This document shows positions 1 to 64,000 of a stretch of DNA of 64,000 nt, piece by piece (positions within the stretch are counted from its first letter, which is position 1; every line of letters begins with the position of its first letter). The position numbers were made by a program, and so were the translations under genes. The notes under the pieces were generated by a model. The model ran no database searches. It was not told where the DNA came from and was given only the letters and a program-made list of their open reading frames with translations. This stretch comes from a virus: positions 1 through 64,000 of the IMG/VR virus record IMGVR_UViG_3300029267_001213; one strand, given 5' to 3'.

Positions 1-2
1 AC

Positions 3-134
3 AAGGATATTCCTAATGCAAAGCGAATGCCGGGATTGATGGCGAGGGCTATGAGGGCTTATCATAATGTCGGATTCGAGGAAGAGGCCCGAGCATATGA
101 GACGGTTCCATACGAAGCGTGGAATAATATTTAG
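3..134 (+). CDS. C-terminal end of an unidentified protein (5' end outside window)
   Basis: An open frame enters from the left edge and stops at TAG 132-134, giving the last 43 residues, which end in EAWNNI. The tail is rich in charged residues and Ala/Arg (the stretch MPGLMARAMRAYHNVGFEEE). It lies 33 bases upstream of folE on the same strand, so it is probably the previous gene of the same operon. I do not recognise the family. The tail does not look like the end of QueD or QueE, which would be the expected neighbours in a preQ0 pathway. Confidence 0.6.
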   Translation, partial: KDIPNAKRMPGLMARAMRAYHNVGFEEEARAYETVPYEAWNNI

Positions 135-167
135 AAACAGAACAATGAAAATCAGAGGGAGTAAAAG

Positions 168-749
168 ATGCAGCCATCCAGAGATGAAGCTCTCAGTGCG
201 GTAAAGACTATCCTGAAATATATTGGCGAGGATCCTGACAGAGAAGGACTTTTGAGAACTCCGGAACGAGTTGTTCGGTCATGGGATAAACTGTACGGCG
301 GTTATAAACAGAAACTTGAAGATGTAGTTAAAGCCGACTTCGATGCAGAGGGCTATGATCAGATAGTCATGCTGGACGACATTGAGTTTTGGTCTACATG
401 CGAGCATCATGTTTTACCTTTTTACGGCAAGGTGTCAGTTGGATATTTACCTGATAAAAAAACAAAGCGAGTAATTGGCGTGTCTAAGATGGCAAGAATT
501 GTAGAGATGTATGCTCGGCGTTTACAGATTCAGGAACGAATGACTCAGCAGATAGCGAATGCATTGAAGGAGAGCATTAATGCCGAAGGAGTGGGAGTTG
601 TAGTAAGAGCAAGACATCTTTGCATGGTGGCGAGGGGCGTACAAAAGCAACAGAGCTGGATGGTCACTTCAGAGATGCTCGGTTCATTTCGAAATGAGAC
701 GGCTACTCGGCAGGAATTCATAAGGCTGATAGAAATAGGAAGACAGTAA
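168..749 (+). CDS. folE: GTP cyclohydrolase I
   Basis: The enzyme opens GTP to 7,8-dihydroneopterin triphosphate, the first step of both folate and 7-deazaguanine (preQ0) synthesis. The 193-residue length is normal for the short type I form. The zinc-binding motif TCEHH sits at residues 77-81 (Cys78, His81) and the third ligand lies in HLCM (Cys152). The N-terminal [15 protein letters not shown] block and the [10 protein letters not shown] block are hallmarks of the family. ATG 168 follows a GGGAG site. The stop overlaps the next start (TAATG at 747-751). With queC and a DpdA-like gene downstream, its product most likely feeds DNA base modification rather than folate, which is inferred from context. 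Confidence 0.95.
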
Positions 750-1825
750 TGAAGATTCATTTACTGCCTATGGAACCGATTGAAGCGCGGTATTCTGCGG
801 ATTGGTATCGGTGGTGGCCGGAACAATTACGTGAGCGAGGCGTGGAGATAATTGTTTACGACGGCCAGCGATTACGGGACAGCCGTAAAGATTCTATTAA
901 GCACGGCGAATGGCTGGACGCTTTGGACACACATTATTACAAGAGTACACAGCTGGCCAGATTTATTGAAGCGTTGGACACTGGACAGGTTCGGGACTGT
1001 GACATCGTTTTATTATTGGAAGGATATAATCCGGTGATTGAGTCACTGGCTTATATGCGATTGGCTACCGGCATTCGATTTATTATAGCCAGCCTTTTTC
1101 ATGGTGGCACATGGGACGAGTGGGATTATCTTTCGCAGCGAGGCGCAAAGGAATGGATATGGGGTGCGGAGTTGAGTTGGCTGACAGCGAGTGACTTGGT
1201 TCTGGTGGCTACTGATTTTCATAGGAACATGATTGCCAAGCATGTGAAGTCTTATGCTACAGAAAAAATATACAACAAAGTATTAAACAAAATTAAGGTC
1301 ACGGGATTTCCTTTGAAGCTGAGTGAGCTGGACAGGTATCGAATTGACTGGAAGGCAAAAAAGGATGTTGTGGTTTTTCCTCACCGGCTGGCGAAGGAAA
1401 AAGGCCCTGAGATATTCAATGCGATGGAACTAAGTTTCAGAGCAAGGTGGCCCAAGAGCAAAGTAAGATTTGTTCGGACTGCTGAAATGATGAAGGAGGG
1501 AGCCAGCAAGGAGGCGTATTACAGACAGCTGGCTGAAGCGAGGGTCGTGGTGTCGTGTGCATTTCAGGAGACATGGGGAATAGCTCAGCTGGAAGGATGG
1601 TATCTCGGTGGTGTTCCTATTGTTCCGGACAGGTTATCATATCGGGAATTATATCCAGCTTGTTATAAATACGATACAGTGGAAAAGGCGGTCTATCTGA
1701 TAAGGAAAGGTATCGATAGGCCGGACGAGGCTCCGTTCGTACCTCAGAGAAAACCTGAAGATGCATGGGATAGAATAATAGATGTGCTCAAGGGCGCAGA
1801 AATATTGGAGGCGGAAAAGTGTTAG
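749..1825 (+). CDS. GT-B fold glycosyltransferase, GT4-like
   Basis: This 358-residue protein has the C-terminal half of a retaining GT-B glycosyltransferase. A nucleotide-sugar-side segment, FPHRLAKEKGPEIF, starts near residue 210. The E-X7-E motif (Glu274, Glu282) lies within FQETWGIAQLEGWYLGG, followed by VPIVPDRLSYRELYP. The N-terminal half has alternating strands and helices consistent with the acceptor domain. Its ATG overlaps the folE stop, and its 3' end overlaps the radical SAM start, so it is cotranslated with a DNA-modification pathway. The acceptor is unknown. A glucosyl-type transfer to a modified base in DNA, or to a nucleotide precursor, is the inference from context. A role in surface glycan modification is an alternative. 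Confidence 0.8.
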   Translation: MKIHLLPMEPIEARYSADWYRWWPEQLRERGVEIIVYDGQRLRDSRKDSIKHGEWLDALDTHYYKSTQLARFIEALDTGQVRDCDIVLLLEGYNPVIESLAYMRLATGIRFIIASLFHGGTWDEWDYLSQRGAKEWIWGAELSWLTASDLVLVATDFHRNMIAKHVKSYATEKIYNKVLNKIKVTGFPLKLSELDRYRIDWKAKKDVVVFPHRLAKEKGPEIFNAMELSFRARWPKSKVRFVRTAEMMKEGASKEAYYRQLAEARVVVSCAFQETWGIAQLEGWYLGGVPIVPDRLSYRELYPACYKYDTVEKAVYLIRKGIDRPDEAPFVPQRKPEDAWDRIIDVLKGAEILEAEKC

Positions 1826-3114
1826 TAATTATCCAGCCGGCAACTTTAGAAAGGGTATTGTCAGGCATTTGCTATAAGGCCAGTTGGCTTTATTTCGCAG
1901 CCAGAAAAATGAATCAGGAAGTAAAACTGTACGAAGAGGTTGGACTTTATGATTGCGATGAAATATTTAATCGACATGGCCCGGGCGCAATTTATGCTGT
2001 GGATTTGTCGAGCTATCCGCAACAGGATTTGGCGGAACAAATTTATCGCGAGTTCAGAGATTATAACCCGCGATTTTTCGGACTGGACGATTTGATAAAA
2101 AGCTGTGGGTTGCCTTTGTTTGATTATGAGACGGCTGGATATAAACTGGAAGATGGTGCATTCGATTATGCAGAAAATTATTCATTACTATTGGACCGGC
2201 TCAATACGGATTACGATTCACACGTGGCAACCTTGGATAATGGAAAGCCTTTTGTTCCGGCATTTTTCAGCGTAGGGTGTGATAGAAAATGTCCTTATTG
2301 TTATGTTGGATATACAAGCTTTCCTAATAATCAAATAAAAGTGGATAAGGCAAAACGGGTTATTGATTATTGCTCAGAGCGCGGCTGGAATATTCATTTT
2401 TATGATGAGGATTTTTTCATGCATCCGGACATTAATGAGATACTTGAATACATGCAGGATAAGGAAGTGCAGTGGATTTGCCTTACAACCAGCATTACAC
2501 TTGGGAAAAAGATCAGAGAGCTGGGTGCTGATTATATACGGGCATCTGGAAACCTGTTGAATGAAGTTGGAGTGGAAACAACGGATCCAGATGTGCTGGA
2601 TAAAAAACAGGACTTGCAGACCGTCATTGAAAGCGGACTTAATATTTTCTGGCTTACGGTTACATTTTTTCCCGGCGAAACAATTCGTAGTAAAAACATG
2701 ACCGGCCAATTTCTAAAGGCGTATGGGTATGATTATGATTCGATGGTACTGCGGATGAGATGCAATAGTACGGTCGGTGGCCTTGGACAGTTTTTTGTTC
2801 CTTACCATGGAACGCCGTGGTTTAAGAAAATTAATGACATGGGAGTAGTAATCGGTCGAAGACCTACTCGGTTGTGGCCGGGATTTGTGGGCAATAGATT
2901 TTTGCAGGAAAGACCGATGAAGATAGGAGACTTTGAAGCAGTTGATTCAAGATGGTTCTCCCTGTACGGACACAAGGATAAGGCCCATATGTTATGGCAG
3001 TTTTGTAACGGAACGAATACTGTGAAAAAACTTTGTAGCATTGACGGAGAGTTGGACCCGGGCGCACTTGTTCAAGTTGCTCAGCTAGCGCAATTAAATT
3101 TGGTAACAGCATGA
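1819..3114 (+). CDS. Radical SAM enzyme, B12-binding/Elp3-MiaB-like architecture
   Basis: The 431-residue product has the 4Fe-4S radical SAM motif C-X3-C-X2-C at Cys154, Cys158 and Cys161 (CDRKCPYC). About 150 residues precede it and look like the alpha/beta N-terminal domain seen in B12-dependent radical SAM proteins. A glycine-rich strand and helix region follows (HFYDEDFFMHPDINEIL), along with GVETTDPDVL and FPGETIRS, typical of the SAM barrel. The last 80 residues look like a small winged-helix or PqqD-like domain. The start is GTG 1819, seven bases after GGAGG, overlapping the preceding stop. It is far longer than QueE and has its cluster at residue 154 instead of near the N-terminus, so it is not QueE. 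The substrate is unknown; a 7-deazaguanine side chain or DNA-linked sugar is conceivable. Confidence 0.8.
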   Translation: MLVIIQPATLERVLSGICYKASWLYFAARKMNQEVKLYEEVGLYDCDEIFNRHGPGAIYAVDLSSYPQQDLAEQIYREFRDYNPRFFGLDDLIKSCGLPLFDYETAGYKLEDGAFDYAENYSLLLDRLNTDYDSHVATLDNGKPFVPAFFSVGCDRKCPYCYVGYTSFPNNQIKVDKAKRVIDYCSERGWNIHFYDEDFFMHPDINEILEYMQDKEVQWICLTTSITLGKKIRELGADYIRASGNLLNEVGVETTDPDVLDKKQDLQTVIESGLNIFWLTVTFFPGETIRSKNMTGQFLKAYGYDYDSMVLRMRCNSTVGGLGQFFVPYHGTPWFKKINDMGVVIGRRPTRLWPGFVGNRFLQERPMKIGDFEAVDSRWFSLYGHKDKAHMLWQFCNGTNTVKKLCSIDGELDPGALVQVAQLAQLNLVTA

Positions 3115-3983
3115 AAGTTTTTCTGGCTGGAGTAGAACTATTTTACGGCAAGTATAGAAATCAGCCGGACGTGTATAATCTATTGGCTGATTCAAATCAT
3201 TTTTATTGCTACAACAATAAGAAAGCTTGTACGGAAGCAGTTAAGATTGTGCCGGGACGGATACGTATTTGTGATAGTGGGGCGTATTTTTATATTCATA
3301 AGCATCGAGCCGAGGAGGTTAAATTCAAAGAGCTCGGAGTGGACAGCGGAAAGTTTGTTGTAAATTATATTAAATGGATTCAGCGCAATTGGGACAGCTT
3401 TGATTATTTCGTAGAATTCGATCTTCAGGAATTGTTGCCTTATGAAATGATAATCAGATGGCGAAAGCTTTTTGACCGGGCACAGATTTCAGAGAAGATG
3501 ATTTACGTTATGCATAAAGATAACACGATGGACGAATGGAAAGAGATGGTTGATTCTGCGGAAAGTAGATACTGCGGTATTTCTAAATTGCATTCGTGGA
3601 TGAGTTATACGAGATACATTAAGTATGCTTATGACAACCAGTGCAAGGTTCACGGTTTTGCAATGACAAGACCAGCTCAGACTTTGGAGTATCCTTTTTA
3701 TTCGGTTGATTCGGCAACATGGTATGCGGTTGCATTGTTCGGCCAGACGGTTAAATGGGACAGTGCGCTCGGTGCGGTGAAGGAATATCAATCAGGTGCA
3801 AACGTCTGGACTAAGAAAAATATGGCATATCTTCTTAAAAGGGGAATACCTTCATGGTATAAAGATACCAAGAATGAGAGAGTGTTGATTCACAAAATTC
3901 AGAACTCGGTGAAGGCATACGTTCAGTGGGAACAGCACTTGAAAAAATACTGGGCACAAAAAGGTGTTGTATGGCACGATTAA
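3111..3983 (+). CDS. dpdA: DpdA-like DNA guanine transglycosylase (TGT-like fold)
   Basis: This 290-residue protein resembles the phage DpdA branch of tRNA-guanine transglycosylases, which exchange guanine in DNA for a 7-deazaguanine base. Candidate catalytic residues are Asp55 in CDSGAY, matching the Asp of the TGT substrate pocket, and Asp200 in SVDSATW, matching the TGT nucleophile. KVHGFAM at about 179-185 matches the glycine turn before the nucleophile strand. There is no obvious C-terminal tRNA-binding zinc domain, as expected for a DNA-acting form. The start overlaps the previous stop (ATGA). The adjacent queC supports the call. Assignment rests on motifs, so specificity for DNA is inferred. 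Confidence 0.75.
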   Translation: MKVFLAGVELFYGKYRNQPDVYNLLADSNHFYCYNNKKACTEAVKIVPGRIRICDSGAYFYIHKHRAEEVKFKELGVDSGKFVVNYIKWIQRNWDSFDYFVEFDLQELLPYEMIIRWRKLFDRAQISEKMIYVMHKDNTMDEWKEMVDSAESRYCGISKLHSWMSYTRYIKYAYDNQCKVHGFAMTRPAQTLEYPFYSVDSATWYAVALFGQTVKWDSALGAVKEYQSGANVWTKKNMAYLLKRGIPSWYKDTKNERVLIHKIQNSVKAYVQWEQHLKKYWAQKGVVWHD

Positions 3984-4654
3984 ACAAAAAGGTTCTGGTG
4001 CTATTCAGCGGAGGAATGGATTCGGCTGTATGCTTGAAGTGGGCCATGGATCGTTACGAAAGGCCCAAGGCAATAATTTTTGACTATGGACAAAAGCATT
4101 CTGTGGAGATTAATCAGGCACGGCGAATATGCAGGAGTTGGAATGTTCCTTATGCTGAGGTAGATATTAAAACATTCGGCCACATGGTTGATTCCGGACT
4201 GGTTGATGATACCGGAGAGGTGGATGGCTTTCATAAACGGTTAAAACATTTACCGGCATCCTATGTCCCTAATAGAAACGCTTTATTTCTTACGCTGGCA
4301 CATGCATATGCACAGCGGCATAGAGTTAGCACTATGGTATTCGGTGCAAGTCAGACCGATGATTCTGGTTATCCGGACTGCAGAAAGCATTTCATAAACG
4401 GCATGGAGGCGGCATTGAATATAGGTTCTGATTCAGAGATAGCTATTTTGGCCCCATTGCTAAACAAGAACAAGGCGGACATATTCAAGATGGCATATGG
4501 GCAGGGTATTTTGCAGACGCTTATTGAAGAAACTCATACTTGTTATAATGGAATCAGGGAAAAGCATGATTGGGGCTACGGATGCGGGGAATGTCCATCC
4601 TGTAAAATAAGAAAAGAGGGCTGGAGCAAATATCGTGCAGTCAGTGACCATTGA
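3971..4654 (+). CDS. queC: 7-cyano-7-deazaguanine (preQ0) synthase
   Basis: QueC converts 7-carboxy-7-deazaguanine to preQ0 using ATP and ammonia. The PP-loop ATPase motif LFSGGMDS is at the N-terminus, followed by FDYGQKH, the block YVPNRNALFL, the GASQTDDSGYPDCR block, and the C-terminal zinc set (CYNG, then GCGECPSC). I place the start at ATG 3971 because it gives the standard QueC N-terminus (lysines, then VLVLFSGG) and has an AGGTG site; an upstream GTG at 3926 would add 15 unrelated residues. It overlaps dpdA by 13 bases and the next gene by 20. Length is 227 residues, usual for the family. Confidence 0.93.
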   Translation: MARLNKKVLVLFSGGMDSAVCLKWAMDRYERPKAIIFDYGQKHSVEINQARRICRSWNVPYAEVDIKTFGHMVDSGLVDDTGEVDGFHKRLKHLPASYVPNRNALFLTLAHAYAQRHRVSTMVFGASQTDDSGYPDCRKHFINGMEAALNIGSDSEIAILAPLLNKNKADIFKMAYGQGILQTLIEETHTCYNGIREKHDWGYGCGECPSCKIRKEGWSKYRAVSDH

Positions 4655-5072
4655 TGAAGCAGGGGCTGCAATTGCTGAAGCAATTAGCGGTGAGCATTTC
4701 GACTGGTATGTAGCCATTACCAGAGGGGGAATGGTTCCAGCGTGTGCTATTGCTCAAAGAACAGGCATGCATCAGGTGGATACATTTTGCTGCAAGAGTT
4801 ATGATAAGAATCGGCAACGGCATAATTTGGATTGTTCTTACAAGGGTTATTTTCATTTGAAGAATCAGCGTGTACTGGTGATAGATGATTTGGTTCATAC
4901 TGGAAAGACCATGCATAGAGCTTTAGTAATTCTCAGTCTGTTCGGTGCAAGAAAAATCAAAACAGCTGCAATTTATAAAAAGGTCGGTTCGATAGTTGAG
5001 CCGGATTATTATCTGCATGAGATTCCGGAAAGTGAATGGGTAAAATTTCCGTGGGAGACAGACAATGGCTAA
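4635..5072 (+). CDS. Purine-type phosphoribosyltransferase (Gpt/Hpt-like)
   Basis: The 145-residue product carries the PRPP-binding motif VLVIDDLVHTGKTM at residues 80-93 and an earlier TRGGMVPA loop at about 29-36, as in xanthine-guanine and hypoxanthine phosphoribosyltransferases. Such enzymes join a free base to PRPP to form a nucleotide. The start is GTG 4635, with GGAG upstream, inside the end of queC. Its position at the end of a 7-deazaguanine operon suggests the base may be guanine released by the DpdA exchange or a 7-deazaguanine intermediate; this is inference. General purine salvage is the plainer alternative. Confidence 0.85.
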   Translation: MQSVTIDEAGAAIAEAISGEHFDWYVAITRGGMVPACAIAQRTGMHQVDTFCCKSYDKNRQRHNLDCSYKGYFHLKNQRVLVIDDLVHTGKTMHRALVILSLFGARKIKTAAIYKKVGSIVEPDYYLHEIPESEWVKFPWETDNG

Positions 5073-5655
5073 AAGAAAGAACAAGGAAAAGTTTTCAATC
5101 GGATTCGTAGAGATACCACTGGACAGGCTTATTCAGGCGGACTGGAATTACAAGGACAACGATCCAGATCTGGCTGAAGCTCTTGAGCGAAATATCAGCG
5201 AGAGAGGGCAGGTCGAAAATCTTATAGTTCGGGAGCTGGGAAATGATTACGAAATAGTAAACGGTAATCACAGACTGCCGGTTCTTAAGAACTTGGGATA
5301 CGAGACGGCCATGTGTTACAACCTCGGCAATATTAATTCGGTAATGGCAAAGCGTATAGCAATCGAAACGAATGAGACGAGATTCGATAATGATGAAGTC
5401 ATTCTGGCGAAAGTCATCAAGGACATTACGGAAGAGATTCCTATGGACGAGCTGGAATATACGATGCCTTACGACAGAGACGAGCTGGATGAATATCTGG
5501 CTAATGCTTCAGACTTCGATTGGGAAGAGGAGAGTCAGGAAGGTGAGCCTACGGATCCGGCCGGTAATTCCGGTGAGGATGATGATCTTCAGGAGAATGA
5601 GATTGAGTGTCCACATTGCGGCGGGATAATTATTGTGGAAGAGGAGAAGGAGTAA
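5065..5655 (+). CDS. ParB-like domain protein with C-terminal CPHCG knuckle (paralogue 1)
   Basis: This 196-residue protein begins with a ParB/sulfiredoxin-type domain. The motif EIVNGNHRLPVLKNLGY (about residues 68-84) matches the GxHR signature of ParB N-terminal domains, which bind CTP in ParB proper. A long acidic linker follows, then a C-terminal CPHCGG with only two cysteines. It overlaps the phosphoribosyltransferase gene by 8 bases and is closely related to the next gene. Phage ParB-like proteins often sit next to terminase or DNA-modification genes. Whether this one is a nuclease, a CTPase or a DNA-binding adaptor cannot be decided here. Confidence 0.75.
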   Translation: MAKRKNKEKFSIGFVEIPLDRLIQADWNYKDNDPDLAEALERNISERGQVENLIVRELGNDYEIVNGNHRLPVLKNLGYETAMCYNLGNINSVMAKRIAIETNETRFDNDEVILAKVIKDITEEIPMDELEYTMPYDRDELDEYLANASDFDWEEESQEGEPTDPAGNSGEDDDLQENEIECPHCGGIIIVEEEKE

Positions 5656-5658
5656 GCC

Positions 5659-6213
5659 ATGGCGGGAAAAATTAAAAAGGGATTTACAATGATACCGGTA
5701 AAGCGCCTCATTCCTGCAGAATGGAATTATAAGCTGGATGATGAAGAACTGGCCGAGAAGTTAAAAAATAATATTGAAATGCATGGTCAGCTGGAAAACA
5801 TTATGGTGCGGCAGCTGGATTCAGGTGGATATGAAATTGTGAACGGCAATCACAGATTGCCAGCTTTCAGAGATTTGAAAATAAAGGAAGTGATGTGTTT
5901 TAACTTCGGAAAGATTTCCGATGCACAGGCAAAACGGATTGCGGTCGAGACAAATGAGACGCGATTTCCTACGGACTACATAAGACTAGCCGAATTAATC
6001 AAGGGCATTTCGGATGAAACACCTATGGAGGAGCTGGAAAGAACGATGCCTTGGACAATGGAGGAGCTTGAGGACTTCAGAAAGTTTATTGATCTTGAAT
6101 GGCCAGTGGACCAGAAAAACGAAACGACGGAAACGGTTGAGCTTGAGGAGGGGGAAATTATTTGTCCACATTGCGGAGAGGTTGTAAATATAGATGATGA
6201 AATGAACGAATAG
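5659..6213 (+). CDS. ParB-like domain protein with C-terminal CPHCG knuckle (paralogue 2)
   Basis: The 184-residue product is a paralogue of the gene just upstream. It shares WNYK, then ENIMVRQL, the EIVNGNHRLPAF core, KRIAVETNETRF and a C-terminal CPHCGE. ATG 5659 follows GGAGAAGGAG. The spacing of shared blocks is nearly identical, so this is a tandem duplication that has diverged in the linker. The single CxxC could form half of a zinc site, perhaps completed in a homo- or heterodimer (inference). Function is otherwise unknown. Confidence 0.75.
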   Translation: MAGKIKKGFTMIPVKRLIPAEWNYKLDDEELAEKLKNNIEMHGQLENIMVRQLDSGGYEIVNGNHRLPAFRDLKIKEVMCFNFGKISDAQAKRIAVETNETRFPTDYIRLAELIKGISDETPMEELERTMPWTMEELEDFRKFIDLEWPVDQKNETTETVELEEGEIICPHCGEVVNIDDEMNE

Positions 6214-6233
6214 ATTTATGGTATGATGGAACG

Positions 6234-7496
6234 ATGATTCAAACAGCACAGACATTCAAATCGGACGGCCTTTTTCTGGCAATGCCTTATACGGAATTGA
6301 GCAAAGGTGTTGTACTTCCAGATCTAAAATCTGCACGTGGTTATGTTGTTCTTTCCGGCGTAGGTAAATTTTTATATCGCAGTAACAACAGGGACAAAGT
6401 ATTACGAGCTGCATTGACTTATGCAAAACGGACAGGCGTAGATACTCAGATAGGAGAGATTATCGGTATAAGTGCTGGCAGACCTGTTTGCAAGCGTGCG
6501 GTTGTTGTGGCTGTTGATAAGGTAAAGAATCCATTAAAGGTAAATGAATTCTTACGACGTGTGGACAGTGCTGCTAAAAAGGCCAAGTCCATTACGGATC
6601 CAATGGTAGTGAATACGGTCAACAGGGCACTGGACGATTTGGTCCGAAAACCGTGGAATAGAATGTCGGATGCTGAAGTAACGGCAGCTGTTAATTCGGC
6701 AAACAGAACGCTGGATAAATTATCGAAAAAATGGCCGAAGGCTACTCTGGATAAATTCGAAAAGAATTTTACGGTAACGAGCACGTCAGTTGTGAGAGAT
6801 ACACGGAGGGTACAGCGTACTGTCCACAATCTGGATATTGGCATTAATCTCTTACAATCGGATCAGGTTGCTGTAGAACACATGGTCAAGAATCAAAGCC
6901 TGTTTGCGCGAAATAGGTATAAAGATATTTCTACTGCAGCCAGCAAAAAAGCTCGGCGGATTGTTTCAGAAGGATTAGCCGCAGGGCTTGGACCGGACGA
7001 TATTGCTAAAGATTTAAGAAAAGGCATTGGTCCGATGTACAGTGCGGTTCAGAAAAATTATTACAGGACTTTGGCTCATGTATTTGTAGGACGATCTCGA
7101 GCATGGGCGCAGGGCACGAGTTATAAGGACGCCGGTATAACTCGGTATCGAGTGTCTGCAGTTCTGGACGAAGTTACTACGGATACATGTAGAGCAATGA
7201 ACGGTAGGATATTACCTGTAAGGGAGTCACTGGCTATTCAGAGAAATGCAATGGAACTTGAAAAGCCCGAAGACATTAAATATGAGCAGCCATTTATGAG
7301 TGAAAGAAAAGGCGAGATAGGAATTTTTGATGCGGATGGCAATTGGGATTCGTTGTTTCAGGTGCGTGAGTCTGGACTTGGCACTCAGGATGTTGGAAGA
7401 TACAGATCTATGGTTTCAAATGCAGACTTGATTGATAAAGGTATTGGATTCCCTCCATATCATTTTCATTGTAGGACGATAACCTTGCCAGAGTAA
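6234..7496 (+). CDS. Head morphogenesis protein, SPP1 gp7 / Mu gpF-like
   Basis: The 420-residue product has the MuF-type C-terminal domain: YYRTLAHVFVGRSRAWAQG at about 283-301, then LDEVTTDTCRAMNGRILP and the terminal PPYHFHCRTITLPE. This Cys/His arrangement is the signature of minor head proteins packaged inside or bound to the portal. The N-terminal two thirds are helical and Lys/Arg rich. The portal gene normally precedes this gene but is absent, so the portal and terminase must lie elsewhere. The start at 6234 has only a weak upstream GATGGA site. Confidence 0.85.
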   Translation: MIQTAQTFKSDGLFLAMPYTELSKGVVLPDLKSARGYVVLSGVGKFLYRSNNRDKVLRAALTYAKRTGVDTQIGEIIGISAGRPVCKRAVVVAVDKVKNPLKVNEFLRRVDSAAKKAKSITDPMVVNTVNRALDDLVRKPWNRMSDAEVTAAVNSANRTLDKLSKKWPKATLDKFEKNFTVTSTSVVRDTRRVQRTVHNLDIGINLLQSDQVAVEHMVKNQSLFARNRYKDISTAASKKARRIVSEGLAAGLGPDDIAKDLRKGIGPMYSAVQKNYYRTLAHVFVGRSRAWAQGTSYKDAGITRYRVSAVLDEVTTDTCRAMNGRILPVRESLAIQRNAMELEKPEDIKYEQPFMSERKGEIGIFDADGNWDSLFQVRESGLGTQDVGRYRSMVSNADLIDKGIGFPPYHFHCRTITLPE

Positions 7497-7505
7497 GGAG
7501 AAGAC

Positions 7506-7940
7506 ATGAACAAGAACAAGGTGAAGTACAGCAAACGCGGAGACATGCTGGTAAATTTTATTGACGCTTACGAAAAAAAAGGCACCATGGATAGGGTATT
7601 CTGGACAATACATAATACAATTTTGGAATCATTTAGGAGTGAGGTTAAAAAGAATTTGATAGTTACTCCGGAACAAGTTAAAAGGTCTCATATTATGCCG
7701 GATACTGTTGTGGATTCAGGGACTGAAGCAGAGATTGGAAGGAGATTTGATATTTTGGCAAATTGGTATATGATTATGAGGAAGGATCAGAGATTGTCAG
7801 TGCCGGAAACATTGGATAATCTTCCGTTGGCACTAGAAGCAGAACTAGATGGAAATAGAAATTGGGAACCACCGCCAAGAAAAGAAGGGCTACGAGCTGG
7901 CGGTGAAACATTAAAAGAGGTAGCCAACCGACGGAGGTAA
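7506..7940 (+). CDS. Small protein of unknown function in the head cluster
   Basis: The 144-residue, mixed-charge protein starts at ATG 7506 after AAGGAGAAGAC. I recognise no domain. The middle part (residues about 80-115) has helix-forming content, and the last 25 residues are Pro/Arg/Gly rich. It lies between the MuF-like gene and the scaffold-like gene on the same strand with 9- and 3-base gaps, so it is probably a minor head or assembly protein. That role is from position only. Confidence 0.6.
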   Translation: MNKNKVKYSKRGDMLVNFIDAYEKKGTMDRVFWTIHNTILESFRSEVKKNLIVTPEQVKRSHIMPDTVVDSGTEAEIGRRFDILANWYMIMRKDQRLSVPETLDNLPLALEAELDGNRNWEPPPRKEGLRAGGETLKEVANRRR

Positions 7941-7943
7941 AAG

Positions 7944-8531
7944 ATGAAAGTTTTTTCAAGGACCATGAAGCTGTCAAGATTCAGAGATGTGGTAATTCCT
8001 GCACTCAGGAAATGGGCAGGTGAAGATGCTGACAAGCTTGAGTTTGTAAAGGATCAGGTCGAGGACGTTGAGCGCAAGACCAACGATACGGCTGACAATG
8101 AGGATCCCGAAGTGAGCGTGGTTCTGCCGGATGAGTTCGTTCAGGACGAAGATTCTCATAATGCATTCGAAGGTGCATTGAAAAATGCTACGGATGCAAT
8201 GCAGAAGATGGTCGAGGATGTTACCAAGCTGGTCAATGAATTTTCAGAAGGCGTGAACAAAAAGCTGGACGCATTGATGATGAAGATGGAAGTCGAAATT
8301 TCCGAAGAGGACGACGCCGGTGAGCCTTCGGATGAAAGTGACTCAGACGATTCGGATGAGGCCAATGACGAAAAGGACAAAGATGCTCCCAGCAATGACG
8401 AAGACAAAAAAGACGACGAGCCGGACGAAGATGATGGCGAGCCGGATGATGTCGATAAGGCACTGGATGGTGTTTATGATCTTTCGGCAGACGTGAAAAC
8501 GAAAAAGGCGGCTGGTAAGTCAATAGCCTAG
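7944..8531 (+). CDS. Acidic scaffold-like head protein with DLSA C-terminal motif
   Basis: This 195-residue protein has a helical middle and a very acidic stretch from about residue 115 to 170, rich in Asp, Glu and Ser. It ends with DGVYDLSADVKTKKAAG. A close match (DGEYDLSASVKKQKEAG) ends the 9041-11002 product, and the prohead protease gene lies between them. Acidic, helical, low-complexity proteins next to the protease and capsid gene are typical scaffolds, which assemble with the capsid protein and leave. The start follows GGAGG at 7933. Scaffold function is inferred. Confidence 0.6.
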   Translation: MKVFSRTMKLSRFRDVVIPALRKWAGEDADKLEFVKDQVEDVERKTNDTADNEDPEVSVVLPDEFVQDEDSHNAFEGALKNATDAMQKMVEDVTKLVNEFSEGVNKKLDALMMKMEVEISEEDDAGEPSDESDSDDSDEANDEKDKDAPSNDEDKKDDEPDEDDGEPDDVDKALDGVYDLSADVKTKKAAGKSIA

Positions 8532-8535
8532 ACGC

Positions 8536-9036
8536 ATGAGCGTAGAACTTTACAAATCGGCTCGGGAATACCTATCCCGAAATAATATAAGCGTTGGCGT
8601 TTTTGAGTGTCGGTTTGCCAAGGAAACGGCAAGAGAAGAAGAACGATACATCAAAGGCGTAGTGCTTGAACCTACCATTGGAAAGGACGTTCTTAATCCG
8701 GACACGGATAATGATGTGTACACGGAGGGGGACGTAAGATTTGCAGCTCATTGGTTTGCGGAACATGGATGGCGAATGAAAATTCAGCATCAGATTGCTT
8801 CGGAAAGAGACATCGTTATTTTGGAAAACACGATAACGGATGTGGAGTACAAGCTGAATGGCGAGGTTGTTCACAAGGGATCATGGCTTATGGCAAATCG
8901 CGTTTACAATGAGGAAATCTGGCAGATGATAAAGGACGGTCGAATCACTGGATTTTCAATAGGCGGATTAGGAAGTCGTGAGCCGATTACTCCGGCACAG
9001 ATCAGACAACTAAGGGCTAAAAGCAGATGGGGTTAA
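8536..9036 (+). CDS. Prohead protease, XkdF-like
   Basis: The 166-residue product matches the pattern of XkdF-type putative phage serine proteases. VYTEGDVRFAAHWFAEHGW is at about 56-74, a histidine lies in KIQHQ, and NGEVVHKGSWLMANRVYN leads to a TGFSIGGLG segment that holds a candidate serine. Such enzymes trim scaffold and capsid N-termini during head maturation. It sits between two scaffold-like genes and just upstream of the capsid gene, the normal place. The ribosome site is weak, so coupling to the upstream gene is likely. Confidence 0.8.
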   Translation: MSVELYKSAREYLSRNNISVGVFECRFAKETAREEERYIKGVVLEPTIGKDVLNPDTDNDVYTEGDVRFAAHWFAEHGWRMKIQHQIASERDIVILENTITDVEYKLNGEVVHKGSWLMANRVYNEEIWQMIKDGRITGFSIGGLGSREPITPAQIRQLRAKSRWG

Positions 9037-9040
9037 AAAA

Positions 9041-11002
9041 ATGCTGAGAGAATTTTTAATAAAAAGCGAACCTGTCGAAGATGAAGAAATTTTTCATCTT
9101 ACTTATATGAAGCCCGAAGAAGTCAGCGTTGTGGACGCAGCTGCCAATAAAAGAAAGTTGCTTGTCATCAAATCGCAGGAAAAAGTTTTCAAGGCCGAGG
9201 TGCCGGATACTGGGGCGACATCAGAAGAAAAGAGAGATGCACAGAAACAGCGTTCGGCTACTTTCGACATTGAAGCACTTGAAGGCAAGGGCGAGAATTT
9301 GACGTATCCAAAGGGCGATCCGACGGACCTTGGATTATATGGTGATCCGGTCAATCTCAAATATCCGTTGGCTTATGCAGGTGAATCAGATCCTGATTTG
9401 GCAAGAGCCAATAATGCAAGAGCACGATTCAAACAGGCAGCGGATACGTATGAACAGACTAGCAGTAAAAGGGTTATTCATACACGGATAGTCAGGGCAC
9501 AGCTTTCTGCTGGTGCAAGCCCTTCGTATAATCCGGACGATGAGCTGGATAAGCTTTTGGCAAGCGATATAAAAGACAAGCTGACCAAGGAAGTTGATGG
9601 CGATGCGGACGAGCTGATGGGCGTTGGTAAGCCACAGATAGGGAGAGCACCTGACGGTGATCCGGGAACGTGGGATATTCAGTCTCTGCTATTTTCTAAA
9701 GATGAGTTTTCACTTAGCGAAGCCAAGACATGGCTCACTGAGCACGACTCTTATAAGAACTATGGCATGGAAGAGACGGATGAATACTACCGGTTCAGAC
9801 AGTACGACCCGGAACATTTTTCTACTTGCAGAATGGTTGATATGACTACTGGAATAAAGGCTGTGTACTGCAAGATTAAACAGAAAGAAAAATCTTCAAA
9901 ACAGGATGCCAAGGTCAGTGAGACTTCATCTGGTACGAGAGCAGAACAGGTTAGCGACGCAAGAGCCGGTCAGCGCGAAAGATCAGGCATTTACGAGATA
10001 GAAGTTCTGGAAGGCAAAGGTGAAGACATTCATCTGTTGTTGCAACAGGGCGAGAATGATGATGAGTACGCGGATCCGGTTAACAGATTATTCCGGCTGT
10101 CATGGTATGATGGCAATGCGGATCCGAGTCAGGTAGCCAGCGCCGTTCAGGAATTTCAATCTTCGGTCGGACTTTACGAACAGAAAACCAGCAAGACGGT
10201 CATCATGGGAAGGATTATTCGGGCAGCATTTCAGGCGATGTTATATCCGAGATTTGAGTCGGATCATCCCTTGTTCGAATACATACCGGAAGACCTGAAG
10301 GCAATGGTTGTTCATGAAAAAGCCGAGAACAAGGATGAAGACAAACAGGACCAGCCGGAAGGCGATGATGCGGGCGCAAGCGATATGGATACAGGACTCA
10401 AGTCGGTCCTGAGTGCTGCGGATAGCGGAATAAAAAGTCTTTTATCACTGGCCGAAGGCATTCGGTCAGGCGAGCAGACGGATGCCAGTGCAGCGAAACA
10501 GAAACTTCTGGATGTAGCCAATGCATTGAATAGTGCAGGAGGCAAGGCTAAGAATGCAGATGCAGATAATGACGAGCCGAATGAGTCGGCGAGTCAGGAT
10601 AAGCCGAAAGAAAAAAATTCTGGCCTTACATCGCAGATAGCGAGTTTGAATTTAGACATAGCAGCAGCCAGATTGGGAAAAAGGAAACCTGTCAACAATG
10701 ATAAGCCGAAGCCTGTTGACAAAGAGGGCAGTGGCAATGGTGGCTCAACATCAGTGAAGGATTCAGGTAAAGGTACTTCGGCCAAGCCTGTAAATAAGAA
10801 TACTTCGAAAGAGAGCGAGCTGCAGCGTGAGGTAGGCGAGCTGAGAAAACAAGTCATCAGACTCAAGAAACAGGTTCTTGCTCCGGCGGGTATAACGGAT
10901 TACCTGTCGAATAAAAACACAGTCGAAGATGATAACGCATGGGATGGCGAGTATGATCTTTCGGCGAGTGTGAAAAAGCAAAAAGAAGCGGGAACTCTGT
11001 AG
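9041..11002 (+). CDS. Large scaffold-like/protease-associated head protein with internal duplication
   Basis: The 653-residue product starts with a segment common downstream of XkdF proteases (KPEEVSVVDAAANKRKLLVI, about residues 25-44). Two related blocks follow: residues about 70-185 (SATFDIEALEGKGE ... YEQTSSKRVIHTRIVRA) and about 310-420 (SGIYEIEVLEGKGE ... YEQKTSKTVIMGRIIRA). Between them is a compact domain with SEAKTWLTEHDSY, YYRFRQYDPEHFS and GIKAVYCKIK, known from phage protease-scaffold proteins. The last third is low-complexity, Lys/Asp/Ser rich, with a late coiled coil, and ends in the DGEYDLSASVKKQKEAG motif shared with the 7944-8531 product. It likely acts in prohead assembly. 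Confidence 0.7.
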   Translation: MLREFLIKSEPVEDEEIFHLTYMKPEEVSVVDAAANKRKLLVIKSQEKVFKAEVPDTGATSEEKRDAQKQRSATFDIEALEGKGENLTYPKGDPTDLGLYGDPVNLKYPLAYAGESDPDLARANNARARFKQAADTYEQTSSKRVIHTRIVRAQLSAGASPSYNPDDELDKLLASDIKDKLTKEVDGDADELMGVGKPQIGRAPDGDPGTWDIQSLLFSKDEFSLSEAKTWLTEHDSYKNYGMEETDEYYRFRQYDPEHFSTCRMVDMTTGIKAVYCKIKQKEKSSKQDAKVSETSSGTRAEQVSDARAGQRERSGIYEIEVLEGKGEDIHLLLQQGENDDEYADPVNRLFRLSWYDGNADPSQVASAVQEFQSSVGLYEQKTSKTVIMGRIIRAAFQAMLYPRFESDHPLFEYIPEDLKAMVVHEKAENKDEDKQDQPEGDDAGASDMDTGLKSVLSAADSGIKSLLSLAEGIRSGEQTDASAAKQKLLDVANALNSAGGKAKNADADNDEPNESASQDKPKEKNSGLTSQIASLNLDIAAARLGKRKPVNNDKPKPVDKEGSGNGGSTSVKDSGKGTSAKPVNKNTSKESELQREVGELRKQVIRLKKQVLAPAGITDYLSNKNTVEDDNAWDGEYDLSASVKKQKEAGTL

Positions 11003-11056
11003 CAAACCAGAACCAGAACCAGCGACAAATAAACTGATTAACGTGGAGGTATTGTT

Positions 11057-11986
11057 ATGAAAGACAATAGAACACTGCTTCAGAAAGCAGATATGTCGCT
11101 GACTGACATAGCAACAGCTGGAGAGCTTTTGCCTATTCAGGCGAAAAAGTTTTTTCAGATTGCAATTGCGTCGGCAAAGCTTCTGGAAGAAATAATGACT
11201 ACAACAATTGGTTCGAAGAAACAGATCCTTCCGAAGATCGTTTTCTCTGGACCTATTCTCAGGCCGGGTGTAAGCGGACAGGCACTGCCCGAAGGTGACA
11301 GGTCCAAGCCCACGACATCGAAGGTGGAGTGGGATACAAAGCTGTTCAAGGCAGAAGTCAGACTTCAGGACGAAGTGGTCGAAGACAACATCGAGCGCAA
11401 CACGTTCACGACTACCATAAGAAACATGATGGCAACGAGAATCGGCTTGGATGTCGAGCACGTTTGCCTGAATGGAGACACTGGATCGGCGGATGCTCTG
11501 CTGGCATCTCTGAACGGACTCAGGAAACAGGCAAGTACGAATGTGGTCAACGCCGGTGTTACTTCTCTGGACAAGGATGTCTTGATTGCATCAATCAAGG
11601 CAATGCCTCTTGAGTTCAGGGACAAAAGGAACATGGCATTTTTCACGTCACCGGATGCGGTCGAAGATTATCATCATACCTTAACAGGTAGGGCGACGAT
11701 CCTCGGCGATGCAGCTCTGGAGAAAGGCATAACGCCGTATTACTCCGGCATTCCGGTGTACATCACGAGCACGTTCCCGGAGAATCTCGGTGGAGCAAAC
11801 AATGAGACAGAAATGCTTCTCATGAATCCGAAAAACGCACAGCTGGCGTGGTGGAGAACTGTGAAGTTCGAGCTGGACAGAGATGTAAGCGCGGGTGAGA
11901 TCATTATCGTGGCCACTATGCGGTTTGACATCAAGTTTGAGCATGAGCCTGCGGTTGTGAAAACGGACGAGATTACGGTTGCGTAG
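11057..11986 (+). CDS. Major capsid protein, HK97 fold
   Basis: The 309-residue protein sits directly after protease and scaffold genes. It shows the pattern of an HK97-fold capsid protein: an N-terminal helical arm, an E-loop region with KTTSKVEWDTKLFKAEVRL-like strands at about 85-105, a spine helix with TFTTTIRNMMATRIGLDVEH, a P-domain with NGLRKQ, and a terminal strand region with DRDVSAGEIIIVATMRFDIK. ATG 11057 follows a strong TGGAGG site, as expected for the most abundant protein. The 54-base leader has no strong hairpin. Confidence 0.85.
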   Translation: MKDNRTLLQKADMSLTDIATAGELLPIQAKKFFQIAIASAKLLEEIMTTTIGSKKQILPKIVFSGPILRPGVSGQALPEGDRSKPTTSKVEWDTKLFKAEVRLQDEVVEDNIERNTFTTTIRNMMATRIGLDVEHVCLNGDTGSADALLASLNGLRKQASTNVVNAGVTSLDKDVLIASIKAMPLEFRDKRNMAFFTSPDAVEDYHHTLTGRATILGDAALEKGITPYYSGIPVYITSTFPENLGGANNETEMLLMNPKNAQLAWWRTVKFELDRDVSAGEIIIVATMRFDIKFEHEPAVVKTDEITVA

Positions 11987-12010
11987 CAACGGTAAAAAGG
12001 AGGTATAGAC

Positions 12011-12346
12011 ATGACCATAGGAACAATTACAGAAGGATCCAAGAATCAGGGCAATCCCAGTGATCCGATTTTCGTAGTGGACGTTTCGTTCACTGGAGAT
12101 ACATCATATCCGTCAGACGGCACTCCCGGCTTTCAGGCACTGGTCAATGCGGCTGTATTCGGTGGCAAGTCTTCGCTGGAAATTCTGGCGATAATGGACT
12201 TCAGCTGCGGACAGTATATTCCGTATTACGACAAGGACAACGATAAGCTGCTGGTGTTTGACGGCGGACATGCAACGTGGGCTGAAGTCGGTAATGGGAC
12301 AGCTCTGAACGGAACGACTTTCAAGCTTACGCTTCTTATGAAGTAA
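12011..12346 (+). CDS. Small head protein, possible capsid decoration protein
   Basis: This 111-residue, beta-rich protein (Gly, Thr and Asp abundant; few charged helices) starts at ATG 12011 with AAGGAGG upstream, right after the capsid gene. It is followed at once by a strong intrinsic terminator, so capsid and this gene end a transcription unit. Size and place fit a capsid cement or decoration protein, but no family motif is evident. A hypothetical structural protein is the safe name. Confidence 0.55.
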   Translation: MTIGTITEGSKNQGNPSDPIFVVDVSFTGDTSYPSDGTPGFQALVNAAVFGGKSSLEILAIMDFSCGQYIPYYDKDNDKLLVFDGGHATWAEVGNGTALNGTTFKLTLLMK

Positions 12347-12349
12347 TAT

Positions 12350-12394
12350 TATGGTCCGGGGAAGATTAGTATAAACTTTCTTCCCCGGACCATA
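12350..12394 (+). terminator. Strong intrinsic terminator after the capsid genes
   Basis: A 16-bp perfect stem pairs 12350-12365 (TATGGTCCGGGGAAGA) with 12379-12394, closing a 13-base loop. It starts 4 bases after the stop of the small head gene and is followed by TTAATTT. The stem is GC-rich in its core and AT-rich at its foot. The downstream T-run is short, so it may partly attenuate rather than fully stop transcription into the next head genes. Confidence 0.8.
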
Positions 12395-12419
12395 TTAATT
12401 TAAGAAGGAGGAAAAAGTT

Positions 12420-12710
12420 ATGTCTCTCAATACAATAAAATCAGTTGAAGTGTCTGGTACCGGTCTCGATCCAAGCCATGGTCCTGCCTTGGCCAGAATC
12501 AATGCTGCCATTGAAAAGACCAATGATATCGACACGGATAAATGGTCAGAGGGGTCAGAGATAACGCTTAAAGTCTACGAACAGGACGACGAGCCGGAAT
12601 TGACTGAGGATCATAAGATGGCGATTTGGATCGACACGGATGACTCAGACAGGGTACGGCTTCTTTTCAGACGAGGTTCCGGAGACATTGTTAGGACAGA
12701 ACTGGCATAA
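12420..12710 (+). CDS. Small acidic head-associated protein
   Basis: The 96-residue product has a helical N-terminal third and a beta-rich C-terminal segment (KMAIWIDTDDSDRVRLLFRR). That segment resembles the short DTDDS-type strand repeats seen in phage head fibre and decoration proteins. ATG 12420 has an excellent AAGGAGG site. It lies between the terminator and two beta-helix genes. A link or tip protein of head fibres is possible; it is not a recognised family. Confidence 0.5.
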   Translation: MSLNTIKSVEVSGTGLDPSHGPALARINAAIEKTNDIDTDKWSEGSEITLKVYEQDDEPELTEDHKMAIWIDTDDSDRVRLLFRRGSGDIVRTELA

Positions 12711-12757
12711 GTCTGAACAATAGATGCCTTTAAGGTATCAAGAGACAAGGAGAAACC

Positions 12758-13786
12758 ATGGGACATCAGGAATTAAAAGCGTCGAGAATCTTTTTCGTAG
12801 ACGGATACAGGACGGACGACTACACGGAGAATGGTACTCTGGAGGAGCCGTACAAGACAATTCAAGGCGGATATGATGCTGCAGCTGCATTAAATCCCAC
12901 CCAAGCCAATCCTGCGGCAGTGGTTGTTTTCCCGGGAGAGTATGGCGAGAATCTTATCGTTGACAATGACAATGTGGCGGTCATTGCCATAGGCGGTCAG
13001 CAGGTGACAAACATTCGGCCATCGTCTGGACCAGCTGTTATAATTACCAATGCAACAAGGGCAAGTGTTGCTACCTTTTTGGCCAATGGTGGACACGCCG
13101 ATCCGGATGCTCACTACAGTGATCTTGCAGCTGGAGCTAATCTTCCGAAGAACGTTCAGTTCAGAGACATTACCTTTGGTAAGTCAGGCGGGAGTGGATA
13201 TGACTTGATGGCATTGGGTGTCGGAGATGGAACTGAATTTCTCGGCTCAGAGTTAAACATCATGGGCTGCTGCATCTGGAACGAAACGTATTTGAGATTG
13301 GCAAATTACATCTCCATGCAGGGAGCTACGTGGTGCGCCAATAAGATCGTAGCGTACAATATTGCTGGATGCTGGTGCAATGACTCACAGATCACGGGTT
13401 ATGAAGGTGACTACGACTCAGGTGACGATGAGCCCAGTGATAATGGCAACTACGGCCTATGTGGAGGAAAGACTCTGAACAACGGAAGCATAGAACTGGA
13501 CGGAGAGGCGAGAGCAGGAGCTGGGGATCCAAATGGTGGACTTGTACTTTTCCAGATTGCAGGAAATATTGATCTGAACGAAACGAGCGATATTTCTATA
13601 GCGATGAGTGGAATCGGCGGAAACATTGATGCGGAAGCAGGAGCCAGTTTCGATCTGAAGGGATGCCACGTTCAGGGCAATATTGCCATGGCGAACGGTG
13701 CAGGAACATGTCAGATGGACGGAGGTCATTATATGGGAGTACTTACAGATCCGGGTGGCAAGTTCACGAGAAACGCAGGTGCTTAA
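12758..13786 (+). CDS. Right-handed beta-helix protein, likely head decoration or spike
   Basis: The 342-residue product begins with a typical beta-helix cap region (GYRTDDYTENGTLEEPYKTI, then GGYDAAAALNP and VVFPGEYGENLIV). Short repeating strands follow (VQFRDITFG, ELNIMGCCIW, GNIDLNETSDISIAM, GNIDAEAGASFDLKG, GNIAMANGAGTC). These spaced I/V-G-N turns fit the pectate-lyase-like parallel beta-helix. ATG 12758 follows AAGGAGA. Its location between capsid and connector genes suggests a virion head protein rather than a tail spike. No catalytic residues can be named. Confidence 0.65.
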   Translation: MGHQELKASRIFFVDGYRTDDYTENGTLEEPYKTIQGGYDAAAALNPTQANPAAVVVFPGEYGENLIVDNDNVAVIAIGGQQVTNIRPSSGPAVIITNATRASVATFLANGGHADPDAHYSDLAAGANLPKNVQFRDITFGKSGGSGYDLMALGVGDGTEFLGSELNIMGCCIWNETYLRLANYISMQGATWCANKIVAYNIAGCWCNDSQITGYEGDYDSGDDEPSDNGNYGLCGGKTLNNGSIELDGEARAGAGDPNGGLVLFQIAGNIDLNETSDISIAMSGIGGNIDAEAGASFDLKGCHVQGNIAMANGAGTCQMDGGHYMGVLTDPGGKFTRNAGA

Positions 13787-13826
13787 GAGGGATCAAAATA
13801 ACTGACAATAAAGAAAGGACTAACAT

Positions 13827-15086
13827 ATGAAACCTTCACGAATTCCAAAGGACAGAAATTATCTGACATCCTTGGTAGAAAATTGCATGTCGAGAACCGC
13901 CAAGGTGGAGGCCCGGATCGAGAATGCCTTGGCTCAGACCGCTACGGTGGTAGTGACGGACACGGACGCAGATGCTTTGGCTACTGCAATTGCAGGAGCT
14001 TCGGACGGTGATGTGATAGAGGTTCAGACGAATGCGGCTTATAATCCGGTTGTACTTCCGGCAGATAAGACGCTGATTATCAGGGCCGGTCAGGGCTATG
14101 GACCAAGATTTACCGGATCGAGATGCATACAGATTGCAGACGGTGCGGAGTGCCACTTGGTATCAGGATTTTCATTCGAGAATTACACAACGCCAAATCC
14201 AAATTACAACGGCGCGGCGATAGACTTCGAGACGCGGAATTCGAAGATCACGGACGTGGTCTTTCATAACATGAGTTTCGGACAGGTAACTGCTGGCTCT
14301 GCAGTCATGCTTTCCTATCACTGGTCAGAGGGTGGTGATAATTATGCAGCACCGCCGCAGCTCAATGAGCTGAGTGATACGGTGTCTTTCGTGGATTGTC
14401 ACTTTTGCGAGTCAGGGGCCGAGGGCATAGAGGGCGGTTGTCTTTCACTGAGGGCGATTGCGCATCCTCTTATTCTGAGATGTCAGATAAACGGCGAGGA
14501 GAAAAACAGTCGCGGCATACAGCTGCAGAACTGTACTGATTTATTGATTCGAGATTGTGCAGCTCGCGGTTTCGGAGGAGGCAACGGCGAGGGCATTAAA
14601 ATTGATTCCATTGGCAGTCCAGTTGCAGTGAGGGAAAGTGGACTCGTTTTTAACTGCATTTGTTCAGAATGCGTAGAAGGAATCGACATTGACGATGATG
14701 CGGACGTAGTTGTGCTGGACAATCTTTGCTTCGGCAATACGGACGAGGGAATCAGCATTGACGATTCGGCCAAGTGTCTTTGTGTTGGAAACGTGTGCTT
14801 CGATAATGGAGTTGGAATACTGGCAGAGGCAGGATCAGTTACAGAGATGCAGTATAATTCGTGCTTCGGAAATACAACGGATTATTCTATCTTAAACGGG
14901 TACGCTTTGCCTTCGTCCAATGTGACAAACGCAAACAATGCTTTCAGAAATACTGTTGCAAGAGGAATTCCGTACACGGTCGAAGATGCGGCTGACTGGG
15001 CGGTATCGAGTCCAGTTACGGTTGCGCAGGCTCTGGACAGAATTGCAGATGCAGTTGCCGGACTGCTGGCGGCTCCAATACCGTAG
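13827..15086 (+). CDS. Right-handed beta-helix protein, NosD/pectate-lyase-like
   Basis: This 419-residue protein has a helical N-terminus (residues 1-45) and then a long parallel beta-helix. The entry motif GASDGDVIEVQTNAAYNPVV is followed by DKTLIIRAGQGYGPRF and repeated coils such as LLIRDCAARGFGGGNGEGIK, ECVEGIDIDDDADVVVLDN and TDEGISIDDSAKCLCVGN. The G-I-x-I-D-D-x-A repeats are a NosD-like signature. It is a second beta-helix gene next to the previous one. A carbohydrate-binding or capsid-decorating role is likely; enzymatic activity cannot be shown. Confidence 0.65.
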   Translation: MKPSRIPKDRNYLTSLVENCMSRTAKVEARIENALAQTATVVVTDTDADALATAIAGASDGDVIEVQTNAAYNPVVLPADKTLIIRAGQGYGPRFTGSRCIQIADGAECHLVSGFSFENYTTPNPNYNGAAIDFETRNSKITDVVFHNMSFGQVTAGSAVMLSYHWSEGGDNYAAPPQLNELSDTVSFVDCHFCESGAEGIEGGCLSLRAIAHPLILRCQINGEEKNSRGIQLQNCTDLLIRDCAARGFGGGNGEGIKIDSIGSPVAVRESGLVFNCICSECVEGIDIDDDADVVVLDNLCFGNTDEGISIDDSAKCLCVGNVCFDNGVGILAEAGSVTEMQYNSCFGNTTDYSILNGYALPSSNVTNANNAFRNTVARGIPYTVEDAADWAVSSPVTVAQALDRIADAVAGLLAAPIP

Positions 15087-15131
15087 TACTGAAGAGACTA
15101 CCAATAGACACAGATAGCAGTTCCTGTTGTT

Positions 15132-15160
15132 TTGGCATATTTTAATTGAAGTGCTATACT
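15132..15160 (+). promoter_or_regulatory. Sigma70-type promoter with extended -10
   Basis: TTGGCA (15132-15137) and TATACT (15155-15160) are separated by 17 bases, and TG precedes the -10 by one base (extended -10). A 7-bp dyad, TGCTATA at 15152-15158 and TATAGCA at 15164-15170, overlaps the -10 and could be an operator. It would drive the 15196 gene and those after it; the previous gene ends 45 bases upstream. Confidence 0.65.
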
Positions 15161-15195
15161 CATTATAGCAGAAGGCAGAAAACAGGAGGTAAATT

Positions 15196-15615
15196 ATGCC
15201 AATAAGTTTAGGAAAACGTCTGGACATAACCCTTACAGACGACGGACCTTTTTATTTTTACTATCTCGGGAAATACGGCGAAAAGTTTAGTATTCAGATC
15301 AGAATGACTACTGGAGTTGGCGCTGGGAAAGATGATCTTTTGCTTGAAGCAGAAATGTGCAACGAGCCACTTAAAGTCAATCAGATTGAATCTATGGAAG
15401 CAGTAGAATTAGATGATGCATTTTCTTCTGTAAGCGATGAGTTACTTGGTGATGCTGCTGGTATTGACAACACAGCAGGAGCAGTCAGCAAGGCAATCTT
15501 TGTGGATGCTGATAAGCATGCTTATTGGTGGAGATTCAAATACAGCAGAACAGACGGAACAGCTGACAATGGTCGTTTGAGAATTAATATATTCGAGCCA
15601 CCTGCACAAAGTTAA
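15196..15615 (+). CDS. Unknown beta-rich structural protein
   Basis: The 139-residue product is beta-rich with acidic patches. It begins MPISLGKRLDITLTDD and contains AYWWRFKYSRTDGTAD near the C-terminus. ATG 15196 follows ACAGGAGG, directly downstream of a good promoter. I see no catalytic motif or signal peptide. It probably belongs to the small virion or connector genes between head and tail, by position only. Confidence 0.55.
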   Translation: MPISLGKRLDITLTDDGPFYFYYLGKYGEKFSIQIRMTTGVGAGKDDLLLEAEMCNEPLKVNQIESMEAVELDDAFSSVSDELLGDAAGIDNTAGAVSKAIFVDADKHAYWWRFKYSRTDGTADNGRLRINIFEPPAQS

Positions 15616-15624
15616 AGGTGATCG

Positions 15625-15912
15625 ATGGCATTCGGCAATCCACCAGAAGAGATTTCAAATCCAGCCACGAGCAATGCTTTATATGAGTATGCATATGAGC
15701 GCGTATGGCTTGAGGAAAAAGGACATTGGGATATAGATTATGGTGAGTTGCCGTCACTACATGAAGAAATCGAAACGGCATTGGATGTAATTGTTAATAT
15801 GGAATGCATTGGCAAGACGTGCAGATTAACAGCGAAGCATCATTTTGATCAGAATGAAATGAGCATTTTGAATGAAATTGTTGAGAGTCATAAAACAGCA
15901 GCTGGAGAATGA
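15625..15912 (+). CDS. Small hypothetical protein
   Basis: This 95-residue protein (AFGNPPEEISNPATSNALYE at the start) is mostly helical and acidic. It starts at ATG 15625 with a weak AAGGTG site and ends 17 bases before the next gene. A single Cys pair lies in ECIGKTCRL. I do not recognise a family. Confidence 0.5.
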   Translation: MAFGNPPEEISNPATSNALYEYAYERVWLEEKGHWDIDYGELPSLHEEIETALDVIVNMECIGKTCRLTAKHHFDQNEMSILNEIVESHKTAAGE

Positions 15913-15929
15913 AATGACGGGAGACGCAG

Positions 15930-16526
15930 ATGCAGGACAGTTCTGGAAATTCTACTCCACCGAGTTTGATATCAAAAGACGCTCTTGCGGAACGAGTGAA
16001 AAATTTGAAGGAACGGGTTGATGAGATCAAGAGGGATATTAATACCAAAGCCAGCAAGGAAGGATTGAAGGCAGAGGTCAGTAATATGAAAGACGAAGTA
16101 CTGGAAGCCAAATCAATCGCGGTCAAGGCACTAGATAAGCCACATGAATGCATACAGACTAGTGTTATTGATAATATTAAGAATAATATACAGACGTTTT
16201 CCGAGGATATAAAGGAAATAGCCAAGGACAAGAGAAAAACTTTATACTGGGCTATTGGTATTGTAGTCATGATAGCGATTCCTACTATTGCAGCATGGAT
16301 TATTATGGACAGGTCAGTCACAAAAAATACTCAGTCAATCAGTGCAGTTCAGACAGATGTCGATGCTATTAAAATAAAGCAGGAACAGATTCCTAAAGAG
16401 ATAAAGGCCGAGATGAAAGAACAGCAAACTAAGTACGAAAAACAGCTTAATGCAAAGACGGATTTAATCATTGAAGCAATAAAGGTTCGAGTTGAACCAC
16501 GTCGCAGGACAAGGAGTACGAATTAA
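15930..16526 (+). CDS. Membrane protein with coiled coils, unknown function
   Basis: The 198-residue protein has a long charged coiled-coil N-terminal half (residues 15-95), one strong transmembrane segment (WAIGIVVMIAIPTIAAWIIM, about 108-127), and a second coiled coil (about 130-190) ending in an Arg-rich tail. This layout would anchor two coiled coils on opposite faces of a membrane. Its position among structural genes is odd for a membrane protein. An inner-membrane lysis, exclusion or assembly factor is possible. ATG 15930 follows GGGAGACGCAG. Confidence 0.55.
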   Translation: MQDSSGNSTPPSLISKDALAERVKNLKERVDEIKRDINTKASKEGLKAEVSNMKDEVLEAKSIAVKALDKPHECIQTSVIDNIKNNIQTFSEDIKEIAKDKRKTLYWAIGIVVMIAIPTIAAWIIMDRSVTKNTQSISAVQTDVDAIKIKQEQIPKEIKAEMKEQQTKYEKQLNAKTDLIIEAIKVRVEPRRRTRSTN

Positions 16527-16596
16527 TGAAAAAAGTAAATCTTTACATATGGCTGAGCAAGAATATACTTGCCAGAAAAACCAGAAGGAGGAAAAG

Positions 16597-17208
16597 ATGT
16601 CAGACACAGTATTTGTAAGATTAAAGCCGCATTATCCGAGACTCGGATGTGTACGGGGAACTCAGACCATAATTACAGAGCAGGGGTCATTTAAGTTTTT
16701 CGCTGGCAAATGGGTAAGGGTAGGACGGTCTATTGCAGATCTTCTTTTGAAGAAAAAAATGGATCGGAACAATCCTGCCAGCATTGCGGCATTCGAAATG
16801 GCCGAAACAGCCAAGGACATCAGGCGCATTGAAGATGAATGGAAACAGGCAATGATTGCGGCACAGGCAGAGGACGGTCTTGCTCAGGCGACGGACATTA
16901 TTGCAGATGCAACACAGTTGACGCCGAAGACGGACAAAGGCAGCGTGGATGATGCAATAAGAAAACATCTTGGGGATGATGCAATTGAAGAGGCTAAGAT
17001 TGCTCACAGGAGAGCTGGCGGCACTGTGGATGAAATTATGAACAAGGCCAACGCAATTGAAGACGATGAAGACGAGAACGAAGAGGACGAAGAAATTATG
17101 GAAGTTCCTGAGACGGTAAAGAAAAAAGTCGCCAAGAAAAAAAGTCCTGACAAAAAGAAAGCCAAAGTTGCAAAGAAAAAGATCAGGAGAAAAAAAAGTA
17201 AGGCGTAA
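16597..17208 (+). CDS. Hypothetical protein with Lys-rich C-terminal tail
   Basis: The start is ATG 16597, right after AGAAGGAGG; an upstream frame-open ATG at 16492 overlaps the previous gene and lacks a site. The 203-residue product has a compact N-terminal part (VRLKPHYPRLGCVRGTQTII), a helical middle, an acidic stretch (about 150-165), and a terminal tail of about 40 residues of repeated KKK, AKKK and KVAKKK. The tail resembles histone H1-like or DNA-binding tails. It may be packaged with DNA or bind nucleic acid; this is inference. Confidence 0.6.
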   Translation: MSDTVFVRLKPHYPRLGCVRGTQTIITEQGSFKFFAGKWVRVGRSIADLLLKKKMDRNNPASIAAFEMAETAKDIRRIEDEWKQAMIAAQAEDGLAQATDIIADATQLTPKTDKGSVDDAIRKHLGDDAIEEAKIAHRRAGGTVDEIMNKANAIEDDEDENEEDEEIMEVPETVKKKVAKKKSPDKKKAKVAKKKIRRKKSKA

Positions 17209-17237
17209 TTATAAATCAGCAACAGAAGGAGACTCAG

Positions 17238-17489
17238 ATGAGCAAGCCAGACGAAGATAGGAATCTGGTCAAGATATATCAGCTTCCGTTGGCAGGATGG
17301 TTATACATGAAAGACATAACTCTGGTGGACTGCTGGGAGGATGACAGGTCATCAGTTTTTCTGTTTGATGATCCGGAATGCAAAACGAAACAGATGGAAA
17401 TAGATTTCCTTAATTCGGAAGCTCATAAGCATGATCAGGCAGTGCGGACATTGAAAAATCTTTTAAGATCTAAGAAACAGAGGCATTAG
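17238..17489 (+). CDS. Small hypothetical protein
   Basis: The 83-residue product starts at ATG 17238 with AGAAGGAG seven bases upstream. The N-terminal half is beta-like (VKIYQLPLAGWLYMKDITL) and the C-terminal half is helical and basic (RTLKNLLRSKKQRH). It ends 2 bases before the connector gene. No known domain is evident. Confidence 0.55.
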   Translation: MSKPDEDRNLVKIYQLPLAGWLYMKDITLVDCWEDDRSSVFLFDDPECKTKQMEIDFLNSEAHKHDQAVRTLKNLLRSKKQRH

Positions 17490-17491
17490 CG

Positions 17492-18487
17492 ATGTCAGCT
17501 TCTTTGGTATATTTCATTCCGGACATTGATCTGGCCATGTTGAATTATGACCAGATAAGACTGTACAGGGCCGACGCGGTAGATGGCACTTATGCATTGT
17601 TAGGCGCAAAGACTCAGGCGCTTGAATCAGGCAAACGGTTATATACATTTCAGGACGCAGAGGGCGGTGAGGATAAGTGGTATAAATATACTCTTTATAA
17701 TTCGAGCACTCTGAATGAATCGGATTTGTCATATGCCAGAAACGGAGCATCGGTTGAGTACTGTAATATACAGGACCTGAGAGATGAAGGTCTTACGGCT
17801 GCAGCTGCGGATGATAATCGAGTACGCAAAGCAATAGGACTGGCTACGCGGTATATCGAACGTATTACAGGCAACTGGTTTTATCCACGGGAGAGGACAT
17901 TCATTCTGGACGGCATAGGAAAGAACGTTCAATTTCTTCGGCATCCGATTGTTATGATCGAAGAGACAAAAATATTAAGTGACTTAAATGATGAGTTCCT
18001 TACTATCGAGACCCCGGACCTGTATGTTTACAACAGACATTTAACTCAAGGATTACTTTCACCGGATGACAGAAATAGTCCGCGGATTGAAATACGGGAT
18101 TTCAGCACGGCAGCGTTTTACTATTTCGCAAAAGGAAAGCAGAACGTTCAGGTCAAGGGCATATTCGGATGGACGGAACTACAGCCGGGAGCATATGCAG
18201 GGGAAACCGAAGAGGGGTCTCAGATCCCAGTAAATTATGGCACGGTTCCGGACCTTATCAGGCACGCGGCAGTTCTTTTATCGCTGAGAGAAATAGCACT
18301 GAAGACCGATCTTGATGAGCTGGAGGACTGGAGAAAGCGATGGGCCGTTACTCAGCAAAAGACCGAGGACCAGACAATAACGTTTGGCACTCAGGCGTTG
18401 ACAGCCAAGGGTGCTTATACTGGGGATTCGGAAATAGATGATATTCTGGACGCGCATTCAGTGCCGACTATGGTAGGATCTATATGA
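17492..18487 (+). CDS. Head-tail connector/adaptor protein
   Basis: The 331-residue product has a fibronectin-like N-terminal part (residues 1-90: YDQIRLYRADAVDGTYALLG ... KWYKYTLYN). A helical block typical of head completion adaptors (gp6/gp15-like) follows: DDNRVRKAIGLATRYIERITGNWFY at about 107-131, then a beta section and PDLIRHAAVLLSLREIAL. It lies directly before a putative head-closure gene and a tail-completion gene, the standard order. It would form the ring between portal and tail. The family fit is by pattern and synteny. Confidence 0.65.
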   Translation: MSASLVYFIPDIDLAMLNYDQIRLYRADAVDGTYALLGAKTQALESGKRLYTFQDAEGGEDKWYKYTLYNSSTLNESDLSYARNGASVEYCNIQDLRDEGLTAAAADDNRVRKAIGLATRYIERITGNWFYPRERTFILDGIGKNVQFLRHPIVMIEETKILSDLNDEFLTIETPDLYVYNRHLTQGLLSPDDRNSPRIEIRDFSTAAFYYFAKGKQNVQVKGIFGWTELQPGAYAGETEEGSQIPVNYGTVPDLIRHAAVLLSLREIALKTDLDELEDWRKRWAVTQQKTEDQTITFGTQALTAKGAYTGDSEIDDILDAHSVPTMVGSI

Positions 18488-18982
18488 ATGAGAGGACGGT
18501 TAATACAGAAGTTCATTCTTTCGGTAAGCAGACTCGATACCAAGGAGACCAGCGAGGCTGACGGATACGATGATGACTACCGGGAGGTACTAAGGACTCC
18601 AGCCACAGATGAATCTATAGGCGATTCAAAGCGCAAAGACCATGATTTGGACAAGATTCCCTGTCAGTTAAGACAGCGGGACATGAATGGTTTATATATG
18701 GTCGCCGGTGGGGATGACTTCAGAGATATTATTCGGATTACTCTTCATTATAGGGACTTGGAAAATCAGGGCTTGGTTGCGGATGATGGCTTTCCGCTGA
18801 TTACCAAAGGCGCGAGAATCGTAGCATTGCACTCTAAGGACGGAAGGCTGGCATTGTCTTTTCCTGCTTCACCGGGCTTATACATTACAAAAGTTGAGCC
18901 GAGGGGATGGGGTATTGACGTGGCAAAGCCCCGGTTAAATTTGATTCGGCTTGAATGCGAAACGAGACAGGGGGCCGGGTAA
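18488..18982 (+). CDS. Putative head closure/stopper protein
   Basis: This 164-residue beta-rich protein follows the adaptor gene with the start directly after its stop. It includes DKIPCQLRQRDMNGLYMVAGGD and FRDIIRITLHYRDLENQGL, and a C-terminal half of strands ending RLECETRQG. Its size, order and all-beta content fit the gp16/FII-like head closure proteins that plug the connector. I see no decisive motif, so the role rests mostly on synteny. Confidence 0.5.
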   Translation: MRGRLIQKFILSVSRLDTKETSEADGYDDDYREVLRTPATDESIGDSKRKDHDLDKIPCQLRQRDMNGLYMVAGGDDFRDIIRITLHYRDLENQGLVADDGFPLITKGARIVALHSKDGRLALSFPASPGLYITKVEPRGWGIDVAKPRLNLIRLECETRQGAG

Positions 18983-19578
18983 TGATAGGCGTACACGTAA
19001 CGGGACTGGATGCTGCTATTCACGGAACGGTTGCAGTTTCGCGGAAAATTAATCGAGCTATAGAATTTGGAACGATGAATGCAGCACAGGATTTACGTAA
19101 GGAAATCATTCAGGGGATTAATAAGCAAGCACCCGGCGGAAAAAAATTCAAGCCCCTGTCTCCTATGACTCTGGCGATACGGAAGGCACAGGGATTCGGC
19201 GGAAAGAAAGTACTGCTGCGAAGCGGATTTATGCGGGGCAGCATTAATGTAAAACGAGGTGCGGACAGGGCATCTGCATTTGTCGGCATTGCAAGAACAG
19301 CCAGAACGAAAAAAGGAGAAAAGCTGGTAAACATTGCTGCGGTTCATGAGTTCGGATTTAAGAAACCGAAGGTGATCAAGGTAACGCAGAAGATGCGTAA
19401 TTTTTTTATGGCACTTTATCTCGGCGGATTTACGAAAGGACCATTAAAGCAAAGCAAGCGACAGATTGTTCTTAATGTTCCGGCAAGGCCATTCCTTCGG
19501 CCGGCTCAAGAGGTATGGGCAAAAACGGCTCAAAAGAAATTCAGGCAGCGTATGAGCAGAAAGATGTTTGGTATGTAA
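18982..19578 (+). CDS. Tail completion protein, HK97 gp10 / Mu gpG-like
   Basis: ATG 18982 overlaps the previous stop (TAATG), giving a 198-residue protein. A frame-open ATG at 18955 would add nine residues without a better site. Motifs of the HK97 gp10/virion morphogenesis family are clear: an N-terminal helix leading to LRKEIIQGINKQAPGGKKF, the LVNIAAVHEFGF segment (about 119-130), and VPARPFLRPAQEVW (about 170-183). Such proteins act at the tail end that meets the head. It is coupled to the next gene by another TAATG. Confidence 0.75.
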   Translation: MIGVHVTGLDAAIHGTVAVSRKINRAIEFGTMNAAQDLRKEIIQGINKQAPGGKKFKPLSPMTLAIRKAQGFGGKKVLLRSGFMRGSINVKRGADRASAFVGIARTARTKKGEKLVNIAAVHEFGFKKPKVIKVTQKMRNFFMALYLGGFTKGPLKQSKRQIVLNVPARPFLRPAQEVWAKTAQKKFRQRMSRKMFGM

Positions 19579-20537
19579 TGGCAGTTCCAAGCATAAGCGC
19601 AGTAGTTCCCGGCGATGGAATTACCTTAGGCGGATACTTGATTGAAATTACGGGAACGAATTTTAGAATACCTCCAGTACCGCCAGCTGGATATACCGGG
19701 GGCGAAGCGCAGAGAACAGTCAAGGTAGAGATTGACGGTGTGGAATGCGATCTGGTTTATGAAGCAACAACAGCGAGGGTGTTTGCTTTGATACCTCCAT
19801 ATGCCGGGGATCCGGATGACTTGGCTAAGGACGTGGACGTAACGGTAACAAATCTGGACGATGATGGTGATCCGATACCGGGCGAAACAGTCACTCTGGT
19901 TGATGGATTCAAATATCATTATTTAGACTTAGCGATTGAGCAACCGGTTACGAACGTAGGACGCAAGCTGAAACATCTTATGGAGAGACGGATAACAAAG
20001 AACGTGTATCTGAGAACCAGTCCGGACTATGATGATACGGTCGCAGACGAGCTGGACAGAATTGCGGAGCAAGCTGGTGACGAACCTTGGGTGGCCATAA
20101 TCGGACCGACTCTTGAGCCAAATCCGGACTATCAGGAAAACGAATATCAGGAAAAAGAACTGGCTGGAGGTGAGTACAGTAACTTCAGAGAGGCGGTAGC
20201 ATGTGATTTGACTTACGAAATAGCCGGTGGAGCCTCTGGAGCAATGTCTCACCAGATAACTTTGAATTTATTGAATCTTCTGGTAATATTTATGAGACAG
20301 ACTACGCATGTGGAATTTGAGGTTGCAGGTTCGGGCGTAGACTTGGAGACTGAGGAAAGAGAGATAGAGTTGACCGGATACCCTAATTTAGTAGAATCGA
20401 CAAACATAGACGGACGGTTTCGGTTCGTATCTGAAATAAAGGTGATTGGAGTGCCGGTTGACTTGAGAGACAGATTCGAGGCAATAAGAACTGCGGAGCT
20501 GGACGAGGATCCAGATTTCGACTTTTATGGCGAGTAG
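19578..20537 (+). CDS. IPT/TIG-domain tail protein, possible tail terminator
   Basis: The start is ATG 19578, overlapping the previous stop (TAATG); a longer ATG at 19515 lies inside the upstream gene. The 319-residue product has an N-terminal IPT/TIG-type Ig fold (PSISAVVPGDGITLGGYLIE ... IDGVECDLVYEATTARVFAL) to about residue 115. A helical/beta domain follows, with VGRKLKHLMERRI and SHQITLNLLNLLVIFMRQTT. Position just before the sheath gene is that of tail terminator or completion proteins. The Ig domain is an extra fused module that could face outward. Confidence 0.6.
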   Translation: MAVPSISAVVPGDGITLGGYLIEITGTNFRIPPVPPAGYTGGEAQRTVKVEIDGVECDLVYEATTARVFALIPPYAGDPDDLAKDVDVTVTNLDDDGDPIPGETVTLVDGFKYHYLDLAIEQPVTNVGRKLKHLMERRITKNVYLRTSPDYDDTVADELDRIAEQAGDEPWVAIIGPTLEPNPDYQENEYQEKELAGGEYSNFREAVACDLTYEIAGGASGAMSHQITLNLLNLLVIFMRQTTHVEFEVAGSGVDLETEEREIELTGYPNLVESTNIDGRFRFVSEIKVIGVPVDLRDRFEAIRTAELDEDPDFDFYGE

Positions 20538-20546
20538 GAGGTCGAT

Positions 20547-20939
20547 GTGGTTATCATAAAAAACGTAAGCAAACAGCAATTCATTTTTACTCTGGTGCAT
20601 GATATTTATTGCATCGGAGCAGGAAAATGTGAATGCGAAACCAAAGAGGTTCAGACTACCGTCCATGATCCGAAAACAGGCAAGCGTGGTATTAAGGTCG
20701 TTGAGAAAAAAATTCCGAAGGCCGTTTACATCAGACCGGGCTTTACTACAAAGCCGATAAACAACGTAGTAAGAAATCTTCCTGATATTCAGGGCGGATT
20801 GAATGCCAAGCCGAAAAGAATAAAGCTTTTCGATTACGAGGAGCCGACGGTATCGACTTCCGAGCCGAAGACCAGTACAAGGACGGTAACAAATACACAG
20901 ACAAAAAAGCCGATTAAGCGCAGACGCAAAAAGAAATAA
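20547..20939 (+). CDS. Hypothetical protein with basic C-terminal tail (GTG start)
   Basis: Translation most likely begins at GTG 20547, five bases after AGGAGG (20536-20541); the ATG at 20545 is out of frame. The 130-residue product has a short beta-rich N-terminal part with a Cys cluster (CIGAGKCEC), a middle with Lys and Pro, and a C-terminal tail of Thr/Ser then KKPIKRRRKKK. It sits between the tail terminator candidate and the sheath. No family is recognised. Confidence 0.6.
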   Translation: MVIIKNVSKQQFIFTLVHDIYCIGAGKCECETKEVQTTVHDPKTGKRGIKVVEKKIPKAVYIRPGFTTKPINNVVRNLPDIQGGLNAKPKRIKLFDYEEPTVSTSEPKTSTRTVTNTQTKKPIKRRRKKK

Positions 20940-20978
20940 TACCAGCTAGAACCAGACATAGAGATAGGAGCAGAGTCA

Positions 20979-20993
20979 GGGACGTAGCGTTCC
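20979..20993. other. Small hairpin in the sheath-gene leader
   Basis: GGGACG (20979-20984) pairs with CGTTCC (20988-20993) around a TAG loop, one pair being G-U. It lies 16 bases before the sheath start. It could affect messenger stability or translation; the call is weak because short dyads are common by chance. Confidence 0.3.
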
Positions 20994-21009
20994 AATACGG
21001 AGGTATAAT

Positions 21010-23211
21010 ATGGAACTCCTATCTGCAAAAGTAGTAATAAGAGAAGAAGCCCCTAAGATCAGATCTGCTCCGAGTTTACCGACGGCGGTACTTGGAATTG
21101 TAGGTGTAACGGAACGTGGTCCACTGGATCAGACACTTCTGGTTACATCATGGGGAGAGTACGTATCTCAGTACGGTAATTACATTACGGACAGCGATGT
21201 TCCGTTGGCAGTGCATTCTTTCTTCATTAATGATGGAAAGTATCTCTACATGAGAAGGATATGTCACTTTACGGACGTGGACAGTCCATCATCGTTTACC
21301 GCGGTCAAGGCATCGAGAATGCTTCAGACAGATGGTGGCGGTGCAACAGCCGGGGCGGTTGTCTCAAGCAACTCGGCACCGTTCGAGCTGGCTGATGGAG
21401 ATACGCTGGACATCACAACGGACTTGGGCGGACCTACTACGGCAACATTTAACGGCACGGCTCCAAGCGTAACGGATACGACTTCTTATCCAGTGGGACC
21501 CGGAACGGGTGTTCTACAGGTCAAGGTAGATCAGGGCAGTACTCAGAGCATAACGTTTGCTGGAACTGAGACTACGGCGGATGACATTGCGGCAACAATC
21601 AATGCACAGATTGAAGGCGCGAGAGCAATAGTCGTAGCTGGTCCACAGGTGAAGATCGAATCTGACAAAAAAGGTACTGGCGGATATGTCGAAATCGTGG
21701 CTAATCCTTCGGCGAATCCCTTGCTTACTTTTTCGACTTCGGAAGTGCAGGGCGGAGGAAATGTTGCGGACATCGAAGCGGTAACAGGGGCCGAAGTCAA
21801 GAGCGTGGTTGAAGGTGCGGTATCAGGAGTTGAGGTATCCGGCGATACTTACGTAACCATAGCCCGCAGCGATACCGGGTCAACCAAGTACGTGACGGTT
21901 GCGGCCTCGAGCACGGCAGACGATGAGATGGGATTCGACAATCTGCAGCACGACGGCACGGACGATTCTCCGCAAGATACTTTGAATGTCGAAGGCAAGA
22001 CGGAAGGGACTTATGCTCACAACGTAAAGACGAAGGTTGAAGACGCCAGCAATGGTGACAGCGACTATTTCAATTTTTACGTTCTGGAAGATGACATAAT
22101 CACGGAACGGTTTCCCGATGTGACAATGGAAGATGAAGCGGATCCGCGATATGTCGAGACGATAGTCAACGATGAAGATAACGGTTCAATGCTGATTCAG
22201 GTTGAGGATCAGGAACTGGCGGGAACAAGGCGACCGGCAAATCAGACATCGAGCGCATTGGCTGGCGGAGATGATGGACTGACCAGCTTGGCCGATGTGG
22301 ATTACATAGGCTCTGAAGCTGGAAAGACCGGCCTGTATGCTTTCGATATTATATCGGACATAACCTTGATAGCGGTTCCGGGCATAGCTACTTCAGGCGT
22401 GCAGAATGCAATGATTACATATTGCGATACACACAGAAGCGGAATGATGCACGCATGTCTGGATCCACCGGCGAGCCAGACTGCATTGCAGATGAAGACC
22501 TATGTTGAGACAACGGCATCGCTGAAGAACCTTTCAGAGCATGGATTCATATGGTGGCCGAGAATCAAGGTGGTCAATCCTAATGAGACCATTTACGGCA
22601 ATGAGAAATATGTCGTAATTCCACCGGCGGCATCATTGGCCGGTGTCATGGCTCGGAATGATTCACGAGGGCCCGGCGGAATTGCTGAAGCTCCAGCGGG
22701 AATTGAGTACGGATTGATCAAGGACTGCGTAGGTCTGGAGACGGACGAAGCTCTGGATCCGAAAAAGCGGGACTTGGTTTATCCGGCGTTGATTAATCCG
22801 ATAACCAAGATTGGAAGTTCGCCTTATCATTCAGACGGCAGCAGAACACTGAAGGAGAACGGCAACTGGCCGAGCATCGGACAGAGACGGCTGGTTACTT
22901 ACATCGAGAGGGTAGCGAGAATTGCTGTACTGTATGCCAAGCACAGGAATATCACGAGAAGACTCAAGAACAGTGTTGAAGGAACGATGGAACAGTTCCT
23001 TCTTGAGCTGACCAGCTTGGGAGTTTTTGCGTCAACAAAGCCAAGAGAGGCATTCTGGATTGACGTATCAGACGAGTTGAATCCACCGAGCGTGGCATTT
23101 GCAAGACAGGTCAGAGTAAGAATTGGTCTGGCGACTGCTTATCCGGGTGAGTTCATCATCATATCATTCTCACAGGATTTAAGGGCACTTGAGCAGGCGC
23201 TTCTTTTCTAA
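21010..23211 (+). CDS. Tail sheath protein
   Basis: The 733-residue product matches contractile-tail sheath proteins. The C-terminal domain (about 560-733) carries GQRRLVTYIERVARIAVLYA, a helix with RRLKNSVEGTMEQFLLEL, and the final strands VRVRIGLATAYPGEFIIISF. The N-terminal core begins with the handshake-like strand segment (VVIREEAPKIRSAPSLPTAV). A large Ig/beta-rich insertion of about 300 residues sits between (about 100-400), making it longer than P2-type sheaths. ATG 21010 follows TACGGAGG. The tube gene is next. This is the key evidence for myovirus morphology. Confidence 0.9.
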   Translation: MELLSAKVVIREEAPKIRSAPSLPTAVLGIVGVTERGPLDQTLLVTSWGEYVSQYGNYITDSDVPLAVHSFFINDGKYLYMRRICHFTDVDSPSSFTAVKASRMLQTDGGGATAGAVVSSNSAPFELADGDTLDITTDLGGPTTATFNGTAPSVTDTTSYPVGPGTGVLQVKVDQGSTQSITFAGTETTADDIAATINAQIEGARAIVVAGPQVKIESDKKGTGGYVEIVANPSANPLLTFSTSEVQGGGNVADIEAVTGAEVKSVVEGAVSGVEVSGDTYVTIARSDTGSTKYVTVAASSTADDEMGFDNLQHDGTDDSPQDTLNVEGKTEGTYAHNVKTKVEDASNGDSDYFNFYVLEDDIITERFPDVTMEDEADPRYVETIVNDEDNGSMLIQVEDQELAGTRRPANQTSSALAGGDDGLTSLADVDYIGSEAGKTGLYAFDIISDITLIAVPGIATSGVQNAMITYCDTHRSGMMHACLDPPASQTALQMKTYVETTASLKNLSEHGFIWWPRIKVVNPNETIYGNEKYVVIPPAASLAGVMARNDSRGPGGIAEAPAGIEYGLIKDCVGLETDEALDPKKRDLVYPALINPITKIGSSPYHSDGSRTLKENGNWPSIGQRRLVTYIERVARIAVLYAKHRNITRRLKNSVEGTMEQFLLELTSLGVFASTKPREAFWIDVSDELNPPSVAFARQVRVRIGLATAYPGEFIIISFSQDLRALEQALLF

Positions 23212-23223
23212 GGAGGAATAAAA

Positions 23224-23685
23224 ATGGCCAATGAAAGAAAAGACAGAGATAAAGGCTTTCTATTTCTGGTAGAAATCGGAGGCTTTAACAAGGCGGCTTT
23301 CCGGACGTGTTCACCTATCCGGCGGGATACGGAGATTATCGAAAACTGGGAAGGCGGCGAAATGATTGCGGACAAGGATCCGGGTCGGACCATGTTTGAT
23401 CCGATAACACTGGAACGGGCCATGACGGATAACGAAGAACTCCGGCAATGGTGCGAGGACGTGGTTAATTTCACAGAGGGCAATGCTGGTGTTCCATTGA
23501 ACGAGCTGAAAAAGACTGTGGACATCATACAGCTGGACAGGACAAGAACTCCTATCCGGAAGTACAGACTCCATGAATGCTGGCCAAATACGGATCAGAT
23601 AGGACCGTGGGACAACACTACCAGCGAAAATGTTTTGGAGTCTGTGACTCTTACATTTAAGTATTACACAAGAGAGCCGGTATAA
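23224..23685 (+). CDS. Tail tube protein, T4 gp19-like
   Basis: The 153-residue protein directly follows the sheath gene with a strong AAGGAGG site. It has the tube signatures: an N-terminal FLFLVEIGGFNKAAFR strand pair, DPITLERAMTDNEELRQW in the middle, and a closing strand ENVLESVTLTFKYYTREP. Tube proteins stack as hexamers inside the sheath. A 7-bp dyad around the stop (23673-23679 with 23690-23696) may attenuate transcription. Confidence 0.85.
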   Translation: MANERKDRDKGFLFLVEIGGFNKAAFRTCSPIRRDTEIIENWEGGEMIADKDPGRTMFDPITLERAMTDNEELRQWCEDVVNFTEGNAGVPLNELKKTVDIIQLDRTRTPIRKYRLHECWPNTDQIGPWDNTTSENVLESVTLTFKYYTREPV

Positions 23686-23696
23686 TTATCGGCTCT
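23673..23696 (+). terminator. Possible attenuator dyad at the end of the tube gene
   Basis: AGAGCCG (23673-23679) pairs with CGGCTCT (23690-23696) across a 10-base AT-rich loop that includes the tube stop codon. It is followed by ATAAAAGG rather than a T-run, so it would be a weak terminator or an RNA end-stabilising stem. Tube protein is needed in excess over the chaperones that follow, which makes an attenuator plausible. Confidence 0.4.
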
Positions 23697-23727
23697 ATAA
23701 AAGGCCAAGAACCAGAAGGAGGATAAG

Positions 23728-24654
23728 ATGACAGAACAAGACCATACCGTAAAAAATCAGGCAAGCGAGAGTCAGACAGAACCTTTACAGGATACGAGCG
23801 TCCAGAAATCGGAAGATACTGGACCGGAAAAGTCCAATGTTAAGCCTTTTCCCAAGCCCGGCAAAATGAAAAAGATCGTTTGTCCGTCTGGATTGACTGT
23901 GACTTTAAGAAAAATGCAGACACATGAGTACGATTATTTCGATGGTGCTACGGAAAGGGATGTTCCTACCATAACAACCAGCATATTGAATTCATGCACG
24001 GAACAGGTTCACAGTCCGGTTCCAGCGTTTTATTCATTATCTAAGGAAGGAAATCTCGACTGGATGAAGGTTCTTACCGGTGACAGACTATATGCTCTGG
24101 TGCAGCTCAGAATTCTTTCATTAGGAAGCAAGTACGAGTTTACGGTGCATTGTGAAAGGCCGTATTGTCCACGGATGATTCATTGGAAGGTAGATTTGGA
24201 CGAAGACATTCCTGTTCTGGACCTGCCGGATGAATCCCTTGAAGCATTATCGGCAAATAAGCCTTTATCTTTCAAGCTTCCGGACAGCGGTAATGTAGTC
24301 AAGTTTGTTCTTCCTACAGCCGAAATTGAAGAACGGTTGATGAAGATGGAGGATAACCAGTTTCAGACAAAGATAACGGCACAGCGTTTGCTTCACAGGA
24401 TTGTAGACATCGAAGGCGTTGAGCCTAATGACCGGTCTACGTTCTTGGACAAGATGGACATTGATGAGCTGGCGGAATTGCAGATAGCCATGGATGATGC
24501 CGATTGCGGAATAGATACGAACATCATAGTGCAGTGTGGTGGGTGTAAGGCGTCACAAGAGGTAAGTCTCCCTTTCGGACTAACTTTCTGGCTACCGAGT
24601 ACCTTAGAACGAAATCGACGAAGGCGGCGGCGCTCGAGATCTTCAAAGGAATAG
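23728..24654 (+). CDS. Tail assembly chaperone, unshifted form (T4 gp26-like)
   Basis: In the zero frame this gives 308 residues. Residues 1-45 are polar and disordered. The main domain (about 50-285) has the pattern of T4 gp26-like hub/tail assembly proteins: a start strand SGLTVTLRKMQTHEYD, a helical block TITTSILNSC, GDRLYALVQLRILSLGSKYE, a CERPYC knuckle, a beta section, and a C-terminal CGGCKASQEV near 272-281. The zero-frame end after about residue 285 is a run of Arg codons, typical of reading past a shift site. It lies between tube and tape measure, where chaperone pairs with a -1 shift are expected. Confidence 0.75.
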   Translation: MTEQDHTVKNQASESQTEPLQDTSVQKSEDTGPEKSNVKPFPKPGKMKKIVCPSGLTVTLRKMQTHEYDYFDGATERDVPTITTSILNSCTEQVHSPVPAFYSLSKEGNLDWMKVLTGDRLYALVQLRILSLGSKYEFTVHCERPYCPRMIHWKVDLDEDIPVLDLPDESLEALSANKPLSFKLPDSGNVVKFVLPTAEIEERLMKMEDNQFQTKITAQRLLHRIVDIEGVEPNDRSTFLDKMDIDELAELQIAMDDADCGIDTNIIVQCGGCKASQEVSLPFGLTFWLPSTLERNRRRRRRSRSSKE

Positions 24655-24881
24655 ATCATGAGTATCTGCATACCTTGGTCATTAATGCATGTCGGATGGA
24701 ATTGGGATGCGGGATAGCTGGAATAACGATGGAGCAGGCGTGGAGGATGACCATTGAAGACTTGGAGGACATCGCCAGAGCTTCGGTAGAAACAAGAAAA
24801 GCGGGACTCGGTGTCATAAAGGCGTTGGCCGAAATCGTAGCAAAGGCAGGTGGAATGAAGCTGAGATGGTCAAGAAAATGA
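24549..24881 (+). CDS. Tail assembly chaperone, -1 frameshift extension
   Basis: From just after an in-frame TAA at 24546 to the TAA at 24879-24881, the -1 frame is open and reads as normal protein, e.g. NFLATEYLRTKSTKAAALEI then a helical region ending MKLRWSRK. It has no good ribosome site of its own; the only internal start is TTG 24675 inside continuous coding sequence. Joined at the slippery site it makes a fusion of about 384 residues from 23728. This matches the widespread gpG/gpGT arrangement, where the fusion chaperone binds the tape measure and tube. The join is inferred from reading frames. Confidence 0.75.
   Translation, partial: GVTRGKSPFRTNFLATEYLRTKSTKAAALEIFKGIDHEYLHTLVINACRMELGCGIAGITMEQAWRMTIEDLEDIARASVETRKAGLGVIKALAEIVAKAGGMKLRWSRK
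24570..24576 (+). other. Candidate -1 ribosomal slippery heptamer CCCTTTC
   Basis: The heptamer is in the correct phase (C CCT TTC) of the 23728 frame, fitting X-XXY-YYZ. It is the only clean match between the -1 frame stop at 24546 and the zero-frame stop at 24652-24654. After a shift both tRNAs can re-pair (CCC, TTT). Downstream sequence contains GC-rich GGCGGCGGCGCTCGAG about 50 bases on, which may help pausing. Confidence 0.65.
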
Positions 24882-24888
24882 GATAGCT

Positions 24889-27345
24889 ATGGCACTCAAT
24901 CAATCCATGGGAATCGGTTTCGTCATTACAGGCAAAGACCTCGCTTCCCGACAAATCAACAAAGTCAAAGGTAATCTTAGAGGGTTAGGTAAGCAGTCCG
25001 AAGAGACTCAGCAGACTATGGAGTCAGCAATGAAGATGACTGCTGCTGGCATTGGATTGCTTACTGTAGGACTGGTCGGTTTGTCTGCGGAGATGAAGCT
25101 GGCTGGAGTAGCTGGTGAATTCGAACACGTAATGGCCGGGGTGGGTGCTACGGCACGGGCTTCCGAAGCAGAAATGAAAATGCTGAAACAGGCGGCGATT
25201 GAGGCTGGTATAGCAACGCAATTTTCGCCATTGGAAGCTGGACGTGGATTAAAGGTTCTGGCAGCGCAAGGTCTGGCGGCTTCGGATCAGGTTACAGCAT
25301 TGATTCCTGTACTGGACTTGGCTGCAGCTGGAGAAATATCCGTGGCGGAATCTGCGGAAGCCGCGGTCGGTGCCGTCAAAGCCTTCGGAATGGAAATGAC
25401 GGATTTGACCATGACGGCGGATAAAATGATGCGGGCTACGACTATTTCAAATTTACGAGCATCTGAGTTTTCAATTACGATGGGCCGGGCTGGTGCAATG
25501 GCAAAGACATTCGGTCAGTCTCTGGATGATACGCTGATTGGCCTTGGTGCCTTAAGAAATATGAACGTTCAGGCAAGCGTAGCAACAACGTCATACAATG
25601 AGGCGGTCAGGCGTCTGGCTGTTGACCAGGCAGGACAGCGTGAGGCACAGCGATTGGGCGTTCAGATATTCGATAAACAGACCGGCAAGATGCGGTCGGC
25701 TCTGGATATTATGCTGGACGTAGCTGAAGCTACAAAAGACTTGGGCGACAAGGAAAAAAATCGTGCATTGAATCAGATGTTCGGCGTGCGAGGCATTGCG
25801 GCGTTTAATGCTATTGCGGAAATAAATATCAAGACCATGAGAGACGGCAAGGAAGTAACCCTAAAGGGTGCCGAAGCTTTGAAAGAATATCGCAAACAGA
25901 TGAGCAGTGCTGGTGGAGCATCCGAAAAGTTCAGAGAGAAACTTCTTTCGACATACGAAGGACAGAAGACACTGTTGAAAGGTTCCATTGAGACGCTGGC
26001 TATTACGCTTGGAGAGCCTCTGGCCAATCTGTTCAAGCCCGGAGTAACGTTCATTATTGAGAAAGTTAATGAGCTTATTAAGGCATTTCAGGATATGGAT
26101 CCAGAAACAAAAAAATGGGTTGCCGGGATTGCTGTAGCAATTCCTGTAATGATTACGGTTGGCGGTGCGATACTTACAATAGTAGGAGCGTTTGCTTTGC
26201 TGAAGCTAGCTATTGTTGCAGCTGGAATTACTCTTGCAGGAATAGGCATGGGGTTTGTATGGGTAACGGCCATTATTGCCGGACTGGTTGCAGCCGGGGC
26301 ACTTCTTTATAAAGCGTATTCGGAAAATCTTGGTGGGCTTAAAGATTCCGTAGGTGACTTAGGTAAATCATTCAAAGGACTATTTGGTGCATTGAAAAAT
26401 ATCGGCAAGGCTTTCGTAGAAAATGAAAAAATAATGGCGGCATTAGGTTATGCTTTCACAGGTCTAGCGTGGATTGTGGGAAAAGTATTTTCGTTTATAG
26501 CGACTACCATTGAGACAGCGGTTGAAGTAATAAGAAATATTTTTGAAGGATTGGGGTTATTGCTGGAAGGTGACTTCAAAGGATTCGGTAAGAAAATGGT
26601 CCGGGCGCTTTTGTCAGCATTTACCGGAGTGGGCAAAGCTCTTGCGGAAGTGTTTGGTGTTGAGATGAAAGATATTCACAGTGAAGTAGATCTCACAATT
26701 ACTTGGATTACCGAGAAATCACTTAAAGCACTTGTGGCATGGAAAAAATTTAGACTTGAATTCCTAGTCAGCAAGGAAGGCAAGGCAGCACAGCAACTTA
26801 GATCTGATATTGAAAAACTGGAAAAAGAATTGTCCACAATGAAAACGGCTGCAGAATTGATGGCTGAACAGGAAAAAGGTCCTACAGGAAAAAGGCAGTT
26901 TGCAGGTGGTCCGGGTGTTTCGGAAATGCCAACTATAATGGATGACTTTATTAAGGAGATGGAATCTGCACAGCGCGAACAGCAAAAAATGAGCGTACCG
27001 CGAAAGAGAATTATTCACGAGACCGAAGAGTATGCAGATTACATCGAGCGCGGACCTGAGATGTCATTCGAAAGGCGTCCTGTATCTGAAGAAATTATGC
27101 AGGAGGCTTTAGGTCAGACGGCTGTTCCTGAAGAATACAGGGAAACAGAAAGACAGAATGTTAAACAGGCAATGCAGGAATCCATGGAAGCGACTGTTGA
27201 GCAATTAAGTACTCAATTAACGGATAAATTTTTGAATGGCATCAGCGGGATGAGTGTTACCATGGATCAGTATGAAGTTGGTCGCATTGTTACACATGGA
27301 GAGCGTGCTCGGCAGGATAGAGAATTAGGGGCCGGAGAAGAATAA
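24889..27345 (+). CDS. Tail tape measure protein, TP901 type
   Basis: The 818-residue protein lies right after the chaperone genes. Its core (about residues 80-330) is the TP901 tape-measure domain, with FEHVMAGVGATARASEAEM, GLKVLAAQGLAASDQV and ARDQAG/QRLGVQIFDK-type segments. A hydrophobic cluster of two or three transmembrane helices occupies about 408-475 (WVAGIAVAIPVMITVGGAIL on), expected for proteins that enter the host membrane. The C-terminal 200 residues are helical and charged. It sets tail length, which would be a fairly short tail by its size. The site before ATG 24889 is weak. Confidence 0.85.
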   Translation: MALNQSMGIGFVITGKDLASRQINKVKGNLRGLGKQSEETQQTMESAMKMTAAGIGLLTVGLVGLSAEMKLAGVAGEFEHVMAGVGATARASEAEMKMLKQAAIEAGIATQFSPLEAGRGLKVLAAQGLAASDQVTALIPVLDLAAAGEISVAESAEAAVGAVKAFGMEMTDLTMTADKMMRATTISNLRASEFSITMGRAGAMAKTFGQSLDDTLIGLGALRNMNVQASVATTSYNEAVRRLAVDQAGQREAQRLGVQIFDKQTGKMRSALDIMLDVAEATKDLGDKEKNRALNQMFGVRGIAAFNAIAEINIKTMRDGKEVTLKGAEALKEYRKQMSSAGGASEKFREKLLSTYEGQKTLLKGSIETLAITLGEPLANLFKPGVTFIIEKVNELIKAFQDMDPETKKWVAGIAVAIPVMITVGGAILTIVGAFALLKLAIVAAGITLAGIGMGFVWVTAIIAGLVAAGALLYKAYSENLGGLKDSVGDLGKSFKGLFGALKNIGKAFVENEKIMAALGYAFTGLAWIVGKVFSFIATTIETAVEVIRNIFEGLGLLLEGDFKGFGKKMVRALLSAFTGVGKALAEVFGVEMKDIHSEVDLTITWITEKSLKALVAWKKFRLEFLVSKEGKAAQQLRSDIEKLEKELSTMKTAAELMAEQEKGPTGKRQFAGGPGVSEMPTIMDDFIKEMESAQREQQKMSVPRKRIIHETEEYADYIERGPEMSFERRPVSEEIMQEALGQTAVPEEYRETERQNVKQAMQESMEATVEQLSTQLTDKFLNGISGMSVTMDQYEVGRIVTHGERARQDRELGAGEE

Positions 27346-27863
27346 TGGGAAACGATAACAAGGTCATTCTTACAAACGAGGACATGGATCCTTCGAACAA
27401 TGACAGACAGTTAATACTTCAGTTTGTCCCTAATGAATTGAGCATGAGTGTAGCGGTCAAATGGGCAGAGACTCAGGTTTTAGGAATGTCTCACACGCCA
27501 TTGCAGTATCAATATACAGAAAACCAGAAATTACCGATGAAGATTGTGGTCATGCGCGGATTGATGACCAGAGACGCAATACTGGCAGACCCTCATGCGA
27601 GAAAGACGGAAAATTTTTTGTTGAGTCTTACGGTTCCCGGTCGTGACAGAAACGGCCAATTGATGTCCAGACCGCCGGTTGTGAAATTAACATGGCCGAA
27701 TATGATCACGGCGAATTGTGTACTGGCCAGCCTTAATCTGGTTCATCAGCGTTTTACCAAGGATCAGGAACGCTGGATGTATATGGCAAACTGTGAATTC
27801 ATAAGAGTAAGGGATAGTCGTGTATGGGGTGATCAATTGCTGGTGAAAGGACTCATGGGATGA
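27345..27863 (+). CDS. Tail/baseplate tube-initiator protein (contractile injection tube family-like)
   Basis: The 172-residue product starts by TAATG overlap with the tape measure stop. It has strands with LILQFVPNELSMSVAVKW, HTPLQYQYTENQKLPMKIVV and a closing set NCVLASLNLVHQRF, DQERWMYMANCEFIRV. This order matches the contractile injection system tube/hub-adaptor family (the N-terminal domain linked to LysM proteins). It lies between tape measure and a LysM-like gene, the usual place. It probably joins hub and tube. Confidence 0.65.
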   Translation: MGNDNKVILTNEDMDPSNNDRQLILQFVPNELSMSVAVKWAETQVLGMSHTPLQYQYTENQKLPMKIVVMRGLMTRDAILADPHARKTENFLLSLTVPGRDRNGQLMSRPPVVKLTWPNMITANCVLASLNLVHQRFTKDQERWMYMANCEFIRVRDSRVWGDQLLVKGLMG

Positions 27864-28219
27864 CGGAACTGGAGAATATACCTGTTGGACTGTTGAGCAA
27901 GACAAGCCGGTATCAAGGATGCACGGCATGGGAAGATGACGACGGCAACTGGTATCTCGGTAGCCCCCCTGTCGAAGTGAAGTATCAGGACTGGCCGGAT
28001 AACAGAATTCATGTTGTACAGGAAGGCGACAGACCGTGGACACTGGCCGGCCGATTTTTCAAGCCAGTTCCTTTTCCTTCCCGGCTGTGGTGGATTATCT
28101 GTCAGTTTCAGCCGGACCCTATTCATGATCCTACTGTAAAGCTTGAAGTGGGTAGAGAGCTGTTTATTCCGTCAATCGAAAAGGTACAGACAAAAATACT
28201 GCCAAGCTTAAAGGAATGA
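27860..28219 (+). CDS. LysM-like baseplate protein (gp53/gpX-like)
   Basis: This 119-residue protein begins inside the previous stop (ATGA). Its second half has the LysM-type signature: HVVQEGDRPWTLAGRFFK, then PFPSRLWWIICQFQPDPI and LEVGRELFIPS. The LysM fold here is a protein-interaction or peptidoglycan-contact module, as in T4 gp53 and P2 gpX. It probably helps attach the hub to wedges. Confidence 0.7.
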   Translation: MTELENIPVGLLSKTSRYQGCTAWEDDDGNWYLGSPPVEVKYQDWPDNRIHVVQEGDRPWTLAGRFFKPVPFPSRLWWIICQFQPDPIHDPTVKLEVGRELFIPSIEKVQTKILPSLKE

Positions 28220-28222
28220 TAC

Positions 28223-29473
28223 ATGTTGGACAGAGGAGACCCGGTCGTAGCTGTAGAGCTTATCGAAGGAGATGGACCGGATGAGTTTATCGACTTTGGC
28301 GACCGGCTTGCAGCATTTGATTATGAGGACGTGGACCACGGCAAGGACTCTTGCAATATTCTTTTAAGAAACTGGAACCTGTCATTGCTTGAAGACCGGC
28401 GATTTGCCAGAGGTCAAAAGCTCAGAGTGTCGTGGGGATACAGCGGCGGTATGGCACCACCGAGAGACGTAGTAATCAAAAAAATTCATGGACTGGATTT
28501 GCTTCAGATAGCTTGCGAAGGAAAAGTTACTGAACTGGATCAGGAAGTTAAGGTCAGAGCTTGGGAGCAGATGACCGTTGGCGAGATAGCTGCGGAGATA
28601 GCATTCAATGAACAGAATCTGGATGGTAAGTTCGTACACATTGTAGAGCCGGACGGCATTACTCATGAGTGCATTAATCAGCATTATTCGGATGCAAGAT
28701 TTCTGGCGAAGCTGGCCAGAGATCATGGATGCGTTTTCTGTTTTAACCATACCGGATTCCATTTTCATCCACGGGATATGGCGGCAGCACCGAGGAAGGT
28801 TTTGATTTATCGAACGGACCCGGGCCGTGGAGATATTATTAAACTGGTTCCGGACAGTGACTTCAGTCGGTCGATAGGAAAGGTAGTAATAAAAAGTCGG
28901 GATCCTAATACCGGTGAAGAATTTGAAGTCGAAGCCAGCAATCAGGACACTGACAGAGATGGACTCGGCAAGGCATGGGAGGTAGGCAATCCAGCTACGG
29001 TATCAGGAAATCTGGCCAAGCGAAACGCTACGGCTATTACAAGATACGTATCCGGTGCGACTAAGGATCAAGCCAAGCTCGAAGCGCAGAAACGATTCAA
29101 GCTGGCAGCGCAATTTCGTTTTAAGCTTACGGCGTATTGCCATGGAGACCCGGTTCATTCGGCAAGAAATGTTTACGAGCTACAGGGAGCCGGTCAGTAT
29201 TTGGAAGGCAATTATTATTGTAAGCGAGCGAAGCATTCTATCAAGGGAAGTTATCAGACAGAGCTTTATTTAATACGAGATTCGGCATTGGAAGCTCCGA
29301 CGATAATAGATCCTGAGAAAAGCAATGCGGCAATCAATGATCAGGAGGTTGTAGATGACAGCCTTTTAAGACCTGTTGTAGTATGGGAAGATGGTCCTGA
29401 CGGACAGCCACAGCAGGTTATACAATGGCGCGATTCAAGAGGGAATATTGTGGATACGCCAGCACAACCATAG
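28223..29473 (+). CDS. Baseplate hub protein (gpD / gp27-like)
   Basis: The 416-residue product follows the LysM gene by 3 bases. It shows the late-control-D pattern: an N-terminal domain with DFGDRLAAFDYEDVDHGKDS, FARGQKLRVSWGYSG, then GKVTELDQEVKVRAWEQMTV, a His/Tyr-rich HYSDARFLAKLARDHGCVF, and a long middle of strands. The C-terminal 70 residues after about 340 look disordered, with repeated IDPE and NAAINDQE. This protein caps the tube and carries the spike encoded next. Confidence 0.75.
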   Translation: MLDRGDPVVAVELIEGDGPDEFIDFGDRLAAFDYEDVDHGKDSCNILLRNWNLSLLEDRRFARGQKLRVSWGYSGGMAPPRDVVIKKIHGLDLLQIACEGKVTELDQEVKVRAWEQMTVGEIAAEIAFNEQNLDGKFVHIVEPDGITHECINQHYSDARFLAKLARDHGCVFCFNHTGFHFHPRDMAAAPRKVLIYRTDPGRGDIIKLVPDSDFSRSIGKVVIKSRDPNTGEEFEVEASNQDTDRDGLGKAWEVGNPATVSGNLAKRNATAITRYVSGATKDQAKLEAQKRFKLAAQFRFKLTAYCHGDPVHSARNVYELQGAGQYLEGNYYCKRAKHSIKGSYQTELYLIRDSALEAPTIIDPEKSNAAINDQEVVDDSLLRPVVVWEDGPDGQPQQVIQWRDSRGNIVDTPAQP

Positions 29474-29482
29474 GAGAAGACC

Positions 29483-30082
29483 TTGAACATAGTTGGTTCA
29501 CATGATCACGGCGTAGATGATGAAGCTTTAGATAGGGACAGGGATCCTTTTATCTATGACGGTACGGTTGTAGAAAATAATGATCCTGAAAAACGGTACA
29601 GAGTCAAAGTCAAAGTGCCGGGTTTATTCGAGCCGACATCAGACTGGTTGACTCCTTATGGAGGACCGTGGAGCAGCGGTGGTGGGTGTGCGATTATCGG
29701 AGCACCACCTAAAGGCGCGGTAGTGGGTGTGTTCTTTAGAGGCGGCTATAAAAATAAGCCAGCATACATAGGTGGACCTTTTACTCCGGGAGACATTGCG
29801 GAAATACCTAATGATCCGGAAGCGGTTGGTCATCCGGACGTTAGATTTATTTGCACTCCATCATTTATAATGATGTTCGATGAACGAGAAGGACAGGTAG
29901 GTTGGAGAGTTATTGATAGAAAGTCTGGACAGGTCATAAATATAGATTCAACAAATAACTCTATGGAAATGAGAGCTACAACAGCATTAAAAGCATCGGC
30001 ATCAGGGATAGTTGATATTAGTGGGGCGCAGACCAATATACAGGGAAGGCCGGTAAAGGCGAAGGAGAAGCCAATCGAATGA
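29483..30082 (+). CDS. Baseplate spike protein, gpV/gp5 OB-fold (TTG start)
   Basis: No ATG is available in the first 130 codons, so TTG 29483, with GGAGA upstream, is the likely start (199 residues). The OB-fold is clear: GTVVENNDPEKRYRVKVKVP, SDWLTPYGGPWSSGGGC, PPKGAVVGVFFRGGYKNKP, AYIGGPF. The tail after about 125 is beta-rich with short repeats (DIS, NIQ), typical of a needle. It is the membrane-puncturing spike. The stop overlaps the next ATG. Confidence 0.75.
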   Translation: MNIVGSHDHGVDDEALDRDRDPFIYDGTVVENNDPEKRYRVKVKVPGLFEPTSDWLTPYGGPWSSGGGCAIIGAPPKGAVVGVFFRGGYKNKPAYIGGPFTPGDIAEIPNDPEAVGHPDVRFICTPSFIMMFDEREGQVGWRVIDRKSGQVINIDSTNNSMEMRATTALKASASGIVDISGAQTNIQGRPVKAKEKPIE

Positions 30083-30813
30083 GTGGAACGGCAGACGGCG
30101 GAGCATATTATCCTTTCGAGGTTCCGGAAGAAATCTGCGAGCTGTTCGATATTGAGATTAATTTCGAGCTGCCTATTCTCGGCGTTCCTTATATAGATTT
30201 CGTTGAAGAATTAATCCGGCTGCTCAAGACGGCCCTCGGTCCTTTAATTCCTTTTTTCCGGGTACTGGATGTCATTGTTCAAATATATAAGTGCGCTCAA
30301 GCAGTGCCGGATGCAATAGTGGAGTTGGATCCTACAGATTTATTTACATGCCTTGGTGAGCTGGGCAGAAAAATTGCTCAGTTACTCGAGATGGCCCCAT
30401 GGCTGGCAGTACCAATTCTGATAGTAAAAATCATAGACTTATTAATTGCATTTTTACAAAAAATAAAGCGGAGACTTGAGTATCAGCTATGGTTATTAAG
30501 GCAGATATTTGTTGCGATAGATCAAGCTGCAAACATTAATGATGGTCGACTTCAAGGACTTCTTACATGTGCACATGGAAACATGCAGGGAGAGCTGGAT
30601 GAGTTGACAGAAATACTGAGAGGCATTGGCCAGCTTATCGGGGTTATAAATATTTTGATGGATCTGGCTGGCGTTCCTGAAGAGGCGCAGATACCTGAGC
30701 TTACAGCGATATTTGATGCCGGTTCAGAAAGTACTATTCAGGAAGGATTGGATGCAATGGACGATTTTATTGAAATTTTACGAACGGCAAGATCCTTGGT
30801 ACCATTGCCATAA
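30079..30813 (+). CDS. Helical, partly hydrophobic baseplate-cluster protein
   Basis: The 244-residue product has hydrophobic helices near 45-75 (FVEELIRLLKTALGPLIPFF) and 110-130 (WLAVPILIVKIIDLLIAFL), then a charged helical C-terminal half. It starts by ATGA overlap with the spike gene and lies before gp25. It may be a membrane-contact or wedge accessory protein. I know no family by motif. Hydrophobic segments could instead be buried in an oligomer. Confidence 0.5.
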   Translation: MSGTADGGAYYPFEVPEEICELFDIEINFELPILGVPYIDFVEELIRLLKTALGPLIPFFRVLDVIVQIYKCAQAVPDAIVELDPTDLFTCLGELGRKIAQLLEMAPWLAVPILIVKIIDLLIAFLQKIKRRLEYQLWLLRQIFVAIDQAANINDGRLQGLLTCAHGNMQGELDELTEILRGIGQLIGVINILMDLAGVPEEAQIPELTAIFDAGSESTIQEGLDAMDDFIEILRTARSLVPLP

Positions 30814-30821
30814 GGTGAGAC

Positions 30822-31259
30822 ATGGAAGGATTTACAGGTAAGGATGAGTTAACTACGGGCCGCGGCCTGTTGTTACCTTTAAGGTGGGAGGCGAATGACT
30901 TCGCAAATGGCAGTGGAGAGCCGTTGGTGCATAGCTGTTTATTAATTGCAGTGGGCACCATAGGAGATTCTCCATTTACGGACGGCGAAATACCTTGGGA
31001 TACTGAGGTTGGAACTATTGTCATGGCGATGAAGCACAGAAATATGACAATCGGAAGGGCGGACAGGGCCGAGGAAGAAATATCCAGAGGGGTCCATACT
31101 ACTTATCCGGTAGTTATAATCCGTGAAGTAGACGTTAAAATAAATCAGGGTGAAAGAAAGACGGCATTCCGAGTCAGTGCGCGGTATGATATGCGAAGTA
31201 AATTTGTTGAGGCGGATCAGGTCATTCATTCTGGTTTGGAATTTAATACGGAGCTGTAA
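30822..31259 (+). CDS. Baseplate wedge protein, gp25/gpW-like
   Basis: The 145-residue protein has the gp25 pattern: GRGLLLPLRWEANDFAN early, PWDTEVGTIVMAMKHRNMT in the middle, and a C-terminal strand pair with VDVKINQGERKTAFRVSARYD. It is followed one base later by the J-like gene, as in most contractile tails, and together they form the inner wedge of the baseplate. The start has a weak AAGGTGAG site. Confidence 0.75.
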   Translation: MEGFTGKDELTTGRGLLLPLRWEANDFANGSGEPLVHSCLLIAVGTIGDSPFTDGEIPWDTEVGTIVMAMKHRNMTIGRADRAEEEISRGVHTTYPVVIIREVDVKINQGERKTAFRVSARYDMRSKFVEADQVIHSGLEFNTEL

Positions 31260-31260
31260 T

Positions 31261-32865
31261 ATGACAGATATAATTTCTCAACAATTTGGCAGCAATCAGG
31301 ATTACACGTCAAACGACTTCGAGACTTTACTGGCCAGATTGCAATCATTGACCGGTTCGGTATTCCCCGGCTGGACAGAGGCTACAAGGGTTGGTTTTGC
31401 TAATGTCCTAAGAGCGCAGAATGCATTTGTCGGTGATGTCCTTTGTTATTTGATGAACAATAAAAAGAAGGAGTGTCACTGGGGAACGCTTTCACAAAGA
31501 CACAGCGCAATTAATATGGGTAAGTTAATCAGCTATCGACTTGGAGGGGCTACTCCAGCACAGACGGAAGTTGTTTTCAGAGCAGAGAGAACCATACTTC
31601 CCGGCAAGGTGGCGGGATCCGTTTACATTCCCGAAGGAGTTATTTGCAGGACTTCAGGAACGAATATTATCAGACAGCGTTCATTGTCTGCAGTGACAAT
31701 AGCTGCAGGATCAGCAGAGAGTTCTATTGTTATGGTTGAAAATAGCACTGAAGAAACAGAATCTTTTCCAGCGAACGGTAAAAAATTTCAGGAACTTGTA
31801 TTGGGATATACTCCATTTGTGGAGGGTGAGTACGACATATATGGAGATAGCTCGCATCTGGCAAAGATAGACATGAGTGATTCGATTGGTCCGTTCGAGA
31901 CAGTGGATTCGTTTCTGGATAGCAGGGCCAGCGATGCACATGCCGTGGTTTTGGTGGATGAAAATAATAAGGCTACTGTCAGAATAGGCGACGGACAAAA
32001 CGGACGACTGGCAAATGGAACAATAACAGTAGCGTATAAATATGGCGGTGGTGAAGCTGGTCGTGTGGAAGCGGAACAATTGACCGTAGTTGAAAACGGG
32101 CCAACGGTTGACAGCAATGGCAATCCTGTTGTGGTCACTTGTTTTAATGAGAACGCCAGTATTGAAGGTACGGGAACTGACAGAGAGACGGTAGCGTATG
32201 CAAAGCAGACAGCTCCAGCATCATCAAGAGTAGGGCAATATACTATTGCAAAAGAAGATTATGTTTTTAATGCCAAGCGTGTAGCAGGAGTGGCCAGAGC
32301 GTTATGCCTGACAAATAACGAAGAAGCGGCAATTCCAAATGGGCGGGTCAGAGTTTATATTGTACCAGAGGGCGGTGGTCAGCCTGCTTCAGCATTAATC
32401 AGCAATGTGGAAACCATGTTGCAGGTTACGCGACGGCATACGGTTACGGCAATCCCGGAAGTAATGTCGGTGACTCCATATCTTAATATAGATGTTTATG
32501 CGGTCGTTTATCTGCGGCCTATTCCGGCTGGATATACGAGGTCTGAATATTTGGCAGTGGTCAGAGATCAAATCGAAACGGCACTGGAAGATTTCTTTAT
32601 TCCTTCACTTAGTGATGGAACGGAAAATCCTAATGTAGATTTCGGTGCTAATTATAAAGATATCAATGATAATATTATTGGTGAAATAGCATGGAGTGAT
32701 ATTCTAAATGAAGTCAGGGATGCAGGATACGTAAGGAAGGTTGGTTCTGGTGCGGATGAATTTTTGCTTAATGGAGAAAGAGATGATGTGTTTTTATTTC
32801 CGTATCAGTTCCCGGCGTTCGGTGAGATAACACTGATAGACGGAGACAGCGGTGAGGAATTTTAG
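31261..32865 (+). CDS. Baseplate J-like wedge protein
   Basis: ATG 31261, one base after the gp25 stop, gives 534 residues; an in-frame start at 31150 inside gp25 is rejected. The family pattern is visible: helical N-terminus, GKLISYRLGGATPAQTEVVF, IPEGVICRTSG, a long beta middle, and the C-terminal part with PASSRVGQYTIAKEDYVFNA, GRVRVYIVPEGGG and a closing helical/beta domain. J proteins span the wedge from hub to fibres. Confidence 0.8.
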   Translation: MTDIISQQFGSNQDYTSNDFETLLARLQSLTGSVFPGWTEATRVGFANVLRAQNAFVGDVLCYLMNNKKKECHWGTLSQRHSAINMGKLISYRLGGATPAQTEVVFRAERTILPGKVAGSVYIPEGVICRTSGTNIIRQRSLSAVTIAAGSAESSIVMVENSTEETESFPANGKKFQELVLGYTPFVEGEYDIYGDSSHLAKIDMSDSIGPFETVDSFLDSRASDAHAVVLVDENNKATVRIGDGQNGRLANGTITVAYKYGGGEAGRVEAEQLTVVENGPTVDSNGNPVVVTCFNENASIEGTGTDRETVAYAKQTAPASSRVGQYTIAKEDYVFNAKRVAGVARALCLTNNEEAAIPNGRVRVYIVPEGGGQPASALISNVETMLQVTRRHTVTAIPEVMSVTPYLNIDVYAVVYLRPIPAGYTRSEYLAVVRDQIETALEDFFIPSLSDGTENPNVDFGANYKDINDNIIGEIAWSDILNEVRDAGYVRKVGSGADEFLLNGERDDVFLFPYQFPAFGEITLIDGDSGEEF

Positions 32866-35800
32866 ATGACACTGCCAGTAAGAAAATATTGGTGGCGACC
32901 AAGTGTGCTGGCTCCCTATGCAGGACAGGGCCTTAATATCTCCGGCAACAATTATGAGGACTTCGAAAAGTTCATGGGATGGTTGCTGGTAAGAAAGATA
33001 TTTGTTTCCGGAGTACCAAGAGAATATGAGCGCGAGCTTTCTATAGACGCCAATGGTGCGCGGATTATTTTGCCTGTCAATACAGACTGGGCAGAAACGA
33101 ATCTGGATGATGATAATGCGTTGATGGGTGATAGCAGATATTGGGTATGTGTTTATCCATATTCCTTGAGAGGTTTTATTAATCCTAGAATGGACCCGGA
33201 TATACTGGGCTTTGCAGAAATACACTGGCGGGTTCCCAATGTAAGAAAATATAATAATAATTATGGAATGCATACTGGCCTTGGAATAACACTGGGGAAA
33301 AGCCATGCGGCAGTAGCACATACAAAAAAGCAAAGTCTTATTGTTCCACCTGAAAGTGGTGGTGGCTGGAAAATAAAATCTGATTACGCTGGTTCATCAT
33401 GGAACAATCCGGCATTGGAATCGGATGTTGTGCTAGACGAAATAGCAGAAGGAAAATTCCGAGCAGACCATGTGAAGAGAGATGACTCTACCGGATTGAT
33501 GACCTTGAAGTTTTGGAATCCTATTACAAGAGAATATCAATTAATGTTTTCGGATAATTCCGTTTCTTGGGATATGTATGCAGATTTTGTTCCGTTTATG
33601 ATCGGCGTTCCTAATTCAGAAAGCGGTGATGATCTTGAGCATACTCTGGTTCAGTTTCAGGGCTATCCTTATGATCCTTTTATAGCACAGGTAATGCCGG
33701 TTGCAGATTACTTGTCTAATCTGGATATTATTTTTGATGGCAAAAATGCTGCAGCTTCTGGACATGGCGGTTATGAGCTCAGGGAAGATCTTGGCTGGGC
33801 AATAAGATGTACAGCGTATACGAGAGGTGGCGCATCAAGTGGGTTGGCTCATATTATTACAGACTCTATGGCACAGGGATATGATCATCCGTGGATGCCA
33901 AGCGGAGCATTTACTATTTTATTTGATATAAATATTGATGATTGGGATCCGGGCGAGCGGAGATATATTGCTTATTGTACAGGCTCAAATACATATCCGG
34001 TTTATTGGACACTGAGTGCGGATGATGATCTCCGGGCTGAAATAACTACTGGTTCAGGTTCTATAATAATGGATTTTACAGCGGCTCTCTTTTGGAACGG
34101 AGAGCCGCATCAGGTCGGAATAAGTTTCGATGGAGTGAGCAGATGGCGATTGTTATTTGACGGACAGTATGTTTCAGAAAAAATTGATTCTACAGCAGTC
34201 ATGCAGAATGAGACTTTGCTTCTTGGTGCATGGTTTGGAAATCGTGGTGTTGAAGCATGGCGTGGTGATGTTCAGATATGGGAACAGGAGCTTAATAATG
34301 ATCAGCTGGTCGAGGCTTATAGCGAATTACTGAAATATAGAATTAAAAATTATTCTTTCGAAATAGCGAAAGATGGCGCTGCAATTGCTGGCGAGGCTGA
34401 AGACTGGGATTGTACTCCTTCGGAGCTTTATGCGTTTGCAGAATTCGAACATCATGATCAATTTAATTCTGAGCGCGAAGATTATGAGACGGACTGGAAC
34501 AATAATGATGGACATATAGACCAGTGGGATAATGATGCAAGTGCACCGGCATTATTTTCTTTAGGCAAAGAGAAAATTGCCGCAGAGACTTTTGAACGTC
34601 CGGGATGGGAAGTGCTCGGTTCGGACTATCAGAAAAACGGCTGGCCGTGGCAATGGCCGAGCAACAGTAAGCAAGCTGTATTTTCAGGTGTGGCGTTTTA
34701 TGGCATTGCGGATATTACGGTCGAATCGTTTGAGTTCGGATGGGATTCAAATGAAAATTATATTTACAGTCCACAGGACATATGGGTACTTGAGCCACAG
34801 CTTCCATTGATAATTAATAAATGGAAAAACAGCAGGGTGGCTTTTGCAATTTATAATTTCGGACTGGCCGAATGGCGTGGAGCTGACATTGAAATAGCAG
34901 AGGGTACTTATAATACGGCAACGGATTTGGCTTCTGCATTGCAAAGCGCATTCGATGCAATCGGTCTGGCTTCTGAGTTTGGACTTACTTTCGGAACGCA
35001 TCCGGACAGCCCGGCTACGAAATATACGATTAAGACAGATAACGTGGTAAGCATAGCCGCTGTAGGCGTAGGTCCTGATATTAGCTCCGGCGAACAGCCG
35101 GATGGTCGTGCGGACTTAGGAATGCCAGCCAGAGAGACTTCAATAATTCTAGGTGATGAAAATGTAGAAGGCTATCGGGTTAATCAGCTGGATGTAATTA
35201 TGAATGGTGATCTGGCCGGATTTAACTGGCTGGGAGGCAATGGTGGTTTTTCGAATCGAGCACAATTTGACGGACAGAGTGCTGAAAAATTCGAAACCGG
35301 ATGGAACAATGACGAGTACACAGACAAGATGGTGGGTAATATTATTTATGCTTTGAATCCCTATGATCAGATAGGCATTACGGGAGATTATACATCAAGA
35401 TATAATATTCCTGGACTTGAGTGCGTGATAGCAGACGGTCAGGAAAATGATGGAAATTATACAGTAATATCAGCCGTGTTTTTAGGTGGTATAACTATAG
35501 TTACATTTAATGAACGTATAGAGGTGGTTATTTCTGGATGGGGTTCGGTTTATCCTAATTACAAGAGGGCAGAATTCAATGCAACAGAAGCTTATTTAAT
35601 AGGTAATTCATGGCCGATCCCGGATGAGTTTGAAATATTCGGAAGAGACTTAACGGCATTATTTGATACGGATTACGAGTTTTCTGTTACAGGTCATCCT
35701 AATGCTGGCAAGTATACAGTAAAAGCACCCGGAGCATATATGAGTGGATCGAATATGAGAATTCCGGTTAATGAAAATTTTAATCACATGGCAGCTCAAG

Positions 35801-35880
35801 GTCATGTTTCGGCTCCGAGAAGAGTAGAAAATTTCGAAGATCCTTATGGACACTTATGGCCAACAGAGGTTATTGATTAG
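32866..35880 (+). CDS. Large tail fibre or outer baseplate protein with LamG-like lectin domain
   Basis: The 1004-residue product begins just after the J-like stop. Residues about 330-500 have a concanavalin/LamG-like pattern (SGAFTILFDINIDDWDPG ... ISFDGVSRWRLLFDGQY ... LLLGAWFGNRGVEAWRGDV). Other regions are beta-rich with many Asn, Asp, Gly and Trp. No catalytic site is evident. P2-like phages carry gpI at this spot instead; here three large genes are inserted before gpI. It is probably a receptor-binding or baseplate arm protein. Confidence 0.6.
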   Translation: MTLPVRKYWWRPSVLAPYAGQGLNISGNNYEDFEKFMGWLLVRKIFVSGVPREYERELSIDANGARIILPVNTDWAETNLDDDNALMGDSRYWVCVYPYSLRGFINPRMDPDILGFAEIHWRVPNVRKYNNNYGMHTGLGITLGKSHAAVAHTKKQSLIVPPESGGGWKIKSDYAGSSWNNPALESDVVLDEIAEGKFRADHVKRDDSTGLMTLKFWNPITREYQLMFSDNSVSWDMYADFVPFMIGVPNSESGDDLEHTLVQFQGYPYDPFIAQVMPVADYLSNLDIIFDGKNAAASGHGGYELREDLGWAIRCTAYTRGGASSGLAHIITDSMAQGYDHPWMPSGAFTILFDINIDDWDPGERRYIAYCTGSNTYPVYWTLSADDDLRAEITTGSGSIIMDFTAALFWNGEPHQVGISFDGVSRWRLLFDGQYVSEKIDSTAVMQNETLLLGAWFGNRGVEAWRGDVQIWEQELNNDQLVEAYSELLKYRIKNYSFEIAKDGAAIAGEAEDWDCTPSELYAFAEFEHHDQFNSEREDYETDWNNNDGHIDQWDNDASAPALFSLGKEKIAAETFERPGWEVLGSDYQKNGWPWQWPSNSKQAVFSGVAFYGIADITVESFEFGWDSNENYIYSPQDIWVLEPQLPLIINKWKNSRVAFAIYNFGLAEWRGADIEIAEGTYNTATDLASALQSAFDAIGLASEFGLTFGTHPDSPATKYTIKTDNVVSIAAVGVGPDISSGEQPDGRADLGMPARETSIILGDENVEGYRVNQLDVIMNGDLAGFNWLGGNGGFSNRAQFDGQSAEKFETGWNNDEYTDKMVGNIIYALNPYDQIGITGDYTSRYNIPGLECVIADGQENDGNYTVISAVFLGGITIVTFNERIEVVISGWGSVYPNYKRAEFNATEAYLIGNSWPIPDEFEIFGRDLTALFDTDYEFSVTGHPNAGKYTVKAPGAYMSGSNMRIPVNENFNHMAAQGHVSAPRRVENFEDPYGHLWPTEVID

Positions 35881-35891
35881 GAGGTAATGTC

Positions 35892-36614
35892 ATGGCGCAA
35901 GGTGAATGGGCAGACTGGGGCGAGAGCGTAGCTCAAGCAAATGTAAAGAGAGGAGTTAGCGCGGGTTATCCAAAGCCATCCGGCGGTGGATCCTTTTGTT
36001 ATGCTTTTTCCTCAAAAGTCAGCGAGGCTGGTCAGGCGGTTGCAAAGTATGTGGACCTGTCGAACTTTAATCCTATTGCATCAGGCAAAGGATGCAGTGT
36101 CAGAGGAACTTTGCGAAGACATTCAAGTGCCGGTCATTCTGTATTTCTTATAGCATTGGGCCAGAGCGTGGCGGATATATACAGCGATGAAGCGTACCTG
36201 TTAGGCGTATGGGATGCGGAACCGGGCAAGATAGCTTTGCGAAAAGGAATCATAGCTGAAGGAATTCCTGAAGATGATGATCAGATATTAGCTTCAAGCA
36301 ATTTACTTTACGAAGGTGGACAATATTTGCATTTGAGATTGGACGTTATCGTGAACGGCAACGGCGATGTGGTATTAAACGTTTTGCAGAATGATTTGTC
36401 AGCGCACAACGTGGATGCTCCAGTGTGGGAGAACATTGAAGGCATGGGCGATCCTCTTAATGATGATCCGACATTCGTGGACGATGTGCTGGGTATCAAT
36501 AGCGGCAGTGTTCCATTTATCGGCGGTGGTTATGTCGGATATGGATATACTTCATCGCAGATAGGCAGAAATGCATTTGTAGATCATCTGGAGATGCTAC
36601 GGCAAACGGCATAA
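35892..36614 (+). CDS. Beta-rich fibre/baseplate-associated protein
   Basis: The 240-residue protein has a good GGAGGT site upstream of ATG 35892. It is beta-rich with a lectin-like look: SFCYAFSSKVSEAGQAV, YLLGVWDAEPGKIALRKGII, YLHLRLDVIVNGNGDVVLNV, and closing strands with GGGYVGYGYTSSQI. It sits between the large LamG protein and a second LamG-like protein. It may form part of the fibre network. No family is assigned. Confidence 0.5.
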   Translation: MAQGEWADWGESVAQANVKRGVSAGYPKPSGGGSFCYAFSSKVSEAGQAVAKYVDLSNFNPIASGKGCSVRGTLRRHSSAGHSVFLIALGQSVADIYSDEAYLLGVWDAEPGKIALRKGIIAEGIPEDDDQILASSNLLYEGGQYLHLRLDVIVNGNGDVVLNVLQNDLSAHNVDAPVWENIEGMGDPLNDDPTFVDDVLGINSGSVPFIGGGYVGYGYTSSQIGRNAFVDHLEMLRQTA

Positions 36615-36615
36615 G

Positions 36616-37872
36616 ATGGCGAATATTCTAGCACCATTAAGGAAGGCAAGCGGCTACTTATCTGGCCGAATTGAGCATCAATTTGCAGAGGACGGCTCTC
36701 ATGTTTTCGTATTGGGTGCATTGGATGACGTTATCGAGCTGGTAGCTTTGAATGAGAGAGTAGTTTTATATCAAAGTGGTATTGATTTGAAAGAGATAGA
36801 TTTTCTTACTGGCAGATTTTCATGTCAAGGTCCAAGTCAGTCCTTGCAGGAACATGGCGAAAGGATGTTACCTGCAGATGCTCCGGCTGGAGAATTACTT
36901 ACGATGTGGCAGATGGATCAGTGGGTTCCAGCTGGTGGAACTGTTTATTCAACGCCGGGCATAGCAGGAGTGGGTTCTAACGCTATTTTGCATTTTAACC
37001 CTACAGGCAAGGCTAAGGTTTGGAATCCGTCACCGGAAAATATTAATTGGCTTGGCAAAGCACCTGAATTCGAAATTAATTATAGTACTGTTCATGATGT
37101 AGCATACATTCCAAGTGGTACGGCTATTTATTCTATAGCCAATTCAATTGAAGAAAGACAGTTTGACTTCTGGCTATCAGTCGATTCTATGGATCCCAGT
37201 TATCAAAATACTGAGTACAGACAATTGTGGGCACAGGGTCCGCAGTTTCCGGGCATGAATCCTCGGCCGGGGATATCAATAGCATTCGAGCCGGTTACAA
37301 TGGGCGGTGGACTTGTTGTGGACATATCTCCGGACGGTGTGAATCCGGGTGAAAAATACGGACCCATACTTCCCGGCGATGGATGGTCTGTAGGGGGAGG
37401 GCCTTTTCTGTTTACCGTACAGCTTGGACAGCGGGCAGTGAGCAATACAACAAAGCTTTTTATAAACGGCGTAAAAAAATGGGAAGGAACCAGAACTATT
37501 AATCAAGGCGGAGTGCATAGTGTATTGGTTGGTGGTGCAGTGGATGCTGGTTTTACATTCCCATTTGCAGCATGTGGTCTTGGAACGAATATATATGAGA
37601 TTCGTATTCTTAATAAGCTGAGAAGCGAAGCGTCCGTAAAATGGACAGCGGATGGAATGTCCAGAAAATACGGATGGTGTTTTGAAATAATGATAAACAA
37701 CAGACCGAGAGCCAGACGATGGATAAGACCCGGCAATGCTCAGACTCTTGAGGACGTTAAGGCATGGGTGCATGACTTTTCGACCAGCGAGGATGTAAGC
37801 TTTCAATTAAGACTGGGACACTATCCGGAAGATCCGGCTTTCGTTTATAACTCTACTTTATACGCGGTGTAA
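36616..37872 (+). CDS. LamG-like tail fibre/baseplate protein
   Basis: The 418-residue product starts one base after the previous stop. Residues about 170-345 carry a LamG-like fold: EERQFDFWLSVDSMD, FTVQLGQRAVSNTTKLFING, SVLVGGAVDAGFTFPFAACG, YEIRILNKLRSEASVKW. This motif order resembles the end of the domain in the 32866 gene, so the two may share ancestry. The C-terminal 60 residues are basic then beta. A carbohydrate-binding tail protein is likely. Confidence 0.55.
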   Translation: MANILAPLRKASGYLSGRIEHQFAEDGSHVFVLGALDDVIELVALNERVVLYQSGIDLKEIDFLTGRFSCQGPSQSLQEHGERMLPADAPAGELLTMWQMDQWVPAGGTVYSTPGIAGVGSNAILHFNPTGKAKVWNPSPENINWLGKAPEFEINYSTVHDVAYIPSGTAIYSIANSIEERQFDFWLSVDSMDPSYQNTEYRQLWAQGPQFPGMNPRPGISIAFEPVTMGGGLVVDISPDGVNPGEKYGPILPGDGWSVGGGPFLFTVQLGQRAVSNTTKLFINGVKKWEGTRTINQGGVHSVLVGGAVDAGFTFPFAACGLGTNIYEIRILNKLRSEASVKWTADGMSRKYGWCFEIMINNRPRARRWIRPGNAQTLEDVKAWVHDFSTSEDVSFQLRLGHYPEDPAFVYNSTLYAV

Positions 37873-37875
37873 AAA

Positions 37876-39372
37876 ATGTTTGTCTGGTGGCTGGTAATAA
37901 ATTATTTAACTGCGGCGACTGTAAGGTTTCCGGCAATATTGCTGGATGTTATTTTTCCGATTCGTTTGGACGAAGACAAAGATCATGTTCTGGCGATTAA
38001 TAGAAGTCCTGAACCAGACGAGACAGACATTCCTAGAGAGGGACCTGTAAGATTACAGATAGCATCTCTTGGCAAGGCGGATGTAGATATTGAAAATACG
38101 CTTGTTTATATAAACAGCGTTCTGGCATTTGATGGCAGCTCATTTTCTGTAGACAGAAATTTGTGTTTTCAATCGGGATGGAACAGGGACGGTTGGTCGT
38201 GGGTCGGTGCGGCTGATGAGATAGGTATTCAGTCATCAGACCCGGACATGCTTTATGAAATAGCAATTTATCCGGATGAAGACTTTGAGTCTGAAGAAGA
38301 AATTTCTGTCCGGGTTGTTTCGCAGACAGTTCATTCATCGGCAACAATGGATGAGACTTATTCATTCACTATCGAAGATTATTCAGCTCCAGAAATTCTT
38401 TTATTAACACCGGTGGACGAATTTACACTGGATGTAGAATTCAATGAGCCGGTCAGGATGGAGGGAGACGGCGATTTATCAGACGCGCTTACGCTGGGCA
38501 ATTACAGCATAGAGCGACAGAATGAAGATCCTTTTCCGGCTGTACATCTGGAAGTGGTTGCGGTCGAAGCCGTGGATGATTCCACTGTCCGGCTGACGTT
38601 TCAGTGGGAATCTACTCCGGTGCAGATTTATGAGCTTACAGTCGAAAATGTTGAGGACATAAAAGGTAATGCAATTGATCCGGATAATAATACGGCAACA
38701 TGGTCCGGATATGAATGGCCAGTTCCAGAGGGACGCGAGTTCAGCATTTACTATAACATGCTTCCGGGCATTGCCAGACAGCTTGATGAGAACTTGGACC
38801 TGCGAAGGTTAACGGCATGCTTCGAAGAAATTCTTTATTTGCTTTTATGGTGGATAGATAAATTCACATGGCAGGTTGACATTGATCGGGCTACGGAATC
38901 TCAGTTGGATGAGTTACTTCTGGATATGGGCAATCCGTTTAACTTCGAGATGGATGTCAATCAGAAGCGAAAATTGCTTCGAGTGCTTTGGGAGATATAT
39001 CAATCCAAAGGAATCGACCGAGCAATGGAGAATGTAATTTATTTATTTTTAGGACTGGAGGTCAGGGTCCGGGCGTTTGTAGATTTTCTGGACGAAGAAG
39101 GACAGAACTATATGTGGCGGCTAGGTCATTCAAGACTAGGAACGGATACGGCCCTGTGGCCTACGAGCGAATGGAGTCAGCTGGCATTTAATGTTTACAG
39201 CGATGTAATTCTTACAGATGACCAGCGCGGCAAGATTGAACAGATAATAGAAATCATGCGTCCGGCGGAAAGTCATTTTGCCTTTCTTATAGAACCGGAT
39301 ACAATACCAGAAACAGATCACTGGCAGCTTGGTCGCAGCCGTCTTGGTGTTGAGACTTTCCTGCATGAGTGA
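37876..39372 (+). CDS. Tail protein I (gpI-like) with N-terminal Ig-like domain
   Basis: The 498-residue product has an N-terminal half of Ig-like strands (about 30-170) and a second Ig-type block (170-275, with FTLDVEFNEPVRMEG and NVEDIKGNAIDPDNNTATW, a Big_5-like pattern). The C-terminal 220 residues match gpI-type wedge proteins: FEEILYLLLWWIDKFTWQVD, LLLDMGNPFNFEMDVNQKR, LWEIYQSKGIDRAMENVI. A gpI is usually about 200 residues, so this is a fusion that may mount fibres. Confidence 0.65.
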   Translation: MFVWWLVINYLTAATVRFPAILLDVIFPIRLDEDKDHVLAINRSPEPDETDIPREGPVRLQIASLGKADVDIENTLVYINSVLAFDGSSFSVDRNLCFQSGWNRDGWSWVGAADEIGIQSSDPDMLYEIAIYPDEDFESEEEISVRVVSQTVHSSATMDETYSFTIEDYSAPEILLLTPVDEFTLDVEFNEPVRMEGDGDLSDALTLGNYSIERQNEDPFPAVHLEVVAVEAVDDSTVRLTFQWESTPVQIYELTVENVEDIKGNAIDPDNNTATWSGYEWPVPEGREFSIYYNMLPGIARQLDENLDLRRLTACFEEILYLLLWWIDKFTWQVDIDRATESQLDELLLDMGNPFNFEMDVNQKRKLLRVLWEIYQSKGIDRAMENVIYLFLGLEVRVRAFVDFLDEEGQNYMWRLGHSRLGTDTALWPTSEWSQLAFNVYSDVILTDDQRGKIEQIIEIMRPAESHFAFLIEPDTIPETDHWQLGRSRLGVETFLHE

Positions 39373-39383
39373 GGAGGACAGAG

Positions 39384-41450
39384 ATGAATAAATTCGATTG
39401 GTACTTTGATCAGCTTGTTTCAGAGGGAGACTTGGACGATGCATTCGACAATGTAGAACAGGCGCTCTGGAACATTGCTGGAGATCAAGATTTCTCCGGC
39501 ATAAGCTCTGGCATTGTTGCACAGGAATGGACTTGGCCGTCATGGTCGATAGCTATTACAGCTCCGGGCACTGGAAACGATAAGCTCGGCAGACGATTGT
39601 TCCTTGATGCAGCTGCAGAAATTGATTGCTCTGAAGATGAAAACGGAACGAGCACGTCGGTGGGCGCAGGTAAGGAAAGATTCATTTCTGTATTTGCAGA
39701 ATATGATAGAGAGCTTTCCAATCCACAGACGGACGGCAATGGAGTTCCGGTTTATGCTACGGTAACGGAGAAGGTTAATTTCCGTGTAGTCATGGGTTCT
39801 GAAGTCACAGCGCCGGCCACGGATTCAGACAAACCGGCATTGGATTCTGAAGACATACTGGTTGCGGATATTAAAATCGACGAGAACACCGGATCCAACG
39901 GCATACAGAATGCGGATATTAATCCTCATAATGGGACCACTATTAAAAACAGGCGTGAGGATTTCATCAGAGATGAGGATGCAAATAAAGCGTGGTCTAC
40001 TACCAAGGAAGCACTGGCGGAGTTAATACAGCTTTACAGTTCGGGTGGTGGGTCTATTCCGGTGAACATAACTGAAGACTGGCATAATGCAGAATCTCTG
40101 AGTTCCGACAATGTGGAAGATGCTATTAATGAGATCATAAACGAGCTGGCGGATGACACTGGAGATACGGCATGTGGTGCTGACAGAATCGGGGCAGATG
40201 CAGAGACGGGTTCTCCTGATTCATTGTCTCAGGGCAGCATCAGAGATCAGCTGGAAGAACTTCTGGACATAGCAAATGCAAGAGTTAGAAAAGATATTGC
40301 GGATACCATTACTGCAAATCATACATTGACCAATGGCATTAAGTCAGAGGGCATAATTCAGCTGCTTACGGATGACGCTTTCCTGAAAGGTGCGGACGCT
40401 GGAGTGGGCGGCGAAGACAATGTGGTTCCATTAGTCAAGACTGCTACAAAAAGCAGTGCAACAGGTATCCAGTGGGGAGATGATTATGCCAGTATTATAG
40501 ATACTTTCAATTGCACATGGGATCAGTCGGGCGGTAAGTTTAAGAGAGAAACAGCATCATTTGATTCTTATGCGGTCATGGTCACGGTTCAGGGAATTGT
40601 ACTTGCATATAAAAGCAAACAGGATGCGGACCATGCGACCGGATGGGATAAGGGGATTATTGGTTCAGGTGGCTGGACGAATGCGTCAACCATTGCCAAC
40701 GGACCAGACGGCAAAGTTACCGAAGTAGGACTTTCGTCCGGTAAGTGGCTGGCTGTAAATTGCAAATGGGACCCGACATTATTTACTGGTGCTGGCGGCT
40801 GGGACATGATTGACGGTTCGGAAGATGCTTATGCCATAAAGACAGACGTGGTCGGATATGTTGTTTACTGGAAAGACCATAACAGACTTGATGGCGGTGG
40901 CAGTGGCAATGGCGTTTGGAAAGAAGATGATGTTGTTTTCGGAACTGGCACAGGATCGCCGGAACAGCAGTCATGGAACGGGACATGGTCGTGGGGCGGT
41001 CCTGCATCGTCGAGATCTGAAATGCTGTTTAGTTCTTCCGACGGACCGGAAGTACAGGAAACTCCAGCCGGAGGCGTGATAGTAAAACGCGGTCAGACGG
41101 TAAATCTCGGCAGTGTAACCTTATGGCAGAGCAGAGCGTTGGTCGCGGGCGAGGTAGCGATCATCGAAGCCAAGATCATAGGCATACAAGATGATAATTC
41201 TGAAGCAGCTGCATATTGGAAGGTAGGTTCTGTTTATCATAACGGAACCAATTTGGTATGGGTGTATGGCAGTGGTGATCAGGAGGTAGTGCCCGAGAAA
41301 GAATCTAGCGGTGCTTCTGGGTGGGATGCAAACATATCTTTAAGTTCTCCGGTTATCCGAATAATCGCACAAGGGAACACCGGTGATACAGTAAACTGGA
41401 AGGCCGAGATTAAGGTAACTATCAGACGCAGCAACGAGAGTTGTGCGTAA
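39384..41450 (+). CDS. Tail fibre protein
   Basis: ATG 39384 follows GGAGGACAGAG, so I prefer it to a GTG at 39369 overlapping the stop before; the product is 688 residues. The first 170 residues form a base domain (FDNVEQALWNIAGDQDFSG ... EKVNFRVVMG). A helical segment follows (HNAESLSSDNVEDAINEIIN, about 235-255), common in trimeric fibres. The C-terminal 350 residues are Gly/Ser/Trp-rich beta, with repeated W-x-A/G-N and paired strands (YAVMVTVQGIVLAYKSKQDA, YAIKTDVVGYVVYWKDHNR), which look like duplicated units. It lies directly after gpI, as fibres do. Confidence 0.65.
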   Translation: MNKFDWYFDQLVSEGDLDDAFDNVEQALWNIAGDQDFSGISSGIVAQEWTWPSWSIAITAPGTGNDKLGRRLFLDAAAEIDCSEDENGTSTSVGAGKERFISVFAEYDRELSNPQTDGNGVPVYATVTEKVNFRVVMGSEVTAPATDSDKPALDSEDILVADIKIDENTGSNGIQNADINPHNGTTIKNRREDFIRDEDANKAWSTTKEALAELIQLYSSGGGSIPVNITEDWHNAESLSSDNVEDAINEIINELADDTGDTACGADRIGADAETGSPDSLSQGSIRDQLEELLDIANARVRKDIADTITANHTLTNGIKSEGIIQLLTDDAFLKGADAGVGGEDNVVPLVKTATKSSATGIQWGDDYASIIDTFNCTWDQSGGKFKRETASFDSYAVMVTVQGIVLAYKSKQDADHATGWDKGIIGSGGWTNASTIANGPDGKVTEVGLSSGKWLAVNCKWDPTLFTGAGGWDMIDGSEDAYAIKTDVVGYVVYWKDHNRLDGGGSGNGVWKEDDVVFGTGTGSPEQQSWNGTWSWGGPASSRSEMLFSSSDGPEVQETPAGGVIVKRGQTVNLGSVTLWQSRALVAGEVAIIEAKIIGIQDDNSEAAAYWKVGSVYHNGTNLVWVYGSGDQEVVPEKESSGASGWDANISLSSPVIRIIAQGNTGDTVNWKAEIKVTIRRSNESCA

Positions 41451-41460
41451 GGAGATAATA

Positions 41461-41694
41461 ATGTCGAAAAAAGAGAAAGAGCCGAAACGGATAAAGGTTG
41501 TGCTGGGTCTTGGTTCCCGTAATAAGAAAGACATACCAAGTGATCCGAGCATTCAGAAACTAATTACTGAGGATAAGGAAAGAAAAAAGTCTGAGGCTAA
41601 GGCAATTGAAAAGGTTCAGGTGGCTCGTGAAAAAAGAGCTGCTATAAAAACAGAACGAAAAAAGAAAGCTGAAAAGACTAAGACTGAAAAATAA
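41461..41694 (+). CDS. Small Lys-rich protein
   Basis: ATG 41461 follows AAGGAGATAATA; the 77-residue product is Lys/Glu-rich and helical (KEKEPKRIKVVLGLGSRNKK, then long charged helices). It follows the fibre gene and ends just before a strong dyad. It may be a fibre assembly chaperone or a fibre cap, by position only. Confidence 0.5.
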   Translation: MSKKEKEPKRIKVVLGLGSRNKKDIPSDPSIQKLITEDKERKKSEAKAIEKVQVAREKRAAIKTERKKKAEKTKTEK

Positions 41695-41699
41695 AAAAC

Positions 41700-41736
41700 A
41701 GCCCGGCTAACCAGAGAGTGAATGATCAGCCGGGCT
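41700..41736 (-). terminator. Dyad with a T-run on the minus strand
   Basis: AGCCCGGCT (41700-41708) pairs with AGCCGGGCT (41728-41736) over a 19-base loop. On the plus strand the 3' side reads AAAAAGGG, but on the minus strand the stem is followed by GTTTTTTATTTTT, the form of an intrinsic terminator. All genes nearby are on the plus strand, so it may block antisense transcription into the fibre genes. Confidence 0.6.
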
Positions 41737-41825
41737 AAAAAGGGTAACGGAGTTAATATAGCAGAAAAAAAATTAATGTCTACTCTGGTTAATCAGAGTA
41801 CACTGAAGACACGGAGGAAAAAACG

Positions 41826-42134
41826 ATGGACTTTTTTGAAATACTTTTAAGCGTGAATTTCCTTTTACTGGCTGCAGGAGCCGGAGTAATTCTGGAGATA
41901 CTGAGAAAGGTTCTCCCTGATAAAATCGAAAAGCACAAAGTGTTTAAGATAATCCTTCCTTTACTGCCATTCATTCTGGCAACAGCCGGTTCTTTTATTC
42001 CGGGATTAAGCCCTGCGGAAAATCTGGCACAGTCGGTCGTGTTTGGATTACTGGCCGGCGCTTTGGCTGGATCTGTTTATCCGGCAGTTAAACGATTTAT
42101 TAAAATGTTCGTAAAGAATAAGGCAGCGGAATGA
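41826..42134 (+). CDS. Small membrane protein, holin candidate
   Basis: This 102-residue protein has an N-terminal segment (FFEILLSVNFLLLAAGAGVI) and two further hydrophobic segments (KIILPLLPFILATAGSFIP and VVFGLLAGALAGSVYP), then a basic tail (KRFIKMFVKNKAAE). The two- or three-pass layout with a charged C-terminus is that of phage holins. Its place after the tail fibres and before spanin-like genes supports this. It is preceded by CGGAGG. Holin families share little sequence, so the call is topological. Confidence 0.6.
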   Translation: MDFFEILLSVNFLLLAAGAGVILEILRKVLPDKIEKHKVFKIILPLLPFILATAGSFIPGLSPAENLAQSVVFGLLAGALAGSVYPAVKRFIKMFVKNKAAE

Positions 42135-42454
42135 TTCCGTGGATTACAGTTCTTAAGATTGTCGGCGTGCTGGGCGGCGTGGCAATCCTGATAGCGGTCA
42201 TTAGGAATCTATGCAGACGATTCGGCTGGTTTGGTTCAGGTGGGAAAGTTACTGCGGACGATGCAAAAGAGGCATTGAAAATTCTGGAAGATGCCGTGGA
42301 GAAACATGATAAGGACAGGGACGCTATAAATTCCAGTCACACGGAAAAAAAGAAAGCTGCAAAAGCTGCCTTGGAGAAGATTCGTAATGAATCAAATAAA
42401 AAGAGTCTGGAAGATGTACTCAACAGGTCACATAAAATACGCCGCGGTCGTTAG
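42131..42454 (+). CDS. Inner-membrane spanin candidate (Rz-like)
   Basis: The 107-residue product has one N-terminal transmembrane segment (VLKIVGVLGGVAILIAVIR), a short Gly linker, and a long charged helix (KVTADDAKEALKILEDAVEK to the end), which is the i-spanin layout. It overlaps the holin candidate by 4 bases and the next gene by 68 bases, similar to embedded Rz/Rz1 pairs. The call is by topology; there is no family motif to confirm it. Confidence 0.5.
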   Translation: MIPWITVLKIVGVLGGVAILIAVIRNLCRRFGWFGSGGKVTADDAKEALKILEDAVEKHDKDRDAINSSHTEKKKAAKAALEKIRNESNKKSLEDVLNRSHKIRRGR

Positions 42455-42959
42455 TTGTTTCATAGCGATTATTCTGGCGGCACAGAATTCATATGCGGAT
42501 GACCAGTGCAAGGTGCAGGACTACGAGTCGGACAGAGAGCCGGATTTCAAGTGTCCTTCTCCGGGCGAACTGGAATTGCTCGGACATGTAGACCTCGAGC
42601 GTCCTGTTGTTTTGAAGGAAGGCGATATTGCTCCATATGAAGGAGCCTTATATACGAAGGCGGCGATCATCGAAACAGATTTGCAGATAATGGCACTGCG
42701 GCAGTTACGATGGCTGGACGGATGGAAAAGGCGACGGCTTCATCTGGCGGATACTGAGCTACGCAGATCAATGCACGATGCCAAGCTGGTTATAGCGGAA
42801 GCGGAAATACTTTCACTGAAACAGGAGAACAGCAGGTTGAGCGAGGAGGCGGAAGTGCAATGGTATGAGGAGCCGGTATTATGGCTGGCGGTGGGCACGG
42901 TTATTGGCGCGGTTCTCGGTGGGGGAATCGGTTACGGATATTCTCTGATTTCACGTTAA
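42387..42959 (+). CDS. Exported membrane-anchored protein, possibly the spanin partner
   Basis: ATG 42387, with GGAGAAG seven bases upstream, lies inside the previous gene in another frame. The 190-residue product has a signal-like hydrophobic N-terminus (IKYAAVVSCFIAIILAAQNS) ending at SYADDQC, a periplasmic charged region with a coiled coil (about 90-150), and a C-terminal transmembrane segment (VLWLAVGTVIGAVLGGGIGY). There is no clear lipobox, so it is not a classical o-spanin; a periplasm-spanning lysis protein is possible. Confidence 0.55.
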   Translation: MNQIKRVWKMYSTGHIKYAAVVSCFIAIILAAQNSYADDQCKVQDYESDREPDFKCPSPGELELLGHVDLERPVVLKEGDIAPYEGALYTKAAIIETDLQIMALRQLRWLDGWKRRRLHLADTELRRSMHDAKLVIAEAEILSLKQENSRLSEEAEVQWYEEPVLWLAVGTVIGAVLGGGIGYGYSLISR

Positions 42960-43050
42960 AAAACACGGAAAAACCAAGGAAATAGCGGCATTTATTCCGT
43001 AACTATGCGGAATCATTAGGGAACTTTCTGTCTTTTTATGTCGATTTTCC

Positions 43051-43080
43051 TTGATACCAATATAGAATATAATTTATACT
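43051..43080 (+). promoter_or_regulatory. Sigma70-type promoter upstream of the early-type region
   Basis: TTGATA (43051-43056) and TATACT (43075-43080) are 18 bases apart in AT-rich DNA, 22 bases before ATG 43102. The -10 is identical to the one at 15155. A 6-bp dyad ATTCCG/CGGAAT (42994-42999 and 43008-43013) lies upstream. It could start transcription of the small-gene block. Confidence 0.6.
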
Positions 43081-43101
43081 TAAAATAAAGGAGGCAGCAC
43101 G

Positions 43102-43479
43102 ATGAAACTAATAAATAAAAAACACTACATTAACAAGGACGCGGCAATTGGGAAACTGAAGAAGGACCTGATGTCTCTTTTATTCGTGAATCCATTTTGC
43201 AGATTGGAAGCAAAATTCACGAGAGACGGCTGGCGGTGCGTGGTTGTTGAAAAAGGCAACGTTATAAAGCGCCCAAGAATTGAGACTGTCGAAGCACTTG
43301 CAAGAGCCGGTTACCTGAAGGCGGACAGGCTGGACCCGGATAAAAAGAAATCTTATCTGTACAATCCGACGGAAAAACTTTTCCGGAAAGTTCTCAAACT
43401 TCAGCACAAGGCAGCGGGCCCGGCGGATGTGTTCGATGCAATGATGAGGAGGTCAGCGACTTTTAATCTGTATGCTTAA
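43102..43479 (+). CDS. First protein of the small-gene region, unknown
   Basis: The 125-residue, strongly basic protein (many Lys and Arg) begins at ATG 43102 with AAAGGAGG upstream, right after a promoter. It includes RDGWRCVVVEKGNVIKRPR and helical basic ends. It may bind nucleic acid. Its stop codon lies inside the left arm of a nested hairpin (43476-43527), so translation could affect that structure. No domain is recognised. Confidence 0.6.
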   Translation: MKLINKKHYINKDAAIGKLKKDLMSLLFVNPFCRLEAKFTRDGWRCVVVEKGNVIKRPRIETVEALARAGYLKADRLDPDKKKSYLYNPTEKLFRKVLKLQHKAAGPADVFDAMMRRSATFNLYA

Positions 43480-43527
43480 TCAATGATGACTGCCTATCGG
43501 CAACGGTAGGCAGAGATGATTGATTAA
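43476..43527 (+). ncRNA. Nested hairpin element A
   Basis: An outer stem pairs 43476-43484 (TTAATCAAT) with 43519-43527. Inside it, a 10-bp stem pairs 43490-43499 (CTGCCTATCG) with 43504-43513 and closes a GCAA tetraloop, of the stable GNRA class. One pair is a G-U wobble. A similar element with a GCAA loop lies at 49517-49567. It could be an RNA end, a processing site or a protein-binding site. Confidence 0.6.
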
Positions 43528-43551
43528 TCACTGTTCTTTGAAATGCGAATC

Positions 43552-43609
43552 GGAACGAAGACATCAGCTTCCAAGAAAAATGTCCCGTTCCACTTTTAAC
43601 AATTCTTGG
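43552..43609 (+). other. Possible H-type pseudoknot in the 43.5-43.8 kb gap
   Basis: GGAACG (43552-43557) pairs with CGTTCC (43586-43591), and CCAAGAA (43571-43577) pairs with TTCTTGG (43603-43609); the two stems interleave, so they would form a pseudoknot. The 43480-43839 gap holds no gene, with elements A and B at its ends. Pairings of 6 and 7 bases can arise by chance, so this is a candidate only. Confidence 0.4.
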
Positions 43610-43719
43610 CGAGTATCAAAGCGGCCAGAAAAACTGAGGCAAAAAGTAAGACCTCTTAAACAAATCCTTACCGGATGGCGGCGATACTTTTCCTAGCCGA
43701 CAGGCAAAACGGAAAGCCA

Positions 43720-43778
43720 GCTTAATTGTTGTTAGAGTGCATCATTGGTAGATGGTGCACTCAATAGAATGATTAAGC
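43720..43778 (+). ncRNA. Nested hairpin element B
   Basis: An outer stem pairs 43720-43726 (GCTTAAT) with 43772-43778. It extends through G-U pairs to 11 bp. An inner 10-bp stem pairs 43735-43744 (GAGTGCATCA) with 43753-43762, with one G-U pair at the same step as in element A. The loop is TTGGTAGA. It lies 61 bases before the HNH gene. Layout matches elements A and C although the sequence differs. Confidence 0.55.
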
Positions 43779-43791
43779 GAGCAAAAAAAAA

Positions 43792-43804
43792 CGTCCACCA
43801 CCAG
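43792..43804 (+). repeat. Dispersed repeat CGTCCACCACCAG, copy 1
   Basis: The motif follows GAGCAAAAAAAAA and precedes ATCATAAAAAAC upstream of the HNH gene. Copies are at 47688-47700 (identical 13 bases) and 59509-59519 (11 bases, also after GAGCAAAAAA). Two copies are in gene leaders. Function is unknown. Confidence 0.5.
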
Positions 43805-43839
43805 ATCATAAAAAACAGATTAAAAAAAAGGAGGCGACC

Positions 43840-44235
43840 ATGAATAGGAAAGAAAAGAATCAAGGCATGAATTGGGTTAGGCAGTCAACAAGGTTGGCTA
43901 TCTATCTCAGAGACGGACTTGCTTGTGCGTATTGCGGCGACTCATTGGAACAAGGCGCACAGCTCACGTTGGATCATTTGAAGCCGCATTCGAAAGGCGG
44001 AACGAATGAGGCGAAGAATTTAGTAACGTGTTGCCATAGGTGCAACAGTGCACGCGGCAACAGGCCGGTGAAAACATTTTGCAAGACGGTAGCCGAGTAT
44101 CTTAATCACGATGCGGATCCGGATGAGATTCTCAAGCATGTCAGGCGGACAGCTCGCAGGCAGTTACCACGGAAGGAAGCACGCAAGCTGATAAAGCGCA
44201 GAGGTTCCGTGGCGAGAGTACTGGCGAGAATGTAA
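43840..44235 (+). CDS. HNH endonuclease
   Basis: The 131-residue protein has a clear HNH fold: CAYCG at about residues 29-33, LTLDHLKPHSKGGTNEAKNL with the catalytic DH, and CCHRCNSARGN with the second CxxC. The C-terminal 45 residues are very basic. ATG 43840 follows AAAGGAGGCG. It stands free at the head of the small-gene block after a structured gap, so it may be a homing-type nuclease or a DNA-processing enzyme. An HNH packaging nuclease would normally sit next to the terminase, which is not here. Confidence 0.85.
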   Translation: MNRKEKNQGMNWVRQSTRLAIYLRDGLACAYCGDSLEQGAQLTLDHLKPHSKGGTNEAKNLVTCCHRCNSARGNRPVKTFCKTVAEYLNHDADPDEILKHVRRTARRQLPRKEARKLIKRRGSVARVLARM

Positions 44236-44274
44236 GCGAATAAAAAAATGTAAACCATAAAAAGGAGGCGAGTT

Positions 44275-44628
44275 ATGAGAATTAATTACACATGCAAAAA
44301 ATGCGGTCAGATAATTCCGAAGAAAGATATTGATGAATTTCAGGATGGATTGAAATGCGGCGGTGATCCTGAATGGGATTGTATTCCTGCATGGTGTGGT
44401 GATTGTGCTGAAAAATGTTCGGCTGGCTCGGCAGAGCCGTATGATGAAATACAGGAAAAGAATCCTGTAAAATCATATTTGGCGGACATCAAATACAATG
44501 TAGATTTACTTCTGGCAGATAAGGATTTCATGGAAAACTTTGAAGACAGCGAGCATGTTGTTACGGAACTGGAGAAGGCCAGAAAGATACTTTGCAATGT
44601 ATGGGATTACATTGGTGAGAGAAAATAA
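44275..44628 (+). CDS. Zinc-finger protein of unknown function
   Basis: The 117-residue product has an N-terminal Cys-rich domain: CKKCG at 6-10, CGGD, then IPAWCGDCAEKC at about 37-48. The C-terminal half is helical and acidic. The Cys domain also forms the C-terminal part of the 47312-47680 product, which points to shuffling. ATG 44275 has AAAAGGAGGCG upstream. Confidence 0.6.
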   Translation: MRINYTCKKCGQIIPKKDIDEFQDGLKCGGDPEWDCIPAWCGDCAEKCSAGSAEPYDEIQEKNPVKSYLADIKYNVDLLLADKDFMENFEDSEHVVTELEKARKILCNVWDYIGERK

Positions 44629-44642
44629 AGGAGATCAGAACA

Positions 44643-44837
44643 ATGAAAAAAGCAATAAAGAAAATAAAAGTTAATTCAATGGGTGAGGCGCACAAAATAG
44701 CAATGGCGGTTGCTTTTAATTCTGGCAGGACAATCGAGGCCAGAGAAATGTTCGGCTGCTTTTTAATAATAAAAAATTCAGAGACTGTTTTGGCCATAGT
44801 TGGGGTTGGTCAAAAAAGTAAAGGAGATGTACAATGA
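44643..44837 (+). CDS. Small hypothetical protein
   Basis: The 64-residue product is basic at its N-terminus (MKKAIKKIKVNSMGEAHKIA) with a hydrophobic C-terminal part (MFGCFLIIKNSETVLAIVGV). Its start has AAGGAGAT upstream and its end overlaps the next gene (ATGA). No family is recognised. Confidence 0.5.
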   Translation: MKKAIKKIKVNSMGEAHKIAMAVAFNSGRTIEAREMFGCFLIIKNSETVLAIVGVGQKSKGDVQ

Positions 44838-45067
44838 GTAAAATAGAAACCGACAGAAGAGAAATACTGGACGCTATTCATGCATTGGAATACGCAAATG
44901 AAAACGATTATGCATTGGATGGCATTACAGACGAAGATGTAAAAAATTTCAGAGCTGTAGGCGGGGCAATATTTGAACTGAGAAAAAATTCTGCTGTTCG
45001 GAATTTATGCAGGAGCTTGAATCTCAGCATGGAAGACGTTCTGAACATTGCCATAAGATTTATGTGA
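44834..45067 (+). CDS. Small hypothetical protein, paralogue of the 47312 gene
   Basis: The 77-residue, helical product contains ENDYALDGITDEDVKNFRAV, closely matching ENDYTREGITDREVRMFRII of the 47312-47680 product, plus a shared LNLSMEDVLNIA/LNLSGETVMSIA segment. The paralogue adds a zinc domain at its end. ATG 44834 follows AAAGGAGATGT. Function is unknown. Confidence 0.55.
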   Translation: MSKIETDRREILDAIHALEYANENDYALDGITDEDVKNFRAVGGAIFELRKNSAVRNLCRSLNLSMEDVLNIAIRFM

Positions 45068-45075
45068 GCGATGCA

Positions 45076-45255
45076 ATGACAAACAGGAAAGGTAAAATAA
45101 GGAAAGTAAAAATAACCAATCAAAGGCGAGCGAAGTGTTTCTACTGCAAGCGCACGGAACCAAGCTCAAAACGACTTCGAGAATTTGAAGCAATGCCGGA
45201 CGAAGAATTCGACAGATTTTATTGCGGATGCCGGGATCCTGTTTCTAGACGATAA
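45076..45255 (+). CDS. Small zinc-binding-like protein
   Basis: I place the start at ATG 45076 (59 residues); an in-frame ATG at 45007 would overlap the previous gene by 61 bases. The product is basic (KGKIRKVKITNQRRAKCFYC) with CFYC and a later FYCGCRD, four cysteines that could hold one zinc ion. The ribosome site (GAGCG) is weak, so coupling to the upstream gene is likely. Confidence 0.45.
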   Translation: MTNRKGKIRKVKITNQRRAKCFYCKRTEPSSKRLREFEAMPDEEFDRFYCGCRDPVSRR

Positions 45256-45292
45256 CCTTTTTTCAATCAGAAATAATTTTATAGCCAAGCGA

Positions 45293-45338
45293 AAGCCGGA
45301 ACATTGTTTCCGGCTTGTCGGAGTGTGGCGACTCCGGC
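45293..45338 (+). other. Tandem hairpins between small genes
   Basis: A 9-bp perfect stem pairs AAGCCGGAA (45293-45301) with TTCCGGCTT (45308-45316). It is followed immediately by an 8-bp stem, GTCGGAGT (45317-45324) with ACTCCGGC (45331-45338), one pair G-U. They stack end to end with no gap. There is no T-run, so termination is unlikely. The 45256-45369 gap holds no gene. Confidence 0.5.
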
Positions 45339-45369
45339 CTGATGAGCAGCCGAAAAAAAGAGGTGAGCT

Positions 45370-45573
45370 ATGAAAAACAAAAAGGCGAAAAAGAAACTGA
45401 ATGAGGCGGAACGAGAGTACAGCAAAGTACTTCGGACATATTCCGATACGATGCTGGCCGAAACGATTGAGACGCTTGTGAGAGAGCACAAGAATCTCAG
45501 GATGAAAAAGACCATGGCAATTCATGAAGCACAGCGGCGTGGTTTTGCTGGCATTTGCCAGTCAAAAAAATAG
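45370..45573 (+). CDS. Small helical hypothetical protein
   Basis: The 67-residue, Lys/Glu/Arg-rich helical product (KAKKKLNEAEREYSKVLRTY) begins at ATG 45370 after AGAGGTGAG. It ends GFAGICQSKK. It looks like a short coiled-coil protein; function is unknown. Confidence 0.5.
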   Translation: MKNKKAKKKLNEAEREYSKVLRTYSDTMLAETIETLVREHKNLRMKKTMAIHEAQRRGFAGICQSKK

Positions 45574-45582
45574 GAGGCGAAA

Positions 45583-45852
45583 ATGAAGGGCAAAATTAAA
45601 ATCGAATCGTTGAAGCGGTTCTTAGCAGTGAAGGTGGACGAGGCAACGTTACAATCGGATGAGTATCGCAAAAAGGGCGAACACAAGGCGGCAGATATAG
45701 CGCATGGCCGGACGGATGCTTATGTGTATTTGTTCGATTTGTTTTTAAGAATTGATGATGCTGAGAATCCGGACAGTGATTTGAATCATCGAGTGCAGAC
45801 AATATCTGCACAGATAAGGAGATTACAAAATGAAAAAGCGAAAGGGATCTAA
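45583..45852 (+). CDS. Small hypothetical protein
   Basis: The 89-residue product starts at ATG 45583 after TAGGAGGCG. It is helical with EYRKKGEHKAADIAHGRTDA in the middle and a second helix ending RRLQNEKAKGI. Its 3' end overlaps a 22-codon reading frame at 45830. No family is recognised. Confidence 0.5.
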   Translation: MKGKIKIESLKRFLAVKVDEATLQSDEYRKKGEHKAADIAHGRTDAYVYLFDLFLRIDDAENPDSDLNHRVQTISAQIRRLQNEKAKGI

Positions 45853-45898
45853 TAAACCGAAGCCGATTAGCAATGAGGACGTCAAACATTGGGCGTAG
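45830..45898 (+). CDS. Possible 22-residue microprotein
   Basis: ATG 45830 has an AAGGAG site eight bases upstream and reads KKRKGSNKPKPISNEDVKHW then Ala and TAG. It overlaps the end of the previous gene by 23 bases. The ribosome site is as good as those of annotated neighbours. The peptide is basic and has no known homologue that I can name. Confidence 0.35.
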   Translation: MKKRKGSNKPKPISNEDVKHWA

Positions 45899-45921
45899 CC
45901 AAATAAAAAAGAGGGTGAATC

Positions 45922-46398
45922 ATGAACATTATTAAAAAGAACAGCGGTCACAAAATAGCAATGGTCAGCCATGCGAGAGCTTGTCAGAATAAAAATAATT
46001 ATGAAGATGAAAATCTTCCAAAGGACAAGGCTACTCTGGTATTTTTCCTTATGAGAAAATGGCTGGAGATTGGAAATAAAAATGCATGGATCAGAGAGAG
46101 TATGGATCCTCCATTCAATGTGGAATCATTTTGCCCGTGTTTGTCCAGAGAAGACCTTCAAGAAAAATTCGAACATGGGAACTGGTGTCTCGGTCAGGCG
46201 TTTTATTACCTGAAGGATGGCAAGGGTTATTGCTTTATCAATCAGATCAACGGCGGTGATGAATGGCTGGTTATCAGAAACTGTATTCAGTTTGAAAGTG
46301 TGACCATGGCGGCTGTAATACGGGACGGAAAATTTGAGGACTTTCTTGACCGGATCGAAAAGGCTACAGACAGCCAGTTAGCAAGACTGGAATACTAA
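45922..46398 (+). CDS. Hypothetical protein with Cys pairs
   Basis: The 158-residue protein starts at ATG 45922 after AGAGGGTG. It contains FCPCLSREDL at about 73-82, HGNWCLGQAFYYLKDGKGYC at about 91-110 and INQINGGDEWLVIRNC. Its alpha/beta mix and length suggest a folded enzyme-like or adaptor domain. I cannot place it in a family. Confidence 0.55.
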   Translation: MNIIKKNSGHKIAMVSHARACQNKNNYEDENLPKDKATLVFFLMRKWLEIGNKNAWIRESMDPPFNVESFCPCLSREDLQEKFEHGNWCLGQAFYYLKDGKGYCFINQINGGDEWLVIRNCIQFESVTMAAVIRDGKFEDFLDRIEKATDSQLARLEY

Positions 46399-46408
46399 GG
46401 AGAGGACA

Positions 46409-46639
46409 ATGCCAAAGAAACAGAACAAGGAAAAGAAAATTCGGGAACTGGACAAAGAGATAAGAAAGACATTCCGTGAAATTTCGGACATCGGTTACGA
46501 GCTTTTCGATCTCTCAGGCGTAACATGGCAGGAGCAGGAGATACTTGAAGAACGGTTTAAGGACCTGCATGTAAAAAAGAACCGGTTAGTCAGAAAGTTC
46601 AAGCGTCTTACCGGGGAGGGAAAATACGATGCCTTATAA
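46409..46639 (+). CDS. Small coiled-coil protein
   Basis: The 76-residue product is charged and helical throughout (KEKKIRELDKEIRKTFREIS, then a second helix). ATG 46409 follows AAGGAGAGG. Its stop lies 11 bases inside the next gene. A short homo-oligomeric coiled coil is likely; role unknown. Confidence 0.5.
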   Translation: MPKKQNKEKKIRELDKEIRKTFREISDIGYELFDLSGVTWQEQEILEERFKDLHVKKNRLVRKFKRLTGEGKYDAL

Positions 46640-47120
46640 AATTGAATGGAACGGCGGAGATTATAGCAACGTGGAACACGGAAGGTTTTATTGGGATGGC
46701 GAGTGCGGTCCATGCGGAAGGCCATCTGTAAAACGCAAAGGAGGGGTGAATAAAAATATACCGATTGTGGTTGATGCGTTTCTGGATTGCAGAGGGTATT
46801 CTCCGCAGTTGATCAGGATGCAGGGGTTATCTTTCATTGCTGGTGAGATTGTAGCGAAAGCATTGCACGACAGAATATCTTTCCTGCGGTGCAGTCATCC
46901 GGCAATAGGTTATGGTCCCGGCGGCAAGAAAACATACTTCTTGGTTCATCCCGGATTGATTGATCGTTTTATGACAGTATCCGGCTGGGGTGGTCGTAAT
47001 GACAAGGAGAAGGGTCGGTCGGATGCCATAGGCGAAGTGGCATTGGCGATGATAGATTTAATTCCTTCGGCGGATGAATGCGAAAAGATGGCAGCCAGCA
47101 TCAAGGAGAAAGCAAAATAA
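46629..47120 (+). CDS. Hypothetical protein with N-terminal Cys motif
   Basis: The 163-residue product has a CGPCG motif (about residues 26-30) inside YWDGECGPCGRPSVKRKGG and a helical/beta remainder with CSHPAIGYGPGGKKTYFLVH. ATG 46629 follows GGGGAGGG and overlaps the previous gene. The Cys motif may bind zinc or an iron-sulphur cluster. No family is recognised. Confidence 0.55.
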   Translation: MPYKIEWNGGDYSNVEHGRFYWDGECGPCGRPSVKRKGGVNKNIPIVVDAFLDCRGYSPQLIRMQGLSFIAGEIVAKALHDRISFLRCSHPAIGYGPGGKKTYFLVHPGLIDRFMTVSGWGGRNDKEKGRSDAIGEVALAMIDLIPSADECEKMAASIKEKAK

Positions 47121-47133
47121 AGAGAGGTAAGCA

Positions 47134-47319
47134 ATGGCTAAGAAATATTATCAGGTCACTTTGACAGTGACGGTCGAAGAAAATGATCTTATCGAATCAG
47201 AACTGGATGTTGAAGGATGGATATGGAATCAGCTTCATGAAGAGAATGAGTATATGGAACTTAATGCTATTAATGCAACAGAACATGTAAACCTTAAAAA
47301 GGAGGCGGGCTATGAATGA
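47134..47319 (+). CDS. Small acidic hypothetical protein
   Basis: The 61-residue product begins KKYYQVTLTVTVEENDLIES and is acidic overall, with a helical second half. ATG 47134 has AGAGAGG upstream and the end overlaps the next gene by 8 bases. Function is unknown; DNA-mimic behaviour cannot be judged from this. Confidence 0.5.
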   Translation: MAKKYYQVTLTVTVEENDLIESELDVEGWIWNQLHEENEYMELNAINATEHVNLKKEAGYE

Positions 47320-47680
47320 CATAAGAAAGAAACTGATGGACATGGACCGGGAAAAAATTTACAGCGCGATTCTAAAGCACGATTCAGAAAACGAGAATGA
47401 TTATACTCGGGAGGGAATAACAGACCGAGAGGTGAGGATGTTTCGCATAATAGGAATGCGCGGGATGGATGCCTTGTGGGTTGACGTAAAAGATTTGGCG
47501 AAGATGTTGAATCTGTCCGGCGAGACAGTCATGTCTATAGCGGAAGAATATTTTTCAATCTGCGAAAACTGCGGCAAGCGTATTACGGAATATGATATTA
47601 AAGTTTATCGGGACGGTGTAAATCATCCGGATGGCATTCCGTCATATTGTGCAGATTGCGCGGAATTAGAATCAGCATAA
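47312..47680 (+). CDS. Two-part protein: helical domain plus zinc knuckle
   Basis: The 122-residue product joins two modules found separately upstream. Its first 85 residues match the 44834-45067 protein (ENDYTREGITDREVRMFRII; LNLSGETVMSIA). Its last 40 (CENCGKRITEYDIKVYRDG, then IPSYCADCAE) match the N-terminal domain of the 44275-44628 protein. ATG 47312 follows AAGGAGGCG. It supports the idea that the separate proteins interact (inference). Confidence 0.6.
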   Translation: MNDIRKKLMDMDREKIYSAILKHDSENENDYTREGITDREVRMFRIIGMRGMDALWVDVKDLAKMLNLSGETVMSIAEEYFSICENCGKRITEYDIKVYRDGVNHPDGIPSYCADCAELESA

Positions 47681-47687
47681 ATAAAAC

Positions 47688-47700
47688 CGTCCACCACCAG
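47688..47700 (+). repeat. Dispersed repeat CGTCCACCACCAG, copy 2
   Basis: Identical 13 bases to the copy at 43792-43804, here followed by CCCCATAAAAAAGGAG just before ATG 47724. It occupies the same position relative to a downstream gene as copy 1, which suggests a leader element. Its role is unknown. Confidence 0.5.
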
Positions 47701-47723
47701 CCCCATAAAAAAGGAGAGGCAAT

Positions 47724-47921
47724 ATGGATTACAAAACAAGAACAACATTAACAGAAAACAATGAAGGCAAATGGACGGTATCTGTTCAGGCATATGATAA
47801 GACCGTCTGGACAGGCGGGTATTATCATTCTTTTGGTGAGGCTTGTGCAGCTGCCGAGCGTGCAATAGGCGACGTTTATCAAATGATTGCAAGGCGCGAA
47901 GGAGGAGAAAAAAAATGTTGA
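47724..47921 (+). CDS. Small hypothetical protein
   Basis: The 65-residue product has a beta-hairpin-like N-terminal part (RTTLTENNEGKWTVSVQAYD) and a helix with EACAAAERAIGDVYQMIARR. It begins at ATG 47724 after AAAGGAGAGG and overlaps the next gene by 7 bases. The layout (two strands, then a helix) resembles small adaptor or anti-host proteins, but nothing is recognised. Confidence 0.5.
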   Translation: MDYKTRTTLTENNEGKWTVSVQAYDKTVWTGGYYHSFGEACAAAERAIGDVYQMIARREGGEKKC

Positions 47922-48205
47922 ACCTTTCAGACAGCATGCTCAAGGAATTGAGAATTCTCAAAAGACATTCGGACGGCAAGATGGCATTCGGCATGAAGAT
48001 CAAGGATAAGCCTCCGGTGTGCAGAACTGAAATGTTACTTAGCGTAGCTAATGAATTCGTTCAAAAAGGTTATGCAACATTCATGGATATTGATAAATCC
48101 AGAGTGAAGATAACCAAGGAGGGAGAAAAGCTCGTAGAAAAATTTTTTAATCGCAAGACATACAAGGCCGATAAGCGGTTTAATTATCTGGCACAGTCCA
48201 AGTAA
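47915..48205 (+). CDS. Winged-helix-like small protein
   Basis: ATG 47915 has GAAGGAGGAG upstream; earlier in-frame starts lie within the previous gene. The 96-residue product has LSDSMLKELRILKRHSDG, a helix with EMLLSVANEFVQKGYATFMD and a wing-like DKSRVKITKEGEKLVEKFF. This pattern resembles a winged-helix domain (TKEG as the wing turn). It could be a DNA-binding regulator. The call is structural, by eye. Confidence 0.5.
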   Translation: MLNLSDSMLKELRILKRHSDGKMAFGMKIKDKPPVCRTEMLLSVANEFVQKGYATFMDIDKSRVKITKEGEKLVEKFFNRKTYKADKRFNYLAQSK

Positions 48206-48222
48206 TAAAAAGGAGGGTAACA

Positions 48223-48885
48223 ATGAACGGAACAAAAAACGCAGACAGGCCGAAGGAATTCGGACAGGTATGTGTATGGCCGGGAACGGTAGTGAAGACG
48301 GCGAGGGCTGAAGGAGACAGCGTAAAAGATTTCGAAGAGCATGTGCGAAAAGAATTTGGCGTGCGGGTAATGTATCTTGAGGAGATTACAACAGCCCCGG
48401 ACATCGAGAATGGTAAACCTGTTGAAGGCACAGGCGGAAGGAATGATTTGTTTTTCGCTGTACACAATGAGGACGTTGAAAAGTTCGCAGTGCCGAGGCT
48501 GTCGGTGGGAATCCGCTGGATAGGCGATGTCCTGTCAAAAGAAAATTATCTGAGTCCAATATATCCGGAGAGGGTATTTGAGTACGTTTTGAGAAAAGAT
48601 GTGCTTACGAAATACGCGGATGATGATGGCGAAGATGATGATTGTGATTCCTACTTCGAAGACATTGAGCGTCTGGAAGAAATCCGTGAAAGGATGCATG
48701 AGCTTCTGGAGGAGGCCGAAGAAATAGTTCGTAATTTCGAAGGCGGCGATATGGCATACCAGAGGGCGAAGAGTTACTGGCTGGCACATATCAAAACGGC
48801 ATTGGACGATGAGCATGATTATCTTGGCGGTTCAATGGTAACCATGGAGGACACTATTAACGAGATGGAGAAAGTAAACCAGTAA
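48223..48885 (+). CDS. Acidic hypothetical protein
   Basis: The 220-residue product has an alpha/beta N-terminal half (FGQVCVWPGTVVKTARAEGD, RVMYLEEITTAPDIENG) and an acidic helical C-terminal half (YADDDGEDDDCDSYFEDIER). ATG 48223 has AAGGAGGG upstream. The acidic helix may mimic DNA or bind basic partners; this is speculative. No family is recognised. Confidence 0.55.
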   Translation: MNGTKNADRPKEFGQVCVWPGTVVKTARAEGDSVKDFEEHVRKEFGVRVMYLEEITTAPDIENGKPVEGTGGRNDLFFAVHNEDVEKFAVPRLSVGIRWIGDVLSKENYLSPIYPERVFEYVLRKDVLTKYADDDGEDDDCDSYFEDIERLEEIRERMHELLEEAEEIVRNFEGGDMAYQRAKSYWLAHIKTALDDEHDYLGGSMVTMEDTINEMEKVNQ

Positions 48886-48909
48886 AAACAGAAAGGAGTA
48901 ACAGAAAGC

Positions 48910-49155
48910 ATGATTTGTGTAATGGCAAAAATCAGGAGAGGTGAGTTCACTGTAGGTGGTCAGAAATTCGAACCTGTCGAAATGAACAGGCTGTTCGATG
49001 TGCCCGTAGACAACGTGGCGACAGCAGAAAAGGAGGTAAAAAAACAGATCGAAAAAATAAATAAAACTGGACGGCAGGGAAACTACGAGTATATCGGTCC
49101 CTGTAAAATGGCAGACAGCGGTGTTCAGCCCAAAGTCAAAGCCAAGGCTGAGTAA
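48910..49155 (+). CDS. Small hypothetical protein
   Basis: The 81-residue product may begin at ATG 48910 (AAAGGAG is 11 bases upstream) or at ATG 48922. It is beta-like at first (FTVGGQKFEPVEMNRLFDVP) and then helical and basic (TAEKEVKKQIEKINKTGRQG). No family is recognised. Confidence 0.5.
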   Translation: MICVMAKIRRGEFTVGGQKFEPVEMNRLFDVPVDNVATAEKEVKKQIEKINKTGRQGNYEYIGPCKMADSGVQPKVKAKAE

Positions 49156-49188
49156 CTCAAAACGAAACAGAGAAAGGAGAAGAAACAG

Positions 49189-49509
49189 ATGGCGAAAAAA
49201 ACAGGAAAAGGATCAAGCAACAAAGCCCCGAGCGCAACAAATCAGGAACCCAAGACAGACCCGAAACCTCCGGCACCGAAGACAAGCGAAGTCGTTTTCG
49301 AAAAAAAGGAAACGAAGACTCTGGTGATTGAAGATGACTCCAAGAAACGGGCCATTTTTATCAAGGAGAAAGGCGAGAGAAAATCGTTGGTCATCCTTCG
49401 TTTTGCAAAGCAGCTTTATGTCAAAATGTCGGATGAGCAGCGCAAGGAGGTCGCGGAGGCATCCCTGAATGCAGTCATAAGCTCATTCAATAAACAGGGA
49501 TGGAAGTAA
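49189..49509 (+). CDS. Hypothetical protein with disordered N-terminus
   Basis: The first 45 residues of this 106-residue product are Lys/Pro/Ser/Thr-rich and disordered (KKTGKGSSNKAPSATNQEPK). The rest is alpha/beta (KTLVIEDDSKKRAIFIKEKG, LVILRFAKQLYVKMSDEQRK). ATG 49189 follows AAAGGAGAAG. It may bind nucleic acid or a host protein; unknown. Confidence 0.5.
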   Translation: MAKKTGKGSSNKAPSATNQEPKTDPKPPAPKTSEVVFEKKETKTLVIEDDSKKRAIFIKEKGERKSLVILRFAKQLYVKMSDEQRKEVAEASLNAVISSFNKQGWK

Positions 49510-49516
49510 CAGCGGT

Positions 49517-49567
49517 TTAATTACTGCTAGGGCCTACCAGCAATGGTAGGTCCACTGGAGTAATTAA
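49517..49567 (+). ncRNA. Nested hairpin element C
   Basis: The outer stem pairs TTAATTAC (49517-49524) with GTAATTAA (49560-49567). The inner 10-bp stem pairs 49530-49539 (GGGCCTACCA) with 49544-49553 (one G-U) around a GCAA tetraloop. Compared with element A, inner pairs 1 (C-G versus G-C) and 10 (G-C versus A-T) both change while pairing is kept, the mark of a selected RNA fold. It lies just after the 49189 gene and 25 bases before ATG 49593. Confidence 0.65.
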
Positions 49568-49592
49568 GCTCCCATAAAAGGAGGCGAAAAAA

Positions 49593-49823
49593 ATGGACGC
49601 AGGAATAGAGCTTTGTTCTTTATGTGATTATGAGCTTTATAATTTGCTGGATAGTCTCATAGCAAAAAAGCAACGGTACTACGAGATGACAGCATTGGGC
49701 AAAGACGAAAAGCTCATGGAGATGCTTCGAGATGTTTATCATCTGGATATCGAAAAAATAGATTTGGATATTCAGCGTGTCGAAGAAGAACTGGACATTC
49801 GATTTTCGGAAGAGACCTATTAA
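49593..49823 (+). CDS. Small acidic helical protein
   Basis: The 76-residue product has two helices (CDYELYNLLDSLIAKKQRYY and VYHLDIEKIDLDIQRVEEEL) and ends in RFSEETY. ATG 49593 follows AAAGGAGGCG downstream of element C. Function is unknown. Confidence 0.5.
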   Translation: MDAGIELCSLCDYELYNLLDSLIAKKQRYYEMTALGKDEKLMEMLRDVYHLDIEKIDLDIQRVEEELDIRFSEETY

Positions 49824-49838
49824 CAAAAGGAGGCGAAA

Positions 49839-50138
49839 ATGAAAAACAAAATAGCGACTAATCGGCTTCTTGATTCGGTATGGACATTAGAATACCAAGA
49901 ACTGAACACGGGTGAAATAGAAATCATTTCGTATTCAAGGGATAACCCATACGGATATGATCGGGAAAGAGAAGTGCCAATGGTCAGGCTTGTTGAGGAA
50001 GACCCGAACAGGACCGTGAAGGCAGTAAGGTTTGCAGAATACGAACAATTCGGACGTTGCACGAAGTGGGGTGAGTCTATTCCTGTTGCAAATCCAAAGC
50101 CAGTTTTTCAGTATCCATATCAGGGTCAGGTACAATGA
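49839..50138 (+). CDS. Hypothetical protein
   Basis: The 99-residue beta-rich product (VWTLEYQELNTGEIEIISYS, EREVPMVRLVEEDPNRTVKA) ends in Pro/Tyr-rich KPVFQYPYQGQVQ. ATG 49839 has AAAGGAGGCG upstream and the stop overlaps the next ATG. No family is recognised. Confidence 0.5.
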   Translation: MKNKIATNRLLDSVWTLEYQELNTGEIEIISYSRDNPYGYDREREVPMVRLVEEDPNRTVKAVRFAEYEQFGRCTKWGESIPVANPKPVFQYPYQGQVQ

Positions 50139-50518
50139 AAAAAAGAAGACAAAAAAAGCCTACATTCATTGAGAGAAAGATACTGATGAAGTATCTCAAT
50201 CTTAGGCGAGTAGAATGTAAGGTTAAAGAAATGTCAGCATTGCTGAATGAAAATTATTATGAAGCTGTTATCGCAAATGCAGAACGAAAAATTGTTCATA
50301 CTATCCAAAGAGAGCTGGCAACCTTTTCGAATGAACATCTGCAATCCATAACGGCACATTACATAGAAAGGGCTAATGAAGAAATAGACGTTTATACAAA
50401 AAAGCGACATAGGAAAATCGAGGAAGAAAGAAAGGCGTATTGCAAACAAAAAAGGAGGCGCGATGACGAAGAAACAGGAACCGAAAAGAAAAGCAGCCAT
50501 GCTGGCAAAGTGTCATGA
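50135..50518 (+). CDS. Basic helical hypothetical protein
   Basis: The 127-residue, strongly basic product is helical for most of its length (RKILMKYLNLRRVECKVKEM, ERANEEIDVYTKKRHRKIEE) and overlaps the previous stop. Its last 56 bases overlap the next gene in another frame. Nucleic-acid binding is possible. No family is recognised. Confidence 0.5.
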   Translation: MKKRRQKKPTFIERKILMKYLNLRRVECKVKEMSALLNENYYEAVIANAERKIVHTIQRELATFSNEHLQSITAHYIERANEEIDVYTKKRHRKIEEERKAYCKQKRRRDDEETGTEKKSSHAGKVS

Positions 50519-50747
50519 CTGCATGGGACATTATGCTGATGGCATGGTTGACTGCGAGAACGTTGGATGTCCTTTATATTCATGGATGCCTTACAGAGAA
50601 AAAGATGCAGACCTTGAATGGATGAAGTACAATCCAAAGCGTAAAGGTAAAGTAGTTAAGGAGAAAAAGAAACTTACTCCAGAGCAGCGTGAAATACTGA
50701 GTAAGCGCATGAAAAAGACAAGGAGAAAGTTAAAGAAAGGAAATTAG
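50463..50747 (+). CDS. Cys-rich phage protein (CxxC ... C-x-LYxWMPYR type)
   Basis: ATG 50463 has AAAAAGGAGGCG upstream and lies inside the previous gene. The 94-residue product has AKCHDCMGHYADGMVDCENV then GCPLYSWMPYRE. This Cys pattern is a recurring small phage protein motif of unknown role that probably binds zinc. The rest is Lys-rich and helical. Confidence 0.6.
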   Translation: MTKKQEPKRKAAMLAKCHDCMGHYADGMVDCENVGCPLYSWMPYREKDADLEWMKYNPKRKGKVVKEKKKLTPEQREILSKRMKKTRRKLKKGN

Positions 50748-50750
50748 TTC

Positions 50751-51161
50751 ATGGCACCGAAGAGACAGCCCAAGCGATTCAAAAAAAGAGAGCGCATGAA
50801 AAAAGGCATGGAGCTGCGGCGTCTGGCTCAGGATGCGGTAAGTAAGATTGACGAAACGGCACAAGTTCAGTGGGGGTGGGATCAAGGACATATGCTGATA
50901 GTAATATTTAAGCGCAGGGATATACTTGATGAAGCAAAAAAACATGCATCAGTCGGATGCAAGCCCGGGCACTACAGCGTACCAATGGCTACAGATTTCA
51001 TTCATAAGAAAGAAACTGAGGCGAAGGATGAGCTGAAAAAAGCAATCAGGACTGCCATTGGCAAAGATACTCCGGTAGCGATACATGCATATAATCGGGC
51101 TTATGAAGATGTGCTCGGCGTTAAACATGTAGGAGGAGGCGATGTCAGGAATATTAAATGA
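50751..51161 (+). CDS. Hypothetical basic protein
   Basis: The 136-residue product is basic at the N-terminus (KRQPKRFKKRERMKKGMELR) and alpha/beta after (AQVQWGWDQGHMLIVIFKRR). A middle part contains KHASVGCKPGHYSVPMATDF. The site upstream of ATG 50751 is weak (AAAGGAAAT) and it overlaps the next gene by 20 bases. No family is recognised. Confidence 0.5.
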   Translation: MAPKRQPKRFKKRERMKKGMELRRLAQDAVSKIDETAQVQWGWDQGHMLIVIFKRRDILDEAKKHASVGCKPGHYSVPMATDFIHKKETEAKDELKKAIRTAIGKDTPVAIHAYNRAYEDVLGVKHVGGGDVRNIK

Positions 51162-51486
51162 TGTTCTGGACAGATGTTATGGATACGGTGGACCACTACT
51201 GAGCAGCGACCGTGAGGCAATTCAGGAATACGTCAGGCAGCCAAGCGAGGAAGGATGGAACAGAATAAAGGATGTCGTGGTCAATCCTAATTACGGACTG
51301 GGACTGAGTGTTGAAAATGCTCTGGTCGGATGGATGCTAAATCTGGATGCTTCTGTCTTTTCAAGAGAGAACATGCGTCAGCAAATTATCAATCGAAGGA
51401 TTCAGCCACCCAGCGGATTCAATCTGGTGCAAGCTTTAAAATTCGTAACAGCAAGGTATGAAAAACAGAAAGGCAATCGGGCGTAG
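51142..51486 (+). CDS. Last gene before the large non-coding region, unknown
   Basis: The 114-residue product is mostly helical (SSDREAIQEYVRQPSEEGWN, VQALKFVTARYEKQKGNRA). ATG 51142 has AGGAGGAGGC upstream. The stop lies 8 bases before the left arm of a 31-bp hairpin. A few conserved-looking Trp and Asn residues suggest a folded domain. No family is recognised. Confidence 0.5.
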   Translation: MSGILNDVLDRCYGYGGPLLSSDREAIQEYVRQPSEEGWNRIKDVVVNPNYGLGLSVENALVGWMLNLDASVFSRENMRQQIINRRIQPPSGFNLVQALKFVTARYEKQKGNRA

Positions 51487-51494
51487 CCAGTGAT

Positions 51495-51603
51495 TTTCCT
51501 TTCCGGCATACAGCCGATAGAACCAGATAATGCGGACAGGGTTTTAAGATTCGCCTCTTTTTTACCTGTTTGTGGTTCTGTCGGTTGTATGCTGGGAAGG
51601 AAA
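51495..51603 (+). ncRNA. Long hairpin with a 31-bp helix, all imperfections G-U
   Basis: 51495-51525 pairs with 51573-51603 over 31 consecutive positions. Twenty-seven pairs are Watson-Crick and four are G-U wobbles; no position is unpaired. After a 7-base bulge, 51533-51540 pairs with 51565-51572 (8 bp, two G-U), leaving a 24-base loop. G-U tolerance points to selection on RNA rather than on a DNA inverted repeat. The element opens a region of about 710 bases (51487-52198) with no gene. It could be an RNase III substrate, a long regulatory RNA or the base of a larger RNA. Confidence 0.7.
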
Positions 51604-51667
51604 GCGCAATTAAGCAGCGATACTTCAGTGAATGAACAAGGGTTAAGCATACGACATTAAAAAAGAA

Positions 51668-51816
51668 ACCGGCTACAAAATGATACATAAAGAAAGGGGT
51701 GATATACCTAAGACAACAGCGACGCGGACTTCTTTAATAAAATTGGATAGATAACTTTTCTATGAGCAAACTTTTTCAAGAAAGATACTAAGTGCTATTA
51801 AAAGTATGGAGCCGGT
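51668..51816 (+). other. Possible long-range pairing in the non-coding region
   Basis: ACCGGCT (51668-51674) is the reverse complement of AGCCGGT (51810-51816), giving a 7-bp helix over 135 bases. The intervening sequence is AT-rich with small local stems (ATACT 51785-51789 with AGTAT 51803-51807). Seven bases can pair by chance at this distance, so it is only suggestive of a domain inside a larger RNA. Confidence 0.3.
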
Positions 51817-51822
51817 ATTGTT

Positions 51823-51856
51823 GCATGGTTCGGTAATGATTTCATGCGGGTAGGTT
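51823..51856 (+). repeat. 34-base direct repeat, copy 1
   Basis: It reads GCATGGTTCGGTAATGATTT then CATGCGGGTAGGTT. It matches copy 2 at 30 of 34 positions. It is followed by TTCAT/ATGAA and GGG/CCC complementarity (51841-51865), so each copy may fold locally. It could be an iteron or a protein-binding site. Confidence 0.7.
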
Positions 51857-51886
51857 CCCTATGAAGAAAAACGGCGTTTTGAAAAC

Positions 51887-51920
51887 GCATGGTTCAGTAA
51901 TGATTTCAGCCGGATAGGTT
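51887..51920 (+). repeat. 34-base direct repeat, copy 2
   Basis: It reads GCATGGTTCAGTAATGATTT then CAGCCGGATAGGTT, starting 64 bases after copy 1. A GCGTTTTGAAAACGC hairpin (51874-51888) abuts its start and a TTTGTATG/CATACAAA hairpin (51920-51927 with 51935-51942) abuts its end. The arrangement looks designed for protein or RNA recognition. Confidence 0.7.
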
Positions 51921-51992
51921 TTGTATGGCGACAACATACAAATAGAATGATCTTCTTTCTTTACCGGTACCTAATACTGCAGCATTATTTTT

Positions 51993-52032
51993 GCATTATG
52001 GCTGTACATCATACAGCAATTTTATATAATGC
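51993..52032 (+). other. Nested hairpin D in the non-coding region
   Basis: GCATTAT (51993-51999) pairs with ATAATGC (52026-52032). Inside, GCTGTA (52001-52006) pairs with TACAGC (52012-52017) around CATCA. The layout, an AT-rich outer stem with an inner hairpin, recalls elements A to C, though no sequence is shared. Flanking GGTAC and GTACC (near 51966 and 52035) could extend it. Confidence 0.45.
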
Positions 52033-52141
52033 GTAGTACCTTAGTACATAGTAAATCTTACGTTCTATTATTTTGATTGATTGAATATGAAGACGAATTG
52101 TCTTTAATCAAATTTATTAAAAGGCAATGTATTGAATCAAC

Positions 52142-52158
52142 AGGTAATTTAATTACCT
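52142..52158. promoter_or_regulatory. Palindrome upstream of the MoxR gene, operator candidate
   Basis: AGGTAATTTAATTACCT is a perfect 7-bp dyad around TTA, 40 bases before the MoxR start. A second dyad, AAGAC/GTCTT (52090-52094 with 52100-52104), lies upstream. Both are in AT-rich DNA where a promoter would be expected, but I find no convincing -35/-10 pair. It may bind a dimeric regulator such as the HTH protein at 56048. Confidence 0.45.
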
Positions 52159-52198
52159 TAAAAAACTGGAAAAAGAACCAGAGAAAGGAAAGGGTAAC

Positions 52199-53365
52199 AT
52201 GGACAGAGAGAGAATCGCTTTTAATAATCTGGCGAAGGAACTGAAGACGGCATATCTCGAGCGCGGAGAGCTGGTTGATCAGGTATTGGCATGTCTGGTC
52301 AGTGGGAAGCATATCTTCCTGCTGGGCCCTCCCGGTACAGCGAAGTCGAGCCTTTTGAAAGCGGTATGTAATTCAATGGAGGACTCAAGATATTTTTCGT
52401 GGCTACTTACGCGGTACACGACTCCGGAGGAACTGTTCGGACCGCCGTCAATCGAAGGCCTAAAGAACGACAGATTCGAAAGAGTAACAAAGGGAAAGCT
52501 TCCGGAGGCGGATCTGGCATTCATTGATGAGATATGGAAGGCCAGCAGTTCAATAATAAATACCTTACTCACTATCATGAACGAGCGCGAGTTTTACAAC
52601 AATGGTGGTGGTAAGCCGATGCAGTGCCCGTTAAAATTCTTGGCGGCTGCATCAAACGAAATGCCGGCGGATGATGAGCTTCAAGCGATGTACGACAGAT
52701 TTCTGGTGAGGACGGTTGTGCAGCCTGTAGTTTCTGAATCAGCGACAAGAGCTTTGCTTACGCAGGATGATCCTCAGAAAATGATAAAAGAAAAAATCAC
52801 TGCGAAGATTCTGAAAAAAGCTATGGACACAGCCAGCAAGGTCAATGTGCTGGACGATACTGTGGACACGGTGATTAAGATTCGTAAGACTCTCAAGGCG
52901 GACGAAGGCATTGTTGCCAGTGACAGAAGATGGAAAGAAATCTTTTCATTCCTGAAAGCGGTTGCATGGCTGAGCGGAGATGATGAGGTCATCCCGGAAC
53001 ATCTGTCAGCTACTGTGGACTGCTTATGGGAACAGCCGGATCAGCGTAATACAGTTGCAAGCGTTGTAGGCAAGATTTCTTCTCCGGCAGTTGCTGAAGC
53101 GCGTGAGCTTCTGGATGCGGCCAAGGACGAAGCCAAGAAGGCACTTGAGGCTGCGAACAATTCGGATGCTGGCAATAATCCCGAGATGCTTTCACAGCTC
53201 GGAAAGGCGAACAGTCGTCTGGACAAGAGTGTGAAACAGGTTCAGGCGTTGTATAACAAGACAAAAAGCAAGGCGTCGATGGAAAAGATAAAAGCCATTT
53301 CGGAAGAACTTTCAGGACTCTGCAATGAAGTGAAGGAGACGGCGCGGAAGACTCTGAAAATATAA
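52199..53365 (+). CDS. MoxR/RavA-family AAA+ ATPase
   Basis: The 388-residue protein has Walker A GPPGTAKS (43-50), a MoxR-type segment YTTPEELFGPPSIEGLKN, Walker B LAFIDE (106-111), and a sensor strand FLAAASNE. The C-terminal 100 residues are helical (EARELLDAAKDEAKKALEAA). MoxR ATPases act as chaperone-like partners of VWA proteins, as in RavA-ViaA. The VWA partner is encoded next. ATG 52199 follows AAAGGAAAGG. It likely remodels a target chosen by the VWA protein. Confidence 0.88.
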   Translation: MDRERIAFNNLAKELKTAYLERGELVDQVLACLVSGKHIFLLGPPGTAKSSLLKAVCNSMEDSRYFSWLLTRYTTPEELFGPPSIEGLKNDRFERVTKGKLPEADLAFIDEIWKASSSIINTLLTIMNEREFYNNGGGKPMQCPLKFLAAASNEMPADDELQAMYDRFLVRTVVQPVVSESATRALLTQDDPQKMIKEKITAKILKKAMDTASKVNVLDDTVDTVIKIRKTLKADEGIVASDRRWKEIFSFLKAVAWLSGDDEVIPEHLSATVDCLWEQPDQRNTVASVVGKISSPAVAEARELLDAAKDEAKKALEAANNSDAGNNPEMLSQLGKANSRLDKSVKQVQALYNKTKSKASMEKIKAISEELSGLCNEVKETARKTLKI

Positions 53366-53375
53366 GGAGGGTGCT

Positions 53376-55004
53376 ATGGTGATCGATAAGAAATTTTTCG
53401 ATGACAATGAAGCGCCGGCAGTCAAGAAAGAAGTCATCAAGGAAAGTGTGCGCGGTCCTGATTTGAAGATGGACATGCCGAGAAATAGCTGGGAGAGAGT
53501 GCAGTGGGAAAAGTTCCTGAATGATACGGAAGGCAATGAAGTACCGGATGGACTGGATCCACGAGGGATGAACAAAGAAAAAAACGAACAGATGGTCAGT
53601 CCTACGTGGCCGGGCTTTTCCCGGGAATTGTTTTCCCGGCTGTTGAATGCAGATCAGGTTGAATGGAAAAAAGAACCAAGTCCAGAACATGCATGGGCCG
53701 ATCTTGCACATAAGTCAGCGGACGAAGTGCGGGAATGGGATAATCTTCAGCGGCGATGCTACGATGATGAGACGTGGTCGGCTATGGCGGCATTGAGCAT
53801 TGCAAGTTCTGTGAAGGAAGTGGTTATCGGCATTGCGACTACTGAAGATTTACAACAGGAACGAGAACAGGCTGCAGGACTTCAGGCTCTTGCTCAGTGG
53901 ATGCAGAATCAGGCAGACAAAGAACAGGATCCTGCGAGACAGCAACAGCAACAGGAGAAGGCGGACAATCTCAACCAGCAAGTTGAAGACCTTATGAATC
54001 AGATTCAGCAAAAGGAACGACAGGCACAACAGCAGGCGAGTCAGGTAGATCCTTCTACGATGAGACAGGCGGTGCGTGCGGGTATTAATCAAGCACAGAA
54101 TCGAATTGAAGAAACTGAGCGAGCGATGTCCATGCTTGGGGCAGGTAAGGATCCGGGCAAGCTTCAGCGTTCTGGCGGTTCGCAATTGAAGACAGCTCTT
54201 GCCAAGAAAATCATGGAGAGCGAAAAGCTTAGACAGATAGCGAAACAGGCTGGACGACTTAGAACCACTGCATTGAGAAAGGCCAGAACAAAATGCAAGA
54301 CCGGCCGGTCTGAATATTACGGCGTGGAGCTTGGTGATGACATCGGACGGATGTTGCCGAGTGAATTGATCAAGCTTGTTGATCCGGCGCTGGAGAGTCT
54401 TTTTTATCGGGGACTTCATGAAAAGTCTTTGTCTCAGTATCGAGTGCGGTCAAGGGAGCGTGAGAATCGCGGACCGATAGTTGTGGCGATTGATACATCC
54501 GGATCCATGTACGGAGATAAGGAAGTGTGGTCGAAGGCGGTTGCCTTGGCATTGATTTCCGTAGCGATGGAACAGAAGCGACCGTGGGGTGTAATGTTGT
54601 GGGATACTTCACTTCAGGACACGGTTTTATCTGCAGACGGAATGGCACGGCCTGAACAAATGATGGAATGGCTTGAGGCGTTTTCAGGAGGCGGTACACA
54701 TATGGATGTACCTTTGAGAGAATCCATGCGGATGATTAATGAATGTAAGGAGCTGAGAAAGGCGGACGTGATTCTTATCACGGATGGTTGTGCGAACATT
54801 TCAAAAAGTGTTCAGGAAAAATATCTGAAAGCTTCCGAAGAAAACGGATGGTCAACGTTCGGCGTGCAAATCGGTGGCGGATGGGAATCAGGTCTTGAAC
54901 TGCTGGCAGATATTTGCGGCAAGCAAAATGTACACGAGATAAGCGATATGCTTTCGCGTGAAGATGAGGACAGAATTCTGGAGCGAATAGTTCCGGGCAA
55001 TTAA
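53376..55004 (+). CDS. VWA-domain protein, ViaA/CoxE-like
   Basis: The 542-residue product has a helical N-terminal part with a long Gln-rich coiled coil (about 155-260), and a C-terminal VWA domain. The MIDAS motif DTSGSMYG starts at Asp373 in VVAIDTSGS; a conserved threonine lies in SGGGTHMDVPL, and the last acidic site in ILITDGCANI. This is the ViaA/CoxE pattern that pairs with MoxR ATPases. Its start, with AAGGAGGG upstream, is 11 bases after the MoxR stop. Confidence 0.85.
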   Translation: MVIDKKFFDDNEAPAVKKEVIKESVRGPDLKMDMPRNSWERVQWEKFLNDTEGNEVPDGLDPRGMNKEKNEQMVSPTWPGFSRELFSRLLNADQVEWKKEPSPEHAWADLAHKSADEVREWDNLQRRCYDDETWSAMAALSIASSVKEVVIGIATTEDLQQEREQAAGLQALAQWMQNQADKEQDPARQQQQQEKADNLNQQVEDLMNQIQQKERQAQQQASQVDPSTMRQAVRAGINQAQNRIEETERAMSMLGAGKDPGKLQRSGGSQLKTALAKKIMESEKLRQIAKQAGRLRTTALRKARTKCKTGRSEYYGVELGDDIGRMLPSELIKLVDPALESLFYRGLHEKSLSQYRVRSRERENRGPIVVAIDTSGSMYGDKEVWSKAVALALISVAMEQKRPWGVMLWDTSLQDTVLSADGMARPEQMMEWLEAFSGGGTHMDVPLRESMRMINECKELRKADVILITDGCANISKSVQEKYLKASEENGWSTFGVQIGGGWESGLELLADICGKQNVHEISDMLSREDEDRILERIVPGN

Positions 55005-55025
55005 AAAAAAGAAAGGGGTAACAAA

Positions 55026-55958
55026 ATGAACATGAGAAATTTATCAGCAAAAGGGAGAGTGGATGCAATCGTAAAGGCGGTAGAATTTGATGGAGCACTA
55101 CTTGGACATATTGTCTGGTGGACTCTCAGGGAGGCGGAAGTGGATTGCGATGCTCTGAAAAAAGCGATGGAAGATGCTGGCATTGATTCTGAACAGCTCG
55201 GCATAAAAGAACCGAGCGCCAAGCGTATTTTAGGCCGTGCAGTAGGGAAGCTTTCGATAGAGCTTTCATCCAAAGAACGAAGGAATGGATCAACGTATCT
55301 TTTCAGGCCGGTACCTCTCGAAGACAGGACAGCAGCGTTTGCTATTGTATCCGAGAAGGAAAAGACAACTTCTGAAAAAGTGGAGAAGCTGATTCACAAG
55401 ACTGTGGATGTCGTATCTGTGGACAAGGAAGGAGAGATATACAGCGAAAAGAATCATGATACGGCAGACAAGCTGATAGAAAAATATAAGCGTCTGAAAG
55501 GCAAACTGGCTCCACCGGAAGTCAGAGCCGCTATGATGCAGCTCATGGTCAGTTGGGATTCTTTCCGGCTCAGAGACGGAGGGGGAATATATTTTGTTCC
55601 GGCTGGATTCGACAAGGAGCTGGCAGCATTGAAGGTCGCGGTAGAGTCCGTTGGTGCGTCGGTGTTTTATATCGTGCCGGTACCGGATGTGGCGGGAGCA
55701 AGAGAAGGTATAGCCAGTGCAGCCAAAGGAAGTCTGGAATCAGAACTTGCAGCTATCCAGCAGGAGATGGAAAAATTTGACGACAGCACCAGAATGAAAA
55801 CACTGGAAAGCAGAATCGGGACACTTCAGGATGTACTGCGAAAGGCCCAGTTATATAATGATGCGCTTGGCATGGCACAGTCTGACGTTAAGCGCATGGT
55901 TAGAAAATTGCAGACAAAAATTGAAGCGATTGTATTGGGCAGAGAAGATGCAGCATAA
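55026..55958 (+). CDS. Third protein of the MoxR-VWA module, unknown
   Basis: The 310-residue product has an N-terminal helical part, a beta section with RRNGSTYLFRPVPLEDRTAA, a compact middle with MLVSWDSFRLRDGGGIYFVP (Met-Gln-Leu before it), and a C-terminal coiled coil (about 240-305). It lies 22 bases after the VWA gene with AAAGGGG upstream. It is probably the module's substrate adaptor or target. I do not assign a family. A role in replication or host interaction is open. Confidence 0.6.
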   Translation: MNMRNLSAKGRVDAIVKAVEFDGALLGHIVWWTLREAEVDCDALKKAMEDAGIDSEQLGIKEPSAKRILGRAVGKLSIELSSKERRNGSTYLFRPVPLEDRTAAFAIVSEKEKTTSEKVEKLIHKTVDVVSVDKEGEIYSEKNHDTADKLIEKYKRLKGKLAPPEVRAAMMQLMVSWDSFRLRDGGGIYFVPAGFDKELAALKVAVESVGASVFYIVPVPDVAGAREGIASAAKGSLESELAAIQQEMEKFDDSTRMKTLESRIGTLQDVLRKAQLYNDALGMAQSDVKRMVRKLQTKIEAIVLGREDAA

Positions 55959-55982
55959 TATTAGCGATAGTAAATAATATGA

Positions 55983-56012
55983 TTGACAGCATAATAATAT
56001 TTCCTTAATAAT
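55983..56012 (+). promoter_or_regulatory. Sigma70-type promoter upstream of the HTH gene
   Basis: A consensus -35 TTGACA (55983-55988) and a -10-like AATAAT (56007-56012, 5 of 6 to consensus) are 18 bases apart, 36 bases before ATG 56048. The preceding gene ends at 55958. It would start the regulator and replication genes. Confidence 0.6.
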
Positions 56013-56047
56013 GCAGATTGTGAAGAGGCGAGAGAGGAGCATGTCGT

Positions 56048-56434
56048 ATGAGCAATTCTAAAAACATAAGGACGGCAAAGCTGAATCGCAAACAGGCTAT
56101 CAGCAAACGGAAGGTGAAGCTGAACAAAACACGCCCGGGCATTATTATTGATAAGGACAAGTTATATCAGCGAGTATGTGAGATAGCGGATGAGCGCGGA
56201 GTAACACTGGCGGACCTTGCAAGAGATGCTGGTGTTACTCCGGCATGGTTGAATACAGCTTTGACCAGCAAGTCGGGAATGACTCTGGACACTCTGGCAG
56301 TGTTTGCTCACATATGCAAAACGAAGCCGGGAAAATTATGCGATGAGTTTGCAGAGATAGTCCCATTAAAGAGAGGAAGGAATGACAAAAAGAAAAAGAG
56401 CCAGACAAAGACGGCAGTATCTATCTCAAAGTAG
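56048..56434 (+). CDS. Cro/CI-type HTH regulator
   Basis: The 128-residue product has a basic N-terminal arm of about 35 residues and a helix-turn-helix of the XRE type: VCEIADERGVTLADLARDAG, then TPAWLNTALTSKSGMTLDTL and AVFAHICKTKPGKLCDEF. The C-terminal tail is Lys-rich. It stands directly after a promoter and overlaps the nuclease gene by 53 bases. It is probably a repressor or activator of phage transcription. Confidence 0.8.
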   Translation: MSNSKNIRTAKLNRKQAISKRKVKLNKTRPGIIIDKDKLYQRVCEIADERGVTLADLARDAGVTPAWLNTALTSKSGMTLDTLAVFAHICKTKPGKLCDEFAEIVPLKRGRNDKKKKSQTKTAVSISK

Positions 56435-57764
56435 TGCTGGTGATTTCGGTTCCTGTCCGAGAAAATTTTATTACTCTCGGATATTGGGATTGAGCCTTCG
56501 TCCTGAACATCAGCCTTTATACTTGGACGAAGGTAAGTTGTGGCATGAGCTTTTGGACAGGAGTATTTACGGTGAAGTGAAAAGACTTTGTCAGGACATG
56601 CCGAAGGCTATAAGCATTCAGGATGCTGTAGATGAATGGACGAAGGAACACATCAGACAACTTGAGGAGAGACAAAAGAATCAGCAATTCGATTTCGTTT
56701 CGGATTCGGTAACTGTTGAACAGATTGAGGACAAGGCTCGCATGTGGATTGACATTGCCAATAGATACCGGGACAAATATTTGCAAAAGGACATTGAGAA
56801 TTATCAATTGCTGGGTACGGAAGTTAAATTTCGTTTTCCTTTAAGAGTACCTTGCAACAAGTGCAATGGCGAGACTCTGATGGATGGGCCTTACTGCGGT
56901 AAATGTTCCGGTACGGGTCTCGGTCGCAAGTCACCGAAGTGGGATGCAATGGGCATCATAGACCGCATTGTACGCGAGCGAAAAACGAATCGAGTTCTGG
57001 TTATCGAAAGCAAGACAACGGGGGATACTCCAGTAGGATATATGACTGGTGCATGGTCCCGGGCACAGTCCCGGCTTTACCTGTTGGGTGCGGAACACTG
57101 GTTGAAGGAGCAAGGCGTTGATTCTACAGCGGACGGCATCATATATGATGTAGTCAGAAAGAAAGTTCCTTCGGTTCCGAAGATGACTCAGTGCAGGACT
57201 TGTAAGAGTACCGGCGAGATGGATAAGCCTACGTTGGAGCGATATGCAAAGCGCATGAAGAAAAAGAATCCTGCGAAGGCGTTATTTGCGGAGGGACAAT
57301 TGCAGAGCATGGGAGAATCTGATTCAGCACCTTGTCCGGAATGCGAAGGTACTGGAGTGGGCGGTATAAGTCGTGCGGCGTGTGATACTACGGTAGATGT
57401 TTTTCGAGCTACGGTTGAAAAATATCCACATATCAAGGAAGCGGAATATCTGGAAACACTGCTTAAGCTGGAGCAGGTTGGGGATGTGCGATTTATGAAC
57501 AGAGAGGAGTTTTTTGTCGAGCGCAAAAAACAGTATGAGTGGATGCTGGATGCATATTTCAAAGCGAGAGAAATTGATACCATGCGGTACTGGTATCGAA
57601 ACGAGTCAGCTTGTGACCGGCCTTTTCCTTGTGCATTTTCAAGACTCTGCATTGATGGCGGCGAAGGTGCCATGGATTACTACTGGACACGAGACGAAAA
57701 GGAAGAGCAGGAGCGTGAAGAACAGGAACGGCAGCAAGCTGCCAATGAAGATCCATTTTTATAA
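56382..57764 (+). CDS. Cas4/AddB-like PD-(D/E)XK nuclease with DnaJ-type zinc motifs
   Basis: The 460-residue product has the Cas4/RecB-family layout: an N-terminal CPRKFYY motif (Cys25), the core KWDAMGIIDRIVRER ... VLVIESKT with the Asp and the E-x-K site near 186 and 208, and a C-terminal Cys triplet CDRPFPCAFSRLC that with Cys25 would hold an iron-sulphur cluster. Unusually, four DnaJ-like CxxC motifs flank the core: CNKCNGE and CGKCSGTG (about 159-180), CRTCKSTG (about 271) and CPECEGTG (about 318). Such nucleases make single-stranded ends for recombination. Confidence 0.8.
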   Translation: MTKRKRARQRRQYLSQSSAGDFGSCPRKFYYSRILGLSLRPEHQPLYLDEGKLWHELLDRSIYGEVKRLCQDMPKAISIQDAVDEWTKEHIRQLEERQKNQQFDFVSDSVTVEQIEDKARMWIDIANRYRDKYLQKDIENYQLLGTEVKFRFPLRVPCNKCNGETLMDGPYCGKCSGTGLGRKSPKWDAMGIIDRIVRERKTNRVLVIESKTTGDTPVGYMTGAWSRAQSRLYLLGAEHWLKEQGVDSTADGIIYDVVRKKVPSVPKMTQCRTCKSTGEMDKPTLERYAKRMKKKNPAKALFAEGQLQSMGESDSAPCPECEGTGVGGISRAACDTTVDVFRATVEKYPHIKEAEYLETLLKLEQVGDVRFMNREEFFVERKKQYEWMLDAYFKAREIDTMRYWYRNESACDRPFPCAFSRLCIDGGEGAMDYYWTRDEKEEQEREEQERQQAANEDPFL

Positions 57765-57777
57765 AGGAGGGTAACAA

Positions 57778-58587
57778 ATGGGAGTGAATGTTAATGAGCA
57801 ATGGGACATGCTAAAAGGAGGGGCTGGAGCTGTGAAGGTTACATCAGCCAAGGAGTATGCGTCACAGAACAAAGTTAAGATACTTGTTATTGGCGGGACA
57901 GGAACTGGCAAGACTTATTTGTGCGCTACAGCTGCGGAAGGAGACAAGGTGGTTATTGGTCTGGCTGAGCCACAAGGAATGACTACTATCAGAATGGCGA
58001 ATCCTGAAGCCATTGTATTTCCTATCGGATGGCGAGAGCCGGATCATGAGCTGTATGAAAAACTGGCGAACGGAGAATTAAACAGAGATGTGCTCGGAGC
58101 TTATGATCTGGATCAGTTCGCTGGTTTCGTTCAGGAGCATCATGCGGAAATTGATGCTGCGGCGCTGGATGGCATTACCGAGGCGCAGGAAGTAATACAG
58201 AATTATTTTCTGTTACTAAGCGGAAAAGGTCATGAGACTCCATCGCTGGACGAGTTTCAGAAAATCACAAAGCGAGTTCATAAATATATCAGGAAACTTC
58301 GAGATTTGCCGGTAAACTTTTTATGTACTGCCTTACAGCAGGAAGATGTTTTGTCTGACAGCAACAAGGTAATCAAGCGGATGCTGATAGGCGGTCAGCG
58401 ATTGCGTGAGCGTATTCCGCAGATGTTTACAGCGGTTGGTATGCTTGGGCGAGTTGAAGGCGAGGAAGAAAGTCAGCATGTAGCGATGTTTTCAGGTCGT
58501 AAAGATTGCCAGACGAAACCTTATGGCAAGTTGAGACTTGAACAGCCGCCGGATTTCAAAGAGTGGGTCAAGCTCATTACTGAGTAA
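57778..58587 (+). CDS. Sak4-like RecA-fold ATPase
   Basis: The 269-residue product has Walker A GGTGTGKT (39-46) in KILVIGGTGTGKT, an Asp in AALDGITEAQE that fits the Walker B region, and a C-terminal half with LPVNFLCTALQQED and GGQRLRERIPQMF. This is the pattern of Sak4/AAA_24 phage proteins that anneal or exchange single strands. It follows a Cas4/AddB-like nuclease and precedes an SSB-like gene, the typical recombination trio. ATG 57778 follows AAAGGAGGG. Confidence 0.8.
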   Translation: MGVNVNEQWDMLKGGAGAVKVTSAKEYASQNKVKILVIGGTGTGKTYLCATAAEGDKVVIGLAEPQGMTTIRMANPEAIVFPIGWREPDHELYEKLANGELNRDVLGAYDLDQFAGFVQEHHAEIDAAALDGITEAQEVIQNYFLLLSGKGHETPSLDEFQKITKRVHKYIRKLRDLPVNFLCTALQQEDVLSDSNKVIKRMLIGGQRLRERIPQMFTAVGMLGRVEGEEESQHVAMFSGRKDCQTKPYGKLRLEQPPDFKEWVKLITE

Positions 58588-58642
58588 ACAAATTAGGACG
58601 GTGCAGAAGGCACATGTCTGTTTATGTCGTAAACTTTTTAAC

Positions 58643-58659
58643 TAGGAATTTGATTCCTA
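58643..58659. other. Short hairpin upstream of the SSB-like gene
   Basis: TAGGAAT (58643-58649) pairs with ATTCCTA (58653-58659) around TTG, 21 bases before ATG 58681. The 93-base gap between genes holds nothing else clear. It could regulate translation of the SSB-like gene, an abundant protein. Confidence 0.4.
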
Positions 58660-58680
58660 AGAAAGGACAAGGAGGGTAAC

Positions 58681-59217
58681 ATGTCAGAGAAAGGCACATG
58701 GAAGCCGGGAGAATCATTTGATCCGACAAAAGAGTATGGCGAAGGTGGAGGAGGTATTCCCGATCCGGATAAATATTTTGCCATGGTAAGCGGTGTCGAG
58801 GTTGGAGAAAGCAGCAATCATAATCCTCAGATCGTTGTGAGTCTTCGGCTCATTCAGGGCAGTAAAACAAAGGGACAGTTCAGAGGAACGAGATTCAGAG
58901 ACTGGCTAGTGCTTACAGAAAATTCAATCTGGCGATTGGAAAATCTGTGCAAGGCTATCGGACTTACTGAAAGTTTCGATCCTACGGATGCCGAAGTTGT
59001 TAATGAGCTTTTTTATCAGAAAATTCTGTATGCCAATGTGGGCAAGGACGGTGACAAGACGAGAGTAGTTAAGCCGTTTTTCGAACAGGCCAGCAAGGAG
59101 GACCAGAAAAGGTTCAAGCAATTTGAAGTTCCTGAAGACTGGGATGATAGGTCTTTCGAGTTTCCGAGCGAAGAAGAGTCTGAAGAAAGTAGCGAAGCAG
59201 ATCCGTTTGCGAGCTAA
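58681..59217 (+). CDS. Single-stranded DNA-binding protein, DUF669-like
   Basis: The 178-residue product has the OB-like layout of DUF669-type SSBs: GIPDPDKYFAMVSGVEVGES, IVVSLRLIQGSKTKGQFRG, then a helix with SIWRLENLCKAIGLTESF. The last 20 residues are acidic (SEEESEESSEADPFAS), like the tail by which SSBs recruit partners. ATG 58681 follows AAGGAGGG. It ends with a TAATG overlap to the next gene. Confidence 0.7.
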   Translation: MSEKGTWKPGESFDPTKEYGEGGGGIPDPDKYFAMVSGVEVGESSNHNPQIVVSLRLIQGSKTKGQFRGTRFRDWLVLTENSIWRLENLCKAIGLTESFDPTDAEVVNELFYQKILYANVGKDGDKTRVVKPFFEQASKEDQKRFKQFEVPEDWDDRSFEFPSEEESEESSEADPFAS

Positions 59218-60095
59218 TGCTGGATCAGTTTCTCAGCGAGCCTAAAGTAGGCCAGCTGTCGGACGCTGGTTTTAGGTTGTTGTTAGCTATGCTCAATGGC
59301 AAAGTAGATGCTAAAGGGCGAGGGCGAGCACATCCTATTTATTGGCGTTCGGCAGCTTGGCCTTTCAGAGAAATTCAAATTGAAGAAGTGCAGTGTGCAT
59401 TGAAGGAGCTGGTGAGTGCAGGAGAGATTATTCCTTATCAGCGAAACAAGGAATGGTATATTGTAGTTCCAAGAGCTTTGAAGATTCAGTCAGAGACCGA
59501 GCAAAAAACGTCCACCACCCCAGCCCCACCGACAGCGGTTTTGAAAAAGGCATTGGATGGTTTTCAGCATTCGGATGCAATCATCAAGGAGCTGGTTGAT
59601 GATCAAGTATGGAGTGCGGAAAAGCGTGCAAAGCACAGGGGTCAAATAGACCGAAGAGCATATCAGCTCGGACTGGGTCTTGATTGGGAAGGGGATTCTG
59701 CAAGTTCAGATTATTATAAACGCGCACCGATGAAAGTGGTGCATCGGTTATATGCAATATGGGTGCAGGTTACAGGAAGACATCCCGGCAAGACCAAGCT
59801 TACAAAAAAAAGAGAACGTATGCTTAAAGATCGAGTGAAGGAGTATGGCCCTGAAAGAGTACTGGCAGCAATAAAAGGAGTACGACTGGATCCGTGGAAT
59901 TCAGGACAGGACCCACGGACAGGTGGAAAGAGATATGATGACTTAACATTAATATGCAGGAACGGAGAAAATATAGAAAGGTTTGCGGATTTATACGAAC
60001 AGGCACAGCGCGGTGAAATTTTACCGGATGAGATCGAAGATGATAATACGATAGCTAGAAGACTGAGAAAACGGAGACAATTAAATGGCGATTAA
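59217..60095 (+). CDS. Replisome organiser / helicase-loader-like protein
   Basis: The 292-residue product has an N-terminal winged helix (SDAGFRLLLAMLNGKVDAKG, AHPIYWRSAAWPF, YRNKEWYI-like end), a Thr/Pro-rich linker (about 95-110) and a C-terminal domain with KYGPERVLAA-type helix, GVRLDPWNSGQDPRTGG and YDDLTLICRNGENIERF. This matches phage replication initiators that recruit a DnaB-type helicase, encoded next. The linker holds copy 3 of the CGTCCACCACC repeat. The start overlaps the SSB stop. Confidence 0.7.
   Translation: MLDQFLSEPKVGQLSDAGFRLLLAMLNGKVDAKGRGRAHPIYWRSAAWPFREIQIEEVQCALKELVSAGEIIPYQRNKEWYIVVPRALKIQSETEQKTSTTPAPPTAVLKKALDGFQHSDAIIKELVDDQVWSAEKRAKHRGQIDRRAYQLGLGLDWEGDSASSDYYKRAPMKVVHRLYAIWVQVTGRHPGKTKLTKKRERMLKDRVKEYGPERVLAAIKGVRLDPWNSGQDPRTGGKRYDDLTLICRNGENIERFADLYEQAQRGEILPDEIEDDNTIARRLRKRRQLNGD
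59509..59519 (+). repeat. Dispersed repeat CGTCCACCACC, copy 3
   Basis: It shares 11 bases with the copies at 43792 and 47688 and also the preceding GAGCAAAAAA of copy 1. Here it lies within the linker of the replisome organiser gene, coding TSTT. A chance match is possible, but the shared flank makes it worth a check. Confidence 0.4.
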
Positions 60096-62043
60096 GGAAG
60101 AGAGTGGCCGAGAGTATGTAGAAAGAAAAGGCTGGCATGTTGCGGGTATTGAGCGAACGTCAGCCGGTGAGCAATTGATATTAAAAATTTGCCCCTTGTG
60201 TAAGTCCGAAGCGTCGGGCCGGCACAAGGGGCTTTTTCATATAAACGCAAGCAATGGATTATGGCTTACATATTGCTGCGGACAGAGTGGTAATCTCTGG
60301 CAATTAAAAAGGGAGCTGGGCGATCTAAAAATGAGGAGCATTGAGGAAGTTACTTCATGGGGCATGAAGAAAGAAGATTCCAAGATGGCTCAAAATTTTA
60401 AGCGAGTAATTGCCAAACGTCGAGAGAAGGGGCCGTTTTCCAAAGTTGATCAAAACGAAGTAAAAAAATGGGCAAGAGACTTATTGGGAAAAAGCGATGA
60501 AGCGAAGACTGCCTTGGAATATCTGACTAAAGTAAGATGTTTAAGCAAACAAGTTATCAAAGAATCAAGACTTGGATATACAACACGGTACGCGGCGAAT
60601 GGTGAAGAAGTCGGTGTTGTATCTATTCCAATTTTTTACCGGGAAGAAATTGTAAATGTGAAATTTAGAGTTTTACCTGAAGACTTGGACAAGGCGGAGG
60701 GACAAAGATTTCTCAGGATGCCCGGATGCAGAACTGTTCTGTACGGCATAGATGATGTCAAGCCGAATACCGAGCGAATAATATTATGTGAGGCTGAGAT
60801 AGATCGGTTATCCATGCTGGATTACGGCTTTGATAAATCAAGCGTGGTTTCTCTGTCAGCTGGTGCGAGCAAGCTGGACGATGATTCATTGGAGTGGATG
60901 GTACCTTTTAATGAAATACTTATTCTTATGGACAGCGATGATCCGGGCGAAAAGGCCGCGGATATTATTGCGGACCAGCTAGGACGATACCGATGCAGGA
61001 GAGTTCGGCTTCCATTGAAAGATCCCGGAGATTGTTTAAGGGCTGGCATTAGCAGAGAGGATATTCAGCGATGCGTTGAATCGGCTGCGGAATGCTTTAC
61101 TCATAGAGTACAATCTCCGGGCGATTTGAGAGAAGAGGTTTTGAACTGGATGGATGATCCGGGTCAGGCTAAAGGTAGGACTACCGGATGGACCGAAGTG
61201 GACGACTTGATAGGCGGGGTAAGGGATGGGGATTTTGTTATTGTTACCGGCGAGACAGGCGTAGGCAAGACGACGTGGCTTACTGCATTGATGCATAATA
61301 GGTCGGTGGATAATGATTCTACATTGATAGCGTCTTTTGAAATGCGGCCAGCGAAAATACTGAGAAAGATGACCAGTATGGAAATTGGCGAGAGTCTTTT
61401 TAAGGTTACACCGGATGTGGTTGAGGATGCGCTGGACCGGATAGAAAAGCGTAAGATATATTTTCTGGATGCATACGGTCATTTTTCTGTAGCGGCATTG
61501 GAAGACGTTGTGGAGTACGGTGTCAGGAGATTCGGAGTGCAGCGTGTGGTTATAGATAACTTGCAATTCTTTTTAGACGACAGTGAGTTCGGCGGTGATG
61601 AGCGCAAGGCCGTAGACAATACTATAATGAGATGTAAGTATCTTACGGACAGATTAAATATTACGATTTATTTGGTAGTGCATCCTAAGACACAGCGAAT
61701 ATTTAGAGGTAAGGTTTTACCGCCAGAGATTCATGATTTGCGCGGAAGTGCTATGATTAAGACGGTTGCGGATTTGGTCTTGAGAGTGGGACGACCTAAT
61801 GAAAAAGACAAAAAGAAAAATAAGCCGCTGTATGAAAACAACAGAATGAGCGAGTCTTTAATAACTTCATTAAAAATCAGGGAGGATTTTGTAGGCAAAC
61901 TGGATTCATGTTTGTTGGCATTTAATTGTGATTCTTTAAGATATGGAGATTCTTCATTGTTGCCATTGTCAGAACCAGATGCAGACGAAGATTTAATAGA
62001 TAACATTCCAGCTGGATGTGAGCTGGATTTTCAAATGTTCTAA
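60085..62043 (+). CDS. Bifunctional primase-helicase (TOPRIM plus DnaB-type)
   Basis: The 652-residue product has a zinc-type primase N-terminus (CPLCKSEASGRHKGLFHINA ... TYCCG, about 36-66), a TOPRIM domain (about 230-320; IILCEAEIDRLSML and ILILMDSDDPGEKAAD), and a DnaB-type helicase with Walker A GETGVGKT (389-396), VVIDNLQFFL as Walker B region and DLRGSAMIKTVADLVLRVG. It is the T7 gp4-like layout. It overlaps the organiser gene by 11 bases. It unwinds DNA and makes primers at the fork. Confidence 0.88.
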   Translation: MAIKEESGREYVERKGWHVAGIERTSAGEQLILKICPLCKSEASGRHKGLFHINASNGLWLTYCCGQSGNLWQLKRELGDLKMRSIEEVTSWGMKKEDSKMAQNFKRVIAKRREKGPFSKVDQNEVKKWARDLLGKSDEAKTALEYLTKVRCLSKQVIKESRLGYTTRYAANGEEVGVVSIPIFYREEIVNVKFRVLPEDLDKAEGQRFLRMPGCRTVLYGIDDVKPNTERIILCEAEIDRLSMLDYGFDKSSVVSLSAGASKLDDDSLEWMVPFNEILILMDSDDPGEKAADIIADQLGRYRCRRVRLPLKDPGDCLRAGISREDIQRCVESAAECFTHRVQSPGDLREEVLNWMDDPGQAKGRTTGWTEVDDLIGGVRDGDFVIVTGETGVGKTTWLTALMHNRSVDNDSTLIASFEMRPAKILRKMTSMEIGESLFKVTPDVVEDALDRIEKRKIYFLDAYGHFSVAALEDVVEYGVRRFGVQRVVIDNLQFFLDDSEFGGDERKAVDNTIMRCKYLTDRLNITIYLVVHPKTQRIFRGKVLPPEIHDLRGSAMIKTVADLVLRVGRPNEKDKKKNKPLYENNRMSESLITSLKIREDFVGKLDSCLLAFNCDSLRYGDSSLLPLSEPDADEDLIDNIPAGCELDFQMF

Positions 62044-62056
62044 AAGGAGGAGAACC

Positions 62057-62659
62057 ATGCCAAAGAAAAAGATGACGAGTAAGAAAAAGACTACAAAAAA
62101 ACCAGCTACAAAAAAGCCCACGGCTCCAAAGGTGACAGCGAAGGTGACGAAAGACCCGAAAATTTCGGCGGTGATTTGTCCCAGTTGTAATGGAGTGTTG
62201 GTTCCGGAGGGACATCAGCGAAAGGCGGTGCGGTTAATCTGTTCACAGTGCGGGACGAAAGTCCCGGTCAATGCGCCCATAGTTAAGGTGGTTGTCAGCA
62301 AACAGTGTCTGGCCAAGGCCATGAAGAACCTTACACTGCCATTAGCGATAGCTCCTACCAAGGCCAGAGAAACGAAGTACGACCGGCGATTAGTTGTTAC
62401 GTGTACGAGCGAGCAGCATAATCAGTTCATGAGAGCTTTTATGGCGTGCAGACAATTAAACGACGTTAAGGACGAAGACCGTTCATGGCTTGGTCAGGTT
62501 CTGGAATTAATCTGTGCGGATTTTCTTTCTGGCGTTCCTAGTGATATATTGACCGATGTAGACAAGGTGCTGGGAGAGATGCAGAACAAGGAAGACAAGA
62601 GACAGAAAAAGATGAAGTTTGGTGAGGACAATGGTAAAGAAAAAGAAAAGCAAAAGTAA
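62057..62659 (+). CDS. Lys-rich protein with zinc ribbon
   Basis: ATG 62057 follows AAAGGAGGAG; an in-frame start at 62018 lies in the previous gene. The 200-residue product has an H1-like tail of KKK and TKK repeats (1-35), a zinc ribbon (CPSC at about 43-46, CSQCG at about 64-68), and a helical C-terminal half. It may bind DNA at the replication fork; role unknown. Confidence 0.6.
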   Translation: MPKKKMTSKKKTTKKPATKKPTAPKVTAKVTKDPKISAVICPSCNGVLVPEGHQRKAVRLICSQCGTKVPVNAPIVKVVVSKQCLAKAMKNLTLPLAIAPTKARETKYDRRLVVTCTSEQHNQFMRAFMACRQLNDVKDEDRSWLGQVLELICADFLSGVPSDILTDVDKVLGEMQNKEDKRQKKMKFGEDNGKEKEKQK

Positions 62660-63293
62660 ATCTACCGGACCCGGTGTGCCTGTCGAATATATCGACGGAT
62701 TGCTTAATCGGTGCAAGACATGTGCTCACAGTGCGGATGGACCGTTATGCTTTATTAAAAAAGCGTTGTTGGAATCAAAGAACAAGGATGGTGCATTGGA
62801 CTGCTGGCCTGAAGCTGTACGATTGAGCAAAGAACTTAAGCCGTATCAGTGCGGCATGTATGTTGTGGTCGATGCAAAGCCCTGTCCTAAGTGCGGACGA
62901 AGGATAGCTCAATTTTATGAGGAGGGTACACGTCCCGGTAAAATTGATGTAGTGGATGCTGATAATTGGGCATACATTCTTTATCCGGTGCCAGATGAAT
63001 ATAAGGAAGATACTGTTGAGCTGGTGGTAATGGATATAGACAACGAAAACAGAAAACTTGTTAGCGGTATTTATCTTGGCGGGTCTGTAGATCAGGGACT
63101 GGTTGATGAGGCGGGTAAGATGTTTCCGAAAACTAAGTTTAAGATTTTACTCGGCAGACAATCTCATTGGGATACATGTCCTGAATTAGAAAGGAATAAG
63201 GTCCATAAGAAAGATGACGGAGACGCCGATAGCGGTACTAGGAGTGGACCCCGACAGTCAGCACTCGGGCTGGGGACTGATCAGGCCGAATGA
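62631..63293 (+). CDS. Zinc-binding-like hypothetical protein
   Basis: ATG 62631, with GTGAGG upstream, is preferred to a TTG at 62619. The 220-residue product has CKTCAHSADGPLCF near residue 28, DCWPEA near 54, YQCGMYVVVDAKPCPKCGRR at about 68-87, and alpha/beta sequence after. Several cysteines could bind one or two zinc ions. Its last 80 bases overlap the RuvC-like gene in a different frame, which makes its C-terminal residues low-complexity. Confidence 0.55.
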   Translation: MVKKKKSKSKSTGPGVPVEYIDGLLNRCKTCAHSADGPLCFIKKALLESKNKDGALDCWPEAVRLSKELKPYQCGMYVVVDAKPCPKCGRRIAQFYEEGTRPGKIDVVDADNWAYILYPVPDEYKEDTVELVVMDIDNENRKLVSGIYLGGSVDQGLVDEAGKMFPKTKFKILLGRQSHWDTCPELERNKVHKKDDGDADSGTRSGPRQSALGLGTDQAE

Positions 63294-63801
63294 AGGAATA
63301 GAATTCTGCGGTCTGGTCTGGCATGTTCTGGTTCGGAACGGCCCGGCCAAGAAATTGACTGAAGTGGTGAGCGATATAGATGGAATCATCCTTAGCTGCA
63401 TGGAGATATGCAAAACGAAAGGATGGCGACTTGTGGTGGTTTGCGAGAATCAGTTTTCGGCAAAGAACTGGAAGTCATCTTTTATGATTGTAGAGATACG
63501 CAGAACATGGGAAACACTGGCAGCGAGACACGGATTGCAAACGGACAAGATGATGCCTTTGAACTGGAGAAGTTTTGTTTTCCCCGGACAGAACAGGCGG
63601 ACTACAAAAAAGCGCATATGGAAAAGACTTGCCAAGGAGTTAGTATTAAATGAGCTTTTAGAGAACAAGAAACACATGACCAATGAAGAGAAAGAAAAAT
63701 TCGAGCGAAGCTTGTTTAGCGATACGGCTGAAGGTTGTTGCATTGGCAAGGCGTGGATGCGATATAATCGCGGTTGCAAAGTGCAGCGAAAATTATGCTA
63801 G
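63214..63801 (+). CDS. RuvC-like Holliday junction resolvase
   Basis: The 195-residue product has an RNase H-fold resolvase pattern: VLGVDPDSQHSGWGLI (Asp12), VVVCENQ (Glu79), and a C-terminal FSDTAEGCCIGKAWM with Asp170 and Glu173. These are the acidic sites that bind metal in RuvC-type enzymes. The protein resolves branched DNA before packaging or during recombination. The start lies within the previous gene, with a poor ribosome site, so coupling is likely. Confidence 0.75.
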   Translation: MTETPIAVLGVDPDSQHSGWGLIRPNEGIEFCGLVWHVLVRNGPAKKLTEVVSDIDGIILSCMEICKTKGWRLVVVCENQFSAKNWKSSFMIVEIRRTWETLAARHGLQTDKMMPLNWRSFVFPGQNRRTTKKRIWKRLAKELVLNELLENKKHMTNEEKEKFERSLFSDTAEGCCIGKAWMRYNRGCKVQRKLC

Positions 63802-63809
63802 GAGGAGTC

Positions 63810-64000
63810 ATGCCAAAGATAAGACGATTGAAATATAAAAATTATGCTGGACTGCAAATTAAGGGCACGGTGCCGGTAAAAATATCACCTTATGGAATGC
63901 AGGAACATTTAGGTCGGGCAGCTTATCTGACAGAACAGGTTGAATCTAATGGCATGTATGGCTCGGTAATGAATTATGACAACACCGGCATGACTGCTGG
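63810..64000 (+). CDS. Partial gene at the window edge, possible cell-wall enzyme
   Basis: ATG 63810 follows GGAGGAG and stays open to the window end (63 codons). It starts MPKIRRLKYKNYAGLQIKG and contains LTEQVESNGMYGSVMNYDNT. The segment with Glu followed by G-x-x-x-G-S-V and NYD recalls the active-site region of some lysozyme-like phage proteins, so it could be an endolysin. The evidence is thin without the rest. Confidence 0.4.
   Translation, partial: MPKIRRLKYKNYAGLQIKGTVPVKISPYGMQEHLGRAAYLTEQVESNGMYGSVMNYDNTGMTA

Follow-up and report, generated by a model that had tools for sequence, protein, structure and literature searches.

A cassette of six genes on a stretch of viral DNA probably directs the formation of a 7-deazaguanine in phage DNA that is glycosylated and then edited further; judging from sequence and gene context, we put the chance of this at roughly 57%. 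The stretch analysed here (the window) comprises 64,000 nucleotides, positions 1–64,000 of the virus record IMGVR_UViG_3300029267_001213, whose full length is 86,553 bases. An earlier reading made from the letters of the window (the sequence-only reading) had proposed a sugar-bearing or otherwise hypermodified 7-deazaguanine, and gene context supports it: 7-deazaguanine genes accompany relatives of the cassette's glycosyltransferase in every one of the 80 viral loci examined, and the few relatives found for its radical SAM enzyme all occur in loci of the transglycosylase DpdA.

Organization of the cassette and the proposed pathway

The six ORFs all lie on the + strand at 168–5072 and encode FolE, a glycosyltransferase (GT), a radical SAM enzyme (rSAM), a DpdA-like protein, QueC and a phosphoribosyltransferase (Table 1). 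Our ORF check bore out the places and overlaps given in the sequence-only reading: the GT start coincides with the final base of FolE (749), rSAM (GTG at 1819) overlaps GT by 7 bases, DpdA (3111) overlaps rSAM by 4, QueC (ATG at 3971) overlaps DpdA by 13 and the phosphoribosyltransferase (GTG at 4635) overlaps QueC by 20. Past this last gene, the overlapping run extends into two ParB-like genes. The family names given to the six genes also held, on Pfam, PHROG and NCBIfam profiles and, for GT, on the modelled fold.

Table 1. Genes of the cassette and associated genes of the same virus record (positions as in the record; the window begins at its position 1)
Product and proposed role	Position	Strand	Length, start	Basis
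FolE, GTP cyclohydrolase I, first preQ0 synthesis step	168–749	+	193 aa	PF01227, TIGR00063
GT-B, GT4-like glycosyltransferase, probably retaining; proposed 7-deazaguanine glycosyltransferase	749–1825	+	358 aa	Model fold, conserved residues, gene context
Radical SAM enzyme; proposed editor of the base or its sugar	1819–3114	+	431 aa, GTG	PF04055, CxxxCxxC
DpdA-like DNA guanine transglycosylase	3111–3983	+	290 aa	phrog_887, conserved residues
QueC, 7-cyano-7-deazaguanine synthase	3971–4654	+	227 aa, ATG	PF06508, TIGR00364
Phosphoribosyltransferase nearest xanthine phosphoribosyltransferase; proposed guanine recycler	4635–5072	+	145 aa, GTG	PF00156
ParB-like protein 1, overlapping the phosphoribosyltransferase; possible DpdB counterpart	5065–5655	+	196 aa	phrog_620
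ParB-like protein 2	5659–6213	+	184 aa	PF02195
QueE (outside the window)	69663–70331			PF04055, over cut-off
QueD (outside the window)	84978–85406			PF01242, over cut-off

FolE (PF01227, 1.6e-70; TIGR00063, 1.1e-68) and QueC (PF06508, 2.8e-65; TIGR00364, 1.3e-63; 1.1e-66 when the whole virus record was searched) scored above the cut-offs of their models. The sequence-only reading saw neither QueD nor QueE, which is correct for the window, but not for the virus record, which encodes both. QueD also matched TIGR00039 and TIGR03367 (8e-24 and 8e-22), yet under the NCBI cut-offs, and the five best NCBIfam matches of QueE were all QueE models (2e-21 to 3e-14), all under their cut-offs. With FolE and QueC in the window and QueD and QueE elsewhere in the same record, the preQ0 set is complete, and profile searches place FolE, QueD, QueE, QueC and a DpdA-type protein in one virus record.

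As characterised homologues suggest, FolE, QueD and QueE would convert GTP to 7-carboxy-7-deazaguanine (CDG), and QueC would convert CDG to preQ0. After replication, DpdA would exchange guanines of the DNA for the 7-deazaguanine. The ParB-like proteins would probably help it to do so: in bacterial Dpd systems this part reportedly falls to DpdB, which the available part of PMC12839542 describes as a ParB-like ATPase. The released guanine may be recycled towards GTP by the phosphoribosyltransferase. From its context, fold and residues, GT would transfer a sugar from a nucleotide sugar onto the 7-substituent, probably with retention of configuration, and the gene context suggests that rSAM edits either the 7-substituent or the attached sugar. 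Guanines modified in this way would be hidden from restriction enzymes. Since the nitrile of preQ0 is no obvious glycosyl acceptor, either the pathway outlined here lacks a step or GT uses an acceptor that is CDG- or ADG-like.

Fold and gene context of the glycosyltransferase

Pfam gave only a sub-threshold match for GT (4.9e-3), and PDB sequence searches with it returned nothing better than E 0.05. The sequence-only reading had called it a GT-B enzyme and suggested structure prediction as a check; the AF2 model (pLDDT 92.6) indeed showed a GT-B fold on structure comparison, and the closest solved folds among the matches listed were sucrose-phosphate synthase, MshA and BshA (Z about 26). E274 and E282 (E-x7-E), R213, K218 and H118 were invariant across 60 aligned sequences. 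On its modelled fold and E-x7-E donor motif, the enzyme is GT-B and GT4-like, probably with a retaining mechanism.

Relatives of GT are encoded by at least 581 viral stretches, of which we examined the context of 80 loci. At least one of FolE, QueE, QueD or a transglycosylase-like gene was present in 80/80, compared with 0/80 random viral loci; FolE was found in 70, QueE in 65 and a transglycosylase-like gene in 72, and each of them in none of the controls. In this count the profiles had been iterated on the GT loci themselves, a bias in their favour, and the controls (80 of 91 matching stretches) were shorter in sum (0.67 Mb versus 1.38 Mb). Reduction to 59 non-redundant loci (below 85% identity) left 49 with FolE, 45 with QueE and 51 with a transglycosylase-like gene. 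Furthermore, in a check free of the iterated-profile bias, FolE exceeded the cut-off set by Pfam itself in 44 of 50 whole GT records. The neighbours were alike in phages ACP17, vB_Pa-PAC2, Phosso, X1 and BUCT-ZZ01, and 7-deazaguanine genes lay beside GT in five of the six phage neighbourhoods viewed (from 20 GT-bearing phage records). A distant homologue in PhiXhv-12 had a QueC-like gene nearby, with no FolE, QueE or phrog_17812 nearby. By gene context, GT thus belongs regularly to a large module of viral 7-deazaguanine genes and is not the non-standard part for which it had been taken.

Many GT-bearing contigs carry T4-like replication genes, as judged by eye. In the GT tree, which has long branches, the window groups with four other viral loci or contigs (L010, L011, L012 and L013; support 100/88; L-numbers label the loci and contigs compared with the window), and an rSAM is close by in all five.

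The radical SAM enzyme

The rSAM passed the cut-off of PF04055 (4.3e-11), with the CxxxCxxC motif at residues 154–161. About 150 residues precede the motif, with no match to a B12-binding Pfam model, and L195 encodes a relative that lacks most of this part in the alignment. NCBIfam gave weak matches to the PhpK and HpnJ models only, Pfam showed no C-terminal SPASM domain in the window's rSAM, and the PDB sequence search returned nothing better than E 0.05; the rSAM partners in L010, L012 and L020 do carry SPASM. A single-sequence structure prediction (pLDDT 34) was set aside. By tblastn, no match was found in 50,697 phage records, and plasmids gave three weak matches, each covering no more than a third of the protein. 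Three matches from the genome scan were confined to the core (21–30% identity) and were taken as generic radical SAM proteins.

Relatives of the same type as the window's rSAM were found in L194, L195 and L275/L276, each adjoining DpdA and, where the contig permits, near GT. L275/L276, of which L276 looks near-identical to L275, were drawn by a search with rSAM itself, and the other two of the three independent relatives through DpdA, a route that biases the finding towards a link with DpdA. An rSAM is encoded between GT and DpdA in the window, L012, L013 (where DpdA was recognised by eye, not by profile), L194 and L275. The gene order GT–rSAM–DpdA, for which the sequence-only reading had also suggested a search, is present in L012, L194 and L275 as well, with an rSAM of another type in L012.

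Globally, a CxxxCxxC ORF other than QueE was present in 8 of the 80 GT loci, within about 1.5 kb of GT in six of them. We also compared DpdA loci (the best 80 of 157), 47 of which contain GT. An extra rSAM was found in 12/47 GT-bearing and 1/32 GT-less DpdA loci (p 0.011), or in 10/41 and 1/27 after removal of redundancy (p 0.040), so the link between extra rSAMs and GT in general is only moderate. L004 had counted among 33 GT-less DpdA loci merely because its contig begins inside rSAM; it is 99.8% identical to the window across 9,083 bases and therefore not independent of it. Four further labels denote contigs of other loci (L196 of L014, L223 of L012, L277 of L194 and L278 of L195).

The rSAM might act earlier than GT, on the free base before its insertion, and prepare the acceptor that GT then glycosylates, for example through reduction or decarboxylation of the 7-substituent. 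We consider this order rather unlikely, even though it would suit a preQ0 without an obvious acceptor, QueE, which makes CDG, also belongs to the radical SAM enzymes and the rSAM gene overlaps both DpdA and GT: in 35 of the 47 GT/DpdA loci no extra rSAM was detected within 4 kb, so that there an acceptor can form without one.

Glycosyltransferase and QueC rarely coincide

Of 66 DpdA loci that also hold a synthesis gene, none had both GT and QueC, 41 had GT alone, 19 QueC alone and six neither (Fisher 1e-11); the same classes in non-redundant loci numbered 0, 36, 16 and 5 (Fisher 3.5e-10). Unlike all 66, the window phage has both. QueC was sought in 35 of the 47 whole records with GT and DpdA, the window's own and L004 aside, and found in none, and a search of 50 whole records from the 80 GT loci gave six weak partial matches, one of them above the cut-off (24 bits).

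This partitioning bears on the view that the phage makes plain dPreQ0 (or dCDG), with GT and rSAM as passengers that serve to change the surface polysaccharide of the host or act on some other target. According to the available part of PMC6884629, dPreQ0 in phages Rosebush and CAjan was reported from five core enzymes alone, and glycosyltransferases of pelagimyophages have been assigned to changes of the host O-chain (PMC7029224, available part). Passengers would hardly be expected to sort against QueC, to lie within 200 bases of the DpdA ORF in 34 of the 47 GT-bearing DpdA loci or to occur with 7-deazaguanine genes in all 80 GT loci and none of the controls, and we regard this view as improbable. 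The sequence-only reading had counted GT homologues in surface-polysaccharide loci only as evidence against itself; what we found was the 7-deazaguanine context in all 80 viral loci examined, and a surface-polysaccharide role for GT was rejected on these grounds.

Transglycosylases and their partners

The window's DpdA matched PHROG 887, annotated 'queuine tRNA-ribosyltransferase' (1.3e-17), and no Pfam model. The Pfam TGT model matched nothing in the window's virus record, DpdA included, and its cut-off was passed in 0 of 40 records, with one weak match below it (L015, 1.3e-5). D55, D104, H135, H181, S198, S201 and W204 were invariant in an alignment of nine sequences, namely the window's own and eight relatives including the near-identical L004. 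A second family, the PAC2/ACP17-type, has an invariant D99-S-G-G, Q104, D144, G194, G222 and D291, and its member in phage X1 is annotated as queuine tRNA-ribosyltransferase. We call this family transglycosylase-like because of that annotation and because its invariant residues recall the TGT signature, a resemblance that we presume; Pfam TGT matched 2 of the 20 aligned members (best 0.044). PDB sequence searches with either type returned nothing better than E 0.05.

ParB-like protein 1 matched phrog_620 (1.3e-19), with a ParB_N match below cut-off, and its 47% identical paralogue, ParB-like protein 2, passed the cut-off of PF02195 (9.8e-8). A ParB-like relative was present in 51 of the best 80 of 157 DpdA loci, starting less than 500 bases after DpdA in 41. 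By analogy, ParB-like protein 1 is a possible counterpart of DpdB. The phosphoribosyltransferase passed the cut-off of PF00156 (1.5e-14) and fell under that of NF006613 (7.1e-22); its profile was found in 46/80 GT loci and 0/80 controls.

The transglycosylase and GT could also act on tRNA, yielding a queuosine-like base that carries a sugar, in the manner of mannosyl-queuosine. Animal tRNA queuosine is glycosylated by QTMAN and QTGAL (PMC12518689, available part), which sets an RNA precedent for a 7-deazaguanine glycosyltransferase. Still, the window's transglycosylase is nearest to a phage family, phrog_887, and a ParB-like gene follows the transglycosylase in many loci, as in Dpd-type DNA systems as far as these are described in the available part of the source, which makes a tRNA target quite improbable.

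A QueD-like protein and the nature of the substrate

A protein of ∼125 aa (phrog_17812) is encoded in 44 of the 47 GT-bearing DpdA loci, the other three being contigs cut near GT. Its likeness to QueD comes from comparison by eye and from hhalign, which matched the profiles weakly (P 7e-4, probability 26%), with no sign of kinship in Pfam or PDB searches (nothing better than E 0.05 in the latter). We looked for phrog_17812 in the window phage and did not find it. Because nearly all relatives lack QueC and have this protein, what GT glycosylates across the family probably derives from CDG and is not preQ0, with the window phage as an exception; having QueC without phrog_17812 is unusual within the GT family, and its product may therefore differ. 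A sugar-bearing pterin as the joint product of FolE, the QueD-like protein and GT, like the glycosylated tetrahydrobiopterin of cyanobacteria, is very improbable: the fold matches of GT include the tetrahydrobiopterin glucosyltransferases 9v0l and 5zes (Z 22.8 and 22.3), but these do not exceed other GT4-type enzymes (top 26.4), QueE and transglycosylases, each frequent in GT loci (65/80 and 72/80), have to our knowledge no part in pterin glycosides, and the window phage lacks a detectable QueD-like protein of this kind.

One reading, which we hold tentatively and at clearly less than even odds, is a large, undescribed viral pathway that glycosylates 7-deazaguanine in DNA. CDG would be its branch point, with phrog_17812 replacing QueC; DpdA- or PAC2-type transglycosylases would insert the base, the GT4-like enzyme would add the sugar and interchangeable rSAMs would remodel the product. 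The window phage would be a hybrid, having acquired QueC while losing the QueD-like protein, and would hence have a different hypermodified guanine. Among the bases of DNA, 5-hydroxymethyl pyrimidines are known to carry sugars; in the open-licence papers searched, we found no report of a sugar on 7-deazaguanine in DNA. If true, the modification would be common to hundreds of viral contigs, and a bulky sugar on a purine would be a new DNA armour, shielding against restriction and perhaps CRISPR. It would also offer a role for unexplained phage genes (GT, phrog_17812, the extra radical SAMs and the phosphoribosyltransferase), and the idea is testable in cultured GT-bearing phages (ACP17, PA5oct-like, Phosso and X1).

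Comparison with known systems

Four further phage 7-deazaguanine derivatives, involving DpdL, DpdM and DpdN, were reportedly described by Cui in 2023; these systems resemble the window in having tailoring enzymes for phage 7-deazaguanines, and their steps are said to be methyl, formyl and decarboxylating ones, with no glycosylation among them. The GT4-type GT-B enzymes MshA and BshA, whose acceptors are small cytosolic molecules, match GT over the whole length of the fold (Z about 24–26), and the window's GT family has E-x7-E, but sequence identity is 12–15%.

The T4 glucosyltransferases acting on hydroxymethylcytosine share post-replicative DNA glycosylation (PMC13216743, available part) and differ in base, acceptor and gene context; the T4 alpha and beta enzymes, which may nonetheless be kin to GT, were absent among the 50 fold matches listed for it. 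QTMAN and QTGAL, compared by their description in the available part of PMC12518689, likewise place a sugar on a 7-deazaguanine nucleoside, but their target is RNA, in animal tRNA, and their acceptors are cyclopentene hydroxyls. Bacterial Dpd systems (DpdA, DpdB, DpdC; PMC12839542, available part) share the transglycosylase with a ParB-like partner, and the GT and rSAM of the window are extra to them. The phage preQ0/DpdA systems of Enterobacteria phage 9g, CAjan and Rosebush (Hutinet 2019, PMC6884629, whose main text contains neither 'glycosyl' nor 'radical') likewise combine FolE, QueD, QueE, QueC and a DpdA-type protein in one phage. They differ from nearly all GT relatives searched, which lack QueC, and to their set the window adds GT and rSAM.

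The cassette and its surroundings

As the sequence-only reading had proposed, FolE, a glycosyltransferase (GT), a radical SAM protein (rSAM), a DpdA-like transglycosylase, QueC and a phosphoribosyltransferase (PRT) are joined by overlaps. Two ParB-like paralogues (47% identical to each other) come next, and the window also carries genes of a contractile-tailed phage. FolE, QueC, rSAM and PRT passed curated Pfam cut-offs. DpdA was matched by phrog_887 ('queuine tRNA-ribosyltransferase', 1.3e-17), and its residues D55, D104, H135, H181, S198, S201 and W204 are common to eight aligned relatives, one of them near-identical. QueD and QueE had not been seen earlier, which holds for the window (bases 1-64000) but not for the virus, since both lie further along its 86,553-base record. 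At the right end of this record, QueD is accompanied by a few small genes and by a truncated DUF5131 radical SAM gene. Elsewhere it encodes a formylglycine-generating-enzyme-like (FGE-sulfatase) protein and a run of small ORFs, whose C-termini often show, by eye, an IKERI-like tail, possibly merely the ribosome-binding site of the next overlapping gene.

Positions of the cassette, of other genes of the virus and of features in related viral loci (L002 and L003, parts of the virus record beyond the window)
Feature	Source	Position	Remark
FolE, GT, rSAM, DpdA, QueC, PRT	window, + strand	168-5072	overlapping head to tail
Two ParB-like paralogues	window	5065-6213	directly after PRT; first overlaps PRT
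Head gene	window	6234-7496	after ParB-like pair
Tail sheath	window	21010-23211	
Tape measure	window	24889-27345	
QueE	record (L002)	69663-70331 (7664-8332)	
FGE-sulfatase-like	record (L002)	77457-78335 (15458-16336)	PF03781, 7e-40
Small ORFs	record (L003)	80917-84588 (918-4589)	partly zinc-ribbon-like
QueD	record (L003)	84978-85406 (4979-5407)	
DUF5131 radical SAM	record (L003)	86190 to end (6191-6553)	near QueD; cut by record end
Distant GT, QueC-like fusion (521 aa)	L095 (PhiXhv-12)	5621-8855	adjoining
DpdA, GT, Vut_1 (YhhQ-like) transporter, cytidylyltransferase	L014	2472-7034	
phrog_17812-type protein	L033	842-1201	and in 78 other GT loci
~180-aa family	L036; L005	7123-7668; 6320-6718	no Pfam match
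Methyltransferase-like ORF (by eye)	L275	1120-1863	between QueE and FolE
AAA_28 ORF	L010	9411-9998	between rSAM and GT

The glycosyltransferase travels with 7-deazaguanine genes

A tblastn search with GT matched 20 phage records, and we viewed six neighbourhoods. A profile scan of viral contigs yielded at least 581 stretches encoding GT relatives. The best 80 of these contained FolE (70), QueE (65), QueD (14), a transglycosylase-like gene (72), the ~125-aa QueD-like family phrog_17812 (79), PRT (46) and QueC (0). All 80 had at least one of FolE, QueE, QueD and the transglycosylase-like gene, compared with 0 of 80 random viral loci for any of these 7-deazaguanine-associated genes. The 59 loci left without near-copies gave FolE 49, QueE 45, transglycosylase-like 51 and phrog_17812 58, and when 50 whole GT records were searched with Pfam's own FolE model, 44 scored over its cut-off.

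Gene neighbourhoods of GT relatives (phages) and of rSAM relatives (viral loci; identity to the window rSAM)
Locus	Genes	Identity
ACP17	QueD, FolE, transglycosylase-like, GT, QueE	
vB_Pa-PAC2	transglycosylase-like, GT, PRT, QueE	
Phosso	GT, FolE, QueE	
X1	FolE, GT, annotated queuine tRNA-ribosyltransferase, QueE	
BUCT-ZZ01	QueE, PRT, QueD, FolE, transglycosylase-like, GT	
PhiXhv-12	distant GT homologue; near it only QueC-like gene	
L194	GT-rSAM-DpdA-ParB	48%
L195	FolE-rSAM-DpdA-GT-phrog_17812-ParB	26%
L275/L276	L275: QueD-QueE-methyltransferase-like-FolE-phrog_17812-GT-rSAM-DpdA-ParB-terminase-like	49%

Pfam matched GT below threshold only. A structure model built on an alignment with 59 viral relatives (pLDDT 92.6) matches GT4-kind GT-B enzymes over the full length (sucrose-phosphate synthase, Z 26.4; MshA, 25.8; BshA, 25.8), and all 60 aligned sequences keep E274 and E282 (E-x7-E), R213, K218 and H118. 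The likeness of the model to MshA and BshA points weakly to GlcNAc as the donor sugar.

Several further genes were observed near GT relatives. In Xanthomonas phage PhiXhv-12 the adjoining gene is annotated N-acetyl-alpha-D-glucosaminyl L-malate deacetylase 2, which could hint at the same donor. Sugar-nucleotide-type genes (identified by eye as epimerase, UDP-sugar dehydrogenase and cytidylyltransferase) recur close to GT in loci around L017, L029 and L053. The ~180-aa family occurs in 59 of 86 GT loci, and a 132-aa ACP17 protein next to the transglycosylase resembles it by eye. FolE, QueD and QueE were not found in the 15 kb examined of L014, where the module may instead depend on salvage.

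Separate branches for GT and QueC

Among the best 80 of 157 viral DpdA relatives, 47 loci carried GT, in 34 of them within 200 bases of DpdA. The 66 of these 80 loci with a synthesis gene divided into 41 with GT without QueC, 19 with QueC without GT, six with neither and none with both (Fisher 1e-11); the 57 non-redundant loci gave 36, 16, 5 and 0 (3.5e-10). In the same sample phrog_17812 accompanied GT in 44 of 47 loci, as against 0 of 33 lacking GT; the three exceptions are contigs beginning at or near GT, one of which (L202) has a phrog_17812 fragment at its start. Apart from the record of the window and a near-identical one (L004), 35 GT-bearing DpdA records were searched over their full length and QueC was found in none; among 50 records from the initial GT survey there were six weak partial matches, one over cut-off. 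GT and QueC are therefore markers of two alternative routes, of which the one with GT likely departs from the pathway at 7-carboxy-7-deazaguanine (CDG). The window phage is an exception, having both; phrog_17812 was not found in its 86.5 kb. The phrog_17812-type protein could stand in for QueC or act in tailoring; its family has invariant H12, H38 and H40 and lacks the QueD-type cysteine four residues ahead of HxH.

The radical SAM enzyme

No match to rSAM was obtained by tblastn in the phage collection, and cellular genomes gave three, covering the core only; relatives were found via DpdA and then via an rSAM alignment. Window-type rSAM directly adjoins DpdA in L194, L195 and L275/L276, and the order GT-rSAM-DpdA recurs in L194 and L275. 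Other radical SAM types lie close to GT, SPASM-type in L010, L012 and L020 and shorter in L011 and L013; L012 keeps the order GT-rSAM-DpdA-ParB-QueD with a different type. The window, L010, L011, L012 and L013 group in the GT tree (support 100/88, long branches), all five with an rSAM nearby. Because different types occupy the same place, the data argue that they serve one and the same pathway. In the few window-type cases the rSAM-GT link holds consistently; taken over all loci it is suggestive, since extra rSAMs are a minority (8 of 80 GT loci; among DpdA loci, 12 of 47 that carry GT vs 1 of 32 that lack it, p 0.011, or 0.040 for non-redundant loci). The methyltransferase-like ORF of L275 and the AAA_28 ORF of L010 are further possible tailoring genes.

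Proposed working of the cassette and comparison with known systems

In the established pathway, FolE, QueD, QueE and QueC make 7-cyano-7-deazaguanine (preQ0), which DpdA inserts into DNA. For this cassette the analysis shows the genes with their order, families and co-occurrence, the conserved residues and the modelled GT fold. We propose that GT would add a sugar to the base after insertion and that rSAM would edit the base or its sugar. Because the nitrile is no obvious acceptor, either rSAM would prepare one, or the acceptor would be CDG or the amide intermediate of QueC. PRT could recycle the guanine set free, and the ParB-like proteins might assist insertion by analogy with DpdB, which PMC12839542 describes as assisting it.

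Our limited literature search listed no report of a sugar on 7-deazaguanine in DNA, and in PMC6884629, the founding phage paper, a word search of the main text returned neither 'glycosyl' nor 'radical'. The pathway core is already known: according to that paper, the minimal gene set leads to dPreQ0 in CAjan and Rosebush.
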